From Thauera carbonicopians (lineage in GTDB: Bacteria; Pseudomonadota; Gammaproteobacteria; Burkholderiales; Rhodocyclaceae), in contig NZ_JANUXN010000003.1 of NCBI RefSeq assembly GCF_025699485.1, forward strand, positions 372,001 through 436,000: a stretch of 64,000 nucleotides of DNA. The letters run 5' to 3'. Below are positions 1-64,000 of this stretch, piece after piece. Under the pieces are notes generated by a model that saw nothing but the letters and a program-made list of their open reading frames with translations, was not told where the DNA came from and searched no databases. The position numbers and the translations under genes were made by a program. The first letter of the stretch is position 1; every line of letters begins with the position of its first letter.

Positions 1-38
1 AAACGGCGCACAGTATATGTGAATGGGGTGATGGCCGG

Positions 39-62
39 GAGCAGCCGTCCGGCCGGCTGCTC
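39..62 (-). terminator. hairpin at the 3' end of the MFS gene
   Basis: Nine-base arms GAGCAGCCG and CGGCTGCTC are separated by six bases and overlap the stop codon of the MFS gene. No T-run follows on the minus strand, so this is at best a weak terminator or an mRNA 3'-end stabiliser. Positions 1-38 hold nothing else recognisable. Confidence 0.3.
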
Positions 63-1440
63 AGGAATTCGGCGTGGGGGCAGTCCTGGGAGCGCCGACC
101 GTTTCGACCAAGGGTTCGGCAGCGGTGTCCGTGGTGCCGTCCGCGGACGCGTCGAGGGAGGCGCTGGCGGATTGGTCGCCGGCGTCGGGTTGCGTCTTCG
201 TGCTTGCTTCCGCATCCGGTGCCACCATGTCCAGCGCCGTGGGCGAGGTGCGCAGCATCGGCGAGAAGTGTGCGGCCTCGTCGACGATCTCGTCGCTGCC
301 GCGGCGGGCCTGCAGCAGCGCGAAGACTGCCAGCGGCGCGAAGGCGATGGCGAAGTGCAGCGGCAGGCCGGCAGGGCCGGCGAAGCCGAGCAAGGCACCG
401 GCGATCATCGGGCCGATGGCGGCGCCGACGCCATGCAGGAACAGAATGCCGGTGTTGCCGGCGAGGATGTCCTGCTGGTGCACATGGTCGATCAGGTGGG
501 CGACGGTGACCGGATAGATGGTGAACGCGGCGCCGCCGAAGATGAAGAAGCCGGCCAGCGCGACGGCTTCGATACTGCCGGTGACGTCGCCCAGCGCCGC
601 CATCACGGCGCCGGTGATGGCGGCCGCGGCTGCGACCAGGCCGAGTGCGCGGCGGCGGTCGCCGCTGTCAGACAGGCGGCCGATCGGCCATTGCAGCAGC
701 GCACCGCCCAGGATGGCGCTGCTCATCAGCATCGCGATGCCGGTCGGGTCGAGGCCGATGCGCTGGCCGTAGATCGGCCCCAGGCTCCAGAACGCACCCA
801 TGCCGATGCCCGACGACAGCGCACCGACGAAGGCTGCCGGCGCCGCGCGCCACACCATGCGCAAGTCGAGTTTGGGCGTGTGCCCGAGCTGCGGCTGGGG
901 CAGGCGGGTCATGGTCACCGGCAGCAGCGACAGACAGGCGAAGATGGCGGCGACCGCGAACAGGGTGAAGTTCCCTGGCCCGTCGAGCCGCAGCAACTGC
1001 TGGGCGCCGGCCAGCGCCAGCAGGTTGACCACCATGTACACTGCGAATACCTGGCCGCGCCGCTCGGACGTCGTCTGCTCGTTGAGCCAGCTTTCGATCA
1101 CGGTGTAGAAACCGACCAGCGCCACGCCGGTGATCACGCGCAGCACCATCCAGAATGCCGCGTGCACGACGAGCACGTGCAGCAGCATGCAGGCGGCCAC
1201 CGCGGCGCCGAAGAAGGCGAAGGCGCGGATGTGGCCCATGCGCCGGATCAGGCGCGGGGCGACGAAGGCGCCGAGGAAGAAGCCGAGGAAGTAGGTCGAG
1301 CCGATCAGGCCAAGCGTGGTGTCGGAAAAACCTTCCAGGCCGCCGCGCAGGGCGACGATGGTGTTGAGCAGGCCGGAGCCGAGCAGCAGCAGGGCGATGC
1401 CGGTGAGCAGGGAGCCGATCGGCAGCAGGGTAGGGAGCAT
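61..1440 (-). CDS. MFS transporter, YcaD-like
   Basis: Major facilitator carrier of the inner membrane, about 459 residues with roughly twelve hydrophobic segments. The MFS loop 2-3 signature region (APRLIRRMGH) and the sequence VIESWLNEQTTSERRGQVFAVY resemble the YcaD-type subgroup of unknown substrate. The last ~75 residues are hydrophilic and rich in Ala, Ser, Asp and Thr, a low-complexity cytoplasmic tail. An upstream GTG at 1479 would add 13 residues. ATG at 1440 is preferred because MLPTLLPIGSLL begins directly with the first membrane segment, although neither start has a good ribosome site. The substrate cannot be deduced. Confidence 0.8.
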   Translation of the reverse strand: MLPTLLPIGSLLTGIALLLLGSGLLNTIVALRGGLEGFSDTTLGLIGSTYFLGFFLGAFVAPRLIRRMGHIRAFAFFGAAVAACMLLHVLVVHAAFWMVLRVITGVALVGFYTVIESWLNEQTTSERRGQVFAVYMVVNLLALAGAQQLLRLDGPGNFTLFAVAAIFACLSLLPVTMTRLPQPQLGHTPKLDLRMVWRAAPAAFVGALSSGIGMGAFWSLGPIYGQRIGLDPTGIAMLMSSAILGGALLQWPIGRLSDSGDRRRALGLVAAAAAITGAVMAALGDVTGSIEAVALAGFFIFGGAAFTIYPVTVAHLIDHVHQQDILAGNTGILFLHGVGAAIGPMIAGALLGFAGPAGLPLHFAIAFAPLAVFALLQARRGSDEIVDEAAHFSPMLRTSPTALDMVAPDAEASTKTQPDAGDQSASASLDASADGTTDTAAEPLVETVGAPRTAPTPNS

Positions 1441-1553
1441 GGGCGGAATCTCGAAGACCGGCGGTGCCGGCACAAGCACGTCTTGACGACTATTCGGGCA
1501 AATAGTTTAGCCGGCGTGCGTTGTGGAACGGGAACCGCCCATGTGGCGCTTTG

Positions 1554-1934
1554 TTACTCGAAGGATGGCAGGCTCGGCTGCTCGACCGGCTTGCCGGCTG
1601 CCGCCCACGCATCGAAGCCGCCGGCGATGGAGCGCACCCGGGTGTAGCCCATGTCCTGCATCGCGCAGGCGGCCAGCGCGGCGCGGCCGCTGGTCTTGCA
1701 GTAGAGCACCACGTCGAGATCGCGTGCGCCCAGCTCCGGTGCGCCGCTGAGCTTGAACTCGAGCAGGCCGCGCGGAATGTGGGTGGCGCCCGGAATGTGG
1801 CCGGCGGCGAACTCGTCGGCTTCGCGCACGTCGATGACGAAATCGGCGCCGCGGACGGCGGCTTCGGCTTCATCGACGGTGATTTCGGCGACGCGGGCCT
1901 TGGCGGTGACGACGAGGTCATGAGCGGTTTTCAT
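1554..1934 (-). CDS. single-domain rhodanese-like protein
   Basis: A 126-residue single rhodanese domain, predicted cytoplasmic. The N-terminal FVIDVREADEFAAGHIPGA motif and the active-site loop CKTSGR, with the persulfide-carrying Cys79, are both present, so sulfur-transfer activity is plausible. A clear ribosome site (GAAGGAG) lies eight bases before the ATG. It lies 113 bases upstream of the MFS gene on the same strand and may be co-transcribed with it. The physiological donor and acceptor are unknown. Confidence 0.88.
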   Translation of the reverse strand: MKTAHDLVVTAKARVAEITVDEAEAAVRGADFVIDVREADEFAAGHIPGATHIPRGLLEFKLSGAPELGARDLDVVLYCKTSGRAALAACAMQDMGYTRVRSIAGGFDAWAAAGKPVEQPSLPSFE

Positions 1935-2094
1935 GGCGGTGCTCCTTCTCTGTGCGGGGCGGGGTCAGAATCAGTGATGGCTTATATTTTAGCAGCGTGA
2001 TGCCGCACCCGCCGCTGCGTGCCACGCTTGCCAGAAGTGAGGGGGATTTGCTAAAAGGTTCGCTGGTCCGCGCCAGTGGACCTCGTGTTCCGAC

Positions 2095-2162
2095 GCGGGG
2101 ACGGCCCCGCCCGCCATGCGCAATGACGCAGCGACCGTCGGTTACCCACGGGACGACCCGTG
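2095..2162 (+). promoter_or_regulatory. candidate guanidine-II (mini-ykkC) riboswitch
   Basis: Two small hairpins with ACGR loops occur in the leader of the PACE efflux gene. The first is GCGGGG-ACGG-CCCCGC (2095-2110); the second is CACGGG-ACGA-CCCGTG (2147-2162), 36 bases later. Paired hairpins with G/C-rich stems closed by GGG/CCC and an ACGR tetraloop are the defining pattern of the mini-ykkC class, which binds guanidinium. On the opposite strand the loops would not fit, so it is oriented towards the gene at 2223. A third weaker dyad (CCCC/GGGG around GGGTTCAACCC, about 2172-2199) follows and could act in the expression platform. The 36-base linker is on the long side. Confidence 0.72.
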
Positions 2163-2222
2163 CTGACGGCAACCCCCCTGGGTTCAACCCTCGGGGTCGC
2201 ATCTTCATTGCAGGATTTCACC

Positions 2223-2702
2223 GTGTCTTCAAAACCCAAACTTCGCTCGCTGGGCGACCGGCTGCGCCAGATCACGATGTTCGAGATCGGCGGGCTGCTG
2301 ATCGTCACGCCGCCTTTCGCCTGGGGCAGCGGCGTCCCCATCACCGAATCGCTCGGCCTGCTGGCGCTGCTGGCATTGATCGCGGCGATCTGGAACGGCT
2401 GCTACAACACCAGCTTCGACTGGCTCGAAGGCCGGCTCACCGGCCGTCAGGCCGACCGCCGGCCCTTCCGCCTGCGCTGCATCCACGCGGTCGGCTTCGA
2501 GCTGGGCCTGTTCGGCATGACGCTGCCGATCATCGTCTGGTGGACCGGCATGGGCTGGATCGAGGCGGCGATCGCCGACATCTTCCTCGCCATCACCTAC
2601 ACGGTGTACGCGCTGCTGTTCAACATGGGCTACGACCGCCTGTTCCCCATCCCCGACACGCCTGCCGCCCCCGAGCGCGACACGGTGAGGCTGGAGCGCT
2701 GA
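2223..2702 (+). CDS. PACE family efflux transporter (AceI-like)
   Basis: Small inner-membrane drug/polyamine efflux protein of about 159 residues, made of two tandem transmembrane-pair (BTP) domains: four hydrophobic segments. The first helix carries the family motif MFEIGGLL, with the membrane-embedded Glu equivalent to the key acidic residue of AceI, and [15 protein letters not shown] links helices 2 and 3. The GTG start at 2223 is chosen because it gives the usual PACE N-terminus (short basic stretch, then helix 1) and leaves the two-hairpin leader untranslated; longer versions would begin inside the second hairpin. Known PACE substrates include chlorhexidine (a biguanide) and short diamines. 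The guanidine-type leader suggests a guanidine-related substrate, which is inference. Confidence 0.85.
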
Positions 2703-2703
2703 G

Positions 2704-3747
2704 ATGCCCGGTGCATCGACGTGCGTCGAGGTGCAGGCCGACCTCACCGCACTCAACACCTTCGGCCTGCGCGCGCGCGCGGCGAAGCTGCTGCGCCTGC
2801 GTTCGGTGGACGAACTTGCCGCTGCCATCGCTGCGCCCGGCTGGACGTCGGAGCCGCGGCTGGTGCTCGGCGGCGGCAGCAACCTGGTGCTGCGCGGCGA
2901 CTTCGCCGGCACCGTGCTGAAGGTGGAAATCGCCGGCCGCCGCCTGGTGCGCGAGGATACCGATGCCTGGATCGTCGAGGCCGGTGCGGGCGAGCTGTGG
3001 CACGACTTCGTGCGCTGGACGCTGCAGCAGGGCTGGCCCGGGCTGGAGAACCTGTCGCTGATTCCCGGCACCGCCGGCGCGGCGCCGATCCAGAACGTCG
3101 GCGCCTACGGCATCGAAACCGCCGACCGCTTCGATTCGCTCGACGCGATCGAGCTCGAAACCGGCGAACGCCGGGTCTTCACCCTGGTCGACTGCGCCTT
3201 CGGCTACCGCGACAGCATATTCAAGCGCAACCCTGGCCGCTGGCTGGTCACGGCGGTGCGCTTCCGCCTGCCGAAACCCTGGCAGGCCGTGACCCGCTAC
3301 GCCGACGTCGAACGCGAGCTGGCCGCCGCCGGCATCACCGCGCCCACGCCGCTCGACGTCTCCGACGCCGTCGTCGCCATCCGCCGCCGCAAGCTGCCCG
3401 ACCCCGCCGAAATCGGCAACGCCGGCAGCTTCTTCAAGAATCCGGTGGTCGACGCCGCCCACTGCGCTCGCCTGCTGGCAGCGCACCCGTCGATGCCGCA
3501 CTACCCGCAGCCAGCCGGCCGCGAGAAGCTCGCCGCCGGCTGGCTGATCGAACAGGCTGGCTGGAAAGGCCGCGACCTCGGCCCGGTGGGCTGCTTCGAG
3601 CGCCAGGCGCTGGTGCTGGTCAATCGGGGGGGGGCGACGGGGGCGGACGTGGAGCGGATCGCGCGGGCGATCGTGGCCGACGTGGAGGGGCGCTTCGGCG
3701 TGATGTTGGAGGCAGAGCCGGTGTTTGTGGGTGGGGGCAGTCGGTAG
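2704..3747 (+). CDS. murB: UDP-N-acetylenolpyruvoylglucosamine reductase
   Basis: Cytoplasmic FAD enzyme that reduces UDP-GlcNAc-enolpyruvate to UDP-MurNAc with NADPH in peptidoglycan synthesis. At 347 residues it is a type I (E. coli-like) MurB: it has the GYRDSIFK loop with the substrate-contacting Tyr, the FAD-binding LGGGSNLV and [20 protein letters not shown] segments, the catalytic [10 protein letters not shown] (Ser242) and the C-terminal LEAEPVFV region with the acid Glu. It starts one base after the stop of the PACE gene, so the two are probably translated from one mRNA. That would place an essential gene downstream of the riboswitch unless it has its own promoter. Confidence 0.96.
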
Positions 3748-3803
3748 TAAGCTGCCTCGGGTCGCCGTTGTCGTGCGGCGCGACTTGAAGCCTCGTTCAA
3801 ACA

Positions 3804-4265
3804 ATGCAGTGGCTCGAGACAAAAATTCCGCCGCCGGTCGTCATGGTGCTGCTTGGTGCCGTCGTTTATGGCGTCGCACCTTTGCTGCCTGAACTCTCCT
3901 TTGAATTTGCGCTGCGCACCACTCTCGCGATTGCGCTGGTCCTTGTAGGCCTGGCCTTGAATATTCTTCCTGCACTCGCCTTTCTGCGCGCAGGTACGAC
4001 CTTCAATCCGCTCCGGCCCGCGTCGGCCACGAGCCTGGTGACATCCGGTATTTATCGCCATACCCGCAACCCGATGTACCTCGGCGACTCCGTAATCCTG
4101 CTGGGATGGGCGCTATACCTCGGCAATGCTGCGGCTTTCGTGGCCGTCCCGGCCTTCATGCTTTACATCACGCGATTCCAGATCCAGCCGGAGGAACGGC
4201 ATCTGTCCGCTCGCTTCCCGGAAGCGTACGCGAGCTTCTGCAAGCGAACCCCGCGTTGGCTGTGA
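3804..4265 (+). CDS. isoprenylcysteine carboxyl methyltransferase-like membrane protein
   Basis: A 153-residue membrane protein with about four hydrophobic helices and the ICMT/PEMT-type C-terminal signature: YRHTRNPMYLGDSVILLGWA (SAM-binding region), then the PEERHLSARFPEAYASFCKRTPRWL ending with its conserved acidic pair. Bacterial members are small phospholipid- or isoprenoid-type methyltransferases of mostly unknown substrate. It lies 56 bases after murB on the same strand. The 178 bases between this gene and the RidA gene hold only the RidA leader. Confidence 0.82.
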   Translation: MQWLETKIPPPVVMVLLGAVVYGVAPLLPELSFEFALRTTLAIALVLVGLALNILPALAFLRAGTTFNPLRPASATSLVTSGIYRHTRNPMYLGDSVILLGWALYLGNAAAFVAVPAFMLYITRFQIQPEERHLSARFPEAYASFCKRTPRWL

Positions 4266-4443
4266 ACCCTGACGATCGAAGCATGGCAGGCAAGTAGATC
4301 ACAGCGGCATCGCCGGGCCGTGCGCCATTTCCGCTTGGTGATCGCGGCCCTGGTGTTGCTGTGCTTGTTCCCCGGCATCGCCACCTGCTCGCCCGGCAGG
4401 ATGTAAGCTTGTTCGCCATCGAACCCAGGAAAGGAAACCCGCC

Positions 4444-4815
4444 ATGTCCACACCCGAATCCGCCCTGCAACGCCGCCACGTCGGCCCGCGCCTGTCCGAA
4501 AGCGCCGTGTTCAACGGCGTGGTCTATCTGGCCGGACAGATCCCCGAGAACAGCCCCGGCGCCGACATCGCCACCCAGACCCGCGAGGTGCTGGGCCACG
4601 TCGAGCGCCTGCTGGAAGAAGCCGGTTCCAGCAGGCGTAGCATCCTGCAATGCCAGATATTCCTGGCCGACATCAGCGAGATCGGCGCGATGAACACCGT
4701 CTGGGACGAGTGGATCGTGCCCGGCCACACCCCGCCGCGCGCGACGGTGCAGGCGCAACTCGCCAACCCGGCCTACCGGATCGAGATCGTGGTGGTCGGC
4801 GCGGTCGAGTGCTGA
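4444..4815 (+). CDS. RidA family enamine/imine deaminase-like protein
   Basis: A 123-residue cytoplasmic YjgF/YER057c/UK114 fold protein. RidA proteins hydrolyse reactive enamine/imine intermediates such as 2-aminoacrylate. The conserved substrate-anchoring Arg is present in TPPRATVQ (Arg99, matching E. coli Arg105), which supports deaminase competence. A purine-rich stretch (AGGAAAGGAAA) lies before the ATG. It is convergent with the acyl-CoA dehydrogenase gene. A second, exported RidA-like gene occurs at 8674. Confidence 0.9.
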   Translation: MSTPESALQRRHVGPRLSESAVFNGVVYLAGQIPENSPGADIATQTREVLGHVERLLEEAGSSRRSILQCQIFLADISEIGAMNTVWDEWIVPGHTPPRATVQAQLANPAYRIEIVVVGAVEC

Positions 4816-4896
4816 CGCCCCCGGTCGCCCACGCGATTCTGGTGCTTGCGCAGGTGGTCGGCAGCATCAATTCATGGAAAACGCGACCAGCAACGT

Positions 4897-6612
4897 TCAG
4901 CGCTTGACCCGCGCCCGTTCGACGATGATGTCCGCCTGCGCCTGAGTCACGCCCGGGCCCAGTGAGCCGAACATGGCGCCCCAGCCGTTCACGCTCCCGC
5001 CCAGCCGGGTCTTCATGAAGACGTCGATCACTTCCGGTGCCGAGTGGCGCAGCAGCTCGGCGCCCTGCAGCGAGCGGGCGATGGCTTCGGACGCGGGGCG
5101 GGCGAGGAACTCGTCCTGCAGCATGGCGTCCAGCAGCGGCCCCATCGCGGCGACGTAGGCATCGAAGCGTGCGTCCTGACCGCGCACGTCGGCCAGTTCG
5201 GCGAACAGGGCGTCGCGGCAGTTGGCGTCCTTCAGCATGGCGCGGCGGACATCCATGCACATCATGTTCGCCGTGCCTTCCCAGACGCTGTTGAGCGGCG
5301 CTTCGCGGTACAGGCGGGCCATCGGGCCGTCCTCGACGAAGCCGTTGCCGCCGTGGCATTGCAGGGCCTCGTTGGCGACCGCGACGACGCGGGAGCAGTT
5401 GAAGTACTTGGCCATCGGCGTCGTCACGCGGGCGAAGGCCTTTTCCTGTGGATCGGTGTCGATATGGTCGGTCGCCCTGGCGATGCGCAGGGCCATCAGC
5501 GTCGCGGCCTCGACTTCCACCGCCATGTCGGCTAGCACGTTGGCCATCATCGGGCGCCGGGCCAGGCTGGAGCCGAAGCCGTTGCGGGTGGTGGCGTGGT
5601 TCAGCGCCAGCGTCAGCATCTGGCGCATCAGGCCGGCGGAGCCGACGGCGAAGTCTAGCCGGGTCAGGTGGGAGTGGGAGAGGATTTCCCTGAGGCCGGC
5701 GCCTTCTTCGCCGACGCGGATCGCCAGGGTGCCGCTGTATTCCACTTCGCTGCTGGCATTGGAGCGGTTGCCGGCCTTGTCCTTGAGCCGCTGGATGAAG
5801 AAGCGGTTATGGCTGCCGTCGGGCAGCGTGCGCGGCAGGAAGAAACAGGTGACGCCGCCATCGACCTTGGCCAGGGTGAAGAAGCCGTCGGACTGCGGCA
5901 CCGAGCAGAACCACTTGTGGCCGGTCAGTTCGTACCAGTGGGCGGTGGTGCCGTGGTAGTCGGCGCTGTGCGAGAACACCGCGGTGGTCTGCGTTTCGCG
6001 CAGGTCGGAGCCGCCCTGTTTCTCGGTCATCGCGTAGCCGATCACCACCGAGGGCTTGTCGGCCACTTCGCGGCGGCTGTTCTCGTAGACCGTGCCGAGG
6101 CTTTTTTCGGCCCAGATCTTCAGCGCCGGCTCGTGGCGGAAGCCGGCGTAGGACGCATAGGCCATCCCGGTCGGGCAGCCGGTGCCTTGTTCGACCTGGT
6201 TCCACAGATAGGAAAGCACGGCGCGGGCGAAATGCGGCTGCTTCTCCTTGCTGGTCCACGACAGCGTCGGTACTTCGTGCTTCCAGGCCAGCGACATCAG
6301 CGCGTGCCAGGCGGGATGCAGCTCGACCCAGTCGATGCGGTTGCCGAAGCGGTCGTGGGTCTTCAGTTCCGGATCGTTGCGGTTGGCCTGGCGGGCAAGC
6401 TCCTGCACCGCATCGTCGCCTGCCAGCTTGCCGATGGCCGAGCAGCGCGACGCAGCCCACGGTGCCTCGCGTTCGATTGCGGCCTTCAGCACCACGTCGT
6501 CGTCGAAGGCGCTGAAACCGGTCGGCATCGCGGCCTGGTTCCTGACGATGTGGGTGGAATGGCGGTCGGATGCCGGCTCGAGTGCATTGCTCGAGGGAAT
6601 CGGGGCGTTCAT
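4897..6612 (-). CDS. acyl-CoA dehydrogenase family protein, AidB-like
   Basis: A 571-residue flavoprotein of the AidB branch: a long N-terminal extension, the FAD-domain sequence GYAMTEKQGGSDLRETQT, and the C-terminal helical signature CHGGNGFVEDGPMARLYREA followed by NSVWEGTANMM, where the Glu of WEG matches the catalytic-base region of acyl-CoA dehydrogenases. AidB itself responds to alkylation and binds DNA, while other AidB-like proteins may act on branched acyl-CoAs. Its ATG overlaps the stop of the upstream TetR gene by four bases, so the pair forms one operon and the regulator probably controls it. The substrate is not evident. Confidence 0.87.
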   Translation of the reverse strand: MNAPIPSSNALEPASDRHSTHIVRNQAAMPTGFSAFDDDVVLKAAIEREAPWAASRCSAIGKLAGDDAVQELARQANRNDPELKTHDRFGNRIDWVELHPAWHALMSLAWKHEVPTLSWTSKEKQPHFARAVLSYLWNQVEQGTGCPTGMAYASYAGFRHEPALKIWAEKSLGTVYENSRREVADKPSVVIGYAMTEKQGGSDLRETQTTAVFSHSADYHGTTAHWYELTGHKWFCSVPQSDGFFTLAKVDGGVTCFFLPRTLPDGSHNRFFIQRLKDKAGNRSNASSEVEYSGTLAIRVGEEGAGLREILSHSHLTRLDFAVGSAGLMRQMLTLALNHATTRNGFGSSLARRPMMANVLADMAVEVEAATLMALRIARATDHIDTDPQEKAFARVTTPMAKYFNCSRVVAVANEALQCHGGNGFVEDGPMARLYREAPLNSVWEGTANMMCMDVRRAMLKDANCRDALFAELADVRGQDARFDAYVAAMGPLLDAMLQDEFLARPASEAIARSLQGAELLRHSAPEVIDVFMKTRLGGSVNGWGAMFGSLGPGVTQAQADIIVERARVKR

Positions 6613-7289
6613 TTCTGTCTCCTTCGGGTGGCGTCGAATGAAGCAAGCTTGCCGTCCTGCGCGACGACGGCCGCGCAGCAGACATCGGCAATCTGGCTGG
6701 CCAGGGCATGAACCGCGTCGGGCGTCTGCTTGCCCGAGCGGTCGAAATCGGCGTTGAGGGGCGAAAGCGGACCGATCAGGCTTTCCATGAAGCCGCCCAC
6801 GATCACCGTGGCGGCAATGCTCGGGTCGAGGTCTGCACGGAAATCGCCCTGCGCCTGGCCATCCTTGACGATGCGCATGATCTGCTTGCTGATGGCATGG
6901 CGATACACCAGCCGGGCTTCATCGAGCTCCCGTTCGCAGGGTTCGGCGATCAGGGCATAGGCCAGTCGCCGGTTGCGCATCGCCCGTTCGACGAAAGTCG
7001 AAACCGCGACGTGAAGGGTCCGCCAGGGCGCATCGTCGCTCTCCGCGATGGCTTCCAGCACGTCGACTTCGCGCTGGGACACGACGGACAGCACTTCGAC
7101 GAACAGATCCACCTTGGACGGGAAGTAGCGATACACCGAGCCGGTTGCCACGCCGGCGGCGGAGGCGACGTGGCTGATCTGCGCCTCGGCCCAGCCGCCC
7201 TCGGAAACCAGCCTGCGCGCGGCGTCCAGGATGCGCTGCCGGTTGTCGGCAAGGCGTGCTTCGATGCGTTCTGTCTTGCGATAGGCCAT
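6609..7289 (-). CDS. TetR family transcriptional regulator
   Basis: A 226-residue regulator with an N-terminal helix-turn-helix (residues ~20-60, ending VATGSVYRYFPSKVDLFVEV) typical of TetR, and a ligand-binding C-terminal domain without strong family clues. It is translationally coupled (ATGA overlap) to the AidB-like dehydrogenase downstream. Two inverted repeats immediately upstream of its ATG are likely its own operators, implying autorepression and control of the dehydrogenase. The ligand may be an acyl-CoA or fatty acid, by analogy with similar gene pairs. Confidence 0.88.
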   Translation of the reverse strand: MAYRKTERIEARLADNRQRILDAARRLVSEGGWAEAQISHVASAAGVATGSVYRYFPSKVDLFVEVLSVVSQREVDVLEAIAESDDAPWRTLHVAVSTFVERAMRNRRLAYALIAEPCERELDEARLVYRHAISKQIMRIVKDGQAQGDFRADLDPSIAATVIVGGFMESLIGPLSPLNADFDRSGKQTPDAVHALASQIADVCCAAVVAQDGKLASFDATRRRQK

Positions 7290-7296
7290 GATGAAG

Positions 7297-7330
7297 TGAA
7301 TCGTGATTCATTGAGTGAACGATAGTTCAC
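7297..7330. promoter_or_regulatory. paired inverted repeats, probable TetR operators
   Basis: Two adjacent dyads lie 7-41 bases upstream of the TetR start: TGAATC-GT-GATTCA (7297-7310) and GTGAAC-GATA-GTTCAC (7315-7330). Their position between the TetR gene and the convergent 3' end of the rarD-like gene points to autoregulation. Confidence 0.6.
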
Positions 7331-7379
7331 ATCATGATGGAGCGCAAGCCTGCCGTGAGATGTGTCGAGGGGGCGAGTG

Positions 7380-8273
7380 CTAGACTGGGACAGGACGCTG
7401 GCCGTGTTGGCGTAGCTGCAGCGTCCCGTCGATCATCAGCACCGCCACAGCCGCGAAGATGGGTCCGTAGGTCGGCCACTGCGCCGCGCCGATGCTCTCG
7501 CCCAGCAGTAGCGCCACCATGGCCAGAAGAACCGGCTCCACGTAGCCGAGCAGCCCGAACAGTCCGAGCGGCAGCAGGCGGTTGGCCGCCATGTAGAGCG
7601 CCAGCGACACCGCGCTCACCATGCCTACCGCCGGCATCAGCGCCCACAGGTGCGCATTGTCCGCCATCAGCGGCAGCGACGAGGGTGTGCGCAGTACGAA
7701 CCACGATGCGGCGGGCACGAGCAGCAGCATGTCCAGCCAGTGTCCGCCCAGGTGATGGGTGTTCATGCGTCGGCGCAACACGAAATACGCGGTGTAGCCC
7801 AGTGCGACGAGCCAGGTTTCCCACGGCATGCCACCTGTGCGTACCACCTCGTGCGTCACTCCCACGGTCGCGAGCGCAGTTGCCAGCCATTGCAGGAGCG
7901 AGAGGCGCTCGCGGTACAGTACGCGCCCGGTCAGTACCATCACCAGCGGCAGCAGGAAATAACCCAGTGACACCGGTAGCGCCCGCCCGTGCAGCGGCGC
8001 CCAGAGGAACAGCCAGAGCTGTATTCCCAGCAGGGCCGAGCTGCCCACAAGCCCCAGGGCCAGCAGCGGTTGCCGCCGAACCCGCAGTGCCAGCTGTTGC
8101 ACGAGCGGCCATTGCCCTTTCGAGAAGAGCAGCATGGTTGTGAACGGCATGGTGCACAACATGCGCCAGCCGAAGATTTGCTCACCGTCGAGCGGCACCA
8201 GCAGGGGCGCCAAGTAGTAGAGCACGCCGAACAGCACGGACGCGGTGATTGAAGCAGCAAGACCTTTGATCAT
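7380..8273 (-). CDS. RarD-type EamA/DMT permease
   Basis: A 297-residue inner-membrane protein with about ten hydrophobic helices in two EamA repeats. The sequence resembles RarD: N-terminal KGLAASITASVLFGVLYYLAPLL, internal LPVSLGYFLLPLVMVLTGRVLYRERL, and C-terminal LGYVEPVLLAMVALLLGESI. RarD proteins are linked to chloramphenicol tolerance but their native substrate is uncertain. It is a single gene with the relic region upstream of it. Confidence 0.85.
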   Translation of the reverse strand: MIKGLAASITASVLFGVLYYLAPLLVPLDGEQIFGWRMLCTMPFTTMLLFSKGQWPLVQQLALRVRRQPLLALGLVGSSALLGIQLWLFLWAPLHGRALPVSLGYFLLPLVMVLTGRVLYRERLSLLQWLATALATVGVTHEVVRTGGMPWETWLVALGYTAYFVLRRRMNTHHLGGHWLDMLLLVPAASWFVLRTPSSLPLMADNAHLWALMPAVGMVSAVSLALYMAANRLLPLGLFGLLGYVEPVLLAMVALLLGESIGAAQWPTYGPIFAAVAVLMIDGTLQLRQHGQRPVPV

Positions 8274-8673
8274 GGACGCAAGACTGAATCAGGCTGCCCT
8301 GGATCTCCTTGTCACTGACCGGCACGATGGAGCCGGCTTCGGCATATGGGAGTCAGGGGGAAAGAGGCTCTGACAGACGTTATTGGGGGTTCAAGAGTCG
8401 ATTTTTCGGGTTGTTGGCAGGTGCTACGCGCCGCCAACCATGCGTTGATGTGAGCGTATTCTTGTATGCCTGTCGGCATGCGCACCGTTTGGCGGGGGTG
8501 ATGTCGTTGTTCACGGTTGGCCTTGCGGTGTTGATCCGGCTCTTCCCGAAAACGCCAGGCAATACCCCGTATCGTTGCGCGGATCTCGGGGGCAGCGATG
8601 ACCTGATCGCCATCGGCGCCTTGCGGAGCAGTTGTTGGAATGATCAGGATACGGCGGTCGGACGGAAAAACCG
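8274..8673. other. 400-base region without a convincing gene
   Basis: Open frames exist on both strands (8309-8797 plus, 8380-8613 minus), but neither has a ribosome site or a recognisable domain and both run into or against neighbours. A small dyad ATGCC-TGTC-GGCAT lies at 8466-8479. The plus-frame text (ACRHAHRLAGV, then IRLFPKTPGNTPYRCADLGG) reminds me of short prophage-associated Ash/Icd-like ORFs, which would make this a mobile-element remnant. That resemblance is from memory and unverified. Confidence 0.35.
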
Positions 8674-9165
8674 TCAGGGACGTACGGCAGTGACTTCCAG
8701 CTCCACCAGCCAGCCGGGGTTGACCAGCGCATCGACGACCATGGCGGAGCGAACCGGCAGGTTGGGCTGCTCGGCGGTGCCGAAGAACTGCGAATAGCCG
8801 GCCATGAAACCCTTGAAGTCCACGGCCCTGCCCTCCGGGGCAACCAGGAAGGCCTGCATCTTGATGATGTCGCCGACATCCAGCTTCAGCTCCTGCAACT
8901 GGGCCTGGATCCGCTTCATGACCGATACGGTCTGCTCTTCCATGGTGCCGTAGGCTTCGACGCTGTTGATGTCGGCGTTCTTGTTGATGACGCTGGGCAC
9001 GGCGCCGCTGAGATAGACGACGGTTTTATCTGCGGGTACTTCGACCGCTTGCAGGATCGGAAAGTTGGAGTTGGGAAGCGGATGACGAATGATGTCGCCG
9101 GCCTGCGCGGGGGCAATGGCGGCTGAGAACAGAGCAAATGCAGCGCAAGCATTCCTGAATGACAT
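8674..9165 (-). CDS. exported RidA-like protein
   Basis: A 163-residue RidA-fold protein with a clear signal peptide (MSFRNACAAFALFSAAIAPAQA, predicted cleavage after AQA), so it should act in the periplasm. The start at 9165 is supported by GAGGAA seven bases upstream; a longer frame would bury the signal peptide. The conserved Arg occurs in LPVRSAMVV, and the fold signatures VYLSGAVPS and GDIIKMQAFLV are present. It lies downstream of the GST/isomerase genes on the same strand and may belong to that cluster. Periplasmic RidA proteins have unknown substrates. Confidence 0.85.
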   Translation of the reverse strand: MSFRNACAAFALFSAAIAPAQAGDIIRHPLPNSNFPILQAVEVPADKTVVYLSGAVPSVINKNADINSVEAYGTMEEQTVSVMKRIQAQLQELKLDVGDIIKMQAFLVAPEGRAVDFKGFMAGYSQFFGTAEQPNLPVRSAMVVDALVNPGWLVELEVTAVRP

Positions 9166-9275
9166 GTCGATCGTTCCTCGTCGATGAACAAGTGCCATGC
9201 AGCCTAGCACGCGTGGCCGGCGGCTCCCAAAACGGCGCTGCCGGATCACGCGGCATATGACGCGTGTTTCAGCGG

Positions 9276-9923
9276 CTAGGCGCGGCGGGCGCCGAAACGG
9301 ACCTTGGCTGCGGCCTGCATCGCCGGCGATGTCAGCCGGGGATCATTCCGCAAATGGGCGTGCAGCATCGGCAAGGCGTCCAGCCCCCAGAACAGGCGTT
9401 CGCCGACCACGATCGTCGGCACGCCGAAGACGCCATCGCTGGCGGCCTGGGCCGTGTTGTCCTTGAGCTGGTTCTTGACCTCGGGTGCATCCAGATCCAG
9501 CGTGCTTGCGTCGACGCCCAGGCGACCGAGCACGTCCTGCCAGGCTTCGGCGCTCTCGGGGTCGCAGCCGGTGGTGTAGAGCGCGTCGAACACCGCCGAC
9601 ACCGCAGCGGGCGTGGCGCCCAGCGCGACGATGAGGCGCAGGTAGCGCAGGGGGTTGAACGGATGCACGGCCGGCATCACGAAGGGGAAGCCCTGTTCCT
9701 GGGCCGTCCAGGTGCACAGCTCGTAGGTGAAGCGCCGCTTGCGCTCGATCTCGGCCGGCCCCTTGTGGCCGAAGGCGTTCAGCAGCCCGGCGAACAGCAC
9801 GGGGCGCCGTTCGAGTTCGACCGGCAGCGGCTCGCGGCGCAGGGCCTGGTCCATCAGGCAGGCCCAGGGCGAGATGACGTCGAAATAGAAGATGGCTTTG
9901 GCTGTGGGTTCGGCAGTGCTCAC
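9276..9923 (-). CDS. DsbA-family 2-hydroxychromene-2-carboxylate isomerase-like protein
   Basis: A 215-residue thioredoxin-fold protein of the kappa-GST/HCCA isomerase family. The N-terminal FYFDVISPWACLMDQ carries the catalytic Ser position in place of a DsbA CxxC, and GVFGVPTIVVGERLFWGLDAL is the conserved cis-Pro C-terminal motif that binds glutathione. Such enzymes isomerise 2-hydroxychromene-2-carboxylate in naphthalene-type catabolism or handle glutathione adducts. It lies in a run with a second paralogue and a GST. No ring dioxygenase is nearby, so an aromatic pathway role is only suggested. Confidence 0.85.
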   Translation of the reverse strand: MSTAEPTAKAIFYFDVISPWACLMDQALRREPLPVELERRPVLFAGLLNAFGHKGPAEIERKRRFTYELCTWTAQEQGFPFVMPAVHPFNPLRYLRLIVALGATPAAVSAVFDALYTTGCDPESAEAWQDVLGRLGVDASTLDLDAPEVKNQLKDNTAQAASDGVFGVPTIVVGERLFWGLDALPMLHAHLRNDPRLTSPAMQAAAKVRFGARRA

Positions 9924-10018
9924 GATTTGTTTCCTCGGTCACGGGGTGTCGGGCATCGTATATGCGGCGGGAAGGTGGACCAAGCATGTCCGGTCGCGCG
10001 GTATGTAGTCGGGAAAAG

Positions 10019-10624
10019 TCACGCCGCCCCGGTCAGGGTTTCGGCAAGCAGGTCGATACGGTCGCTTCCCCAGAAAAGCTCGCCTTGGTAAACGAAGGTC
10101 GGAGCGCCGAACACGCCGAGCGCTTCCGCCTTCGCATGCGCCGCAGCGAGATCCGCCCCGGCATCGGTGGCAAGGTAGGCCTGCCATGCCTGCGCGTCCA
10201 GCCCGGCCGACTGCAGCGCGGCCTCGATCTCCGCATGGGATTCGAGATCGAATTCGCGGCGCCAGAACGCAGCGAGCATCGGATCGAGGAAGGCCCACAG
10301 CCGGTGGTGCGACATGGCGAACAGCAGGGCTTGGCAGCCCAGCGTCGGCTCCCACAGCTTGGTCGTGGCGCGGATCGTCAGGCCCTGCTTTTTTGCCAGG
10401 CGGCGGCAGTCCATGTACAGGTACTTCACCTTGGCGATATCGCGGCTGCTGCGTGCTTCGACTTCTCCGCCGTAAGCGGAACGGAAATCCGTGATGTACG
10501 GCCACCAGTCGAAACGCGCGCCGGTGCGTTCGGCCAATCGACGCGCAGGCCCGAGGGAGAGATAGGAATACGGGCTGCGCAGATCGATGAAAGCATCGAC
10601 CACCGGGGTTTCCTGCGCACTCAT
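10019..10624 (-). CDS. second HCCA isomerase-like DsbA-family protein
   Basis: A 201-residue paralogue of the gene at 9276. The active-site segment is FIDLRSPYSYLSLGPARRL and the C-terminal GVFGAPTFVYQGELFWGSDRID motif is intact. Its start overlaps the GST stop by four bases (ATGA at 10621-10624), so the two proteins are translationally coupled and probably use glutathione in consecutive steps. The gap to the other isomerase is only 95 bases on the same strand. Confidence 0.87.
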   Translation of the reverse strand: MSAQETPVVDAFIDLRSPYSYLSLGPARRLAERTGARFDWWPYITDFRSAYGGEVEARSSRDIAKVKYLYMDCRRLAKKQGLTIRATTKLWEPTLGCQALLFAMSHHRLWAFLDPMLAAFWRREFDLESHAEIEAALQSAGLDAQAWQAYLATDAGADLAAAHAKAEALGVFGAPTFVYQGELFWGSDRIDLLAETLTGAA

Positions 10625-11310
10625 GCGCCGTCTCCCGCCTTGAACAGGTTGTGCTTGGCCTCGTCGGAGGTCGTCACGTCCACCCAGCGCTCCCGCAGCA
10701 GGTCGAGGCCCCTGCCCACCGCGGGCCGGCTGCGCACGCGGCCGTACCAGGCCTGCACGTTCGCGAAATCGTCGAGGCCGACGCCGGTGTATTTGTGGAT
10801 GCGGACCCACGGAAAGCAGGCCATGTCGGTTATCGAATAGTCGTCGCAGAGGTAGTCCCTGCCGGCGAGCCGCTGGTCGAGCACCGTCAGCAGCCGCCGC
10901 GTCTCCTTCTGGTAGCGCTCGATGGCGTAGGGAACGGGGCTGGGTGCATAGCGGAAGAAATGCTGTGCCTGCCCCATCATCGGTCCGAGACCGCCGACCT
11001 GCCAGAACAGCCATTGCAGCATCTCGATGCGCCGACGCGGTTCGGCGGGAATGAAGCGCCGGGTCTTCTCGGCGAGATAGAGCATGACCGCTCCGCTCTC
11101 GAAGATGGTGATTGGTCCGCCACCGTCCAGCGGCTCGTCGTCGATGATTGCCGGAATCCTGGTGTTCGGGTTGATCGCCCGGTAAGCGGGCGTGTGCTGT
11201 TCGCCTTTGGTGATGTCGATCGGGACGAGGGTGTAGGGAATGCCCAGTTCCTCGATCAGGATCTGCACCTTGTGCCCATTGGGGGCAGGCCAGCTGTAGA
11301 GATGGATCAT
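10621..11310 (-). CDS. glutathione S-transferase family protein, YfcG-like
   Basis: A 229-residue GST with an N-terminal thioredoxin domain beginning MIHLYSWPAPNGHKVQILIEELG, the YfcG/YghU-type pattern in which Asn/Thr residues rather than Tyr or Ser contact glutathione. The cis-Pro motif NTRIPAIID, the FESGAVMLYLAE gamma-glutamyl site and an all-helical C-terminal half follow. Coupled downstream to an HCCA isomerase-like gene and preceded by a truncated thioesterase, it appears to be the second gene of an operon under the divergent LysR regulator. Confidence 0.9.
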   Translation of the reverse strand: MIHLYSWPAPNGHKVQILIEELGIPYTLVPIDITKGEQHTPAYRAINPNTRIPAIIDDEPLDGGGPITIFESGAVMLYLAEKTRRFIPAEPRRRIEMLQWLFWQVGGLGPMMGQAQHFFRYAPSPVPYAIERYQKETRRLLTVLDQRLAGRDYLCDDYSITDMACFPWVRIHKYTGVGLDDFANVQAWYGRVRSRPAVGRGLDLLRERWVDVTTSDEAKHNLFKAGDGA

Positions 11311-11322
11311 CGTCGTCCTCGC

Positions 11323-11460
11323 TTACTTGCGATGTAGGTGGATTTTGGTGCGCCCCGGCTCGACGGGCAGCAGGGTGGCTCGGATGAGGTGCATGACGTT
11401 CTGGCGTTCGAAGCTCTCACGGACGCGGACGGTGAAGTCGGGATCGATGGCGTGTGGCAT
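11323..11460 (-). pseudogene. truncated PaaI-type hotdog thioesterase, N-terminal fragment
   Basis: A 45-residue open frame with a good ribosome site (GGAG ten bases before the ATG), 12 bases upstream of the GST gene. It starts MPHAIDPDFTVRVRESFERQ and continues to VEPGRTKIHLH, the N-terminal strand/helix pattern of PaaI-like acyl-CoA thioesterases, then stops before the hotdog helix and the GxxHGG/Asp catalytic region. I read it as the intact 5' end of a thioesterase gene whose remainder was deleted. It still provides the promoter-proximal start of the GST operon and could persist as a leader peptide. Confidence 0.6.
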
Positions 11461-11553
11461 GCCTGAAGCTCCTTTTATGCATGGAGCTTCATTTGAATTC
11501 ATGCGTGAAGTTGGTACAAACGAGTTTTTCGGCAGTTCGCATGCGGTGACGGA
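11461..11553. promoter_or_regulatory. divergent promoter region with LysR-type dyad
   Basis: Short intergenic region between the LysR gene and the divergent thioesterase-fragment/GST operon. An imperfect dyad has outer arms CTTCA (11487-11491) and TGAAG (11506-11510) around an inner TGAATTCA palindrome, a plausible LysR binding site. Promoter hexamers could not be assigned with confidence. Confidence 0.45.
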
Positions 11554-12489
11554 ATGTCAATTTCACTTGCCAGGCTCCCTTCGCCGGATCTTCTGCGCAG
11601 CTTCGTCGCCGTGGGGCGGCGCATGAGCATCACGCTGGCTGCACAGGACTTGTTCCTGACCCAGTCGGCCGTCAGCCGCCAGATCCATGCGCTGGAAGCG
11701 GCAGTGGGAATGAAGCTGTTCGAGCGCACGCACCGCGCGATCCATTTCACGGCCGAAGGCGAGCGCCTGTTCGTCAGCGCCGACAGCGCGATGCAGCAGT
11801 TGCAGGACACGGTCGGTGCGCTGCAGGCCAGCCTGCTTGCGCAGCGGCCGGTCACGCTGACCGCCAGCATTTCCTTCGTAGGGCTGTGGCTGCTGCCTCG
11901 GCTGCCGCAGTTTCAGCAGCACCATCCAAAGGTCGAGGTCCGCCTGTCGGCCAGCGACAGCATCATGGACCTGCGCCGCGAAGGGCTGGACATCGCGATC
12001 CGCTACGGCATACCGGAACAGATGCCGGCTGGCGCGCGGCGGCTTTTCGGCGAAACGATCTTTCCGGTGGCACACCCGAGCCTGGGCATCCGCAGGCTGG
12101 ACGACCCGGAGATCGTTGCGCGCTCGGTGCTGCTCGAATTCGAGGGCGATTCGTCGCCCTGCTGGAACTGGGATGCCTGGCTCGAGGCGCAGGGCTGGGC
12201 GGGCATCAGGCCGAAAGGGGTGATCCGCTTCAATCTGTTCGATCAGATGATCCATGCCGCGGTCGCGGGCCAGGGTATTGCCCTCGGCCGCAGCCAGTTC
12301 ATCCGCCCGATGCTCGACGATGGACGTCTGATTGCGCTACCGACGCGCCGGCCCGGCCCGCAGTCGAGCAAGGCTTTCTACCTGTTCCAGCGGGATGGCG
12401 AGCCGTCGAAGGGCGCCCAGGCCTTGATCGACTGGATCCTGGCCGAAGCGAAGCAGACGGACGCATCGGAGGCAGCCGCCACGGACTGA
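11554..12489 (+). CDS. LysR family regulator, GcvA-like
   Basis: A 311-residue LysR regulator: the N-terminal winged helix-turn-helix (MSITLAAQDLFLTQSAVSRQIHALE, then LFERTHRAIHFTAEGERL) is followed by an effector-binding domain of the GcvA/AmpR subgroup (RRLFGETIFPVAHPSLG; AAVAGQGIALGRSQFI). It is divergent from the thioesterase-fragment, GST and isomerase genes and is most likely their regulator. Effector unknown. Its last ~20 residues are a low-complexity Ala/Asp-rich tail. Confidence 0.88.
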   Translation: MSISLARLPSPDLLRSFVAVGRRMSITLAAQDLFLTQSAVSRQIHALEAAVGMKLFERTHRAIHFTAEGERLFVSADSAMQQLQDTVGALQASLLAQRPVTLTASISFVGLWLLPRLPQFQQHHPKVEVRLSASDSIMDLRREGLDIAIRYGIPEQMPAGARRLFGETIFPVAHPSLGIRRLDDPEIVARSVLLEFEGDSSPCWNWDAWLEAQGWAGIRPKGVIRFNLFDQMIHAAVAGQGIALGRSQFIRPMLDDGRLIALPTRRPGPQSSKAFYLFQRDGEPSKGAQALIDWILAEAKQTDASEAAATD

Positions 12490-12528
12490 CGGCTGCCTCC
12501 CGGCGCCGGCTGATGCTGGCGCCGGTTT

Positions 12529-14124
12529 TCAGGCGTCCTTGCCGACCTTCGGCAGCGGCACCATCACCGGCTGGCCGGGCTGGCTGCAGCCGGCGTCGCA
12601 GCAGCGCCCGGGCTGCTTGTTCTTGCTGATCGAACGGCCGTCCTCGGCCAGCACGCCGCGTTCGAGCAGGCGCTCGACCAACTCGACCTTGTTGCCGACC
12701 GGGTAGTTGCGCCAGATTTCCTGCTTCAGCGCGGTCGGCGAGCCGCCGCCGTGCAGGCTGATCAGGGAGTACCAGCCGCCCTGGTAGGAGGCGGTCAGGT
12801 CTTCGATGAAGCGGGATACTTCGATCCGCTTGTCGTAGGGGACGGCCGGGTTGGCGCGCAGCACTTCGGCCAGCGTCGCCGCCGTGGCCGGGTTGTGGTC
12901 CTCGTCCGGCCCCGGCAGGGCGACGATCAGGCCGCCGGAGACTTCGTGGGCGAGCCGGTGCATGTCGTAGATCTGGGTGGAGAGCAGCAGCTTGCCGATG
13001 TTCGAATACACCGGCTCGGGCATGAAGCTCTTCGAGTACGGGTCCTGCACCGAATAGACGCTCGCGGCCACGCCGCAGGCGTAGAAGCCTTCGGTGATCT
13101 TGATCAGCTCGACCATCGGGTCGCGCAGATTGGCCTTCCTGTCCGGGTCGAGGCCGTTGGCTTCGCACATCAGGGCGCCGGCGCCGATCAGCAGGTCGCC
13201 GAAACCCGCCCGCGCGCCGATGCAGCTGTGGCGGTGGTGGGTGGCGTAGTTGTAGGTGACGTCGCCGGAGAATTCCCACTCGCCGGCCAGGAACACGCGC
13301 TCCCAGGGCACGAAGACCTTGTCGAAGATCACCACGCCGGTCGATTGGCCGTACTTGCGCGAGAACAGCGGCGCGCCGTGCTCGGGCTTCTCGCCGGGGC
13401 GTCCGGCCGGGCGGGCGACGATGGTGATGCCCGGCGCATCGACCGGCACCGCACAGCAGAGGGCGAAATCCTTGTCGTCTTCGCGCATGTTGCGCGAGGG
13501 CATGACGAGGAATTCATGCACGTAGGGCGCGCCGGTGACGATGGCCTTGGTGCCGGAAATGACGATGCCTTTGGCATTGCGTTCGACGACGTGGACATAG
13601 ACGTCCTGGTTCAGCTGCTGGTTGGGGCGCTTGCTGCGGTCGCCCTTGGCGTCCGTCATCGCGATGCCCAGCGTCAGGTCTTCGTCCTGCACCTTCTGCA
13701 GATAGGCGGCGAACTTCGCGCGGTATTCGGTCGAACCCCTGGCATCGTCCAGCTTGGCCATCGCCTGGCCGATGCCGTTGAGGGCGTCGTGCGCCAGATA
13801 GCGCTGCGCACAGCCCGTCTCCTGGCAGAGCACGCGGACCGCTTCGAGCTTGTTGAGCAGATCGCCGGCCGATTCGTTGACGTGCAGCATGCGGTTGACC
13901 GTCTTGCCCGAGGCCGTCTGCTTCGCGAGCATCAGCGGTGCCAGCGCGGGGTCGTGGGCGAAGTCGTAGGTGACGGCGAGGGCGTTGATGCCGGGCTGCA
14001 GCGAAGGAGCATCGACAACCGATTCGATCCGTTGGCCATCGACATAGACGACGGGCTCGTACTTCCGCAGGGATTCCCGGAATTGCCGGCCGTCCATCAG
14101 GCCGCTGGTGTTGGTGGCAGACAT
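12529..14124 (-). CDS. HpaB/AbfD-superfamily flavoprotein lacking two Fe-S ligands
   Basis: A 531-residue protein of the 4-hydroxyphenylacetate 3-hydroxylase superfamily, closest in overall pattern to 4-hydroxybutyryl-CoA dehydratase (AbfD): matching blocks include SLQPGINALAVTYDFA, MTDAKGDRSKRPNQQ and IGAGALMCEANGLDP. AbfD ligates its [4Fe-4S] cluster with two Cys, a His and another Cys. Here the first motif reads TGCAQRYLAHDALN (second Cys is Tyr) and the second HHRHSCIGARAG (final Cys position is Ala). The cluster is therefore probably absent, and a flavin-dependent oxygenase or other reaction is more likely. The C-terminus has an unusual Cys-rich tail (GRCCDAGC). It is divergent from a TetR gene across a perfect operator. 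Confidence 0.75.
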   Translation of the reverse strand: MSATNTSGLMDGRQFRESLRKYEPVVYVDGQRIESVVDAPSLQPGINALAVTYDFAHDPALAPLMLAKQTASGKTVNRMLHVNESAGDLLNKLEAVRVLCQETGCAQRYLAHDALNGIGQAMAKLDDARGSTEYRAKFAAYLQKVQDEDLTLGIAMTDAKGDRSKRPNQQLNQDVYVHVVERNAKGIVISGTKAIVTGAPYVHEFLVMPSRNMREDDKDFALCCAVPVDAPGITIVARPAGRPGEKPEHGAPLFSRKYGQSTGVVIFDKVFVPWERVFLAGEWEFSGDVTYNYATHHRHSCIGARAGFGDLLIGAGALMCEANGLDPDRKANLRDPMVELIKITEGFYACGVAASVYSVQDPYSKSFMPEPVYSNIGKLLLSTQIYDMHRLAHEVSGGLIVALPGPDEDHNPATAATLAEVLRANPAVPYDKRIEVSRFIEDLTASYQGGWYSLISLHGGGSPTALKQEIWRNYPVGNKVELVERLLERGVLAEDGRSISKNKQPGRCCDAGCSQPGQPVMVPLPKVGKDA

Positions 14125-14155
14125 GGTGGCTCCTTTCTGAGTGTCGTTGATTGTA

Positions 14156-14170
14156 TTGAACAGTGTTCAA
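14156..14170. promoter_or_regulatory. TetR operator between divergent genes
   Basis: Perfect palindrome TTGAACA-G-TGTTCAA between the HpaB-like gene and the divergent TetR gene, placed to repress both. A -10-like TAGAAT follows at 14185-14190, only seven bases before the TetR ATG, which would give a leaderless or nearly leaderless transcript. Confidence 0.65.
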
Positions 14171-14197
14171 TGTGTCGTGCAGTGTAGAATTCTGCTC

Positions 14198-14899
14198 ATG
14201 CCCAAGTCAACGACTACTCGCCAGAATCCGCCCCGAGCGCGCGCCCGCGCAGCCAAAGCCGAGTCGACAACAGAGTCGCGGGCGGAATCGAAGGCACTCA
14301 GGGAGAACACCCTCAACCAGGCGCGCCGCGAACTGATCCTGGATGCGGCGCGCTCGGCCTTCTTCGAGCTGGGGCTGGATGGCGCGAGCCTGCGGGAGAT
14401 CGCAAAGCGGGCGGGCTACACGCCGGGCGCGATCTACAGCTACTTCGCCAACCTGGAAGAGATCTACGGCGCGCTGCTCGGCGAGTCGCTGCAGCGCTTG
14501 AACGGCGTCGTCGATGCGGCGGGGGCGGGCGCCGCCGGGCCGGTCGAGTTGCTGCGGGCCAAGGCCACCGCCTTCTACGTGTTCTACCGCGACAACCCGA
14601 AGGAGCTGGATCTGGGCTTCTACCTGTTCGACGGCGTCAAGCCGCGGGGCCTGACGCCGGCACTGAACCAGCAGTTGAACGAACGGTTGATGGCCGCGCT
14701 GCAGCCGGTCGAGCAGCAGTTGATGGTGCTGGGCCTGGATGCCGACGAGGCGGTGGCCGAGACCACCGCGGCGTTCGCCCACATCGTCGGTGTGCTGGTG
14801 CTGAACAACACCGGGCGGATCCGGCTGTTCAGGCAGAATCCGGACCTGCTGTTCGAGCGCTACATGGATTCGCTCGTCCGGCGGCTGCCGGCGACGTAG
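14198..14899 (+). CDS. TetR family transcriptional regulator
   Basis: A 233-residue TetR regulator with a basic, Ala/Arg-rich N-terminal extension of about 35 residues before the helix-turn-helix (LILDAARSAFFELGLDGASL, then AGYTPGAIYSYFANLEEIYGALL). The C-terminal domain resembles the broad TetR_C group. The ATG at 14198 is preferred because upstream starts fall in the operator palindrome. No clear ribosome site precedes it. It probably represses itself and the HpaB-like gene. Confidence 0.86.
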   Translation: MPKSTTTRQNPPRARARAAKAESTTESRAESKALRENTLNQARRELILDAARSAFFELGLDGASLREIAKRAGYTPGAIYSYFANLEEIYGALLGESLQRLNGVVDAAGAGAAGPVELLRAKATAFYVFYRDNPKELDLGFYLFDGVKPRGLTPALNQQLNERLMAALQPVEQQLMVLGLDADEAVAETTAAFAHIVGVLVLNNTGRIRLFRQNPDLLFERYMDSLVRRLPAT

Positions 14900-14948
14900 G
14901 GGCGTGCGGCTGGCGGATGCCGCTTACATGGACCCGCATCCCCGCGAG

Positions 14949-14980
14949 TGCCTGCACCAGATTTGACCGCGTTGCAGGCA
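14949..14980. terminator. inverted repeat between convergent genes
   Basis: Eight-base arms TGCCTGCA and TGCAGGCA with a 16-base loop lie between the ends of the TetR and UbiB-like genes, followed by TTTG on the plus strand. Likely a weak bidirectional terminator. Confidence 0.4.
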
Positions 14981-14999
14981 TTTGTCGCCCCATCAGCAC

Positions 15000-16745
15000 T
15001 CATGGCCCTTTTCCGCTGCGCAGAATGGAGAGCAGAAGCCATACGCCGCCGACCATCGCGCCGAGAAAGCCGACGAGTCCGAAGACCGGCAAGCCCAGGA
15101 GCGTCGGCCCGCCCGGCACGGTCATGACGATGGACGAGCCGACGATGAGCGCGGCGACGACGATCCCGAGTACGAGTCGGTTGGCGGCGCGATCGAGTTG
15201 ATCGCCGAGCCGTTTCAGGTGGGGGACGTCGATGTGCATTTCCAGCCGGCCGCGACGGGCAAGGCGCAGCAGGCGGGAGAGATCCTGGGGCAAGCTCGCC
15301 AGCAGTGAGAACACCTCGGTTGCTGACTGTTTTCCCCGTTTGAGCAGTGCGGCCGGGGAGTAGCGTGCCTGCATGGCACGCTCCAGCAGGGGCAGGGCCT
15401 GGCTGGCGATGTCGAAACCGGGGTCGAGTTCGCGGCCCAGGCCTTCGAGGGTGACGAAGGCCTTGACCAGCAAGGCCAGATCGTTGGGCAGCACGAGATG
15501 ATGCCGGCGCGGGATTGCGACCAGATCGGTCAGCATCTCGCTCAGGCGCAGCTGCTTCAGTGGCACGCCGTGGTAGCGATCGACGAAGGACTGGATTTCC
15601 AGCAGCAGCTCCTGTTCATTTGCCGCACCGTCGTTCGCCCATTCGAGCATGACGTCGACGACGCTGCGGGCGTCGTTCTTCACCAGCCCCAGCATCAGCC
15701 GGATCAGCTCGTCGCGGCGCTCCTCCGACAGCCTGCCGACCATGCCGAAGTCGATGAAGGCGATGCGATTGCCCGGCAGGTAGAACACGTTGCCCGGGTG
15801 AGGGTCGGCGTGGAACAGCCCATCCTCGACGATCATTTTTAGTACGGCATTGGCGCCGCGCCGGGCGAGAAGCTTGCGGTCCAGACCGGCTTGGTCGATG
15901 GCTTGCAGCCTGCGCCCGGAAATACCGCCGATGAATTCCTGTACGCAGACCCGCTCGCCGGTCCATTGCCAATGGACGCGGGGAATGACGATGATGGCCG
16001 GGTCACCGGCGGAATCCGGCTCCCCGCTGCCGGGAACGGCAGCAGCCGAGTCCTGGTCGGCATAGCCCGCGAAGTTTCTTGCGATGCGATCGGCATTGCG
16101 GCATTCGCCGGCGAAGTCGAGTTCGTTGCGCAGCGACTGGGCGAACTGGCGCACCATCTCCCGTGGGTGCAGGACACGCCATTCGGGGCTCTCCGCCTCG
16201 GCGAGTTCGGCCAGGCGTGCAAGCCAGCGCAGGTCGGCTTCCAGAATCGGGCGAATGCCCGGCCGCCGCACCTTGACCACGACTTCGCTGCCGTCGTCGA
16301 GGCGCGCTCGATGTACCTGTGCAATCGAGCCGGCTGCCAGCGGCTCGGGCTCGAACGCGGCGAAGATTTCCTCGGGTGGCGCGCCGAGGTCTTCGCTGAG
16401 CTGCTGATGCACGGCAGCCCAGGGGGCGGGCGGCGCGCTGTCCTGCAGTTTCCCGAATTCGGCGATCCATTCGGGTTCGAGCAGATCGACCCGGGTCGCG
16501 AGTACCTGGCCGAGCTTGACGAAGGCCGGCCCCATGTCTTCCAGCGCCCGCCGCACCCGTTCGGGCGGCGTCATGTGGGCGAAGTCGGCCGCTTCACTCC
16601 AGTGCAGCGCCGTCCCCGTGCGCTCCAGGGCGTTGGCCAGCCCCATCCGCCGCACGATGTCGCCGAATCCGTAACGGACCAGGATCGAGGCGATTTCGTG
16701 CAAGCGCCCCAGATCGCGCATCGTGGTCAGAGCCTGCCAGAACAT
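15000..16745 (-). CDS. UbiB/ABC1 family atypical kinase
   Basis: A 581-residue ABC1/ADCK/UbiB protein. It carries the family-specific KxGQ motif (FVKLGQVLATRVDLL), the Ala-rich nucleotide loop (AAGSIAQVHRA), the VVVKVRRPG lysine, the catalytic FHADPHPGN and the IDFGMVGRL metal site. Two hydrophobic helices at the C-terminus anchor it in the membrane. UbiB proteins support ubiquinone biosynthesis and lipid homeostasis through ATPase activity. Whether this is the canonical UbiB or a paralogue is unclear, because no ubiE or ubiJ lies next to it. Confidence 0.88.
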   Translation of the reverse strand: MFWQALTTMRDLGRLHEIASILVRYGFGDIVRRMGLANALERTGTALHWSEAADFAHMTPPERVRRALEDMGPAFVKLGQVLATRVDLLEPEWIAEFGKLQDSAPPAPWAAVHQQLSEDLGAPPEEIFAAFEPEPLAAGSIAQVHRARLDDGSEVVVKVRRPGIRPILEADLRWLARLAELAEAESPEWRVLHPREMVRQFAQSLRNELDFAGECRNADRIARNFAGYADQDSAAAVPGSGEPDSAGDPAIIVIPRVHWQWTGERVCVQEFIGGISGRRLQAIDQAGLDRKLLARRGANAVLKMIVEDGLFHADPHPGNVFYLPGNRIAFIDFGMVGRLSEERRDELIRLMLGLVKNDARSVVDVMLEWANDGAANEQELLLEIQSFVDRYHGVPLKQLRLSEMLTDLVAIPRRHHLVLPNDLALLVKAFVTLEGLGRELDPGFDIASQALPLLERAMQARYSPAALLKRGKQSATEVFSLLASLPQDLSRLLRLARRGRLEMHIDVPHLKRLGDQLDRAANRLVLGIVVAALIVGSSIVMTVPGGPTLLGLPVFGLVGFLGAMVGGVWLLLSILRSGKGP

Positions 16746-16770
16746 CGCGTTTCCTCACACGGGAGCATCA

Positions 16771-17184
16771 TCAGGACGAGCGAGGCTGCTCGCATGGAAT
16801 GGCATCCGGCAGGCTGGACGCCCGCTTGATGAAGCGCTTGTCGAACGTCAGCAGCGCCGTGCAGGATGCGGCGCGGCTCAGATGCAGCGCGTCGGCAAAG
16901 TCCAGTCCCTGCTCGAACGCCTGCAAGGCAGCCAGCACGCGGGCACGGTCTTCGACGACGACGTTGCCATACGTGCACAGCGCGCTCAGGGCGCGGTGGA
17001 TGGAAGCACGCGGCAATTCGTAGAAGCCGCGCAGCACCCATTCCAGCTCCAGCATCACCGTCACGGAAACGAACACACGGCCCCGCATGGCCTCCAGCGC
17101 CGCAGGGCGCTGGCGCGCGGCTTCCGGGTCGTCCGGATCATCCACGAAGAAGCGTGCCAGCACATTGGTGTCGACGGCTTTCAT
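16771..17184 (-). CDS. PIN-domain (VapC-like) toxin
   Basis: A 137-residue PIN ribonuclease. The acidic active-site residues are recognisable: Asp5 in AVDTNVLARFF, a Glu in LELEWVL (Glu46 or 48), the Asp pair in DFADALHL and Asp115 in LLTFDKRF. The start overlaps the antitoxin stop by four bases, the standard antitoxin-then-toxin coupling. Targets of such nucleases are usually tRNA or rRNA. Confidence 0.88.
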   Translation of the reverse strand: MKAVDTNVLARFFVDDPDDPEAARQRPAALEAMRGRVFVSVTVMLELEWVLRGFYELPRASIHRALSALCTYGNVVVEDRARVLAALQAFEQGLDFADALHLSRAASCTALLTFDKRFIKRASSLPDAIPCEQPRSS

Positions 17185-17435
17185 GGCTTGGCTTTGGCAA
17201 GCAGACCGGCGGCATCGAAATCCGCCAGACGCCGCGGCTTGCCCTTGGATCTAGGCTTGAGCATGCCGTAGCCGGACTCCACGTCTGCCTGGGGCGCAGG
17301 ATGGGGAACGATCAGCCGGATGCCGTCCGGTTCCTCGACCAGTTCGAGCCGGCTGCCGGGGGTCAGGCCAAAGTGCTGCCGCACCTCGGCGGGCAGCACC
17401 AGTTGGCCTTTGGACGAAAGGATGACCGTGGTCAT
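17181..17435 (-). CDS. AbrB/MazE-type (SpoVT fold) antitoxin
   Basis: An 84-residue protein with an N-terminal swapped-hairpin AbrB DNA-binding domain (VILSSKGQLVLPAEVRQHFGLTPGSRLEL) and a C-terminal toxin-binding tail rich in Lys/Arg and Ala. It pairs with the PIN toxin downstream, overlapping it by four bases, and would autorepress through the palindrome upstream of its start. Confidence 0.88.
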   Translation of the reverse strand: MTTVILSSKGQLVLPAEVRQHFGLTPGSRLELVEEPDGIRLIVPHPAPQADVESGYGMLKPRSKGKPRRLADFDAAGLLAKAKP

Positions 17436-17472
17436 GGCGTACTCCGAGGGGGAAGCTGCCGCTCATCCTATT

Positions 17473-17494
17473 CTTGTCTTACTGGTAAGACAAG
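17473..17494. promoter_or_regulatory. antitoxin operator palindrome
   Basis: A perfect inverted repeat with ten-base arms CTTGTCTTAC and GTAAGACAAG separated by TG, 37 bases before the antitoxin start. This is the expected placement for conditional autoregulation by the AbrB-type antitoxin/PIN complex. Confidence 0.65.
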
Positions 17495-17574
17495 GCGGTA
17501 TCAATTTCTACCGTACCCTGCGCACATCACATCGTCTTGACAGCAGAGCGATGTCAAGAAAGAATCCGCTTGAC

Positions 17575-17602
17575 GATGTAAATAATTCTCATTATTTACA
17601 TC
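17575..17602. promoter_or_regulatory. Fur-box-like palindrome upstream of fecI
   Basis: Twelve-base perfect arms GATGTAAATAAT and ATTATTTACATC flank TCTC. The AT-rich AATAAT-x-ATTATT core in an otherwise GC-rich region matches the Fur operator type (GATAATGATAATCATTATC). It lies 137 bases upstream of the FecI start and would place the sigma factor under iron control. Confidence 0.6.
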
Positions 17603-17738
17603 GTAATGAATAATTTTCGAGCGCCGTTCGCAAGGACTCTATGTTCAGGAACACCGGAAGCCGAATTCGTGACGAGCGTGTTCCGACCAGCCTGTCCCTC
17701 AACCCCCGGGCATGCTGTCCGACACACAGGTTCTTTCC

Positions 17739-18257
17739 ATGTCCTCTGCAAACAACACTGTTTCTCCAGGCAGCGTCGCCGAACTGTATATCGAACACCA
17801 TGGCTGGCTGCAGAACTGGCTGCGCAAGAAGCTCGGCAACAGCCACCGCGCAGCCGATCTGGCGCATGACGTCTTCGTGCGCATACTCGGCAAGTCGCAC
17901 GACATCGGCGAGATTCGCGAACCCCGGGCATATCTCGTTCGCATCGGCGGCGGCCTTCTCGACGACCACTGGCGCCGTCAGGCCCTGGAGCAGGCCTGGC
18001 TGGAAACGCTCGCTGCGCAACCCATGCCGCTCGCTCCCTCGCCCGAGGAGCGCAGCCTGATCATCGAGACCCTGGAAGAAATCTCCCGCCTGCTCGATGG
18101 CCTGCCGCCGAGGACGCGCACCATTTTCCTGCTGTCCCAGCTCGACGGCCTCACCTATCCCCAGATTGCCGCCCAACTCGGCACCACCGTCAATGTCGTG
18201 CAGAAAGCCATGAGCCGGGCGCTGGTCAATTGCTACCGGGTACTTTACCCATGCTGA
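17739..18257 (+). CDS. FecI-like ECF sigma factor
   Basis: A 172-residue ECF sigma factor of the iron-starvation group: region 2 (LYIEHHGWLQNWLRKKLGNSHRAADLAHDVFVRIL) and region 4 (LPPRTRTIFLLSQLDGLTYPQIAAQLGTTVNVVQKAMSRAL) are intact. Activated by the receptor/FecR pathway, it would direct RNA polymerase to the receptor promoter. An alternative ATG at 17712 would add nine residues; 17739 fits the family length and has AGG upstream. It precedes fecR by 34 bases. Confidence 0.9.
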   Translation: MSSANNTVSPGSVAELYIEHHGWLQNWLRKKLGNSHRAADLAHDVFVRILGKSHDIGEIREPRAYLVRIGGGLLDDHWRRQALEQAWLETLAAQPMPLAPSPEERSLIIETLEEISRLLDGLPPRTRTIFLLSQLDGLTYPQIAAQLGTTVNVVQKAMSRALVNCYRVLYPC

Positions 18258-18291
18258 GCGGTGAACCCACTGCCCACCGGCCGCCGTCACC

Positions 18292-19323
18292 ATGAATCCG
18301 TTGCCCGACTCCGCCGGCAATGGCGGCAAACTGCCGGAAGCCGTGGTCGAACAAGCCATCGCCTGGTATGTCCGCCTTTCGTCCAATCCACGCGATGAAG
18401 GCGGCAATGTCGAATTTGCTCGCTGGCACGATGCCAGCCCGGACCACGCTGTGGCGTGGCAGCGCATGCTGGGCATCGGCAGCCGCCTCCAGGACAGCGC
18501 CCTTCGGGTTCCGTCGCCGCTTGCCCGCGACGCCCTGAATCGTGCCGGAAGCCTGCAAGGCAAGCGACGCGCACTGCTCTACGGCCTGGCGGCCATCGGC
18601 ACAAGCACTGCCGTGCTGCACGTCCTGCACGGGCAGCCGCCATGGTCCGGCCATCTGGACAGCATGCTGGCCGATGCCCGCACCGCGACAGGGCAGCGCA
18701 GCCGGAGAATGCTGGATGACGGCACCCAACTGCTGCTCAATACGGCCACGTCCATCGACATCCGCCAGACCGCCGAAGAGCGCCGCATCATCCTGCATCA
18801 GGGCGAAATTCTGGTCGCTACCGCGCCAGACCCGGCCCGCCCCCTCGTCGTCGACACCGCTGCCGGCCTGCTCCGCCCGGTCGGCACCCGCTTCGCCGTA
18901 CGCCGCGAAGACAGCGGCACCTGCTCGGTCGCCGTCGTCGAAGGCGCGGTCGACATCCACCCCGCCGCAGCCGGCAGAAGCTTGCGCCTTGCCGCAGGAC
19001 TGCAGACCCGTTTTACGCCCACGCACTCCGCACCGCCGGCGCCGCTGGACGAATCGCGCCTGGCATGGACCGACGGCTTCATCACTGCGGAAGGCATGCG
19101 TCTCGCCGACTTCCTTGCCGACCTGGGCCGCTACCGCCCTGGCCGCCTGCGCTGTGCCGGCAACGTTGCCGATCTGCGCCTGACCGGCGCCTGGCCCCTG
19201 GACGGACCCGACCCGGCCGACCCCACCGGCCACATCCTCGTCTCCCTGGAGCAACACCTGCCCGTGCTCATCCTTCGCCTGACCCGCTACTGGATCAGCA
19301 TCGAGGCCCGGCCGGAAGCCTGA
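18292..19323 (+). CDS. FecR family anti-sigma/signal transducer
   Basis: A 343-residue inner-membrane regulator. The N-terminal cytoplasmic DUF4880-type helical domain (AIAWYVRLSS, then FARWHDASPDHAVAWQRM) binds sigma, a hydrophobic helix near residues 85-105 crosses the membrane, and the periplasmic FecR domain follows (DDGTQLLLNTATSIDI; GLLRPVGTRFAVRRE). It relays the state of the TonB-dependent receptor to the FecI-like factor. A 166-base leader with hairpins separates it from the receptor gene. Confidence 0.9.
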   Translation: MNPLPDSAGNGGKLPEAVVEQAIAWYVRLSSNPRDEGGNVEFARWHDASPDHAVAWQRMLGIGSRLQDSALRVPSPLARDALNRAGSLQGKRRALLYGLAAIGTSTAVLHVLHGQPPWSGHLDSMLADARTATGQRSRRMLDDGTQLLLNTATSIDIRQTAEERRIILHQGEILVATAPDPARPLVVDTAAGLLRPVGTRFAVRREDSGTCSVAVVEGAVDIHPAAAGRSLRLAAGLQTRFTPTHSAPPAPLDESRLAWTDGFITAEGMRLADFLADLGRYRPGRLRCAGNVADLRLTGAWPLDGPDPADPTGHILVSLEQHLPVLILRLTRYWISIEARPEA

Positions 19324-19393
19324 AACAGGCGAGGGAAGCAGGTCCCCTGAAAAAAACGGCAGTTTTTTGCGTTTCGTCCGGCTGTACTTCCGA

Positions 19394-19458
19394 ACGCTGG
19401 ATGCGAAGGGCTGAAACGCCATGCGGCATCCAGCGTGTCGGCCGCCCCCATGGGGCGG
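19394..19458 (+). promoter_or_regulatory. two hairpins in the receptor-gene leader
   Basis: The space between fecR and the receptor gene contains an 11-base inverted repeat, ACGCTGGATGC (19394-19404) with GCATCCAGCGT (19426-19436), followed at once by CCGCCCC-CAT-GGGGCGG (19442-19458), ending 31 bases before the receptor ATG. They could stabilise receptor mRNA or attenuate read-through. The ECF promoter itself was not identified. Confidence 0.45.
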
Positions 19459-19489
19459 GATCAACCACGCAGCCCCCAAGGATCCGCAC

Positions 19490-22126
19490 ATGCCGCTTCA
19501 TCGCCCGCTGCGCCGCTCGCCAGCGAAGCCATCCATCCTCACGCCGGTCGCCCATGCCCTGTTCAGCCTCTGCGCCTGCACCGCGATCTCGCTGCCCGGT
19601 GTTGCCATGGCGCAGGAAAGCGCCGCCGTCGCGCCACACCGCTTCGACATTCCCGCAGGGCCGCTGGACCAGGCTCTGAGCCGCTTCGGCCGCCAGTCAG
19701 GCATGCAGATCGTCGTCGACGGCAGCTTGACGGCTGGCCTGCGCAGTCCGGGGTTGAGCGGCAATCACTCCGCGCCGCAGGCCCTGAATCGGCTGCTTGC
19801 CGGTACCGGCTTGCAAGCCGTGCGCGGCACCGGCAATGAATACACCCTGCAGCGGATCCCCTCCAGCGGTATCAGCACGCTGGGCGCGGTGGTCGTCACC
19901 GAACCCGCACTGTCGCCCAGCCCGGCGGAAGAAGCCCGGACCAACTACACCGTCAGCCGCTCTACCAGCGCCACCAAGCTCGACCTTTCCATCAAGGAAA
20001 CGCCGCAGAGCATGACTATCATCACCCAGCGCCAGATCGAGGAGCAGAACCTCACCTCGGTGCAGGACATCCTCGAATCCACGCCCGGCATCTCCGTCGT
20101 GCAGACCGGCGTGCCTGGCGCGGGCGAGACCACCTTCTACTCGCGCGGCTACGAGATCACCAACCTGATGATCGACGGCATGCCCACCCGCAGCGGCGCC
20201 TTCGGCGGCGGCATGAGCCAGTTGGCCGGCCACGACACGGCCATCTACGAGCGGGTCGAGATCGTGCGCGGCTCGACCGGCCTGTCCAGCGGCACCGGCG
20301 ACCCTTCGGCCAGCATCAACTTCGTGCGCAAGCGTCCCGGCTATACGCCTCAAAGCAGCGCCAAGCTCAGCTACGGGCGCTGGAACAAGGCGAGGGCAGA
20401 GGTGGATCTGTCACGCCCCTTCAACGAAGACGGCAGCCTGCGCGGCAGGCTGGTGGCCGCGTATGGCCAGGGCGACCACTGGATCGACCGGGTGGAAGAC
20501 AAGAGCAAGCTGCTTTATGGCGTCGTCGAGGCCGACCTGGGCAGCAGGAGCACTCTGACCCTGGGCGGCACCTGGTTCGAGAAGCGGCTGGATGACGCGG
20601 CGAAGTCTGGCGGCGTCTCCGGTTTAAACGTGGATCCCATGACTGCTGAAACCGTGGGCACCGTGGATTTCGGCCGCAGTTTCAATGCCGCCACACAGTG
20701 GTCTTATGTGGATCTGAACAGCCGGAATGTCTTCATTGATCTGAAGCACGAATTCAACGATCGATGGAAGGTACAGGCAAGCTATCAGCATACCCGCGGC
20801 ACGAACGACCAAGTCTATGGCCAGTTGACCAATTACTGGTCGGATTACGGGGTGTTCGGCTACGGCTATGGGCGTTCCAACAACGAACACAAATTGCACA
20901 ACCTGGATCTGACCGCGACCGGCACGTTCGAGTGGTTCGGGCGCGAGGCACAGGTGGCGTTTGGCGTCAATGGCTACAAAGGTGACACCTTGGTGCGAGG
21001 CTATCCCGGCCAATTGAATCTCTATGGTGATGTGATTTTCGAGGATCAATGGAACAATGGTGTCCAGCCTTGGCCGGAGAATGTTACCCATCAAAGTTCA
21101 TTGCCCAGGGATGTATTGGGTGTGCAGACGTTCTATACCGACGTCAAGGACAAGCAATGGGGTTATTTTCTCACCGCCAAATTCGAGCCGATCGAGCGGC
21201 TTAAATTCATCCTTGGTACGCGCTACAGCCACTATGAACGCGCTTCCGATGCCTACCTCAGAGGTTGCGGTACTCAACATGCACCTGGATGTACGCAGTG
21301 GTTTTTCAACAGATCCTACCGCGAAGCACCCAATCAAAAATTCATTCCCTACGTCGGTGCCATCTACGACATCAGTCCGAGTACGTCCATGTATGCCAGC
21401 TATACCGGCACCTACAACCCGCAGAGCCAGGTGGGCTGGAAAGCCGGTCGGGGTTATTACCTCCTGGAGCCCAAGGAGGGCAATTCCTTCGAGGCCGGCA
21501 TCAAGAGCGCGCTGTACGACAACGCCTTGAACCTGCATGCAGCGGTGTTCCGAATGAAACAGAAGAAAGTCGCAACCATGTACAGCGACGCTGTGCCAGC
21601 ACCGGTACAAGGCTGCACGCACCCGGTGAACGGCGGGTACTGCGACCTTAATTACAACAATCAAGGCCCGCTAATAACGGGCATTGATCTCTCGGTGGCA
21701 GGCAGGCCGACGCCGAAACTGATGCTCAATGCGGGGTACACCTATCTGCATGTCGATCTCGATGGCGCTCTCCCCGATCACTCGTCGTATTTCAATTACG
21801 GGGAGTCGATGGATTATGCCCGGCCGAGGCATACGGTCAACATCGGCGCCAGTTATCAGCTCGACGAAAAGCTGACATTGGGCGGCCGTTGGCGCTTCAA
21901 GAGCAAATCTCGTATGGGTACCGACCGTCCTGGCACATACAACGGATTTGCTGATCAAGGGGGCTATGCCGTTCTTGATCTGATGGCGCGGCACCGGATC
22001 AGCAAGAACATTACCGCTGGTCTGAATATTGGAAACGTCTTCGACAAGGTCTACAAAATGGATTATGCCGGCAGTTACTACGGTTCGCCCAGAAGCTACA
22101 CCTTCTCCTTAAATGCCAGTTTCTAA
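19490..22126 (+). CDS. TonB-dependent transducer/receptor with STN domain
   Basis: An 878-residue outer-membrane receptor. Signal peptide ending AMA (cleavage near residue 41), then a periplasmic STN signalling domain (residues ~50-115, RFDIPAGPLDQALSRFGRQSG) that contacts FecR, a plug domain (residues ~165-280, KETPQSMTIITQRQIEEQNL through YERVEIVRGSTGLSSGTGDPSASINFVRKRP) and a 22-strand barrel ending in Phe (SYTFSLNASF). The start at 19490 has AAGGA upstream. By sequence type it belongs with siderophore receptors (FpvA/FecA-like). The downstream hemophilin-like and Slam genes suggest heme or hemophore uptake instead. Energised by TonB/ExbBD, not encoded here. Confidence 0.92.
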   Translation: MPLHRPLRRSPAKPSILTPVAHALFSLCACTAISLPGVAMAQESAAVAPHRFDIPAGPLDQALSRFGRQSGMQIVVDGSLTAGLRSPGLSGNHSAPQALNRLLAGTGLQAVRGTGNEYTLQRIPSSGISTLGAVVVTEPALSPSPAEEARTNYTVSRSTSATKLDLSIKETPQSMTIITQRQIEEQNLTSVQDILESTPGISVVQTGVPGAGETTFYSRGYEITNLMIDGMPTRSGAFGGGMSQLAGHDTAIYERVEIVRGSTGLSSGTGDPSASINFVRKRPGYTPQSSAKLSYGRWNKARAEVDLSRPFNEDGSLRGRLVAAYGQGDHWIDRVEDKSKLLYGVVEADLGSRSTLTLGGTWFEKRLDDAAKSGGVSGLNVDPMTAETVGTVDFGRSFNAATQWSYVDLNSRNVFIDLKHEFNDRWKVQASYQHTRGTNDQVYGQLTNYWSDYGVFGYGYGRSNNEHKLHNLDLTATGTFEWFGREAQVAFGVNGYKGDTLVRGYPGQLNLYGDVIFEDQWNNGVQPWPENVTHQSSLPRDVLGVQTFYTDVKDKQWGYFLTAKFEPIERLKFILGTRYSHYERASDAYLRGCGTQHAPGCTQWFFNRSYREAPNQKFIPYVGAIYDISPSTSMYASYTGTYNPQSQVGWKAGRGYYLLEPKEGNSFEAGIKSALYDNALNLHAAVFRMKQKKVATMYSDAVPAPVQGCTHPVNGGYCDLNYNNQGPLITGIDLSVAGRPTPKLMLNAGYTYLHVDLDGALPDHSSYFNYGESMDYARPRHTVNIGASYQLDEKLTLGGRWRFKSKSRMGTDRPGTYNGFADQGGYAVLDLMARHRISKNITAGLNIGNVFDKVYKMDYAGSYYGSPRSYTFSLNASF

Positions 22127-22142
22127 ACCGAAACAAGGAGGA

Positions 22143-22157
22143 TGCTATCGCATAGCA
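22143..22157 (+). other. small hairpin between receptor and secreted-protein genes
   Basis: TGCTAT-CGC-ATAGCA, 16 bases after the receptor stop. Not followed directly by a T-run, so it is unlikely to terminate fully. The secreted-protein gene begins 54 bases later and has its own ribosome site. Confidence 0.35.
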
Positions 22158-22210
22158 GGACACACTCAAGCATTTTTTGTTTTACGTTTTCCTATTTTCC
22201 TGGAGTTCTC

Positions 22211-22995
22211 ATGCGTAAATTCGCACTCAAGGCGGCCGCAGTTGTCGCTCTTTCCGCCGTTTCCGCTGTCGCATCGGCTGGGGTTGGTTTTTCCCAGAAT
22301 CAGACGGCCTTCACTTTCGGCACCAATTACCTCGGCACATTCAGTTATGGTGGCAATACCTATGGTGCTGGCAGCACGTTTAATGTAAATAGTCTGCCCA
22401 GCGGCTTCACCACTCCTGCGACTTCTCTGCAGGTTGTTGACGGCGCCCTTAGAACTGTGTCCTACCGCTTCTACAAGCAGGCGTTTCGACGGTGATTGGC
22501 AACATCGCTTCCGCTCCTATTTTCCCATTCCCTCCCGCTCCTGCTACCAACCGCCAGTTCGTCAAGGACGTGGTTGGCCAGTTCACCACTTCGCTTCCCA
22601 GCAATGTGACGTATAACTACAGCGGGGTGACGTTCAATCATATTCCGGGCACGGAAGGCACGTTTGCCTACACCATCACAGTCAATGCGGCGGGTGCGGC
22701 AACAGGCCAGGGCTCGTTCAGCGGTGTGACAGGCTCCGGTGGCTCAGGTATCGGCAATTTCACCCTGGCAGGCACTCTGCATTCCGCAGCCATCACGACG
22801 CAACCGGATGGACGCCTGGGCGTCAGCGGTGGCAACGTCACCGCCACGGCGAGCAATGCAACGGGTTCCGAGAGCCATACTGCCCAGTATGACCTGGGTG
22901 TCTTCGGCCCCAATGCCCAGGAGGTTGCCGGCGGCATCTACGGCGGTACGCTTCAGCCCCGAATCAGCGGCTACGCCTTCGCCGGCAAGCGTTGA
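22211..22995 (+). pseudogene. hemophilin-like Slam substrate, broken by a one-base frameshift
   Basis: The first frame (22211-22495) gives a signal peptide (MRKFALKAAAVVALSAVSAVASA) and about 70 mature residues. The second frame (from about 22483 to 22995) continues with VSTVIGNIASAP and ends in a glycine-rich beta-barrel domain (IGNFTLAGTLHSAAI; YDLGVFGPNAQEVAGG). Adding one G in CAGGCG near 22480 fuses them into ~261 residues, the usual size of hemophilins: an N-terminal ligand-binding half plus the C-terminal eight-stranded barrel recognised by Slam. GGAG lies six bases before the ATG. No lipobox is present, so the product would be released as a soluble hemophore. The break may be a real mutation or a sequencing error. 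Confidence 0.75.
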
Positions 22996-23059
22996 TTCAG
23001 GCTTGCCACCAGCAGCAGTGACAAAAGCCTGATTTGAACAGCCAAATCCATGGCATACA

Positions 23060-23090
23060 GCCAGGCAGGGATGCTCCATCCTTGCCTGGC
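23060..23090 (+). other. 14-base-stem hairpin after the hemophilin-like gene
   Basis: GCCAGGCAGGGATG and CATCCTTGCCTGGC, one G-T wobble, loop CTC. It directly precedes the intrinsic terminator and probably protects the mRNA 3' end of the secreted-protein transcript. Confidence 0.55.
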
Positions 23091-23098
23091 CAAGTGTT

Positions 23099-23144
23099 GG
23101 ACGTCGGTCATTCGATGCATCGACCGGCGTCCTTTTTCTTTTTT
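23099..23144 (+). terminator. intrinsic terminator between cargo and Slam genes
   Basis: Stem GGACGTCGGTC with GACCGGCGTCC (one wobble) around a 12-base loop, followed by TTTTTCTTTTTTT. This is the clearest intrinsic terminator in the window and would make Slam expression much lower than that of receptor and cargo. Confidence 0.8.
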
Positions 23145-23166
23145 TCCTCATTGCTACAGGGGCTGC

Positions 23167-24738
23167 ATGCAGGCTGAGTTCGGCATGCACGGCCTGGTGC
23201 CCATTCCGATGCACTTTCTTCGTTTTTTTCGGCAAACCGGCCGCAGCGCCGTCCATTGGTGCATTCCGCTTTTGCTGGTTTTCGTCCTGCCTTGGGGCGG
23301 CCTCTTCAGCGGCAGTGCGCTGGCGCAGCCGAGCCTGCCGGCCACGCTGGGCGAACCGATCGACAACCTGCGCACTCTCTCGCCCGACTGGTCCGAGCAG
23401 TATCGTGCCCCGGAGCACGCGGCGCCTGACGCGGCGGGCAGCGCCGAAGCCGGCGCGGACAAACCCGTCGAGTTGAGCGACGAGGACGTGAAGGCCAACC
23501 CGCAGATTGCCGAGATCATCATCAACACCGCGCTGCAGCAGCGCGACTGGCCGACGCTGGCACGGGTGCTGCCGCTGTACCGGCAGTCGTTCCGGCACGA
23601 TGCGCAAATGGTCAGCTATGTGGAAGGCGCCTTGCTGCGCCAGCAGGGCCGCCAGGCGGAGGCGATCGAGCAGTACCGCGGGATGCTGGCGCGCGATGCC
23701 GGTCTGGATTATGTGCGTTTCGATCTGGCGGCGATGCTGTTCGAGAACCGCGAGCACCGCGAAGCGCGCGAGCTGTTTGCCGATACGGTCGGCAACCCGC
23801 TGGTGGACCGGAACTTTCAGGAAATGGCGCGCCAGTACCTGGCGCAGATTGTGCAGCGCGAACGGGTGAACAAGCGCCTGCGGCTGAGGCTGCTGCACAA
23901 CTACAATGTGAACCAGGCGAGCGACGATCGTTATCTGGAACTGGGCGGCTGGATATTCGAGAAGAACGCGGAATTCATGCCGCGCTCGTCGGCTGGGCTG
24001 AACTATGGTCTGACGCTGGATCAGGAGTGGAACCTGCAGGGCAACCATTTCCTGAGTTGGGAGCTTTCGGCCGACGGGCTGCATTATTCTAGCGCGCAGG
24101 AATTCAACGAGAACGCGGTGTCGCTTAACCTGGCCTACCGCTGGCAGGATGCCCGCTCCTGGCTGTATGCGGGGCCGGTGCTGGAACTGCGCTGGCTGGA
24201 CGGGAAGCGCTACGTGAACAGCCACGGCGTGGCCGCGGGGCATGGCCGCTGGCTGTCGCCAGGCTGGCAGGCCACGCTGCATGTGCGCTGGATGGACAAG
24301 GATTATGTGGACGAGGCGCTGGACGACTATGACGGCCATGCGCTGAGCGTGGTGCCGGGGCTGCTGCGGGTGATTTCGCCGAACACGGCAGTGTTCGGCG
24401 GGCTGGTCTGGCAGCGCGAGCGTGTGTCGGTCCGGACGGAGTCGTTCGAGCAGCGCGGTCTCAATGGGGGCTTCTCGACGCAGTGGGACAAGGGCCTGAA
24501 CCTGAGCGGCAACGTGCAGTTGGCGTTTCGCCGCCATGAGGGTGTGCATCCGCTGTTTGCGCACCAGCGCCGCGACCGCCGCCTGAACGCGATGCTCAAC
24601 ATCGGCCACGCCGGGCTGAACATGGCGGGTTTCGAGACGAAGCTGGGTTTCCAGTTCGAGAAGGTGGACAGCAACATCGCCGAGCTGTACTCGCGTACGG
24701 TACGGCAGTGGATGCTGACCGCGGAGCGGCGCTTCTGA
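23167..24738 (+). CDS. Slam-type surface/secreted protein translocator (DUF560, type XI secretion)
   Basis: A 523-residue outer-membrane protein. Hydrophobic signal region (CIPLLLVFVLPWGGLFSGSALAQ), periplasmic TPR-like domain (residues ~85-240; RDWPTLARVLPLYRQSF, GRQAEAIEQYRGMLARDAGLDYVRFDLA), then a C-terminal barrel of about 14 strands ending RQWMLTAERRF, with the family motif RLRLRLLHNYNVNQASDDRYL at the junction. Slam proteins move TbpB-, HpuA- or hemophilin-like barrel proteins across the outer membrane. The ATG at 23167 has AGGGG upstream; the earlier ATG at 23050 would place the terminator inside the gene. Its expected cargo is the hemophilin-like gene immediately upstream. Confidence 0.88.
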   Translation: MQAEFGMHGLVPIPMHFLRFFRQTGRSAVHWCIPLLLVFVLPWGGLFSGSALAQPSLPATLGEPIDNLRTLSPDWSEQYRAPEHAAPDAAGSAEAGADKPVELSDEDVKANPQIAEIIINTALQQRDWPTLARVLPLYRQSFRHDAQMVSYVEGALLRQQGRQAEAIEQYRGMLARDAGLDYVRFDLAAMLFENREHREARELFADTVGNPLVDRNFQEMARQYLAQIVQRERVNKRLRLRLLHNYNVNQASDDRYLELGGWIFEKNAEFMPRSSAGLNYGLTLDQEWNLQGNHFLSWELSADGLHYSSAQEFNENAVSLNLAYRWQDARSWLYAGPVLELRWLDGKRYVNSHGVAAGHGRWLSPGWQATLHVRWMDKDYVDEALDDYDGHALSVVPGLLRVISPNTAVFGGLVWQRERVSVRTESFEQRGLNGGFSTQWDKGLNLSGNVQLAFRRHEGVHPLFAHQRRDRRLNAMLNIGHAGLNMAGFETKLGFQFEKVDSNIAELYSRTVRQWMLTAERRF

Positions 24739-24775
24739 AGCGGCCTGTACATTCATTTTCCGAGGAAGAACCGTC

Positions 24776-26431
24776 GTGCTCGTTTCCGATGTCGTACTGA
24801 TTGCCGCACTTGCCGTTTTCGTGATCGTCTGGTGGCTTGCCAGGCTGCCCGAACGGGGGACGGTTCTGCTGGTCGCGGCTTTCGTTGCAATGGCGGCCAG
24901 TCTGTGGGGGGTACTCGATGAGCGCTGGCAGGCCGCCGTCGGCGGCGTGGTGGCCCTGGTCTGCCTGCTGGCGATGTTCATCGCGCGGGGGCGCACACGG
25001 GGTGTGCCTTTCGTGTCGGGGACGCTGCTGGCGCTGCTGAGTGTTTGCGCAGGGCTGGTGCTTTACATGTTTCCCGTCACCGCCCTGCCGAAACCCGGCG
25101 GGCCGGAGGCAGTCGGTGTGCGGACCTTCGAACTGGACGATCCGAGCCGACCGGGCGTTTTTTCCGCCGCACCGGACGCACCACGCCGTTTATTGCTGCG
25201 GGTCTGGTATCCCGCCACCACGCCTGCGGGCGACGCGCGACCTGCACCGTATTTCTCCGCCGCCGAGGCCCGCAGCACCGCACATGGCCTGGGGGAATTG
25301 ATCGGCTTTCCCCAATTGCTGAGCCATCTCAAGCATGTGCGCGCCAATGCCTACGAAAACGCGCCATTGCGGCCGGCGCCGGGCAAGCGCCCGGTCGTCG
25401 TCTATGGCCATGGCTACATGTCCTTTCTGGGGCAGCACACCGCGCTGATGGAAGAACTCGCGAGCCACGGTTATATCGTCTATTCGATCCAGCACACCTA
25501 CGATGCTTCCGACACCGTGTTCCCCGATGGCGACGTCGCGCCGATGGATACGCAACTGAAGCGTCGTCACGATGCCAGGCGCCCAGAGGGCATGAGTGCC
25601 ATCCTTGGTGGCAAGACGCTCAATGAACGCTTTGGAGGGCATCTGCTGCTGCCCGAACAGGACGGGCGCATGGTCGGGCCGAGCGCGGCGATATGGGTGC
25701 AGGACCGCAGCTTCCTGCTCGACCGGCTGGCGGCAGGTGAGGTGCCGGAAGCCATTGCCGACATCGTCGCGGCCAGCGACGTGTCGAGAACGGGCCAGAT
25801 CGGCATGTCCTTCGGCGGCTCGACGACGGGTGGTTTCTGCATGACGGATACGCGCTGCGCAGCGGGCGTGAACCTCGACGGGCTGAGCTATCATCTGCAG
25901 ACCCTGAATGCGGACATGCCGGTGCCGTTCCTGATGCTGCATTCCGAGCTGGGGCGCTTCGGCCAGCCGCCGCAGAGCTTCAACCAGTTTTCCTACGAGC
26001 GTTTCGAAACCGCTGGACTATCGGATCACGTCCATCGCTTTCAGATCAGGGACGCGCTGCATATGGGCTTCTCCGACTTCACCGTGTTCGTCCGCCCGCC
26101 GCTGGGCCAGATGTTCCTGGGGAAGGTGCCGCCGCACACGATGATCGGCCTGCAGAAAGACATGGTGCGCACTTTCTTCGACAGGTATGTGCGCGGCGAG
26201 CGCAATGGCTTCCCCGAACAGGTGCGTGCTGCTCACGGCGATTGGCTGGTGCCGCTGGACAATTCGAACGTGCGTCACTGGTGGCTGGCCAGGGCGCCTG
26301 AAGAGCGTACAGATATGGAAGCGCGTATCGCGGTGCTACGGGGGGCAGGAAAGGTGATGTCTGCTGGTACTCGCGCAGTGCCGTCAGTTCGTCCAGTGAC
26401 AGGTACAAGGCCGCGACCCCGGGCCGATTGA
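24776..26431 (+). CDS. membrane-anchored alpha/beta hydrolase (PAF-acetylhydrolase/dienelactone-hydrolase-like)
   Basis: A 551-residue protein with a GTG start and GAGGAAG ribosome site. Three hydrophobic helices occupy the first ~105 residues, followed by an alpha/beta hydrolase domain: oxyanion region VVVYGHGYMSFLGQH, nucleophile elbow GMSFGGSTTGG (Ser), acid region near DGLSYHLQ and a His in RDALHMGFSDF. The fold matches the platelet-activating-factor acetylhydrolase II-like group. It begins 37 bases after Slam and may process the imported ligand. The last ~33 residues (after about 26331) are Arg/Pro-rich and lie antisense to a decayed RES gene, so the native C-terminus has probably been replaced by recombination. 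Confidence 0.75.
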   Translation: MLVSDVVLIAALAVFVIVWWLARLPERGTVLLVAAFVAMAASLWGVLDERWQAAVGGVVALVCLLAMFIARGRTRGVPFVSGTLLALLSVCAGLVLYMFPVTALPKPGGPEAVGVRTFELDDPSRPGVFSAAPDAPRRLLLRVWYPATTPAGDARPAPYFSAAEARSTAHGLGELIGFPQLLSHLKHVRANAYENAPLRPAPGKRPVVVYGHGYMSFLGQHTALMEELASHGYIVYSIQHTYDASDTVFPDGDVAPMDTQLKRRHDARRPEGMSAILGGKTLNERFGGHLLLPEQDGRMVGPSAAIWVQDRSFLLDRLAAGEVPEAIADIVAASDVSRTGQIGMSFGGSTTGGFCMTDTRCAAGVNLDGLSYHLQTLNADMPVPFLMLHSELGRFGQPPQSFNQFSYERFETAGLSDHVHRFQIRDALHMGFSDFTVFVRPPLGQMFLGKVPPHTMIGLQKDMVRTFFDRYVRGERNGFPEQVRAAHGDWLVPLDNSNVRHWWLARAPEERTDMEARIAVLRGAGKVMSAGTRAVPSVRPVTGTRPRPRAD

Positions 26432-26540
26432 AGCGGCCGCCTTTGCGCGCAGCTCCCTCGCCACTGACGGGCCGACTGGCCCATTGCGGCGTGTGCGCCC
26501 GAAACAGCGTGGTGCCGGGCGGCAGATCTTGAAGAATCAT
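26331..26540 (-). pseudogene. RES-domain toxin, 5' fragment
   Basis: The first ~70 codons of a RES-family NAD-consuming toxin: MILQDLPPGTTLFRAHTPQW, then ARKGGRFNRPGVAALYLSLD and ALREYQQTSPFLPP, all recognisable N-terminal RES motifs. After that the reading continues into unrelated sequence that is antisense to the hydrolase gene. The catalytic Tyr/Glu region beyond is missing, so it should be inactive. Its ATG overlaps the antitoxin stop by four bases, the normal xre-res layout. Confidence 0.7.
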
Positions 26541-26905
26541 CCGACGAACCCGGAACTGACCGATTCCAGGTAATCGATCGCATCCTCCGTTCGCCCTTCC
26601 TGCACCAACTGCAACAGAGTCTTGTGGCGGAAGGCAGGGATGGGTTCGTTCTTGATCAGGAAGATCGCCCGCTGCGGGTCCGGCTGCAGCACCGTGGCGG
26701 CCGACAGCACCCGCATCAAATCACGCAGCACCGATTGCAGCCGCGGGGACTCGGGATGGGTGCGCAGCGTATTGCGGTGAACGCCAGCCAGTTCGGCCAG
26801 ATCCTGTTGCTGCAGGCCGAGAATGCCGGCGATGCTCGATGCAGAAAACCGCGACGTGCCGGGTTCGCGGGCCGATTCGAGCACGTCCGAGAGGATGGCT
26901 GCCAT
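26537..26905 (-). CDS. Xre/MbcA/ParS-type antitoxin of a RES pair
   Basis: A 122-residue protein with an N-terminal Xre helix-turn-helix (SIAGILGLQQQDLAELAGVHRNTL) and a C-terminal toxin-binding domain (VLQPDPQRAIFLIKNEPIPAFRHKTLLQLVQEGRTEDAIDYLESV). AGGAG lies eight bases before the ATG at 26905. It appears intact although its RES partner is truncated, as expected when the toxin is lost first. Confidence 0.85.
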   Translation of the reverse strand: MAAILSDVLESAREPGTSRFSASSIAGILGLQQQDLAELAGVHRNTLRTHPESPRLQSVLRDLMRVLSAATVLQPDPQRAIFLIKNEPIPAFRHKTLLQLVQEGRTEDAIDYLESVSSGFVG

Positions 26906-26946
26906 GACCAGGCTCCTGTGGAAGATCAGACGACGTGAACATTTTA

Positions 26947-26966
26947 TGCACAGTTGCTGCACAGTT
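26947..26966. promoter_or_regulatory. direct repeats upstream of the Xre antitoxin
   Basis: TGCACAGTT occurs twice (26947-26955 and 26958-26966) just upstream of the antitoxin leader; a candidate autoregulatory site. Confidence 0.35.
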
Positions 26967-27050
26967 CAACTCATGCATATCGTGCCGGCTCTTCTCGGGC
27001 GGCTTGGCAGGAATGGGGAACGCAGGCTGGTTCTTCAGGCCCGCGCTTCC

Positions 27051-27743
27051 TCAGATTGCCACCAGGCCCTGGATGTTCTTCTCCCGCATCTCGCTGCCCG
27101 GCCCATGGGCGATGACCTCGCCACGCTCCATCACCAGGTAGGCGTCGGCCAGTTCCTCGGCGAAGTCGTAATACTGTTCGCACAGCAGCACGGCCATGCC
27201 GCGCTCCTTGGCGAGCATGCGGATCACGCGGCCGATGTCCTTGATGATGCTGGGCTGGATGCCTTCGGTCGGTTCGTCGAGGATCAGCAGCTTGGGCCCC
27301 GGCGCCAGCGCGCGGGCGATCGCCAGTTGCTGCTGCTGGCCGCCGGACAGGTCGCCGCCACGGCGGTGCAGCATCTGCTTCAGCACCGGGAAGAGTTCGT
27401 ATAGGTCGGGCGGGATCGGCGTGCTGGCGCTCTTGTAGGCCAGGCCCATGCGCAGGTTGTCTTCCACCGTCAGGCGGCCGAAGATCTCGCGGCCCTGCGG
27501 CACGAAGCCGATGCCGGCGCGGGTGCGTTCGTAGGGTGCGCGGCCGAGCAGGGACTGGCCGTTCCATTCGATGCTGCCGTCCTTGATCGGCACCAGGCCC
27601 ATCAGGCTCTTGAGCAGGGTGGTCTTGCCGACGCCGTTGCGGCCCAGCAGCACGGTGATCTGGCCCGGCTCGGCGGTGAGGCCGACCCCGCGCAGGATGT
27701 GCGAGCCGCCGTAGTACTGGTGCAGGTTGTGGACTTTGAGCAT
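27051..27743 (-). CDS. urtE: urea ABC transporter ATP-binding protein UrtE
   Basis: A 230-residue ABC ATPase of the branched-chain amino acid (LivF-like) class: Walker A GRNGVGKTT, Q-loop VPQGREIF, signature LSGGQQQQLAIARAL and Walker B LLILDEPTEGIQPSI. The EGIQPSIIKDIGRVI run is the distinguishing UrtE pattern. Last gene of the first urt operon, 47 bases after urtD. It powers urea uptake with UrtD through the UrtBC channel. Confidence 0.95.
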   Translation of the reverse strand: MLKVHNLHQYYGGSHILRGVGLTAEPGQITVLLGRNGVGKTTLLKSLMGLVPIKDGSIEWNGQSLLGRAPYERTRAGIGFVPQGREIFGRLTVEDNLRMGLAYKSASTPIPPDLYELFPVLKQMLHRRGGDLSGGQQQQLAIARALAPGPKLLILDEPTEGIQPSIIKDIGRVIRMLAKERGMAVLLCEQYYDFAEELADAYLVMERGEVIAHGPGSEMREKNIQGLVAI

Positions 27744-27790
27744 GGTTCGGTCTTTATCGCTTATCCATCGGGAGAGGGCATGCCGGGGCT

Positions 27791-28671
<881 letters not shown>

Positions 28672-28675
<4 letters not shown>

Positions 28676-29865
28676 GCGCGCGTCTCCTCTTTGGCAGCGG
28701 GGCTGCGGTCTTCCGCCTGTGTGCCTGCAAGGGGCCGGGCTTCGCCGCCGCTGCGGCGCAGCTTGCGCGCCATGCCGGCGATGCCTTGCGGCAGGAACAG
28801 CGTGACGGCGATGAACAGCGCGCCGAGGAAGTAGAGCCAGAATTCCGGCGCCACCACGGTCAGCCAGCTCTTCGCGCCGTTGACCAGGAAGGCGCCGGCG
28901 ATCGGGCCGATCAGCGTGCCGCGCCCGCCCACCGCGGCCCACACCGCGATCTCGATCGAGGCGGCGGGGCTCATCTCGCCGGGGTTGATGATGCCGACCT
29001 GCGGCACGTAGAGCGCGCCGGCGACGCCGCACATCATCGCGCTGATGACCCAGATCGTCAGCTTGTAGGGCAGCGGCGAATAGCCCGAGAACATCACCCG
29101 GCTTTCGGCGTCGCGGATCGCCTGCAGCACGCGGCCGAACTTGCTGCGCACCAGCCAGCGCGCCAGCAGGAAGAAGCCGAGCAGGGTGCAGCCGGTCAGC
29201 ACGAACAGCAGCATGCGCATTTCCTGCGTCGCGAGCGGCTGGCCGAGGATGCGCTTGAAGTCGGTGAAGCCGTTGTTGCCGCCGAAGCCGGTCTCGTTGC
29301 GGAAGAACAGCAGCATCGCGGCGTAGGTCAGCGCCTGCGTGATGATGGCGAAATACACGCCCTTGATGCGCGAGCGGAAGGCGAACCAGCCGAACACGAA
29401 GGCCAGCAGCCCGGGTACCGCGACGATCAGGATCAGCGTGGCGACGAAGCTGTCGGACAGCATCCAGTGCCAGGGCAGCTCCTTCCAGTCGAGGAAGACC
29501 ATGAAGTCGGGCAGCTCGCTGCCGTAGTTGCCTTCGGTGCCGATCTGGCGCATCAGGTACATGCCCATGACGTAGCCGCCAAGGGCGAAGAACAGGCCGT
29601 GGCCCAGGCTCAGGATGCCGGTGTAGCCCCAGATCAGGTCCATCGCCAGCGCGCAGATGGCGTAGCACATGATCTTGCCGAGCAGCGCCACCGCGTAGTC
29701 CGACAGGTGGAAGGCGCTGTCCGGCGGCACCCACAGGTTGAGCAGCGGGGCGAGCGCGCACACCGCCAGCAGCGCGGCGAAGAATGCGCCCCAGCCCTTG
29801 CGCGTCAGCAGTGGCCTGCGGCCCGGGAGTTGCACGGCAGGAGTCGAGGAAGTCGTAGCTTGCAT
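28672..29865 (-). CDS. urtC: urea ABC transporter permease UrtC
   Basis: A 397-residue LivM-type permease with about nine to ten membrane helices: GYTGILSLGHGLFFALGGYVMGMYL and GGNNGFTDFK are family hallmarks, and GRGTLIGPIAGAFLVNGAKSW marks the C-terminal half. Overlaps urtD by four bases and follows urtB by one base, so it is fully operonic. Confidence 0.94.
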
Positions 29866-29866
29866 G

Positions 29867-31450
29867 TCATGCCTCCGCGCTGCGGCCTTTCATGGCGAAC
29901 AGGCCCTGCGGGCGCTTCTGGATGAAGGCGATGATGAACACCAGCACGGCGATCTTGGCGAGCACCGCACCTGTCCAGCCTTCGAGGAATTTGTTCAGGA
30001 TGCCGAGGCCCAGCGCCGCATAGACTGTGCCTGCCAACTGGCCGACGCCGCCCAGCACCACGACCATGAAGGAGTCGACGATGTAGCTCTGCCCCAGGTC
30101 CGGGCCGACGTTGCCGACCTGGCTCAGCGCGCAGCCCGCCAGCCCGGCGATGCCGCTGCCGAGCGCGAAGGCCATGGTGTCGACGCGCGCGGTATTGACC
30201 CCCATGCACGAGGCGATCGGGCGGTTCTGGGTGACGCCGCGCACGAACAGGCCCATGCGGGTGCGCGAGATGATCCAGGCCACCAGCGCCAGCACCGCGA
30301 AGGCGAAGCCGATGATGATGATCCGGTTGTAGGGCAGCGTCAGGTTGGGCAGCGCCTGCCAGCCGCCGCTCATCCACGAGGGGTTTTCAACCGCGACGTT
30401 CTGCGCGCCGAACACGGTGCGCACCAGCTGCATCAGGATCAGCGAGATGCCCCAGGTCGCCAGCAGGGTTTCCAGCGGGCGGCCGTACAGGAAGCGGATC
30501 ACGCTGCGTTCGAGGATCGCACCGACCAGCGCCGAGGCGAGGAAGGCGACCGGGATCGCGGCGAGCAGGTAGGCGTCGAAGACGCCCGGGAGGTATTGCC
30601 GGAACAGGTCCTGCACCACGTAGGTGGCGTAGGCGCCGATCATCATCAGTTCGCCGTGGGCCATGTTGATGACGCCCATCAGGCCGTAGGTGATCGCCAG
30701 GCCGAGCGCCACCAGCAGCAGGATGCTGCCGAGGCTGATGCCGGTGAAGGCGACGCCCAGGCGCTCGCCCCAGGCCAGCCTGTCGTCGATCTTGCGCAGT
30801 GTGCGCTGCAGCTCGCTGCGCACCTGGTCGTCGCTTTCGGCGGCCAGACGCTCGTCGAGCAGCAGGCGGGTGGCGGGGCTGGCGTCGGCGGCCAGCGTGT
30901 CGATCGCGGCCAGCCGTGCGGCGGGCAGCTCGGCATTCAACTGCACCGAGGCGCGGATCTGCTCCAGTGCCTGCTTCACGCGTGAATCCGTTTCCTGGGC
31001 AAGCGCCTTTTCGACCAGCGGCAGGCGCTCGGCCGATGCGCTCTGGCGCATGGCTTGCGCGGCCTTCAGGCGCTGGCCGGCGTCGGCCGCGAACAGGTCG
31101 AGCGCGGCCAGGGCGGCGCTGATCGCGCCGCGCATGCGGTTGTTGTTCATCACGCTTTCCGCGCCCGCGGGCAATGCCAGGGTTTCGCCGCTGACGGGGT
31201 CCTGCGCCTGGCCGTTGCGCACGATCAGGGCGCGGTCGTCGGTCACCACCACTTCATTGGCGGCCAGCGCGCGCAGGAAGGCCGCGGTGCGCTCGTCGGG
31301 GTCGTCGGCGATGGCCGCCTGCATGGCGGCGATGCGGCTGTTGCTGTCGCCCTTGGCCATCGCCAGGGCGGCGTCGGGCGCCAGCGCGTGCGACAAGCCG
31401 GGCAGCGCAAGGCAGGCCAGCAGGGCCAGCTTTCGCAAGTATCCAGTCAT
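29867..31450 (-). CDS. urtB: urea ABC transporter permease UrtB (long form)
   Basis: A 527-residue protein: signal-like N-terminus (YLRKLALLACLALPGLSHA), a helical periplasmic-type domain of about 200 residues, then a LivH-type membrane domain (GVAFTGISLGSILLLVALGLAITYGLMGVINMAHGE) with about eight helices. The long N-terminal domain is characteristic of true UrtB and is absent from the second system's permease. An alternative GTG at 31459 adds three residues. A strong hairpin separates it from urtA. Confidence 0.93.
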   Translation of the reverse strand: MTGYLRKLALLACLALPGLSHALAPDAALAMAKGDSNSRIAAMQAAIADDPDERTAAFLRALAANEVVVTDDRALIVRNGQAQDPVSGETLALPAGAESVMNNNRMRGAISAALAALDLFAADAGQRLKAAQAMRQSASAERLPLVEKALAQETDSRVKQALEQIRASVQLNAELPAARLAAIDTLAADASPATRLLLDERLAAESDDQVRSELQRTLRKIDDRLAWGERLGVAFTGISLGSILLLVALGLAITYGLMGVINMAHGELMMIGAYATYVVQDLFRQYLPGVFDAYLLAAIPVAFLASALVGAILERSVIRFLYGRPLETLLATWGISLILMQLVRTVFGAQNVAVENPSWMSGGWQALPNLTLPYNRIIIIGFAFAVLALVAWIISRTRMGLFVRGVTQNRPIASCMGVNTARVDTMAFALGSGIAGLAGCALSQVGNVGPDLGQSYIVDSFMVVVLGGVGQLAGTVYAALGLGILNKFLEGWTGAVLAKIAVLVFIIAFIQKRPQGLFAMKGRSAEA

Positions 31451-31576
31451 GGGGAACACTCAAAAGAAACGGTGCGGCTTGCGCCTAGCGGTGCGCGGCG
31501 AGCGGTATGAGCCAGGCCACGAGCGGATTGCGGCGAGTGGCGCGGCACGCACCGGTGTCGGGGCACGAGGGGGCCG

Positions 31577-31600
31577 CGGGCACGGCGCACGCCGTGCCCG
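31577..31600 (-). other. hairpin between urtA and urtB
   Basis: Perfect 11-base arms CGGGCACGGCG and CGCCGTGCCCG with a CA loop in the 185-base urtA-urtB spacer. No T-run follows. It probably stabilises urtA mRNA or attenuates read-through, giving more binding protein than permease. A similar hairpin occupies the same place in the second transporter operon. Confidence 0.6.
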
Positions 31601-31635
31601 GGCGACCCGCCAGGGCGAGAGGCGGAAGAGGAGGC

Positions 31636-32892
31636 TTACTGCTTTTCCGGCTCGTCCTTCTTCTTGTCGTTGCCTTCGATGTACGGGCTCCAGGGCTGGG
31701 CCTTCACCGGCGCGGCAGTCTTCCACACCACGTTGAACTGGCCGTCGCCGCGGATCTCGCCGATCAGCACCGGCTTGTGCAGGTGGTGGTTCTTCTCGTC
31801 CATCGTCAGCGTGAAGCCGCTGGGCGCCTCGAAGCTCTGGCCGGCCATCGCGGCGATGACCTTGTCGGGATCGACGCTGCCGGCCTTCTCGACCGCCTGC
31901 TTCCACATGTGGATGCCGACGTAGGTGGCTTCCATCGGGTCGTTGGTCAGCGGCTTGGTCGATTGGCCGGGCAGGCGCTTGGCCTTGGCGTAGTCGCTCC
32001 ACTGCTTGATCCAGGCGTCGTTGGTCGGGTTCTTGACGCTCATGAAGTAGTTCCACGCCGCCAGGTGGCCTTCCAGCGGCTTGGGATCGAGGCCGCGCAG
32101 CTCTTCCTCGCCGACGCTGAAGGCGACCACCGGCACGTCGGTGGCCTTCAGGCCGGCGTTGCCCAGTTCCTTGTAGAAGGGCACGTTGGAGTCGCCGTTG
32201 ATGGTGGACACCACCGCCGTCTTGCCGCCCGCGGCGAAGCGCTTGATGTCGGCGACGATGGTCTGGTAGTCGCTGTGGCCGAAGGGCGTGTAGGTCTCCA
32301 TGATGTCCTTGTCATCCACGCCCTTGGCTTTCAGGAAGGCGCGCAGGATCTTGTTGGCCGTGCGCGGATAGACGTAGTCGGTGCCCAGCAGCACCCAGCG
32401 CTTGGCCTCGCCGCCGTCCTCGCTCATCAGGTATTCCACCGCGGGAATGGCCTGCTGGTTGGGCGCGGCGCCGGTGTAGAAGACGTTCTTGGACAGTTCC
32501 TCGCCTTCGTACTGGACGGGGTAGAACAGTAGCGCGTTGTTCTCTTCATAGACCGGCAGCACCGATTTGCGGCACACCGAGGTCCAGCAGCCGAAGGTGA
32601 CGGCCACCTTGTCCTGGCCGATGAGCTGCTTGGCCTTTTCCGCCGCCAGCGGCCAGTTGGAGGCGGTATCGATGATGACCGGCTCCAGCTTCTTGCCCAG
32701 CACGCCGCCCTTGGCGTTGATGTCCTCGATGGTCATCAGCGCCATGTCCTTCAGCGCGGTTTCGGAGATCGCCATCGTGCCGGAGAGCGCATGCAGCACG
32801 CCGACCTTGATGGTGTCCGCAGCCTGTGCGGAGAAGGACAGGCCGGCGACGGCAAGGGCGGCGGTGAGAGTCTTGAGGGTGAGGTGACGCAT
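31636..32892 (-). CDS. urtA: urea-binding periplasmic protein UrtA
   Basis: A 418-residue substrate-binding protein with signal peptide MRHLTLKTLTAALAVAGLSFSAQA. The mature start DTIKVGVLHALSGTMAISET and the FGCWTSVCRKSVLPV and YPVQYEGEE motifs are characteristic of UrtA. ATG at 32892 has GGAGGA ten bases upstream; a TTG 18 bases earlier is less likely. It delivers urea to UrtBC. Transcription probably starts at the sigma-54 element 60 bases upstream. Confidence 0.95.
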   Translation of the reverse strand: MRHLTLKTLTAALAVAGLSFSAQAADTIKVGVLHALSGTMAISETALKDMALMTIEDINAKGGVLGKKLEPVIIDTASNWPLAAEKAKQLIGQDKVAVTFGCWTSVCRKSVLPVYEENNALLFYPVQYEGEELSKNVFYTGAAPNQQAIPAVEYLMSEDGGEAKRWVLLGTDYVYPRTANKILRAFLKAKGVDDKDIMETYTPFGHSDYQTIVADIKRFAAGGKTAVVSTINGDSNVPFYKELGNAGLKATDVPVVAFSVGEEELRGLDPKPLEGHLAAWNYFMSVKNPTNDAWIKQWSDYAKAKRLPGQSTKPLTNDPMEATYVGIHMWKQAVEKAGSVDPDKVIAAMAGQSFEAPSGFTLTMDEKNHHLHKPVLIGEIRGDGQFNVVWKTAAPVKAQPWSPYIEGNDKKKDEPEKQ

Positions 32893-32951
32893 GGTGACGA
32901 TGTCCTCCAAAGGGCTGAATGCCGCCGGATTGGCGGGCTCGATGACCCTTT

Positions 32952-32967
32952 AGCAAAGCCTGTGCCA
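32952..32967 (-). promoter_or_regulatory. sigma-54 promoter of urtABCDE
   Basis: On the minus strand, TGGCACAGGCTTTGCT matches the TGGCAC-N5-TTGCW consensus, with GG and GC exactly 12 bases apart. It lies 60 bases from the urtA start, giving a leader of about 48 bases. Confidence 0.8.
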
Positions 32968-33063
32968 TTCGCCTGCAAGCCTTTGGCTGCGGCGGTGCGG
33001 CAGGATTCTGCGGTTCGAGCTTTCATGCTCTCGAACGGTGCATCGGGCTGAAAAAGCGCTGCG

Positions 33064-33082
33064 GCGCACCAATGTCGTGCGC
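33064..33082. promoter_or_regulatory. NtrC-type enhancer upstream of urtA
   Basis: Inverted repeat GCGCAC-N7-GTGCGC, which keeps the GCAC-N7-GTGC spacing of NtrC sites, about 100 bases upstream of the sigma-54 element. Nine of the twelve consensus arm positions match. Confidence 0.55.
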
Positions 33083-33188
33083 AAAACGAGGGCCTGCCGA
33101 GCGCGTCGGCATCAGTTGTGTGCATGGCGGCTGTCCGGGGGCTGCCAGGCCCGCTGTCGGTCAGGTTCTTCGGCACCTCCTTGGGGCG

Positions 33189-34859
33189 TCAGCTGCTGTC
33201 CACCATCCGCGCGCAGGTCTCGCGCAGCACGCGGGCAAGCCTGCGGGCGTCGTCGACGATGCGGTAGCCGTCGCGGCCGAAGATGCGGCGCACATAGGTT
33301 TCGGATTGGCGGTCCAGCGTCAGGCAGAAGCAGCGGATGCCTTTGCGCCTCGCTTCGCCGACGGCGAAGGTCGCGTCTTCGATGAGGTGGCGTTCATCGA
33401 AGACGTCGATGTCGGACGGCGCGCCGTCCGACAGCAGGATCAGCACGCGGGAGTCATTGCGTTCCGTGGCCAGGCGCGCTGTGGCGTGGCGGATCGCGGC
33501 GCCCATGCGCGTCGACAGGCCGCTGCGCGCATGGGCAAGGACCGCTGCCGGCTCGGCCGGAATCGGCTGGCCGAAGTCGAGCAGGCGCAGGTAGTTGACC
33601 GCCTGCCGGCCATCGGAATCGAAACCGGCGACTTCCAGACGGTCGGCGCCTGTCCGCAGCGCCGTCATCAGCATGCCGGCGGCTTCGTGTTCGAGTCCGA
33701 GCACGCTGCGGCCGTCGGCGAGGCAGTCGGCGGTCGAGGCCGACAGGTCGAGCAGCAGCAGGATGCTGGCATGGCGCGGGCTGCGGCCGGTGCGGCGGAA
33801 CAGGCGCGGGTCGGGGGCGAGGCCCAGGCGGCGGTCGACGAAAACTTCGGTAGCGGCGTCGAGGTCGATGTCCTCGCCTTCCCACTGGCGGCGGATGCGT
33901 TCGCGGCGGTCGAGGCGCAGGCCGCGTTGCAGTCGCAGGCTGTCGCTCGTCCGTATCCCGCTTTCGTCCGGAGCTGGAGGCGGCACGGCGCGTTCGATCA
34001 CGGTGCACCAGTTGTCGCGCATTCGCGCCATTTGGTAGTGCCACTCGGGATAGTCGTGGCGGGCGATTTCGGGCAGCGCCGCTGTTTCAGGCGGCGGGGC
34101 CGATGTCTGTGCTGTGGCAGCGCTGCTTTCTCCGGTGGGAGGCGGCGGGCGGCGCAGCGGCGTGTCCGCCTGCTCGGCGTCGGCGGCGTGGGCCCACAGG
34201 TGGCTGTTGTCGTCGTGCCAGGGAAAGGGCGGGGCATAGGTCTGCAGGTTCATGCGCACGCGCAACTGGCCGAGGTCGTTGGCGAGTACGTCGATCACCG
34301 GGCGGAAAGCTTCCGGGTCGTCCAGCCGCTCGCCCTGCTCCTCGAACAGGCTGCGGCCCTTGCGTACCCAGGCATCGTCATCGTTGTCGGCGGCCGCGAG
34401 CGGATCGAGCAGCACGCGCTGCAGGCGCGCGATACGGGCATCGAAACCGACTTGCGCCGGTTCGTCCTGGGTGCGGACCAGGTGGCGGATCAGCCGTGCG
34501 ACGCCCGGATAGCGCTCCATCAGCAGACGGTCGACGCGCACGTCCTCGATCGCCGCGGCGAGCGCCAGTCCCATCGGTTTGCGCTTGCCGGTCGGCTGCC
34601 GGCGCGGCGAATGCAGCAGGTGGCCGATGGCGTGCAGCGTGGCGGCGAGCTGGAAGTGGCCGCCGTCGCTGCGCCAGTTGCTGGGGACGGCCGGCAGCAG
34701 CAGGGTGGCGCCGTGCAGCACCGGGCGTGCCGGCGGGCCGTCCTGCGGCGGGCGCTCTAGCAACTGGACTTGGCCATCCTCGACGCCGAAGGCGTGGAGC
34801 AGGTGGCTCAGCCGGCTCAGGTGCGTAGCAAGGACATCGCTGGTCGGCGCCGGGGGCAT
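33189..34859 (-). CDS. CbbO/NorD-type VWA-domain protein
   Basis: A 556-residue protein. The N-terminal half is helical and Asp/Glu-rich, with an acidic proline-rich linker around residues 255-285 (RRPPPPTGES). The C-terminal von Willebrand A domain starts ILLLLDLSASTADC, which is a complete DxSxS MIDAS motif, and continues STRMGAAIRHATARL and LLSDGAPSDID. CbbO/NorD proteins partner MoxR-type AAA+ proteins of the CbbQ/NorQ family to remodel or activate a target enzyme (Rubisco, NO reductase). Here the AAA+ partner is directly upstream, 14 bases away, and amiE is the next gene, so the client may be an amidase. Confidence 0.85.
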   Translation of the reverse strand: MPPAPTSDVLATHLSRLSHLLHAFGVEDGQVQLLERPPQDGPPARPVLHGATLLLPAVPSNWRSDGGHFQLAATLHAIGHLLHSPRRQPTGKRKPMGLALAAAIEDVRVDRLLMERYPGVARLIRHLVRTQDEPAQVGFDARIARLQRVLLDPLAAADNDDDAWVRKGRSLFEEQGERLDDPEAFRPVIDVLANDLGQLRVRMNLQTYAPPFPWHDDNSHLWAHAADAEQADTPLRRPPPPTGESSAATAQTSAPPPETAALPEIARHDYPEWHYQMARMRDNWCTVIERAVPPPAPDESGIRTSDSLRLQRGLRLDRRERIRRQWEGEDIDLDAATEVFVDRRLGLAPDPRLFRRTGRSPRHASILLLLDLSASTADCLADGRSVLGLEHEAAGMLMTALRTGADRLEVAGFDSDGRQAVNYLRLLDFGQPIPAEPAAVLAHARSGLSTRMGAAIRHATARLATERNDSRVLILLSDGAPSDIDVFDERHLIEDATFAVGEARRKGIRCFCLTLDRQSETYVRRIFGRDGYRIVDDARRLARVLRETCARMVDSS

Positions 34860-34873
34860 GGTGGCACGCCCCG

Positions 34874-35671
34874 TCAGAAGGTCGCTTCCAGGATCGCGTC
34901 CAGCGCGGCCTGCATGTCCGGATCGTCGGTGATCGGCGCGGTCATCGCCATGCGGCAGCTGTCGACCGGCGGCAGGCCGTCGCGGATCAGGATGCCGGCA
35001 TAGATCAGCATGCGGGTGGAGATGCCTTCCTCCAGCCCGCGTTCGCGCAGCCGGCGCGACTTGACCGCGATGTCCACCAGGCGCGCGGCGAGCGTCGGCT
35101 CGATGTTCGCCTCGTGGGCGACGATGTCGGCTTCGGCCGCGGCGGCGGGATAGTCGAATTCCAGCGCGGCGAAGCGCTGGCGGGTGGATTGCTTGAGGCT
35201 CTTGCTGTGGCTCTGGTAACCGGGGTTGTAGGACACCACGAGCTGGAAGTCGGGGTGGGCGGTGACGATCTCGCCTTTCTTGTCGAGCGGCAGGATGCGG
35301 CGGCTGTCGGTGAGCGGGTGGATGACCACGGTGGTGTCCTGCCGCGCCTCGACGACTTCGTCGAGGTAGCAGATGGCGCCGTGGCGCACCGCGGTGGTGA
35401 GCGGGCCGTCGTGCCAGCGGGTGCCGTCGGCGTCGAGCAGGTAGCGGCCGACGAGGTCGGCGGCAGTCATGTCCTCGTTGCAGGCCAGCGTGATCAGCGG
35501 CCTGCCGAGACGCCAGGCCATGTACTCGACGAAGCGCGTCTTGCCGCAGCCGGTGGGGCCCTTCAGCACCAGCGGCAGGCGGTGGGCATAGGCGTGCCCG
35601 TAGAGCGCGATCTCGTGGCCGGTCGGGCGGTAGTAGGGCTCGGCGGCGATGCGCCAGGAAGAGAGATCCAT
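34874..35671 (-). CDS. CbbQ/NirQ/NorQ-type MoxR AAA+ ATPase
   Basis: A 265-residue AAA+ protein: Walker A LKGPTGCGKTRFVEYMAWRL, Walker B AICYLDEVVEARQDTT, sensor-1 VVSYNPGYQSHSKSLKQSTRQRF and a C-terminal CbbQ_C domain (GISTRMLIYAGILIRDGLPP). It forms a two-gene unit with the VWA protein downstream, the same arrangement as cbbQ-cbbO and norQ-norD, but no Rubisco or NO reductase gene is in view. The start follows the amiE stop by 23 bases, so it appears to be co-transcribed with the amidase. Confidence 0.9.
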   Translation of the reverse strand: MDLSSWRIAAEPYYRPTGHEIALYGHAYAHRLPLVLKGPTGCGKTRFVEYMAWRLGRPLITLACNEDMTAADLVGRYLLDADGTRWHDGPLTTAVRHGAICYLDEVVEARQDTTVVIHPLTDSRRILPLDKKGEIVTAHPDFQLVVSYNPGYQSHSKSLKQSTRQRFAALEFDYPAAAAEADIVAHEANIEPTLAARLVDIAVKSRRLRERGLEEGISTRMLIYAGILIRDGLPPVDSCRMAMTAPITDDPDMQAALDAILEATF

Positions 35672-35694
35672 GTGCGGCTCGGCAGGCGGGGCGT

Positions 35695-36732
35695 TCAGCG
35701 GTGCTGGCTTTCCTGGTTGGGAATGCCGTCGATCGGGCATTCCGCCGTGCCCACCGTCGAGCGGGTGAGGGCTTCGACCTTCTTGCGCGTGCCTTCCGGA
35801 TCGTTGATCCATTCGCCGTAGAAGCTGTAGGGGCAGGCGGCGACGCCGGCCGCATCCTCGCCGGAGTTGATCTTGCCGGTGTAGCCGCGGTGCAGCAGTT
35901 TGAACAGGTGGTTCTGCGACTGCGCGTTCTTGCGGAAATCGCGGATCAGGCTGGTGGACAGTTCGGCGTACTGGATGCCCATGTCCTCTTCACCGCATTC
36001 GCCCAGTGTGCGGCCGTCGAAGCCGATGATGGCGGAATGGCCGAAGTAGGAATACACGCCGTCGAAGCCGGTGGCATTGGCGACCGCGACGTAGCAGTTG
36101 TTCATCCACGCCATCGCCTTCGACACCATCACCTGCTGGTCCTTGGCCGGGTACATGTAGCCCTGGCAGCGGATGACCAACTCGGCGCCCTTCATCGCGC
36201 AGTCGCGCCAGATCTCGGGGTAGTTGCCGTCGTCGCAGATGATGAGGCTGATCTTCATGCCCTTCGGGCCGTCGGACACATAGGTGCAGTCGCCCGGATA
36301 CCAGCCCTCGATCGGCACCCAGGGCATGATCTTGCGGTACTTCTGCACGATCTCGCCCTGGTCGTTCATCAGGATCAGCGTGTTGTAGGGCGCCTTGTTG
36401 GGATGCTCCTCATGCTGCTCGCCGGTCAGCGAGAACACGCCCCACACCTTGGCCTTGCGGCAGGCGGCGGCGAAGATTTCGGTTTCGTCGCCGGGCACGG
36501 TGGCGGCGGTGTCGTACATCTCCTTGGGGTCGTACATGATCCCGTGGGTGGAGTACTCGGGGAAGATCACCAGATCCATGCCGGGCAGGCCCTGCTTCAT
36601 GCCGACCACCATGTCGGCGATCCTGCGGGCATTGTCCAGCACCTCCGCCCGGGTATGCAGGCGAGGCATCCTGTAATTGACGACGGCAACGCCCACGCAA
36701 TCGGCGCTGCTGGAAATGTCTCCGTGTCTCAT
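35695..36732 (-). CDS. amiE: aliphatic amidase
   Basis: A 345-residue nitrilase-superfamily amidase hydrolysing short aliphatic amides to acid and ammonium. All catalytic residues sit at the classical AmiE numbering: Glu59 (FPEYS), Lys134 (KYRKIMPW), Glu142 (IEGWYPG) and Cys166 ([10 protein letters not shown]). Length and numbering favour AmiE over formamidase AmiF (~334 residues). It heads an operon with the AAA+/VWA pair and lies between the two urea/amide transporter operons. Its leader contains a 12-G homopolymer and two palindromes. Confidence 0.94.
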
Positions 36733-36755
36733 CGGCGGGGTCTCCGGTGGAAAGT

Positions 36756-36767
36756 GGGGGGGGGGGG
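36756..36767. repeat. homopolymer of 12 G in the amiE leader
   Basis: Twelve consecutive G on the plus strand (C in the amiE mRNA), 24 bases before the amiE start. Long mononucleotide runs are prone to slippage, so spacing in the leader or promoter may vary. It is also a site where read errors are common. Confidence 0.7.
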
Positions 36768-36796
36768 CGAAAGGCCTGGAGACATTGTCGGAAGGC

Positions 36797-36830
36797 TTGT
36801 GCGCTGCACAAATACGTCGTTTGACGTATT
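36797..36830. promoter_or_regulatory. two abutting palindromes upstream of amiE
   Basis: TTGTGC-GCT-GCACAA (36797-36811) abuts AATACGTC-GTTT-GACGTATT (36811-36830), both perfect dyads, 65-98 bases before amiE. Both motifs recur upstream of the second transporter operon (47202-47264), suggesting one regulator controls the two units. Confidence 0.6.
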
Positions 36831-36865
36831 GGGGGCTGAGCCGGGTGAGGCCGTGGGGAGTCGCT

Positions 36866-36910
36866 GTACAGGCCGGCGAAATCCTTGGTGTTGCGCATCA
36901 CCAGCATGAG
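36866..36910 (-). pseudogene. possible C-terminal remnant of a PIN (VapC) gene
   Basis: The minus strand reads [15 protein letters not shown], close to the conserved C-terminal PIN motif (LVTRNTKDF-GL) that carries the last active-site Asp. Upstream and downstream reading is unrelated, so only a scrap survives. Based on one short motif. Confidence 0.35.
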
Positions 36911-36969
36911 GCTCTGTAGATGACTCAAGATAGAATTCTCGGATGCCATATCAACGAGGCGCTGGCCGT

Positions 36970-37460
36970 ATGAGCGAACTGATCCTCTACACTACCGAAG
37001 ATGGACGCAGCCAGATCAAGCTGAGGGCCGAGCAGCAGACGGTCTGGTTGACCCAGCTTGAAATGGCCGAGTTGTTCGACGCTACCAAGCAGAACATTTC
37101 GCTGCACCTGAAGAACATCTTTGGCGACGGAGAGTTGGACCCGGCGGCAACTGTCAAGGAATCCTTGACAGTTCAAACCGAAGCTTCCCGCCGGGTGCGG
37201 CGCAATGTACCAGACGCCGCGAGGAGATTCGCATGAGCTTCTGGCGCCAGAACGTGGACCAGATCATCAGCAGCAATGGCTTTTCCGTGCTCGCGCATGC
37301 GGGCAAAGTGAGCCATGCGCAGATGGAGCGCGCCACGGGCTTGCGCTATTTGGACTATGACCGGCGCCGCAAACAGGACGAGGCACGTCAGGCCGACGAG
37401 CGGGACGAAGCCGAACTGAAGGCTCTGGAAAACGCCCTGAAGAAACGTCTGAAATCATGA
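36970..37460 (+). pseudogene. rhuM-family gene with large internal deletion
   Basis: The N-terminal piece (36970-~37200; LILYTTEDGRSQIKLRAEQQ, then WLTQLEMAELFDATKQNISL and KNIFGDGELD) and the C-terminal piece (37233-37460; SFWRQNVDQIISSNGFSVLAHAGKVSHAQME) match the two ends of RhuM-type proteins, which are about 340 residues when whole. The central ~190 residues are missing and the ends are in different frames. The N-terminal piece retains the winged-helix-like DNA-binding segment. Non-functional, typical of decayed accessory DNA. Confidence 0.7.
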
Positions 37461-37491
37461 CTCATGACGGGGCTGCTCGAGAGGCGGAGCA

Positions 37492-38589
37492 ATGATGCGC
37501 CACTGCCTGTTGCGTACGGGCCTGCCGCTGGCAGCCGTGCTGTGTGCCGCCTGTACCTCGCTGTCCGTACCGCGTGTCCCCGGAAATCCGTTGTTGGCGA
37601 CGCTGCCTTTCCAGGCAGCAGGGATCGAGGACGGCCGCGAAGCATTTGCGGCGCGCTTCTCCCGCGAGCTCGAGGCGGATGGCTACTCCGCGAATCCGTC
37701 GCACTGGCTCCATCATGTCGATGAGGCGGCGGGTAAGGCATTACCTGTGGAGGCGATCCCCGGCGGGTTGAGTGTGCTGCTCGTCCCCGGCATCTTCGGC
37801 GATTGCGTGGACGAGCAGTCGCTGCCCTTCAGCGATGGTATCGAGCGTGAACGGCCGGCGAATTACACCAAAGGCTACGCGCATTACCGGGCATCGCTGG
37901 GTTCGGTGCGCGCAATCCAGTTGAGCGGACGTGCTTCGTCGGCGAGCAATGCCGTGCTGATTGCCGACGAAGTGCAGGCCGAGGCCCGGCGCGCGGATGT
38001 CGAGGTGATCGTATTGGTGGCCTACTCCAAGGGATTGCCGGATGCGCTGCTGGCGCTGGACACCTTGCGGCGCGAAGGCCGCTTGCCGTCGGAGCTGAAA
38101 GCCTTGGTGTCGATCTCGGGTGTGCTGCTGGGAACGCCGATCGCGGATCGCTACCAGCGCCTGCACGACAGCCTGGCGCCACTGTTTGCGCCGCTGGGAT
38201 GCTCGCAGTCGGCCGGCGGCGAGGTGGCGAGCCTCACGGTACGGGAGCGCCTGCCCTGGCTCGTCGCCCGGCGCCTGCCGGAGCGCATCGCGCTTTATTC
38301 GGTGGTCGCTCATGCGGAGCGCGACGCGGTTTCTCCGGGCCTGCGCCACTTCCACGACTTGCTGGCCACGCTGGACCCGATGAACGACGGGCAGGTGATC
38401 GCCGGCTGGAGCCTGCTGCCGGGATCGACGCTGCTGGCCGAAGTGAAGTCCGACCATTGGACTTATGTGCTGCCGCTGTCGGGACATCCCAGCCTGCTGG
38501 TTCGCACCATCGCTTCGCCAGCCGATTTTCCGCGCGCGGCATTCTTCCGCGCCGTGGTGAAGAGCGTGGCGCAGGATTTGCAGCGTTGA
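37492..38589 (+). CDS. lipoprotein with alpha/beta-hydrolase-like fold
   Basis: A 365-residue predicted lipoprotein: signal peptide with lipobox LCAAC near residue 20, so it is membrane-anchored after lipidation. The body contains LLVPGIFGDCVDEQSLPF (HG-type oxyanion region) and a modified nucleophile elbow VAYSKGLPDALLAL, with a Ser in AYSKG instead of GxSxG, and LVSISGVLLGTPIADRYQ. This resembles lipase/PGAP1-like hydrolases. A late His in SDHWTYVLPLSGHPS could complete a triad. No operon partners: 31 bases follow the rhuM remnant and hipBA begins 159 bases after. Confidence 0.6.
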   Translation: MMRHCLLRTGLPLAAVLCAACTSLSVPRVPGNPLLATLPFQAAGIEDGREAFAARFSRELEADGYSANPSHWLHHVDEAAGKALPVEAIPGGLSVLLVPGIFGDCVDEQSLPFSDGIERERPANYTKGYAHYRASLGSVRAIQLSGRASSASNAVLIADEVQAEARRADVEVIVLVAYSKGLPDALLALDTLRREGRLPSELKALVSISGVLLGTPIADRYQRLHDSLAPLFAPLGCSQSAGGEVASLTVRERLPWLVARRLPERIALYSVVAHAERDAVSPGLRHFHDLLATLDPMNDGQVIAGWSLLPGSTLLAEVKSDHWTYVLPLSGHPSLLVRTIASPADFPRAAFFRAVVKSVAQDLQR

Positions 38590-38700
38590 CGCGCTTGGGC
38601 TACCGGACTGCGTGCCCGGTTGCGTCTGGTTTCCTCATGTTCGCCAGTGTACGCGGTCAGCATCAAGCACCCTGATCTCTCTTGCTGTTCTGTATCCCTT

Positions 38701-38748
38701 GGGCTACATTTTTGATGAAAAAATGGAAAAAGATGCCTGAGGGCTACA
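38701..38748. promoter_or_regulatory. repeat pair at the hipBA promoter
   Basis: GGGCTACA occurs at 38701-38708 and again at 38741-38748, ending at the hipB start codon, with an AT-rich stretch between that probably contains the promoter. A candidate HipB operator pair. Confidence 0.4.
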
Positions 38749-39009
38749 ATGACTACACTTTCCGATGTTGCCCAGATGCTCAGGAGCGCTCGCCGCGAAG
38801 CGCTGCTGAGCCAGCATGAACTGGCCCAGCGGGCAGGCGTTGCGCGCACGACTGTGGCGCGGATGGAGAATCTGTCCAAGGGGGACATGAGCGTGTCGGT
38901 TCTGGTGCGCCTGCTCGAAGCGGCGGGTTATGACCTGAAGCTGGTCAAGGCCGGTCACGTGCGCACGGTCGAGGACATCCTGGCCGAGCAGCGCCAGGAT
39001 GATGCGTGA
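38749..39009 (+). CDS. hipB: HipB-like antitoxin
   Basis: An 86-residue Xre-type helix-turn-helix protein (LSQHELAQRAGVARTTVARMENLSKGDMSVSVLVRLLEAAGYDLKLV). Overlaps hipA by four bases. It would neutralise HipA and autorepress. Confidence 0.87.
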   Translation: MTTLSDVAQMLRSARREALLSQHELAQRAGVARTTVARMENLSKGDMSVSVLVRLLEAAGYDLKLVKAGHVRTVEDILAEQRQDDA

Positions 39010-40355
39010 TGAAACTCGACGTCCAGGTCAGCGGAAAAACCGTCGCCCAACTCTATCGAGAGCGCGATGAGTACGTCCTGAAATATCTCCCCGGCACCGA
39101 TCCGGCCCATTTCGTGAGCCTGACCATGCCGGTGCGCGAAGAGCCCTGGCGCTGGCCGCGGGACCTGCATCCGTTCTTTCGCCAGAACCTGCCGGAAGGC
39201 TATTTGCTGAACATCATTCGCGAGGTCTTCGGCCCTCTGCTCGATGGCACCGATCTGTCCCTGTTGGCGGTCGTCGGCGGCGCTGGCATCGGCCGCGTCA
39301 CGGTCACGACCGAGGGGGGCCAGCCCGGTGCGGAGATGGAGCCTCTGCAGATCGAAACCCTGTTGAAGGCCGATAACACCACGGAGCACTTCGCATCGCT
39401 GGTGCGCCGATATGCGCGTGCATCGATCTCGGGCATGGTCCCCAAGTTCATCGCACCGGACAGCCCGTCGAACGGGCAGGCAGATCCGCTGGGCAAGCCC
39501 ACGTTGCGCACGAGCCGCCACATCATCAAGGGTTCGGATGACAGTACGCCGTACCTTGGTTTCAATGAGTTCTACAGCCTGCGCGTGCTGGAGCGCCTGG
39601 ATGTCGTGCCCGTCGCCAGGGCCCGGATGTCGGATGATGGCCGTGTTCTGGTCGTCGAGCGTTTCGACGTCGATGCGGATGGTGTGCCCACCCATGGGCT
39701 CGAGGATGCTTGCGGCCTGCTGGGGCTACCGCCGCACGAGAAGTACGCCACCACCACCGAGAAGGTGCTGAACGCCACGCGCGCCTATCTGCCGCCTGCG
39801 CAGGCGCGCAGGCAACTGGAGCAGTTCGGCTGGCATCTGCTGCTCAACTATGTGGTGCGCAATGCCGACTGCCATGCGAAGAACATCGCGCTCCATTACA
39901 CCAGCCTGGCCGACGTGGGCTATTCCCCGGTCTACGATGTCGTGACCACTCAGGCGTATCCGCGCTACGCGAACAATCCCCCGGGCTTGCCGGTCGATGG
40001 CCGCCAGACCTGGGTCGCGGGCAAGACGCTGGAGCGCTTCTTCAATACACGTTTGGGAGTGCCGCCGCGGCGCTACGCCGAAATGGTCGAGCGCCTGTGC
40101 GAGTCGGCCGTGGAGGTGGGCAACGAAGTGATCGAGGCGGCAAGGAACGAGCCGCGCTGGCATGTCGTCGCCAAGCAGATGGTGCATGCGTGGAACGAAG
40201 GCATGTCGTCCCTGCGCGGCCCGAAGAAATCGGTGGTGTTCAGAGGACTGGATGCGGCCATTGCCGCAGCGGGTTTCTCCGCTCCGGAGCCACCCGAGAG
40301 CGCTCGAACGGAGATCGGTCGATCCGAATTGCTCGCGCCGCGCCGGAAGCCTTGA
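39006..40355 (+). CDS. hipA: HipA-type serine/threonine kinase toxin
   Basis: A 449-residue HipA-fold kinase. The N-terminal HipA_N region (FFRQNLPEGYLLNII) is followed by the activation/P-loop-like ARASISGMVPKF, catalytic Asp288 in RNADCHAKNIAL and metal-binding Asp311 in YSPVYDVV. The family's known targets are aminoacyl-tRNA synthetases such as GltX. All core residues are present, so the toxin may be active. It is coupled to the upstream HipB-like antitoxin and lies in a segment of decayed accessory genes. Confidence 0.88.
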   Translation: MMKLDVQVSGKTVAQLYRERDEYVLKYLPGTDPAHFVSLTMPVREEPWRWPRDLHPFFRQNLPEGYLLNIIREVFGPLLDGTDLSLLAVVGGAGIGRVTVTTEGGQPGAEMEPLQIETLLKADNTTEHFASLVRRYARASISGMVPKFIAPDSPSNGQADPLGKPTLRTSRHIIKGSDDSTPYLGFNEFYSLRVLERLDVVPVARARMSDDGRVLVVERFDVDADGVPTHGLEDACGLLGLPPHEKYATTTEKVLNATRAYLPPAQARRQLEQFGWHLLLNYVVRNADCHAKNIALHYTSLADVGYSPVYDVVTTQAYPRYANNPPGLPVDGRQTWVAGKTLERFFNTRLGVPPRRYAEMVERLCESAVEVGNEVIEAARNEPRWHVVAKQMVHAWNEGMSSLRGPKKSVVFRGLDAAIAAAGFSAPEPPESARTEIGRSELLAPRRKP

Positions 40356-40427
40356 GTGTCAGGGGAGCGTGCCGTGATGGCTGTGCAGGCTGGTCGGAAG
40401 ACGGCGATGGCCCCTGCTGTCGTTTCC

Positions 40428-40772
40428 TCAGTGGCTGATCATCCACGGCCGCTTGGTCGGGAAGGCTTTCGAGCCGTCGGGCGCACGCAGGGTGGCTTTC
40501 GAGGGCTTGCCGCCGCAGCAGCCGCAGCCCGGCCCGTGCTTGTGGCGGGTGGCGTATTCGGCGCTGGTCATCGGTGCGTGGGCGGCGCGTTCGTTGGTGG
40601 CGTGGGCGCTGCGGCTGGCGCTGTCCAGGGTGGCCAGCGTGGGGGCGCTCAGCATCACGCGGTAGGCGGCGGTGCCGCAGCGGGGGCAGGGGCAGGCTTC
40701 GTTGCGGGCGCTCATCGGGCGCAGCGCGGAGAAGTCGCCGCAGTCTTCGCAGAAGTATTCGTAGGTCGGCAT
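40428..40772 (-). CDS. fmdB: FmdB-type zinc ribbon protein
   Basis: A 114-residue protein: N-terminal FmdB/CxxC_CxxC zinc ribbon (MPTYEYFCEDCGDFSALR, then CPRCG) and a second Cys-rich tail (GPGCGCCGG). FmdB is named from the Methylophilus amide/formamidase cluster, where it was proposed as a regulator. Here it directly follows fmdA. The 59-base gap and strand suggest the last gene of the amide operon. Confidence 0.88.
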   Translation of the reverse strand: MPTYEYFCEDCGDFSALRPMSARNEACPCPRCGTAAYRVMLSAPTLATLDSASRSAHATNERAAHAPMTSAEYATRHKHGPGCGCCGGKPSKATLRAPDGSKAFPTKRPWMISH

Positions 40773-40830
40773 GGTGTGCTCCCTAAGCGGGCCGCCGCAT
40801 TGGGGCGGCGGTCCGTCTGGCGTGTGGCGG

Positions 40831-42063
40831 TCAGGCCTTGTCGTAGGCGATCGGCATGTCGACGGCGCCGTCGATGAATCTGGTCGGGCCGGCGGCACTC
40901 GGGTTGATGTCGAACTCGAAGATCTCGGTCGGCAGCCACAGCGTGGCGCAGGCGTTGGGGATGTCGACCACGCCGCTGATGTGGCCCTGCACCGGCGCGG
41001 TGCCGAGGATGGAGTAGGCCTGGGCGCCGGAGTAGCCGAACTTCTTCAGGTACTCGATGGCGTTGAGGCAGGCCTGGCGGTAGGCCACATGCACGTCGAG
41101 GTAGTGCTGCTTGCCCTGCTCATCGACCGAGATGCCTTCGAAGATGACGTAGTCCTTGTAGCTCGGCGTGATCGGGCTGGGCTTGAAGATCGGGTTCTTG
41201 ATGGCGTACTTGGCCATGCCGTCCTTGATCAGGCTGACGCGCATGTGCACCCAGCCGGCCATCTCGATGGCGCCGCAGAAGGTGATCTCGCCGTCGCCCT
41301 GGGAGAAGTGCAGGTCGCCCACCGACAGGCCGGCGCCCTTGACGTAGACCGGGAAGAACACGCGTGCGCCGCGCGATAGGTCCTTGATGTCGCAGTTGCC
41401 GCCGTGTTCGCGCGGCGGCACGGTGCGGGCGCCTTCGGCGGCGGCCTTGTCGCGCGCCTCGCCCTTGAGCTTGCCCATGTGCGCGGTCCTGGGCGCGGGC
41501 GGGTTGGCCAGCGGCGGCACGCGGTCGGGCTGGGTGGCGATGAAATCCACTTCGCGCTCGTTCCAGGTGTCGAGCATCTTCTGGTCGGGCAGGCAGCCGA
41601 TCAGGCCGGGGTGGATCAGGCCGGCGAAGCGCACGCCGGGGATGTGGCGGCTCTTGGTGAACATGCCTTCGAAGTCCCAGATCGACTTCTGCGCGTGGGG
41701 GAAGTGCTCGGTCAGGAAGCCGCCGCCGTTGGTCTTGGAGAAGAAGCCGTTGAAGCCCCACAGGCTCTCGTCCTTGGCGCCGATGTCGAGCAGGTCGACC
41801 ACCAGCAGGTCGCCGGGCTCGGCGCCTTCGACGCCGACCGGGCCGGACAGGAAATGCACCGTCGACAGGTCGACGTCGCGCACGTCGGACGCATCGTCGT
41901 CGTTCTTGATCGCGCCGCCGGTCCAGTCGTAGGTTTCGAGCACGAAGTCGTCGCCCGGCTTGACCCAGCACGCCATCGGGATGTCCGGGTGCCAGCGGTT
42001 GTGCACCATCTCGTTTTCGTAGGGGGACTGCTTCAGATCGACCTTGATCAGGGTTTCAGGCAT
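40831..42063 (-). CDS. fmdA: formamidase (acetamidase/formamidase family)
   Basis: A 410-residue cytoplasmic formamidase hydrolysing formamide to formate and ammonium, unrelated to nitrilase-type amidases. Characteristic segments are YENEMVHNRWHPDIPM, DLSTVHFLSGPVGVEGAEPGDLLVVD and ISGVVDIPNACATLWLPTEIFEFDI. Length matches Methylophilus FmdA (~407). It lies 23 bases after the UrtE-like gene of the second transporter, so amide import and hydrolysis are encoded by one operon. Confidence 0.95.
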   Translation of the reverse strand: MPETLIKVDLKQSPYENEMVHNRWHPDIPMACWVKPGDDFVLETYDWTGGAIKNDDDASDVRDVDLSTVHFLSGPVGVEGAEPGDLLVVDLLDIGAKDESLWGFNGFFSKTNGGGFLTEHFPHAQKSIWDFEGMFTKSRHIPGVRFAGLIHPGLIGCLPDQKMLDTWNEREVDFIATQPDRVPPLANPPAPRTAHMGKLKGEARDKAAAEGARTVPPREHGGNCDIKDLSRGARVFFPVYVKGAGLSVGDLHFSQGDGEITFCGAIEMAGWVHMRVSLIKDGMAKYAIKNPIFKPSPITPSYKDYVIFEGISVDEQGKQHYLDVHVAYRQACLNAIEYLKKFGYSGAQAYSILGTAPVQGHISGVVDIPNACATLWLPTEIFEFDINPSAAGPTRFIDGAVDMPIAYDKA

Positions 42064-42086
42064 GGCACACCTCTTTCTTGGATGGG

Positions 42087-42776
42087 TTACACGGAGAGGA
42101 ACTGCTTGATGTGGGCTTCGTCGGTGTCGGCGCGCGCGCTTTCATGGACGAGGCGTCCGCCTTCGATGACGAACAGGCGGTCGGCCACGTCCATCGCGAA
42201 GGAAAGAACCTGCTCGGACACGACGATGGTGATCTGGCGGATCTTGCGGATCTCGTTCAGCGCCTTCGCGATGTCCTTGATGATCGAGGGCTGGATTCCC
42301 TCGGTGGGCTCGTCGAGCAGCAGCACCTTGGGCTCGGTGACGAGCGCGCGGGCGATCGCCAGTTGCTGCTGCTGGCCGCCCGACAGGTTGCCGCCCTTGC
42401 GCCGGCGCATGTCCCACAGCACCGGGAACAGGGCGTAGATTTCCTCGGGCACTTTCTTGACCCTGGCGTTCTCCAGCCCGGTCTCGATGTTTTCCTGCAC
42501 CGTGAGGGTGGGGAAGATCATCCGGCCCTGCGGCACGTAGGCGATGCCCTTGGCGACGCGGCGGTAGCTTTCGTCCTTGCCGACTTCGACGCCGTCGACC
42601 TCGACGCTGCCGGACCTGAGCGGCAGCACGCCCATCAGCGACTTGAACAAGGTGGTCTTGCCCATGCCGTTGCGGCCCATGATGGCGACGGCTTCATTGC
42701 GCTGCGCGGCGAACGAGATGCCGTGCAGGGCCTCGCTCTGGCCGTAATTGACGACGAGGTTGGATACCTTGAGCAT
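42087..42776 (-). CDS. amide/urea ABC transporter ATPase, UrtE-like (second system)
   Basis: A 229-residue ABC ATPase: Walker A GRNGMGKTT, signature LSGGQQQQLAIARAL, Walker B VLLLDEPTEGIQPSI. Clearly paralogous to UrtE at 27051 but diverged, for example in its C-terminus. Last transporter gene before fmdA. Confidence 0.92.
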   Translation of the reverse strand: MLKVSNLVVNYGQSEALHGISFAAQRNEAVAIMGRNGMGKTTLFKSLMGVLPLRSGSVEVDGVEVGKDESYRRVAKGIAYVPQGRMIFPTLTVQENIETGLENARVKKVPEEIYALFPVLWDMRRRKGGNLSGGQQQQLAIARALVTEPKVLLLDEPTEGIQPSIIKDIAKALNEIRKIRQITIVVSEQVLSFAMDVADRLFVIEGGRLVHESARADTDEAHIKQFLSV

Positions 42777-42805
42777 GGTGTTCTCCAGTGGGGGCGTGGC
42801 CGCAA

Positions 42806-43549
<744 letters not shown>

Positions 43550-43570
43550 GATGTCTGTCTCCCTGTGCCG

Positions 43571-44830
43571 TCAGGCCGACTGGCTGCTGACCTTGGTGCC
43601 GAGGCCCAGGCCGGGGTCGGCGGCGACCGCGGGTGTGGAATGTGGGGCCGCGGGGGAAGCCGAGGGGCCGGGCGATGCGATCGGGGCGGCAGCCTGCTGG
43701 CCGGCTTCGCCCGGCGTGCCGGCCGGCGGTCCGCCGGCCTCGGCGGCACCGCCCTTGCGCCGCGCCAGCCAGGGCTTGACGTGGCTCTCGTACAGGCCGG
43801 CCAGGCCGTTGGGGAAGGCCATGACGACACCGATGAACAGCGCGGCCATCAGGAACAGCCACAGGTCGGGGAAGGTCTCGGAGAAGTAGGTCTTGCCGAA
43901 ATTGACCAGCAGCGCGCCATACACCGCGCCGACCAGGCTCATGCGTCCGCCCACCGCGGCGAAGATCACCATCTCGATCGAGGGCACGATGCCGATCAGC
44001 GTCGGCGACATGAAGCCGACCTGCAGCGTGAATAGCGCGCCGCCGATCGCCGACAGCGCCGCCGCCAGGCAGAAGGCGAAGACCTTGAACATCGACACGT
44101 CGTAGCCCGAGAAGCGCACGCGGTCTTCCTTGTCGCGCATCGCCAGTAGCAGCGTGCCGAGCTTGCTGAGCTGGATCCAGCGGCACAGCAGCACGGCGGC
44201 GAGCAGCAGCGCGGTCGTGACGAAATACAGCACGGTCTTGGCTTCGTCGCTGCGGATGTCCCAGCCGAGCAGGGTCTTGAGGTCGGTCATGCCGTTGACG
44301 CCGCCGGTGTAGCCCTGCTGGCCGATGATCAGCACGGTCAGGATCAGCGCCACCGCCTGGGTGATGATGGCGAAATACACCCCGCCGACGCGGCGCTTGA
44401 ACATCGCGTAGCTGATGACGAAGGCCAGCAGCACCGGCACCGCCACCACCGCGGACAGGGTGAAGCCGAAGGAGTTGAACGGTTCCCACCACAGCGGCAG
44501 CGCGGTGAGCTGGTTCCAGTCCATGAAGTCGGGGATGCCCGGCGTCGACTGGATGGCGGTGCTTTGCGGGTCGGACGCTTCCAGCTTCAGGAACATCGCC
44601 ATCGCGTAGCCGCCGAGGCCGAAGAACACGCCCTGGCCCAGGCTCAGCACGCCGCCGTAGCCCCACAGCATCACCAGGCCGATGGCGACGAAGCCGTAGG
44701 TCAGGTACTTGCCGACCAGGTTCAGGCGGAAGCTGTCCATCGCCAGCGGGAACACCACCAGCAGCAGGACGGCGAGGATCGCGATGCTGGCGAGGCCGCT
44801 GCGATCCAGCCAGGTTTTGAGTGCATCCAT
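43571..44830 (-). CDS. amide/urea ABC transporter permease, UrtC-like (second system)
   Basis: A 419-residue LivM-type permease with the GYGGVLSLGQGVFFGLGGYAMAMFL signature and TGGVNGMTDLKTLLG. The C-terminal ~60 residues after the last helix are Pro/Ala/Gly-rich and variable. Corresponds in role to FmdF of Methylophilus. Confidence 0.92.
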   Translation of the reverse strand: MDALKTWLDRSGLASIAILAVLLLVVFPLAMDSFRLNLVGKYLTYGFVAIGLVMLWGYGGVLSLGQGVFFGLGGYAMAMFLKLEASDPQSTAIQSTPGIPDFMDWNQLTALPLWWEPFNSFGFTLSAVVAVPVLLAFVISYAMFKRRVGGVYFAIITQAVALILTVLIIGQQGYTGGVNGMTDLKTLLGWDIRSDEAKTVLYFVTTALLLAAVLLCRWIQLSKLGTLLLAMRDKEDRVRFSGYDVSMFKVFAFCLAAALSAIGGALFTLQVGFMSPTLIGIVPSIEMVIFAAVGGRMSLVGAVYGALLVNFGKTYFSETFPDLWLFLMAALFIGVVMAFPNGLAGLYESHVKPWLARRKGGAAEAGGPPAGTPGEAGQQAAAPIASPGPSASPAAPHSTPAVAADPGLGLGTKVSSQSA

Positions 44831-44870
44831 GATTGGCTCTCCGTGGGTTCTCGTGTGTCGGGGCGCCGGA

Positions 44871-45785
44871 TCAGCGGCGTACCTTGGATGCGAACAGGCC
44901 TTGCGGGCGCAGCATCAGGATGGTCACGATCAGCAGCAGGGTCAGCACCTTGGCCATCGAGCCGGACAGGAAGAACTCCGAGATCGACTGCGTCTGGGCG
45001 ATGCCGAAGGCCGACACCACGGTGCCCCACAGACTGGCGGCGCCGCCGAAGGTCACCACCAGGAAGGCGTCGACGATGTACAGCGAGCCGCTGGTCGGGC
45101 CGGTCGAGCCGATGGTGGTGAAGGCCGCGCCGGCGACGCCGGCGATGCCGCAGCCGATGGCGAAGGTGACGCGGTCGGTGCGCGTGGTGTTGATGCCGGT
45201 GGCGTTGGCCATGGCGCGGTTGGCGACGGTGGCGCGCACGCGCAGGCCCCAGCGCGACTTGTACAGCGCCAGCAGCACGCCGCCGGTGACGAGCAGGGTG
45301 AGGGCGAGCACGAACATGCCGTTGATCGGGATGTCGAGGCCTTCGGTGACTTCCCACGAGCCCATCAGCCAGTCGGGCAGCGTGGGGCTGACTTCCTTCG
45401 GCCCGATCAGGGTGCGGAAGGCCTGCTGCATCGCCAGCGACAGGCCCCAGGTGGCGAGCAGGGTGTCGAGCGGGCGCTTGTACAGGTGCCGGATCAGCGC
45501 CCATTCCGCCAGCCAGCCGAAGATGAAAGCGACGATGAAAGCGCAGACGATGGCGAAGGGGAAATAGGCCTGCATCAGTCCCGGCGCGTAGCTTTCGGTC
45601 AGCGTCGACAGCAGGAAGATGGTGTAGGCGCCGATGGTCATGAACTCGCCGTGCGCCATGTTGATGACGCCCATCTGGCCGAAGATGATCGCCAGGCCCA
45701 GCCCCATCAGCAGCAGCACCGCGAACAGGCTCAGGCCGGCAAAACCCTGCATCAGGGTGATGTTGTAGATTTCGTCGAAGGACAT
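44871..45785 (-). CDS. amide/urea ABC transporter permease, short UrtB-like (second system)
   Basis: A 304-residue LivH-type permease (MQGFAGLSLFAVLLLMGLGLAIIFGQMGVINMAHGE) that lacks the ~220-residue N-terminal domain of UrtB in the first operon. This short form fits FmdE of the short-chain amide transporter better than a canonical UrtB, which is the main reason to treat the second system as an amide transporter. Confidence 0.92.
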   Translation of the reverse strand: MSFDEIYNITLMQGFAGLSLFAVLLLMGLGLAIIFGQMGVINMAHGEFMTIGAYTIFLLSTLTESYAPGLMQAYFPFAIVCAFIVAFIFGWLAEWALIRHLYKRPLDTLLATWGLSLAMQQAFRTLIGPKEVSPTLPDWLMGSWEVTEGLDIPINGMFVLALTLLVTGGVLLALYKSRWGLRVRATVANRAMANATGINTTRTDRVTFAIGCGIAGVAGAAFTTIGSTGPTSGSLYIVDAFLVVTFGGAASLWGTVVSAFGIAQTQSISEFFLSGSMAKVLTLLLIVTILMLRPQGLFASKVRR

Positions 45786-45818
45786 GGCGCTTCTCCGGGG
45801 AAAGTCGGACGGGGCAGC

Positions 45819-45846
45819 GCCGCCGCGCCGTGAGCGGCGCGGCGGC
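45819..45846 (-). other. hairpin between second binding-protein gene and its permease gene
   Basis: Perfect 12-base arms GCCGCCGCGCCG and CGGCGCGGCGGC with a TGAG loop, in the 70-base spacer. Same location and likely the same role (binding-protein mRNA excess) as the hairpin at 31577-31600. Confidence 0.6.
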
Positions 45847-45855
45847 CGGCGGGGC

Positions 45856-47106
45856 TTACTGGTAGCCCTTGGGGAAGGGGTCCGGCACCATCAGCTCGGG
45901 CGATTCCGCCACCACCTTGAAGCTGCCGTCGGGCTGGCCTTCGGCGATGCGGGCCTTGCTGTACAGGTGGTGGTTCTCGTGGATCTTCACGTAGCCTTCG
46001 GGCGCGGTCGGCAGCTCGATGCCCGGCGAGGCGGCGACGACCTTGTCGACGTCGAAGCTGCCTGCCTTCTCGACCGCCGCCTTCCACAGCCAGGGGCCGA
46101 GATAGGCCGCCTGGGTGACGTCGCCGATCACCGCCTTCGGCCCGTAGGCCTTCTTGAAGGCTTCGACGAAGGCCTTGTTGTTGGCGTTGTCGAGCGACTG
46201 GAAGTACTTCATCGAGGAATAGAAGCCGGCGAAGTTTTCGCCGCCGACGCCCAGCATCTCGTCCTCGGTCACCGACAGCGTCAGCAGGAACTGCTTCGCG
46301 CCGGTGATGCCGGCCGCCTTCAACTGCTTGTAGAAGGCCACGTTCGAGCCGCCCACCACCGCGGCGAAGATGCAGTCCGGCTTGGCGATCTTGATCTTGT
46401 TGATCAGCGAGTTGAAGTTGGTGTGGCCGAGCGGGTAGTACTCCTCGCCGACGATCTTGCCGCCCTGGAAGGCCTCGACGTGCTTGCGCGCGATCTTCAT
46501 CGAGGTGCGCGGCCAGATGTAGTCGGAGCCGATCAGGAAGAAGGTCTTGGCGCTTTTTTCCTGCTTGGCCCAGTCGAGGCCGTAGAGGATCTGCTGGGTC
46601 GCTTCCTGGCCGGTGTAGATGACGTTCTTCGACTGCTCCAGGCCTTCGTAGAAGGTCGGGTAGTAGAGCAGGCCGTTTTCCTTCTCGAAGATCGGCAGCA
46701 CCGCCTTGCGCGAGGCCGAGGTCCAGCAGCCGAACACGGTGGCGACCTTGTCGTTGACCAGCAGCTTGCGCGACTTCTCGGCGAAGGTCGGCCAGTCGGA
46801 GGCGCCGTCTTCCTTGATGACGCGGATCTTGCGGCCGAGGATGCCGCCCATCGCGTTGATCTGGTCGATGGCGAGCTGTTCGGCCTGGATCGAGCCGGTC
46901 TCGGAGATCGCCATGGTGCCGGTGGCCGAGTGCAGCTGGCCGACCACGACCTCGGTGTCGGTGACGGCCAGGCCGGTGGTATTGACCTGGGCGGTGGGCA
47001 GCGCGGCGGCATGGCCGATGCGGGACATCGCCAGGGCGAGCGGGAGGGCTGCGGCGCCGAGCATGAACTTGCGGCGCTGGGAGGAGGGCAGGTGCTGGTC
47101 GGACAT
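45856..47106 (-). CDS. periplasmic amide/urea-binding protein, UrtA/FmdD-like
   Basis: A 416-residue binding protein. Its N-terminus SSQRRKFMLGAAALPLALAM has a twin-arginine pattern, suggesting Tat export after folding, unlike the Sec-type UrtA of the first operon. Family motifs: GQLHSATGTMAISETGS, FGCWTSASRKAVLPIF and YYPTFYEGLEQSKNVIYTGQ. ATG at 47106 is chosen for the AAGGAG ribosome site six bases upstream. Proposed ligand: short-chain amides and/or urea. Confidence 0.92.
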   Translation of the reverse strand: MSDQHLPSSQRRKFMLGAAALPLALAMSRIGHAAALPTAQVNTTGLAVTDTEVVVGQLHSATGTMAISETGSIQAEQLAIDQINAMGGILGRKIRVIKEDGASDWPTFAEKSRKLLVNDKVATVFGCWTSASRKAVLPIFEKENGLLYYPTFYEGLEQSKNVIYTGQEATQQILYGLDWAKQEKSAKTFFLIGSDYIWPRTSMKIARKHVEAFQGGKIVGEEYYPLGHTNFNSLINKIKIAKPDCIFAAVVGGSNVAFYKQLKAAGITGAKQFLLTLSVTEDEMLGVGGENFAGFYSSMKYFQSLDNANNKAFVEAFKKAYGPKAVIGDVTQAAYLGPWLWKAAVEKAGSFDVDKVVAASPGIELPTAPEGYVKIHENHHLYSKARIAEGQPDGSFKVVAESPELMVPDPFPKGYQ

Positions 47107-47201
47107 GGATCGCTCCTTGATGGGTGGGCGGCGGTGCGGGAGGCGGGACGGCTCGGCGTCTCGCTGCGGTGCACAAACTACCCATCGGGCGCCATGCGGC
47201 G

Positions 47202-47264
47202 AATACGTCAAACGACGTATGGGGATGCGCAGGCGGCGGCGCTATGGTTTTGTGCAGCGCACAG
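47202..47264. promoter_or_regulatory. palindromes upstream of the amide operon
   Basis: AATACGTC-AAAC-GACGTAT (47202-47220) and TTGTGC-AGC-GCACAG (47250-47264) are the same two motifs found before amiE, here about 30 bases apart. A further GGTGCACAAAC half-site occurs near 47169. They lie in the 351-base divergent region between the binding-protein gene and the hybrid kinase gene; no sigma-54 element was found facing the operon. Confidence 0.6.
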
Positions 47265-47316
47265 GCGCCGCGCGCGGGCATTCGTCTTCCATACTGGTGC
47301 ATGAGCGCGGGCAGGA

Positions 47317-47333
47317 TGCGCCGACACGGTGCG
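47317..47333. promoter_or_regulatory. NtrC-like dyad upstream of the hybrid kinase
   Basis: TGCGCC-GACAC-GGTGCG, ten of twelve arm positions matching TGCACC-N5-GGTGCA, about 65-80 bases upstream of the sigma-54-like element. Confidence 0.45.
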
Positions 47334-47396
47334 AACCGGCGCGCGCTGCGAACCGTGGAGGGCCGCGGTGCCGTCCCCGGGGCCCGTGTGCCGTAC

Positions 47397-47412
47397 GGGA
47401 ACGCCTTTTGCT
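47397..47412 (+). promoter_or_regulatory. sigma-54-like promoter of the hybrid kinase
   Basis: GGGAACGCCTTTTGCT has GG and GC 12 bases apart and shares 14 of 16 positions with the element before ureD. It lies 46 bases from the kinase start and supports the GTG at 47458 over longer versions beginning upstream of the promoter. Confidence 0.6.
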
Positions 47413-47457
47413 GAACCTCGGGCTTGCCCCGATCCTTTTCTCTCGCCGCCTATCGCC

Positions 47458-50400
47458 GTGACCGCTCCTGCCACCCAGCGCATTCTCCCCATCCGCCGCG
47501 AGTACAACGCCTGGGTCGCGGACGAGACGCTGGAGGACTACGCCCTGCGTTATGCGCCGCTCGGCTTCCGCAAGTGGTCGTTCTCGCGCATCGCCAATAC
47601 CGCGCTCGGCGCGGTGTCCTTTCTCGCCCTGGAGGCGATCGGCGGCACCATCGCGCTGAACTGGGGCTTCACCAACGCGGTGTGGGCGATCGGCCTGGTG
47701 GCGCTGGTGATCTTCCTCACTGGCCTGCCGATCAGCTACTACGCCGCGCGCGAGGCGCTGGACATGGACCTGCTGACGCGCGGCGCCGGCTTCGGCTACA
47801 TCGGCTCGACCATCACCTCGCTGATCTACGCCTCCTTCACCTTCATCTTCTTCGCCATCGAGGCGGCGATCATGGCGTTGGCGCTGGAACTATGGTTCGG
47901 CCTGCCGCTGCAGTGGGGCTATCTGCTCAGTTCGCTGGTGGTGATTCCGCTGGTCACGCACGGCATCACCTGGATCAGCCGCCTGCAGGCGTGGACCCAG
48001 CCGGTGTTCGTCGTGCTGCTGCTGACGCCCTTCTTCTTCATGCTGGTGCGCGAGCCCGAGCTGTACGTGGCCTTCACCGAATTCGGCGGCCGCCACGGCA
48101 ACAGCTTCGACTGGCTGGCGGTCGGGGCCGGCTGTACCGTGGCGGTGGCGCTGATCTCGCAGATCGGCGAGCAGGTCGACTTCCTGCGCTTCCTGCCGCC
48201 GCCGGGCAGGCGCAACACGCTGCGCTGGTGGGCGTCGGTGATCGCCGCCGGGCCGGGCTGGATCATCCCCGGCGCGCTGAAGATGCTGGGCGGCGCCTTC
48301 CTCGCCTTTGTCGCGCTGCAGGCGATGGTGCCGCCCGACAAGGCCTTGCAGCCGACGCAGATGTACCTGGCCGGCTTCGGCCACGTGGTGGACGATCCGC
48401 GCGCCGCGGTGGCGCTGGCCTGCGTCTTCGTCATCATCTGCCAGGTCAAGATCAACGTCACCAACGCCTATGCCGGCTCGCTGGCCTGGTCGAACTTCTT
48501 CTCGCGCCTGACCCACAGCCATCCCGGACGGGTGGTATGGCTGATCTTCAACGTGCTGATCGCCTTGATGCTGATGCTGCTGGGGGTGTTCGAGGCGCTG
48601 GAACAGGTGCTCGGCGTGTATGCCAGCGTGGCGGTGGCCTGGATCGGCGCGGTGGTGGCGGATCTCGTCGTCAACAAGCCGCTCGGCCTGTCGCCGCGCC
48701 ACATCGAGTTCAAGCGCGCCTACCTGTACGACATCAATCCGGTCGGCGTCGGTTCGATGCTGGCCGGTTCGGTGCTCGGCATCGTCGCCTTCGGCGGCCA
48801 TCTGGGCGCCGCGGCGCAGGCTTTCGCGCCCTTCATCTCGCTCGGCACCGCCTTCGTGCTGGCGCCGCTGATCGCCTGGGCCAGCGGCGGCCGTTATTAC
48901 CTCGCCCGGCCGCGCGAAACGCAGTGGCGGCCGGCGCAGCAACTGCGCTGCGTGGTGTGCGAGAACCGCTTCGAGTCCGAGGACATGGCGCAGTGCCCAG
49001 CCTACGGCGGCGCGATCTGTTCGCTGTGCTGCACGCTGGATGCGCGCTGCCGCGACCGCTGCAAGCCGGCACCTGGCTTGTTCGGGCGCCTGGCGGCGCG
49101 GATGGCAGGCTGGATGCCGTCGCCGGCTTCGGCGCGGGTGGCGCGGCGGGTGGGGCAGTTCCTGCTGGTGTTCTCGGTCTGCAGCCTGGTGCTGGCCGCG
49201 GTGGTGGCGCTGGTCTACCAGCAGGAGCTGATCGCCGCCGAGGCCGGCGAAACCGATCTCGGCATCGCCTTCGTGCGCATCTTCGCGGTGCTGGTGCTGC
49301 TCGCCGCGCTCGGCATCTGGTGGCTGGTCCTGGTCAATGAAAGCCGGCGGGTGGCGCAGGAGGAGTCCGAGCGCCAGAACCAGCTGCTGCTGCGCGAGAT
49401 CGAGGCCCACCGCGACACCGACGCCAAGCTGCAGCAGGCCAAGGAAGACGCCGAGGCCGCCAATGCGGCCAAGAGCCGCTACGTGCGCGGCATCAGCCAC
49501 GAGCTGCGCACGCCGCTCAACACCATTCTCGGCTACTGCCAGATCATGCTGCGCGACACCGACCTGCCGCGCCGGCGGCGCGACGCGATCTCCACCATCC
49601 AGCGCAGCGGCGAGCACCTGCTGGGGCTGATCGACGGCCTGCTCGACATCGCCAGCATCGAGGCCGGCCGCCTGCAGTTCAGGCGCGAGGAAATCCGCTT
49701 CGGCGAATTCCTCGCCCACATCGAAAAGATGTTCCGTCTCGAAGCGGTGAGGAAGGGGCTGGATTTCCGCTCCGAGTTCAGCGACGGCATGCCCGAAGTG
49801 GTGCAGGGCGACACCGGCCGCTTGCGCCAGATCCTGATCAACCTGCTCGCCAACGCGGTGCGCTATACCGAGCGCGGCGAAGTGCGGCTGAAGATCGCCT
49901 GGCGAAGCGAGACCGCGGTGTTCGAGGTCTGCGATACCGGCTGCGGCATCGCGCAGGAGGACATGGAGCGCATCTTCCTGCCCTTCGAGCGTGGCGCCGG
50001 TGCTGGCGTGGCCAGCGTACCCGGCACGGGCCTGGGGCTGACGATCACCCGCCTGCTGGTCGAACTCGCCGGCGGCCAGCTCACCGTCAGCAGCACGCCG
50101 GGGCGCGGCAGCGTGTTCCGCGTCAAGCTTCACCTGCCGCGCGTTGCCCGGCCGAAGCTGGCGCTGCGGCCCGAGCGCGAGATCCGCGGCTATGCCGGCC
50201 GCCGCCGCTGCCTGCTGGTGGTGGATGACCAGCCCGGCCAGAGCCGGCTGATCGCCGACATGTTGCGGCCGCGCGGCTTCCTGGTGCATGAATGCCGGCA
50301 TCCGGACGAAGTGCCGGGCCTGCTCGGCAGCTTGCAGCCCGACTTGGTTTTCCTCGATGTGTCGATGCCGGTGCTCGACGGCTGGACGCTGTGCCGCCGG

Positions 50401-50931
50401 CTGCGCGACGCCGGTCACGGCATGCCGATCGTGATGGTTTCGGCCAATGCCTACGAGAACCTGCCGCAGCGGCGCGAGGCGGCAGGCTGCGATGACTTCA
50501 TCGTCAAGCCGGTGCTGGAAACCGAACTCTTTGCGTGCCTGAGCGCCTGGCTGGGGCTGCGCTGGATCTATGCGGACGCCCAGGCGGGCGGAGAGACCGG
50601 CGCGGGCGCCGGGCATACCATGCCGGTGCCTTCGCCGGTGCCGCATGCACTGCAGCGGAGCATGGGAGTGGCCGGCGATGCCTTGCTGACGGTCACTGAT
50701 CTCCTCTCTGCGGTACCTGACTCCGGGCTGTCGGGGCTGTCTGCACGCGTCCGTGCCGAGCTGCGCGACCTGGCCGATCTGGGCCACCTGCAGGGCTTGG
50801 TCCGCCGCCTCGACGAACTCGAGGTGCTGCACCCCGAACTGCAGGCGCCGCTTGCCTCGCTGCGTGAAATGACACTCGCTCTACGCTTCGACGCCCTGCT
50901 GCGAGTGCTGGATGAGGCTGCCGATGACTGA
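47458..50931 (+). CDS. NCS1-type permease fused to a hybrid histidine kinase
   Basis: A ~1157-residue protein in four parts. Residues ~10-480 form an NCS1-like permease with about twelve helices (EYNAWVADETLEDYALRYAP; VKINVTNAYAGSLAWSNFF). Residues ~499-540 hold a Cys-rich, zinc-ribbon-like segment (CVVCENRF, then CPAYGGAICSLCC). Two more helices follow (~567-627), a coiled stretch, HisKA with His681 in GISHELRTPLN, HATPase with GTGLGLTITRL, and a receiver with phospho-Asp967 (FLDVSMPVLDG). The ~140-residue tail may be an HPt-like helical domain without an obvious His motif. The layout parallels SLC5-fused CbrA kinases. A substrate-sensing role for amides or urea is inferred from the divergent transporter operon. 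Confidence 0.88.
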   Translation: MTAPATQRILPIRREYNAWVADETLEDYALRYAPLGFRKWSFSRIANTALGAVSFLALEAIGGTIALNWGFTNAVWAIGLVALVIFLTGLPISYYAAREALDMDLLTRGAGFGYIGSTITSLIYASFTFIFFAIEAAIMALALELWFGLPLQWGYLLSSLVVIPLVTHGITWISRLQAWTQPVFVVLLLTPFFFMLVREPELYVAFTEFGGRHGNSFDWLAVGAGCTVAVALISQIGEQVDFLRFLPPPGRRNTLRWWASVIAAGPGWIIPGALKMLGGAFLAFVALQAMVPPDKALQPTQMYLAGFGHVVDDPRAAVALACVFVIICQVKINVTNAYAGSLAWSNFFSRLTHSHPGRVVWLIFNVLIALMLMLLGVFEALEQVLGVYASVAVAWIGAVVADLVVNKPLGLSPRHIEFKRAYLYDINPVGVGSMLAGSVLGIVAFGGHLGAAAQAFAPFISLGTAFVLAPLIAWASGGRYYLARPRETQWRPAQQLRCVVCENRFESEDMAQCPAYGGAICSLCCTLDARCRDRCKPAPGLFGRLAARMAGWMPSPASARVARRVGQFLLVFSVCSLVLAAVVALVYQQELIAAEAGETDLGIAFVRIFAVLVLLAALGIWWLVLVNESRRVAQEESERQNQLLLREIEAHRDTDAKLQQAKEDAEAANAAKSRYVRGISHELRTPLNTILGYCQIMLRDTDLPRRRRDAISTIQRSGEHLLGLIDGLLDIASIEAGRLQFRREEIRFGEFLAHIEKMFRLEAVRKGLDFRSEFSDGMPEVVQGDTGRLRQILINLLANAVRYTERGEVRLKIAWRSETAVFEVCDTGCGIAQEDMERIFLPFERGAGAGVASVPGTGLGLTITRLLVELAGGQLTVSSTPGRGSVFRVKLHLPRVARPKLALRPEREIRGYAGRRRCLLVVDDQPGQSRLIADMLRPRGFLVHECRHPDEVPGLLGSLQPDLVFLDVSMPVLDGWTLCRRLRDAGHGMPIVMVSANAYENLPQRREAAGCDDFIVKPVLETELFACLSAWLGLRWIYADAQAGGETGAGAGHTMPVPSPVPHALQRSMGVAGDALLTVTDLLSAVPDSGLSGLSARVRAELRDLADLGHLQGLVRRLDELEVLHPELQAPLASLREMTLALRFDALLRVLDEAADD

Positions 50932-51586
50932 GACGAATGCCACTGCGCGTGAGCGCGCGGTCGTGCTGCTGATCGACGATGCGCCCGACACGGTGCGCAT
51001 GATCGCCGAGGCGCTCGACGACGCCGGCTATACCGTGCTGGTGGCAACCGACGGCGTTACCGCGCTGAAGCGGGTCGGGCGCGTCATTCCCGACGCGGTG
51101 CTGCTCGATGCCTGCATGCCGGGCATGGATGGTTTCGAGACTTGCCGCCGGCTCAAGCAGGTATCGGGCATGCGCACCGTGCCGGTGATCTTCATGACCG
51201 GGCTGGCGGAAACCGAGCGCTTGGTCGAAGGTTTGTCGGCCGGCGGCATCGACTACCTGGTGAAGCCTGTGGTACCCGACGAGTTGGTTGCCCGGCTGCA
51301 GGCCCATCTGCGTGTCGCGCGAGAAATGAATGCCGCGATCAGCGCCCGCGGCAGTGAGGCGTCGGCGGAAAGTGCGTCACCGGGCCTGCTGCCGAATCCG
51401 CTGACTCCGCGCGAAATGGACGTGCTGGAATGGGTGGCGCGCGGCAAGACCAACCGCGACGTGGCGGAAATCCTCGACATGAGCCCGCGCACCGTCAACA
51501 AGCATCTCGAGCACATTTACGAGAAGCTCGGAGTGGAAACGCGGACCGCCGCGGTCGCCCAGTTCGCGCGGCTGGCACGTCCCTGA
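50924..51586 (+). CDS. LuxR-type response regulator
   Basis: A 220-residue regulator: receiver domain (LLIDDAPDT; phospho-Asp in VLLDACMPGMDG; Lys in YLVKPV) and a LuxR/GerE helix-turn-helix (LTPREMDVLEWVARGKTNRDVAEILDMSPRTVNKHLEHIYEKLGV). Its ATG lies inside the kinase stop region (eight-base overlap), so the two are strictly coupled and form a phosphorelay. Candidate targets are the ATACGTC-N4-GACGTAT palindromes before amiE and the amide operon. Confidence 0.92.
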   Translation: MTETNATARERAVVLLIDDAPDTVRMIAEALDDAGYTVLVATDGVTALKRVGRVIPDAVLLDACMPGMDGFETCRRLKQVSGMRTVPVIFMTGLAETERLVEGLSAGGIDYLVKPVVPDELVARLQAHLRVAREMNAAISARGSEASAESASPGLLPNPLTPREMDVLEWVARGKTNRDVAEILDMSPRTVNKHLEHIYEKLGVETRTAAVAQFARLARP

Positions 51587-51593
51587 GCGGTCT

Positions 51594-52022
51594 TCAGCCA
51601 CCCTGCATCTTGCGCCGTGCCTCGTGGATTTCCTGCGCCTCGACGCTCAGCGTGGCGGTCGGCCGCGCCAGCAGGCGGGGAATGCCGATCGGTTCGCCGG
51701 TGTCCTCGCACCAGCCGTAGCTGCCGTTGTCGATGCGGGCCAGGGCCTCGTCGATCTTGTGCAGCAGCTTGCGTTCGCGGTCGCGCACGCGCAGTTCCAG
51801 CGTGTGGTCTTCTTCGAGCGAGGCGCGGTCGGACGGGTCGGGCGTGCTCTCGAACTCCTGCAGGTGCAGGGTGGTGCGGTGGGCGGACTCCAGCAGCGCG
51901 TCGCGCTCGCGCTCCAGCAGGGCGCGGAAGAAAGCCAGTTGCCGGGCGGACATGTAGTCGTCGGCGGGGGCCTGGCGAATCTCGGCTTCGCTCGGCAGGG
52001 AGTCGGCGGCGGTCGCATTCAT
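51594..52022 (-). CDS. dksA: DksA-type RNA polymerase-binding regulator without zinc finger
   Basis: A 142-residue DksA/TraR protein: coiled coil with the tip motif TPDPSDRASLEED, then the degenerate zinc-finger region WCEDTGEPIGIPRLLARPTATLS, where only Cys105 and Thr108 replace the first CxxC and the second CxxC is missing. Zinc-independent DksA proteins of this form are known in Pseudomonas (DksA2). It is convergent with the response-regulator gene, eight bases apart, and is probably part of the stringent response rather than the amide system. Confidence 0.87.
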   Translation of the reverse strand: MNATAADSLPSEAEIRQAPADDYMSARQLAFFRALLERERDALLESAHRTTLHLQEFESTPDPSDRASLEEDHTLELRVRDRERKLLHKIDEALARIDNGSYGWCEDTGEPIGIPRLLARPTATLSVEAQEIHEARRKMQGG

Positions 52023-52194
52023 GGTGTTTCCTCCTTATGGCTGCGCTGCGTTCCGAACCTGGGTTCGCGCGCCTTGCGGTCGAAAAAGCCCCGACACCAT
52101 ACACGTCTATCGAGTTGCGTGGCTGTGGGAAATTCCCTCGATAGGGGTGCTTCGTCTTGTGGGTGGCAGTACAAACGCATACTGCATGTGCGAT

Positions 52195-52226
52195 TGGCAT
52201 GGTTTGTGCATCGCAGCAGGATGCAC
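52195..52226 (+). promoter_or_regulatory. sigma-54-like element and palindrome upstream of the porin gene
   Basis: TGGCATGGTTTGTGCA (52195-52210) has -24/-12 spacing but a mismatch in the -12 box. It overlaps the dyad GTGCATC-N7-GATGCAC (52206-52226), whose TTGTGC half-site resembles the motif before amiE. It lies ~190 bases before the porin start, in a 381-base region that otherwise shows no gene and also carries the dksA promoter side. Confidence 0.35.
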
Positions 52227-52403
52227 GGTATCAGGCAAGTCTGATGCGCGCTATCACGGCTGTGTGATTTCCGTACGCGAAGTGTGCTGTTAACTTGAGA
52301 AAAGCGCACGCAAAGTCGTTCGCCGGCCTGTTTGCCATCGATTTGCCCGATTCCCGTTCCGCTTCTTTTTCCTGCCACCCACAGCTTTCTCCGGAGCCAA
52401 AAA

Positions 52404-53279
52404 ATGATAAAGAGACACCCTCGCGGTAAGACGCTCGCCATCGTCTGTGCCTTTGCCGCCCTGCCGGCCGTCGCCCAGGCGGCGACCTGGAGCGACACCT
52501 TCATCGGCTATCGCTACGGTACCGACTTCCGCGAGCCCAACAACACCGAGAAGGTGCGCAAGCATGTGCTGCAGCTCACCCATGCCAGCGGCTATTCGAT
52601 CGGGCAGCATTTCGTGAACCTCGACGTCTTCCAGTCCGACGACAAGGATCCGACGACGCGCAACGGCAGCAACGGCGCCACCGAGTTCTACCTGACCTAC
52701 CGTCACCAGTTCCATCTGAGCAAGATCTTCGACCGCAGCCTCGCCTTCGGTCCGGTCAAGGAAGTCGCGCTGACCGCCGGTTTCGACCTCAACACCAAGA
52801 ACACCACCTTCGCGCCGCGCAAGCGTCTGCTGGTCATCGGCCCGACGCTGAAGTTCGACGTGCCGGGCTTCCTCGACGTCAGCCTGCTGTACGGCAAGGA
52901 ATGGAACCACTGCGGCCTCGGCTCGCCCGCCTGCCCGAAGAGCGACATCGCTTTCGACCCGCAATGGATCCTGAGCGCGGCCTGGGGCATCCCCTTCAAC
53001 GCCGGTCCGGTGCCGCTGAAGTTCCAGGGCTTTATCAACGTCAACAGCGAAAAGGGCAAGGACTACGCCGGCGTCGAGACCAAGACCGAAACCCTGATGC
53101 GCACTTCGCTGATGGTCGACGTCGGCCAGATGGCCTGGGGCAAGAAGAACACTTTCCTGATGGGCGTGGGCTACGAATACTGGCGCAACAAATTCGGCAA
53201 CCATGCCTTCGCCAATGGCGATCAGAAGCCGGGCATCAAGACCACGGCGCCGATGTTCCAGATGGAACTGCACTTCTGA
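52404..53279 (+). CDS. Tsx-like outer-membrane channel protein
   Basis: A 291-residue outer-membrane beta-barrel: signal peptide (LAIVCAFAALPAVAQAA) then WSDTFIGYRYGTDFREP, alternating amphipathic strands and a C-terminal Phe (MFQMELHF). The LAFGPVKEVALTAGFDLNTKN block resembles the nucleoside-channel Tsx superfamily. GGAG lies seven bases before the ATG. A porin (FmdC) is part of the Methylophilus amide-uptake cluster; this gene may serve the same purpose, though it is separated from the operon by the kinase, regulator and dksA genes. Confidence 0.8.
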   Translation: MIKRHPRGKTLAIVCAFAALPAVAQAATWSDTFIGYRYGTDFREPNNTEKVRKHVLQLTHASGYSIGQHFVNLDVFQSDDKDPTTRNGSNGATEFYLTYRHQFHLSKIFDRSLAFGPVKEVALTAGFDLNTKNTTFAPRKRLLVIGPTLKFDVPGFLDVSLLYGKEWNHCGLGSPACPKSDIAFDPQWILSAAWGIPFNAGPVPLKFQGFINVNSEKGKDYAGVETKTETLMRTSLMVDVGQMAWGKKNTFLMGVGYEYWRNKFGNHAFANGDQKPGIKTTAPMFQMELHF

Positions 53280-53304
53280 GAGGTTCGCAGGAGCATTTGA
53301 TCGG

Positions 53305-53330
53305 AAACGGGGCGCTCGCCCCGTTTTGTT
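53305..53330 (+). terminator. intrinsic terminator after the porin gene
   Basis: Ten-base arms AAACGGGGCG and CGCCCCGTTT with a CT loop, followed by TGTTT. A strong hairpin ending the porin transcript. Confidence 0.75.
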
Positions 53331-53342
53331 TGCCTTGATTGC

Positions 53343-53360
53343 CTATCAACTAGTAGGTAG
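53343..53360. promoter_or_regulatory. TetR operator candidate
   Basis: Imperfect palindrome CTATCAACTAGTAGGTAG centred on ACTAGT, 34 bases before the TetR start; likely autoregulatory. Confidence 0.5.
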
Positions 53361-53393
53361 TATCGCGCCGACCAATCCGATACGACGCATCCG

Positions 53394-53996
53394 ATGAGCG
53401 CTCCCGGCACCCGCGAATCCCTGCTGAAGACGGCCGAGTCGCTGCTGCGATCCAAGGGCTATGCGGCCTTCAGCTATGCCGACCTTGCACAGGCGATCGG
53501 CATCCGCAAGGCGAGCATCCACTACCACTTTCCCACCAAGGAGGATCTGGGTGTGGCGGTGGTGGAGGCCTATGTCGAAGGCGTCGTGCAGACCTTCGCC
53601 GGCATCGAGGCCGAATTCGCTGCGGTTGCGGATCGCCTGGAGGCTTTTGCCGGTGTGTTCAAGGTTGGCAAGCAGGAGGGCCAGTTGCCGCTGTGCGGCG
53701 CGCTGGCGGCAGAGATGGCCGTGCTGCCGGAGCGGCTGCAGCTGCTGACCCGGCATTTCTTCCAGTTCCAGATCGACTGGTTGACGAAGGTGCTGGACGA
53801 GGGCGTGAAGCGCAGCGAGATCCCTTCGGGCATCGACACCAGGACCCGTGCGCACCAGCTTCTCAGCCAGATGGAAGGGGCGAGCTTCGTCGACTGGGTG
53901 CTGCAAGGCGATGGTCGTTTCGATACCGGCATCCTGTTGCGCATCGCGGGTGTGGATGAATCCGCGCGGCCTCATGAGCGGCCGCCGCCGGGCTGA
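53394..53996 (+). CDS. TetR family transcriptional regulator
   Basis: A 200-residue TetR regulator: helix-turn-helix YAAFSYADLAQAIGIRKASIHYHFPTKEDLGVAVVEAY and a C-terminal domain of the TetR_C group often found beside transporters and oxidoreductases (LPLCGALAAEMAVLPERLQ). It precedes the DMT carrier on the same strand, 118 bases away, and may control it. Confidence 0.86.
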   Translation: MSAPGTRESLLKTAESLLRSKGYAAFSYADLAQAIGIRKASIHYHFPTKEDLGVAVVEAYVEGVVQTFAGIEAEFAAVADRLEAFAGVFKVGKQEGQLPLCGALAAEMAVLPERLQLLTRHFFQFQIDWLTKVLDEGVKRSEIPSGIDTRTRAHQLLSQMEGASFVDWVLQGDGRFDTGILLRIAGVDESARPHERPPPG

Positions 53997-54114
53997 GCGC
54001 CGTATCCCGAACTTCGCCGGATGATTGGCACCGCGGCCGCAGGACGAGGCCAGCGGGCGAGGTCGCAGACATGAGGCAGCCTCCAAGGCCGCCCGCTTTG
54101 AGGAGACATCATCG

Positions 54115-55020
54115 ATGAATGGCAACGAGACCGCGGCATCGCAGGATGCCGCCGGGGCGGAAAGGCATGGCTCGCTCATCGTCCTGCTGACGGTCGCCAC
54201 CATGCTGGCCTTTGCGGCCAATTCGCTGCTCACCCGGCTGGCCTTGCAGACGACATCCATCGACCCGACATCCTTCATCGTCGTCCGCCTCGCCTCGGGT
54301 GCGGCGATGCTGGCGCTGATCGTGATGCTCCAGCGCCTCAGGCTGCCGTCACTGCAGAAATCATGGCCGTCCGCCGTGCTGCTGTTCATCTATGCGGTGG
54401 CTTTTTCCTTCGCCTATCGCGGCATCGACACCGGCGCGGGGGCGCTGCTGCTGTTCGCCAGCGCGCAACTGACGATGATCGCCTACGGCTATGCCCGCGG
54501 CGAGCGTGCCAGCCTGCCGGGCGTGCTGCTGGCACTCGCCGGTCTGGTGGCTTTCCTGGCGCCGGGCGCGTCGGCGCCGGCGCTGCTGCCCGCCGGGCTG
54601 ATGACGATCGCCGGCATCGCCTGGGGCGGCTTCTCGCTGCTCGGGCGCTTCAGCCAGGACACGCCGGTGGGCAACACCGCCAGCAGCTTCATCTGGGCCC
54701 TGCCGCTGGCGCTCGGCCTGATGTTCCTGCAGCGCGACGCCATCCGGCTGGACGGCGTCGGCGTGGCCTACGCGCTGCTGTCCGGCGCCGTGATGTCGGG
54801 GCTGGGCTATGCGGTGTGGTACTGGGTCCGGGTGCGGATGACCGCGATCGCCGCCGGTTCGGTGCAACTGAGCGTGCCGGTGCTCAGTGCCCTGCTCGGC
54901 ATGATGATGCTCGGCGAGCACCTTGGCGCGGAGCGCTGGCTGGCGGGCGCGGCGGTGCTGGCCGGCGTGGCGATCACCACCTTGTCGGCGGCCAGGCGTG
55001 CCCGACAACGCAAGGGCTGA
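54115..55020 (+). CDS. EamA/DMT family transporter
   Basis: A 301-residue inner-membrane protein with about ten helices in two EamA repeats (TVATMLAFAANSLLTRLAL; AGLMTIAGIAWGGFSLLGRF). GAGGAG lies ~10 bases before the ATG at 54115. Substrate unknown. The methyltransferase gene begins inside its 3' end (23-base overlap). Confidence 0.84.
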   Translation: MNGNETAASQDAAGAERHGSLIVLLTVATMLAFAANSLLTRLALQTTSIDPTSFIVVRLASGAAMLALIVMLQRLRLPSLQKSWPSAVLLFIYAVAFSFAYRGIDTGAGALLLFASAQLTMIAYGYARGERASLPGVLLALAGLVAFLAPGASAPALLPAGLMTIAGIAWGGFSLLGRFSQDTPVGNTASSFIWALPLALGLMFLQRDAIRLDGVGVAYALLSGAVMSGLGYAVWYWVRVRMTAIAAGSVQLSVPVLSALLGMMMLGEHLGAERWLAGAAVLAGVAITTLSAARRARQRKG

Positions 55021-55693
55021 AGCCGTCCCGCCGGCATCCGCCGCGGTCTGCCCGGTGTGCCGGGGCGCCGACGTGCGCCCCTTCATGTGCGTCGAAGGGC
55101 GGGACTATCTGCGCTGCGGACGCTGCGAGGCGACTTTCCTGCTGCCCGCGCAGCACCCTGCGGCGGCAGCCGAGCGGGCGGAGTACGAGCTGCATTGCAA
55201 CGATGCCGCCGATCCAGCCTATCGCCGTTTTCTCGGCCGCTTGGCCGCGCCGCTGCTGGCACGATTGGCGCCGGCGAGCACGGGACTGGACTACGGCTGC
55301 GGCCCCGGCCCGGCATTGGCCGGCATGCTGCGCGCAGCCGGGCATGCGGTGGCGCTGTACGACCCCTTCTTCGTGCCGGATGCCACCGCGCTGGCGCGAA
55401 GCTACGACTTCATCACCTGCACCGAGGTCGCGGAGCATTTCCATGATCCGGCAGCCGAATTCGCCCGCCTCGACGGCCTGCTGCGGCCCGGCGGCTGGCT
55501 GGCGGTGATGACCTGTTTCCAGACCGACGATGCCCGCTTCGCCGGCTGGCATTACCGCCGCGACCCGACGCACGTGGTGTTCTACCGCGAGGCGACCTTC
55601 CGCTGGCTGGCGGATCGTTTCGGCTGGTTGTGCGAAGTGCCGTGCAAGGACGTGGCGCTGATGAAGAAAGCGCAGGGCGGCGACACGCCCTAA
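54998..55693 (+). CDS. class I SAM-dependent methyltransferase with N-terminal zinc motif
   Basis: A 231-residue protein from a GTG start within the DMT gene's end. An N-terminal CPVCRGAD with a CGRCEATF zinc ribbon is followed by a Rossmann methyltransferase domain: motif I LDYGCGPGPALAGML, the acidic VALYDPFF and CTEVAEHFHDPAAEFARLDGLLRPGG. It resembles small-molecule C/O-methyltransferases; the target is unknown. Translational coupling to the DMT carrier suggests they act together, for example in modifying and exporting a compound. Confidence 0.82.
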   Translation: MPDNARAEAVPPASAAVCPVCRGADVRPFMCVEGRDYLRCGRCEATFLLPAQHPAAAAERAEYELHCNDAADPAYRRFLGRLAAPLLARLAPASTGLDYGCGPGPALAGMLRAAGHAVALYDPFFVPDATALARSYDFITCTEVAEHFHDPAAEFARLDGLLRPGGWLAVMTCFQTDDARFAGWHYRRDPTHVVFYREATFRWLADRFGWLCEVPCKDVALMKKAQGGDTP

Positions 55694-55793
55694 GGCAGGG
55701 CGCCGGCCGCTGCGGCTTCGGCCTGCGGGATTGGGACACGGCAGCAGGTTCGATGCACTCGGCGGCCTTGTCCCTAGACGCCGATCGAGTTCA

Positions 55794-55810
55794 TGCACCG
55801 AGATGGTGCA
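55794..55810. promoter_or_regulatory. NtrC binding site upstream of ureD
   Basis: Perfect dyad TGCACC-GAGAT-GGTGCA, matching the NtrC consensus TGCACC-N5-GGTGCA in both arms, about 110-125 bases upstream of the -24/-12 element. It lies in the 251-base space before the urease operon. Confidence 0.8.
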
Positions 55811-55917
55811 AGTCTTCGATCGCGGACTGTCCGACTGCCTGCCATCGACCGTTCCGGTGCCGGAGTGGCGCTGAAATTTCCTTGATCGACAAGCAGATAC
55901 GGCCTTCCTGCCAGTGC

Positions 55918-55933
55918 TGGAACGCCGTTTGCT
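55918..55933 (+). promoter_or_regulatory. sigma-54 promoter of the urease operon
   Basis: TGGAACGCCGTTTGCT fits TGGCACG-N4-TTGCW with one mismatch (C to A). The -12 GC is 12-13 bases before the ureD ATG, so transcription would begin at or next to the start codon. Confidence 0.75.
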
Positions 55934-55944
55934 TATCGTCCGGG

Positions 55945-56814
55945 ATGAACGCCGTAAGCACGCCCGAAACCCATGCCCTGGCCGAGCAGCTCGCCGGCCG
56001 CGGCTGGCGGGCCGAATTGCGCCTTGGCTATGAGCGGCGCGGCGGGCGGACGGTGCTGGCGCGCCGCGAACATGTCGGACCGCTGGTGGTGCAGCGGCCG
56101 CTGTATCCCGAAGGAGAGGCGGTATGCCACACCATTCTGGTGCATCCGCCGGCGGGGATTGCGGGCGGCGACCGCCTGAGCGTCGATCTCGACGTCGGGC
56201 CGGGCGCGCATGCGCTGGTGACCACCCCGGGCGCGGGCAAGTGGTACCGCAGTGCGGGGCAGACGGGCTCGCTGGCGCAGCGCATCGAAGTCGCTGCCGG
56301 CGGCGTCTGCGAATGGTTGCCGCAGGAGAGCATCGTCTTCGATGGCGCGCTGGGCGAGCTGTCTACCGACGTGCGCCTGCATGGCGACGCCTGCTTCGTC
56401 GGCAGCGAGATGCTGTGCTTCGGGCGCACCGCGTCCGGCGAGCGCTTCAACCATGGCGAACTGGCGATGCGCACCCGGATCGAGCGCGACGGCCGTCCGC
56501 TGTGGCTCGAACGCGGTGTGCTGGCGGGCGGCAGCGCCTTGCTCGGCGTGGCGGTCGGCATGCAGGGGCAGCCGGTCGGCGGCAGCTTCGTCGTCGCTTC
56601 GCCGCACTGTGATGGTGCATTGCTCGAATGCTGGCGCGGCATCGAAACCGAGGCGGGTCAGGGCGCGGTGACGCTGCTGCCCGGCCTGCTGCTGGCGCGC
56701 TGGCTGGGGCCGGTCTGCGAGCCGGGGCGGGCGTGGTTCGCGCGCCTGTGGGCTGCGGCGCGGCCGGTGGTGGCGGGGCGGGAAGCGCAGACCCCGCGCA
56801 TCTGGAATACCTGA
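55945..56814 (+). CDS. ureD: urease accessory protein UreD
   Basis: A 289-residue scaffold of the UreDFG nickel-loading complex: family blocks WRAELRLGYERRGGRTVLARR, PLVVQRPLYPEGEAVCHTILVHPPAGIAGGDRL and FNHGELAMRTRI. The ATG has almost no ribosome site and sits at the predicted sigma-54 transcript start. An internal TTG at 56017 would remove 24 residues but also conserved sequence, so the ATG is kept. Confidence 0.94.
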   Translation: MNAVSTPETHALAEQLAGRGWRAELRLGYERRGGRTVLARREHVGPLVVQRPLYPEGEAVCHTILVHPPAGIAGGDRLSVDLDVGPGAHALVTTPGAGKWYRSAGQTGSLAQRIEVAAGGVCEWLPQESIVFDGALGELSTDVRLHGDACFVGSEMLCFGRTASGERFNHGELAMRTRIERDGRPLWLERGVLAGGSALLGVAVGMQGQPVGGSFVVASPHCDGALLECWRGIETEAGQGAVTLLPGLLLARWLGPVCEPGRAWFARLWAAARPVVAGREAQTPRIWNT

Positions 56815-56856
56815 TCAATTGTGTTGCAGGCGGCGCCGGGCGCCGCGGAGAGGACG

Positions 56857-57159
56857 ATGGAACTGACGCCACGCGAGAAGGACAAGCTGCTGATCTTCAC
56901 CGCCGGCCTGCTGGCCGAGCGGCGGCGCGCACGGGGCCTGAAGCTGAACTACCCGGAGGCCGTGGCCTTGATCACCTGCGCGATCCTGGAAGGTGCGCGC
57001 GACGGCCGCACGGTGGCCGAACTGATGAGCCACGGCGCGACGCTGCTGAGACGCGAGGACGTGATGGAAGGGGTGCCGGAGATGATCCCGGACATCCAGG
57101 TCGAGGCGACGTTTCCGGACGGTACCAAGCTGGTGACCGTGCATGCACCGATTGTCTGA
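56857..57159 (+). CDS. ureA: urease gamma subunit
   Basis: A 100-residue gamma subunit: [23 protein letters not shown] through [20 protein letters not shown]. The ATG at 56857 has GGAGAGG upstream; a longer frame from 56821 is unneeded. Part of the (alpha-beta-gamma)3 urease. Confidence 0.97.
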
Positions 57160-57259
57160 CCCCCTTTGGATGGCCTCACCGTCCGCTCCTGCCAATACGC
57201 CTCCACCCGCATGCCGGACATACGTTTGACCATGCTTCAAGGATTCAAGGAGAAATAGC

Positions 57260-57643
57260 ATGATCCCCGGAGAATTCTTCGTCGCCGACGGCGACATCGA
57301 ACTCAATGCCGGTCGCGCCACGCTGAGTCTGGCGGTGAGCAATACCGGCGACCGCCCGATCCAGGTCGGCTCGCACTACCACTTCGCCGAGACCAATGCT
57401 GCGCTGGCCTTCGATCGCGCGGCGGCGCGCGGCTTCCGGCTGAACATCGCGGCGGGCACGGCGGTGCGCTTCGAGCCGGGGCAGTCGCGCACCGTCGAGC
57501 TGGTGGCGCTGGCCGGCGAGCGCGAAGTGTATGGCTTCAACGGCCAGGTCATGGGAGCACTGGGCGAGCCCCCGCGCTCATTGCATTCGCTGCCATCCAT
57601 GGGGGCGCAGGCTTCCCGCGGGGCGGCCCGGCAGGAGGCCTGA
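57260..57643 (+). CDS. ureB: urease beta subunit
   Basis: A 127-residue beta subunit: [64 protein letters not shown] lies upstream. The C-terminal ~25 residues after GALG are an extra low-complexity tail compared with the usual ~101-106 residues. Confidence 0.96.
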
Positions 57644-57644
57644 G

Positions 57645-59351
<1,707 letters not shown>

Positions 59352-59359
59352 ATCCAGCC

Positions 59360-59932
59360 ATGACGACTATCCTGACTCCAGACACCGGCGCGCCGGCCAC
59401 CGGAATGCCGGCCAACGATACCCGGGCCGAAACCGCCGCGGTGCTGCTGATCGAATCGCTTTACGAGGGCAGCGAAGCGGCGGCCGAGGTGCTCGAACTC
59501 GACTTCAACTACCGCACCAAGAGCCGGCTGCGCGCGAAGCTGGTGTCGGGCGCCGAGGCCGGGCTGTTCCTGCCGCGCGGCACCATCCTGCGCGGCGGGC
59601 AGAAGCTGCGGGCCAGGGACGGCCGCATCGTCGAAGTCCGCGCCGCGGCCGAAGAGCTGATCGAAGCGCGCTGTGCCTCGGCGGTCGAACTCGCCCGTGC
59701 GGCCTACCACCTGGGCAACCGCCACGTCGCGGTGCAGGTCGGCAGCGACGCCGGCGGCGACTGGCTGCGCATCCAGGACGACCATGTGCTCGAAGGCATG
59801 CTCGCCGGCCTGGGCGCGCAGTTGGTGAAGCTGAATGCGCCGTTCGAGCCCGAGGCCGGCGCCTATGCCCACGGCCATCAGCACCCCGGCGACGGCAGCG
59901 GCGCACGCATCCATATGATGGCGGGGCGTTGA
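59360..59932 (+). CDS. ureE: urease nickel chaperone UreE
   Basis: A 190-residue metallochaperone: N-terminal peptide-binding domain ([33 protein letters not shown]) and C-terminal metal domain with [12 protein letters not shown] and a moderately His-rich tail ([18 protein letters not shown]). Follows ureC by eight bases. Delivers Ni to the UreG/UreF/UreD complex. Confidence 0.94.
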
Positions 59933-59940
59933 GCGTGGAC

Positions 59941-60650
59941 ATGTCCGCCGGTCCGCCGGCACTGAACGGCGGCCTGCTGCCGCTGCTGCGCCTGCTGCAA
60001 TTGAGCAGTCCGGCGCTGCCGGTGGGTGCCTACACCTATTCGCAAGGCCTGGAATGGGCGGTGGAAAGCGGTGTCGTGGGCAAGGAGGCGGATGCCGCGG
60101 CATGGATCGGCGACCTGCTCGAATGGAGCCTGGCGCGTTTCGAGGCCCCGCTGCTGGCCTGCCAGATCGGTGCCTGGGCGCGGGGCGACGATGCCGAGGT
60201 CGCGCGCCTCAACGACGATTTCCTCGCCAGCCGCGAGAGCGCCGAACTGCGCGCCGAAACCGTGCAGATGGGCTGGTCGCTGGTGCGCCTGCTGGCCGAG
60301 CTCGATGCCTTCGCCACGCTGCCCGGCTGGCGCGAACGCCTGCTCGCCATCGACACGCCGGCCTTCCCGACCGCCTGGTCGGCGGCCGCCGCGGCCTGGC
60401 AGGTGCCGGCCGCGCAGGCGCTGGCCGCCTACCTGTGGGCCTGGGCCGAGAACCAGGTGATGGCGGCGGTGAAATGCGTGCCGCTGGGCCAGAGCGCCGG
60501 CCAGCGCCTGCTCGCCGCGCTGGGCGAGCGCATCGTGCCGCTGGTGGAGGTGGCGCTGTGCCTGCCCGAGGCGCGCTGGAGCAACTACACCCCCGGCCTG
60601 GCGATCGCCAGCAGTCGGCATGAAACCCAATACACGAGGCTTTTCAGATC

Positions 60651-60654
<4 letters not shown>
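59941..60654 (+). CDS. ureF: urease accessory protein UreF
   Basis: A 237-residue all-helical protein: [49 protein letters not shown] and [26 protein letters not shown]. It acts as the GTPase gate for UreG. A GTG six bases upstream is an alternative start. Overlaps ureG by four bases. Confidence 0.95.
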
Positions 60655-61283
<629 letters not shown>

Positions 61284-61407
61284 GCTGGCGGTTCCCGGCG
61301 GCTGGCTGCGGGCGACCGGCTGCGGGCTGCCGCCCGGCCGCGAAGGGAGGTTCCGGCCTGGGAGGCCCTTGCGCAGTGGCGGCTTCCGGAAGTGGCGATC
61401 CTGTCGG

Positions 61408-61965
61408 TCAGGTCTTCGCGGAGGAACCCGGCACGTTTTGCCCGGCATCCTCGACCCCTGGCGTGTCCCGCACAAACCATTCGGTGAGCGGCCGCAGTTC
61501 GCCGAGCGCGCCGAGAGCGCGGTCGACAGCGTCGTGGTTGCCCCACACCACGTCGGCCAGTTCGCCGCCGGCGGCGCGTTGTTCGATGTCGCCGCAATAC
61601 AGGCCGAGTTCGCGCTGCACGTAGAAGCCGTAGGTCCGGCAGGCGACCGGGCGCTGGGCGTAGACCGGACAGGCGCCTTCGATTTCGTCCAGCATCGGAC
61701 ACACGATGGGGCGCGACGGCGCGGCGGCAAGCCGGGCGAGCTTGTCGCCGATCCCGGCCAGGCGCGACGGTGGCAGGGTGGCGAGGCCTTGTTTCAGCAA
61801 GGCCCACTCGGCCGCGCTCAGCCGCGGGACATCGGCCAGCTGCCGGCAACAGGTGGCGCAGCCGCGCGCGCACTGCCAGTCGGGGTGGGATTGACGGATG
61901 GCCGCGACACGCGCGTCGATGTCGGCGTGGAGGCGGCGGAGCGGGGCGGGCGTGGCGTCGGGCAT
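61408..61965 (-). CDS. YkgJ family cysteine cluster protein
   Basis: A ~185-residue protein with clustered cysteines typical of YkgJ: CARGCATCC near the N-terminus, CPMLDEIEGACPVYAQRPVACRTYGFY and YCGD, which may bind a metal or Fe-S cluster. The start at 61965 (MPDATPAPLRR) is the best family fit. Function unknown. Convergent with ureG. Confidence 0.82.
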   Translation of the reverse strand: MPDATPAPLRRLHADIDARVAAIRQSHPDWQCARGCATCCRQLADVPRLSAAEWALLKQGLATLPPSRLAGIGDKLARLAAAPSRPIVCPMLDEIEGACPVYAQRPVACRTYGFYVQRELGLYCGDIEQRAAGGELADVVWGNHDAVDRALGALGELRPLTEWFVRDTPGVEDAGQNVPGSSAKT

Positions 61966-62255
61966 CTTCAGCGTGTTCAGGGTTGTCGTGCCGCACAGGC
62001 CGCGGCGCAGGGCTCGCGGCCTGTGCAGGAAGTCGTCGATCGGACGAGCCCGGGAGAATACGCCCAACGCGGCCGGCGGCGACCATCCTGCCGGGCCGAT
62101 CCGGCAGTGGCCGCCGGCGTCGGGCGCCTTGGCGGACAACTTTGCTCACCAACGGAAGGTGCGCGTGCATGGAACGCGCTGCCCCTGCCGGAGATAATTC
62201 CATCGTTTCGATCGTCTGCGGCCCATAACCGAGCCCACACCACAGGACACCGTTC

Positions 62256-62786
62256 ATGCCCTCTCGTCGCCCCGCTGCATCCGCCGCATTCTTGCTGGCC
62301 CTGGCCGGCCTTTCGCTCCCTGCCCACGCGGTCGACGACATCCGCCCCGGCCTGTGGGAGTTCCGCTCCACCCACCTGAGCCTGGGCGGTTTGCCCGACA
62401 TGTCGTCGCAGATGGCCCAACTGCAGCAGCAGCTCAAGCTCCTGCCCGCCGAAACCCGCCGCATGCTCGAACAGGAGATGGCGCAGCGCGGCGTGAGCCT
62501 TGGCCAGGACGGTTCCGCCCGCACTTGTATCACGCCCGAGCAGGCGCGCCAGGACACGATCTATTCGGGCAAGGTGGAAGGCAACTGCACGCTGAGCGAT
62601 GTCGCGAAGGCCGGCAATGCGGTCACCGGCACGCTGAAGTGTACCGGGCCGGACGCGACCGGCCGGTTCAGGGCCCAGGTCGATAGCCCCGAGCGCTTCA
62701 CCACGCGGGTGACGATGCGCTCCACGCAAGGCGATCTCGATGTCGAAACCGCGGCGCGCTGGCTCGCTGCGAGTTGTGATAGTTGA
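62256..62786 (+). CDS. DUF3617 family exported protein
   Basis: A 176-residue protein with signal peptide (AAFLLALAGLSLPAHA), the DIRPGLWEFRSTHLSLGG start typical of DUF3617 and a C-terminal Cys-containing barrel-like half (CTLSDVAKAGNAVTGTLKC). A Gln/Leu-rich coil lies in the middle (MAQLQQQLKLLPAETRRML). Periplasmic, unknown function. Confidence 0.8.
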   Translation: MPSRRPAASAAFLLALAGLSLPAHAVDDIRPGLWEFRSTHLSLGGLPDMSSQMAQLQQQLKLLPAETRRMLEQEMAQRGVSLGQDGSARTCITPEQARQDTIYSGKVEGNCTLSDVAKAGNAVTGTLKCTGPDATGRFRAQVDSPERFTTRVTMRSTQGDLDVETAARWLAASCDS

Positions 62787-62937
62787 CTGCGGCGGCAACT
62801 GACCTCCGCAATCCGGCGGGGCAGGCGAGCGCGGCGCTCCAGTGGGCGCCCGGCACCCGATCGCCTGGCTGTGCACCGGCTCACGAACCGGCTTCCTTGG
62901 CTATACTGGAACCGACCCCAGTGCGGAGGATGCCATC

Positions 62938-63294
62938 ATGTTCTGCCCCCAGTGCGGTAAGGAGAACGAGGCGGGCGCACGATTCTGCGGCCATTGCGGC
63001 GCGGCCGTCGGCGAACCCGCACCCGAGCCCCCGCCGGCGCCGGGACGCCCTGTCGCGCCTGGCGAGCCTGTGCGTATCGTCGATCTCAGCCGCGCCGGCC
63101 CCGCTGTCTCGCCGGGGCTCAAATGGGGGGTGATCGCCGCCAGCGTGGTGTTCCCGATCGTCGGCATGGGCATGGGGCTGTATTACTGGATGCGTGCCGA
63201 GTCGCCGGAGAAGCTGGCGCTCGGCAAGACCTGGTTCTTCGTCGGCCTCGGCATCACTGTTTTCTACCTTTTGCTCGGTACCGAGCAGTATTGA
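62938..63294 (+). CDS. small zinc-ribbon membrane protein
   Basis: A 118-residue protein: N-terminal zinc ribbon (MFCPQCGKENEAGARFCGHCG), a Pro-rich linker, then two hydrophobic helices (LKWGVIAASVVFPIVGMGMGLYYW; WFFVGLGITVFYLLLG). Followed 15 bases later by the TIR-domain gene, so they may be co-transcribed. Confidence 0.75.
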   Translation: MFCPQCGKENEAGARFCGHCGAAVGEPAPEPPPAPGRPVAPGEPVRIVDLSRAGPAVSPGLKWGVIAASVVFPIVGMGMGLYYWMRAESPEKLALGKTWFFVGLGITVFYLLLGTEQY

Positions 63295-63308
63295 GGGAGC
63301 CCGGACTC

Positions 63309-64000
63309 GTGAGTGCCCCGCTGGCCGCCATTGAACTTACCCGCCCGCGCGCGGCGGTGAACGTGCTGCGCAGCTACGGCGTGCTCATCGATGGCCGCAA
63401 GGTGGACAGCCTCGAAGCGGGTGCTACGCGGCGCTATGCCTTGCCGGCCGGCGCCCACGAGATCGGTGTGGAGATGGATTTCTACAAGAGCCTGCCGCTG
63501 ATGCTCGAATTGCGTGCGGGCCAGACCGTGCGCCTGGAATGCGGCGAAAGAGCGCCCTTGCTCGGCCAGAGTGGACTGTCCTTGCGCGGGCTGGGCGCAG
63601 CGTTCGGTTCGATGCTGTCACCAAGCGACTATTTCTACCTGAGCGTCGTCGGCACCGAAGTGGCCGAGGCGCCTGCAGCCGGCTCCGCGACCGCAGCAGC
63701 GGACCGCATCACGCCTCCGCCGCGCCTGCAGGCGAGCGCCGAGCCGATGATCTTCCTGTCCTACCGCCGCGACGACACCGAACACATCACCGGCCGTATC
63801 CGCGACCGGCTCGGCATGTGCTTCGGCGAACACGCGATCTTCCGCGACGTCGACTCGATCCCGGCCGGCATGGACTTCGTGCGCAAGGTCGAGGAAACGA
63901 TCCGGGTCGCGCATGCGATGGTGGCGATCATCGGTCCGCAATGGGCCGAGGCTACCGATCGCCAGGGCCGCCGCCGCCTCGATCAGGCCGACGATCCGGT
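63309..64000 (+). CDS. TIR-domain protein, truncated by the window edge
   Basis: GTG start with GGGAG ten bases upstream. The first ~130 residues form a small beta-rich domain, PEGA-like (VLIDGRKVDSLEAGATRRYALPAGAHEIGVEMDF), and a linker. From about residue 146 a TIR fold begins: PMIFLSYRRDDTEHITGRIRDRL, EHAIFRDVDSIPAGMDFVRKVEE and MVAIIGPQWAEATD. Bacterial TIR domains can be NAD-degrading effectors of phage defence, or scaffolds. At least 230 residues; the 3' end and any further domains lie outside. Confidence 0.8.
   Translation, partial: MSAPLAAIELTRPRAAVNVLRSYGVLIDGRKVDSLEAGATRRYALPAGAHEIGVEMDFYKSLPLMLELRAGQTVRLECGERAPLLGQSGLSLRGLGAAFGSMLSPSDYFYLSVVGTEVAEAPAAGSATAAADRITPPPRLQASAEPMIFLSYRRDDTEHITGRIRDRLGMCFGEHAIFRDVDSIPAGMDFVRKVEETIRVAHAMVAIIGPQWAEATDRQGRRRLDQADDP

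Follow-up and report, generated by a model that had tools for sequence, protein, structure and literature searches.

An NCS1-type permease fused to a hybrid histidine kinase beside an amide/urea uptake operon: a candidate amide-sensing transceptor in Thauera carbonicopians

A single open frame (47329-50931 of the window, the 64,000-nucleotide stretch analysed here) encodes an NCS1-type permease, an eight-cysteine module, two further membrane helices, a HisKA/HATPase kinase and a receiver (Table 1). We consider it likely that the product is a transceptor kinase of NCS1 type which responds to short-chain amides, or to urea in some clades, and drives urt-fmdAB and amiE via its LuxR-type regulator. 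This reading draws on the fold and profile match of the permease, on gene linkage in 132 of 136 family loci, on re-wired and free relatives and on the placement of a palindrome.

Table 1. Features of the locus (window positions; residues in P0001 numbering)
Feature	Position	Strand	Evidence or remark
Permease - eight-cysteine module - 2 TM - hybrid histidine kinase gene	47458..50931	+	Open frame starts 47329; start 47458 probable
12-helix NCS1-type permease domain, 48-535	47470..48933	+	AlphaFold, Foldseek, hhalign, hydropathy
Eight-cysteine module C-x2-C-x11-C-x7-C-x2-CC-x5-C-x3-C, 541-579	48949..49065	+	Invariant in 136/136 loci
Extra transmembrane helix pair, then long helix toward kinase	49138..49347	+	Hydropathy, AlphaFold model helices
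HisKA (H724) and HATPase_c	49468..50139	+	Pfam; catalytic residues invariant
Receiver domain (D1010)	50215..50535	+	Pfam
LuxR/NarL-type response regulator gene	50912..51586	+	Pfam; 20-base overlap with kinase gene end
Predicted operator TACGTCAAACGACGTA	47204..47219	.	97 bases from probable urtA start
Second exact TACGT-N6-ACGTA site	36813..36828	.	80 bases before amiE
urtA-like substrate-binding protein gene	45856..47106	-	TIGR03407 516.9 bits, cut-off 492.75; start chosen by eye
urtB, urtC, urtD, urtE	42087..45785	-	TIGR03409, 03408, 03411, 03410 above cut-off
fmdA, formamidase	40831..42063	-	NF045496 777 bits, cut-off 500
fmdB-like zinc-ribbon protein gene	40428..40772	-	Zn_ribbon_8 45.4 bits, cut-off 34.4; named by context, start set by eye
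amiE, aliphatic amidase, predicted regulon member	35695..36732	-	NF009802 722.7 bits, cut-off 427; CN_hydrolase

The original prediction placed a permease, a Cys-rich segment, a kinase and a receiver in one frame, with a paired LuxR regulator and a divergent amide/urea transporter, and all of these are present. P0001 numbering is counted from 47329, residue 44 being GTG 47458, the probable start of the kinase gene since homology to the family begins near frame residue 48; the predicted His681 and Asp967 are H724 and D1010 in this numbering. Three Pfam domains score above cut-off in frame, HisKA at 714-780, HATPase_c at 827-937 and Response_reg at 963-1069, and the protein has the H, N and G boxes and the receiver aspartate of a hybrid histidine kinase. 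Hydropathy places the extra membrane helices at 604-637 and 639-673; the count of twelve for the permease is an interpretation of the hydropathy plot by eye. The regulator carries Response_reg and GerE (LuxR-type) domains, its weak Pfam matches under cut-off being left aside. On the opposite strand lie urtABCDE, fmdA and an fmdB-like gene, and the formamidase and aliphatic amidase genes, both above curated cut-offs, are each near a predicted operator site.

The NCS1 label proves to be right, but distant. The permease domain of the window protein has no Pfam match at E≤0.1, PF02133 is absent among the 25 families listed, out of 31 Pfam families matched at E≤1 by 72 aligned family members, and a PF02133 search of the T. 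carbonicopians genome matches only another gene. Neither Pfam nor NCBIfam names the permease or the Cys module, and a profile of the permease part finds no solved structure by sequence. The label thus rests on predicted fold, profile-profile comparison and free relatives. The AlphaFold model is middling in this region (pLDDT 79.7); its top five Foldseek matches in the PDB are Mhp1/CodB (best E 2.3e-10), with NCS1 structures placed above SLC5 structures. Compared by hhalign with 21 PF02133 members, the permease scores 99.5% (E 5.2e-23, 394 columns), against 0.5% for a reversed control. Two free relatives pass the PF02133 cut-off of 23.5 bits, one 46% identical (37.7 bits) and one 28% identical (36.4 bits), the latter scoring 59.4 bits, below cut-off, with TIGR00800. 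The window permease shares with Mhp1 and CodB the TM6 motif D-F-x-R-F/Y, but these two have no kinase and differ in their sodium-site and pocket residues. Invariant F/E178 and K374 stand in place of the usual NCS1 residues in TM3 and TM8, at positions that have known roles in Mhp1, TM8 contributing to the sodium site. The TM8 sodium-site residues expected of an NCS1 member are lacking, Lys374 being invariant in the family where the aligned NCS1 sequences mostly have Ser, Thr or Gly. Sodium use is not known for every NCS1 member.

How widespread is this arrangement, and in what company is it found? The 136 family loci comprise the best 80 of 551 relatives, a set that for this reason leans to close kin, and 56 loci from a 398-genome draw, which is free of that lean; the sets overlap in L068/L144 and L032/L207, identical over the tree region. 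The draw gave 62 rows, those outside the 136 being the T. carbonicopians genome itself, a second piece of one gene (G389), a free permease (G193:C40), two fragments (G236, G070) and L122 (G288), a kinase without permease that is related through its kinase half only and is excluded from counts. Of the 338 good-quality Pseudomonadota genomes in the draw, a Cys-module search finds the family in 52, and genomes G158, G246, G225 and G379 have two copies each. Among plasmid records the permease domain has 531 matches, of which 342 come from Klebsiella. The arrangement recurs in Alpha-, Beta- and Gammaproteobacteria, which excludes a chance origin.

The original prediction was to fall if amide genes failed to accompany the fusion in other genomes, and it stands: urt, fmdA or urease genes occur within the fetched stretch in 132 of the 136 loci (median distance 1.7 kb, maximum 7.8 kb), and the remaining four lie at the end of a contig. 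This supports the proposed link of the sensor to amides or urea; in the T. carbonicopians genome the predicted operator points to amiE as a second target. The receiver and HTH parts of a partner regulator are both present downstream of the kinase in 130/136 loci, and a receiver match, with or without the HTH, in 132/136. Two free and three re-wired relatives all adjoin urease, amidase or fmdA genes. The 46%-identical free permease comes after ureG of a urease cluster, and the 28%-identical one sits before a CN hydrolase, a UrtA/AmiC-like protein and AmiR; in the re-wired L119, L120 and L292 the kinase lacks the receiver and has another partner, with the sensor module still near FmdA.

All eight cysteines are invariant throughout the family, and 57 of the 58 matches to a Cys-module profile in the 398 genomes belong to it. 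H724, N838, D869, G899 and G901 are kept in every locus and D1010 in 134/136, missing only from two members without a receiver. Nearly invariant positions number 144/488 in the permease, where invariant polar residues sit in membrane segments, 18/55 in the Cys segment and 17/123 in the membrane linker that follows it. Amide-linked and urea-linked clades have identical invariant polar residues, so that gene linkage alone does not settle the ligand; positions separating them, such as 440, are weak leads. The underlying tree is a quick one, in which two of the four urea-linked groups are affected by flagged long-branch joins.

The gaps between urtA and the kinase gene share a palindrome, TACGTCANNTGACGTA. 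TACG-N8-CGTA is present in 79/99 gaps, whereas none of the other spacings between 0 and 20 is seen in more than 4, and alphaproteobacterial gaps often hold the variant ATACGC-N6-GCGTAT; sigma-54-like sites occur in 7/99 gaps, against 3.2 in shuffles. The 4.5-Mb T. carbonicopians genome has just two exact TACGT-N6-ACGTA sites, one in the urtA-kinase gap and one before amiE, with about one expected by an estimate from base composition. The motif shows no genome-wide enrichment there, one-mismatch sites numbering 13 against 61 for the reversed control, and it is therefore only the placement of the two exact sites that is telling. The palindrome also fronts fmdA or urea-type urtA in other genomes. 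Across 50 family genomes, 25 of 32 sites lie either less than 0.5 kb from the kinase or a short way ahead of an fmdA, amiE or urea-type urtA gene, and seven have no known target; in 22 of these genomes TACGTCANNTGACGTA was not found within one mismatch. Fifty genomes without the family hold five sites.

In our proposal the NCS1-type part, an intact permease domain, would bind its ligand from outside or in the course of transport, the ligand being a small amide of the formamide or acetamide class, or urea in several clades. Movement of the permease would pass through the cytoplasmic eight-cysteine module, the extra membrane helix pair and the long helix to HisKA, and the kinase would then transfer phosphate to the LuxR-type regulator, the internal receiver serving for tuning or relay. 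Bound at TACGTCANNTGACGTA, the regulator would switch on urtABCDE-fmdAB and, in this genome, amiE.

Might the permease sense something else? The usual NCS1 cargo comprises nucleobase, hydantoin or allantoin-like compounds, and such a compound, yielding urea or ammonia, could be the ligand, with the amide genes as mere downstream targets. The matched NCS1 structures are by title nucleobase and hydantoin transporters, and annotators name one free relative 'cytosine permease'. We nevertheless think this improbable: the usual TM3 and TM8 residues are exchanged, both free relatives adjoin urease or CN hydrolase, and a survey of the loci covering amide and urea genes shows urt, fmdA, urease or amiE nearby. 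That the permease is a plain amide/urea importer, fused for joint expression to a kinase that signals for another reason, would suit the free permeases beside the enzymes, yet it is very hard to credit when the 398-genome draw has 57 fused permease-bearing members and one free, and the fusion is retained where the kinase differs.

The cysteines raise a different issue. For CbrA, an SLC5 kinase, a case has been made that the signal is intracellular (PMC7918813), and the true input here could likewise be inside the cell, through a metal or Fe-S cluster held by the eight cysteines or through nitrogen status acting on the cytosolic part, leaving the permease as anchor or plain transporter. The invariant cysteines, in a segment better conserved than the following membrane linker, favour such an input; we regard it as rather unlikely, however, since the permease is equally conserved, its membrane polar residues included. 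Moreover, one free permease without a kinase has a half-length Cys tail, so that the module may be a permease feature. In a more speculative scenario, which we raise only tentatively, an unrecognised NCS1 clade of urea/short-chain amide permeases, with lysine for sodium in the coupling site and a cytoplasmic Cys tail, may have become a kinase input in Proteobacteria, where the completed module, loaded with metal or Fe-S, would act as a second gate, the regulon being on only when both substrate and metal/redox state allow.

Transporter-kinase proteins are termed rare in PMC13022988, and a literature search, with many subscription-journal papers outside its reach, found no NCS1-type kinase. The closest parallels are the SLC5-STAC histidine kinases CbrA and CrbS/MxtR (PMC13022988, PMC7918813, PMC5715377), with which RpuS (PMC9100948) is grouped. 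These share with the window protein an N-terminal LeuT-fold transporter, a linker and a histidine kinase; CrbS is also a hybrid kinase, whose LuxR-type partner CrbR needs an inverted-repeat motif, and PrlS/PrlR likewise pairs a hybrid kinase with a LuxR partner. They differ in having an SLC5 domain with STAC and PAS, where the window protein has an NCS1 domain, the eight-cysteine module and an extra membrane hairpin (SSF and PAS are absent among its Pfam matches), in their DNA motif, and in being linked to carbon sources, for example acetate or histidine, in place of the amides/urea proposed here. The Kuenenia Amt-histidine kinase (PMC5764959) also fuses a nitrogen transporter domain to a histidine kinase, but of the ammonium transporter family, and the start of its abstract does not mention an eight-cysteine module. 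The combination of urtABCDE with formamidase and AmiE is described in PMC3098086 and PMC13209695 (section 13), where the fmdA-linked urt transporter has been proposed to carry amides, not urea; the terms 'histidine kinase' and 'LuxR' occur 0 times in PMC13209695. Amide/urea uptake operons would gain candidates for a dedicated sensor, an operator and a regulon, and NCS1, joined through a linker different from STAC, would be the third transporter family in kinase fusions, after SLC5 and Amt, among the designs known to us.

A single open frame of 1,200 codons (47329-50931, forward strand) carries permease, Cys segment, kinase and receiver, with a LuxR-type regulator gene adjoining; Pfam and a 136-locus comparison thus bear out the arrangement in the original prediction. 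Residues are numbered here from 47329; family homology, by comparison with relatives, starts near residue 48, which makes GTG 47458 (residue 44) a reasonable, though unproven, start. The kinase boxes are in frame and intact, as had been expected, with H724, N838, D869 and the tested glycines kept in 136/136 family members and the receiver D1010 in 134, missing only in two members that have no receiver. Two hydrophobic stretches follow the Cys module and, in the AlphaFold model, a long helix leads from the second into HisKA, implying that the kinase hangs on an extra membrane hairpin and not on the permease itself.

Features of the fused protein (residues), the window (nucleotides) and a Klebsiella plasmid record (L290)
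Feature	Position	Strand	Basis or context
Eight cysteines between permease and kinase	541, 544, 556, 564, 567, 568, 574, 578	+	Each in 136/136
Two hydrophobic stretches after Cys module	604-637, 639-673	+	Hydropathy, AlphaFold model
HisKA	714-780	+	Pfam
HATPase_c	827-937	+	Pfam
Receiver	963-1069	+	Pfam
Receiver + LuxR-type helix-turn-helix gene	50912-51586	+	Pfam; next after kinase
Second urt set	28672-32910 (about 28-33 kb)		Better UrtA score
CbbQ/NorQ-type AAA protein	34877-35812		Adjoins amiE
Exact palindrome site 2	36813-36828		80 bases from amiE
HipA gene + broken RhuM-like gene	within 36960-40355		Between amiE and fmdB; RhuM-like gene by eye only
Exact palindrome site 1	47204-47219		97 bases from probable urtA start
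Tsx-like outer-membrane channel	52332-53279		Downstream; 27.7 bits, cut-off 27.2
Urease operon	about 55630-60650		Named by eye; ureC and ureD match annotated urease cluster
Free NCS1 permease, 46% identical	L290:7941-9548		Behind ureG of urease cluster; annotated 'cytosine permease'

Does the membrane part belong to the NCS1 transporters, as predicted? The Pfam search gave no PF02133 match to the window protein, and PF02133 is absent among 25 of 31 Pfam families listed for 72 relatives. Three other lines say yes. The five best PDB matches of the AlphaFold model (residues 48-714; pLDDT 79.7, pTM 0.77) are Mhp1 and CodB, with E down to 2.3e-10, and Nramp and SLC5 structures rank lower; the family profile aligns with 21 PF02133 proteins over 394 columns (probability 99.5%, E 5.2e-23; reversed control 0.5%); and two free permeases, which share 46% and 28% identity with the window domain, score above the PF02133 cut-off. 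The label therefore stands by fold, profile-profile alignment and bridging relatives, though not by Pfam alone. In the alignment the NCS1 TM6 motif is retained (D284-F-L-R287-F288), Glu178 stands where several NCS1 rows show Gln in TM3, and Lys374 replaces the small TM8 residues of the NCS1 sodium site, both being invariant in 136/136. Both positions have functional roles in Mhp1; a lysine at the TM8 one suggests that sodium may not be needed. Of 103 amide-linked members, 93% have Gly at position 440 (TM10 by hydropathy), where most of 26 urea-linked members have C, S, T or M instead; this is a possible specificity position.

The Cys motif was detected in all 136 family loci. Searched against 398 evenly drawn Pseudomonadota genomes, its profile gave 58 matches, 57 of them within the family, and save for one weak stray the module was not found outside the family in that draw. 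It is modelled, with moderate confidence, as short strands and a helix, which would presumably suit a zinc-ribbon or treble-clef fold; metal, Fe-S and disulphide chemistries are all possible. A family-related hybrid kinase without permease (L122:8857-10713) keeps, by eye, a scrap of the motif and adjoins a gene that, again by eye, is alcohol-dehydrogenase-like.

The predicted co-occurrence with amide genes is borne out elsewhere. The loci compared comprise the best 80 of 551 relatives in GTDB genomes and 56 from the draw, in which the permease-Cys profile matched 55 genomes and the Cys module is present in 52/338 good-quality genomes. Homologues of urt, fmdA or ureC lie within the fetched stretch in 132/136 loci (54/56 for the draw alone), at a median 1.7 kb and maximum 7.8 kb from the kinase between gene midpoints; the other four (L028, L063, L198, L214) are at contig ends, a piece of urtA still being visible in L028 and L198. 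The downstream regulator has both receiver and HTH parts in 130 loci, four others (L003, L008, L056, L071) being cut by contig ends and two (L119, L120) being the receiver-less members. In the commonest layout, which is also the window's, the urt genes and fmdA run divergently from kinase-luxR, and amide-type urtA and fmdA are both present in 86/136 loci. Excerpts of PMC3098086 and PMC13209695 argue that fmdA-linked urt transporters carry amides. Urea-linked members, with canonical urea urtA or urease, fall into four distinct groups interspersed with amide-linked members in a quick tree, in which long-branch warnings affect two of the four.

Copies also occur on plasmids: in PLSDB, 531 records match the permease domain, of which 342 come from Klebsiella and 307 are predicted conjugative, and in 524 the match spans 80% or more of the query. 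Some are free permeases; annotations include 'ATP-binding protein', 'ArcB', 'response regulator' and 'hybrid sensor histidine kinase/response regulator'. Four regions were examined: Klebsiella variicola (urtABCDE, CN-hydrolase-family formamidase, kinase, LuxR gene and palindrome), Rhizobium (urea-type, with palindrome), Paracoccus (L292) and the free permease of L290. In L292, as in L119 and L120, permease and Cys module sit on a shorter kinase without receiver, the next gene in L119 and L120 encoding a receiver-ATPase (kinase-like) protein. The output differs, but FmdA homologues lie a few kilobases or less away in all three; it is thus the sensor part that keeps the amide link. The free permeases agree with this. 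That of L290, whose record has an IS element between ureC and ureE, retains E178, Q278, E281, Q282 and K374, ends in half a Cys module (CVSC...ICSLC) and is a candidate urea permease. The 28%-identical one, with Arg at the K374 position and without E281 and Q282, is followed on one strand by a carbon-nitrogen hydrolase, a UrtA/AmiC-like binding protein and AmiR.

A shared palindrome, a predicted operator, accompanies this linkage. In 99 amide-type loci, the window's among them, the gap between urtA and kinase was compared: TACGT-N6-ACGTA occurs in 56 gaps, and no dyad of equal size exceeds 3 in one shuffle of them; the TACG-N8-CGTA core occurs in 79, each other spacing from 0 to 20 in at most 4; and the consensus TACGTCANNTGACGTA, with up to one mismatch, occurs in 55, and in none in 20 shuffled sets. 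Several alphaproteobacterial gaps carry the variant ATACGC-N6-GCGTAT. A search of 50 family genomes for the consensus, at the same tolerance, gave 32 sites spread over 28 of them, against 12 for the reversed control; 16 of the 32 are no more than 0.5 kb from the kinase, 4 precede fmdA, 1 amiE and 4 urea-type urtA, and 7 have no known target nearby (L253-L259) and are either chance or unknown regulon members. Fifty family-less genomes, smaller on the whole, gave 5 places (reversed control 16). Of the urea-linked loci, 15/26 carry TACGY-N6-RCGTA in the fetched stretch. In 8 of these it is no more than about 200 bases from urtA or the kinase; in 6, from related Oxalobacteraceae, it precedes urtA by some 1.25 kb; and in 1 it falls within the urtA gene.

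The window's own genome has exactly two exact TACGT-N6-ACGTA matches and eleven more with one mismatch. With 61 sites for the reversed control pattern, the palindrome shows no enrichment in itself, and the weight lies in where the exact sites stand. Through the shared palindrome amiE, the aliphatic amidase gene, probably joins the regulon. In five relatives amiE is inside the urt-fmdAB cluster or only some kilobases away from it, which suggests that the window's cluster may have been broken up by an insertion. CbbQ- and NorD-like genes are reported in another ami operon in an excerpt of PMC13209695. Of the window's two urt sets, the second has a UrtA scoring 577.6 bits, compared with 516.9 beside the kinase, and with the urease operon it makes this a nitrogen-scavenging neighbourhood. 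The Tsx-like channel, which locus L001 of Thauera butanivorans has as well, might give the substrate a way through the outer membrane.

We conclude that the reading of the fusion as a putative amide/urea sensor is well supported by gene linkage, separate re-wirings and the shared palindrome. Transporter-kinase proteins of the SLC5 kind (CbrA, CrbS) and of the Amt kind are already known, and the window protein is a new variant compared with both.
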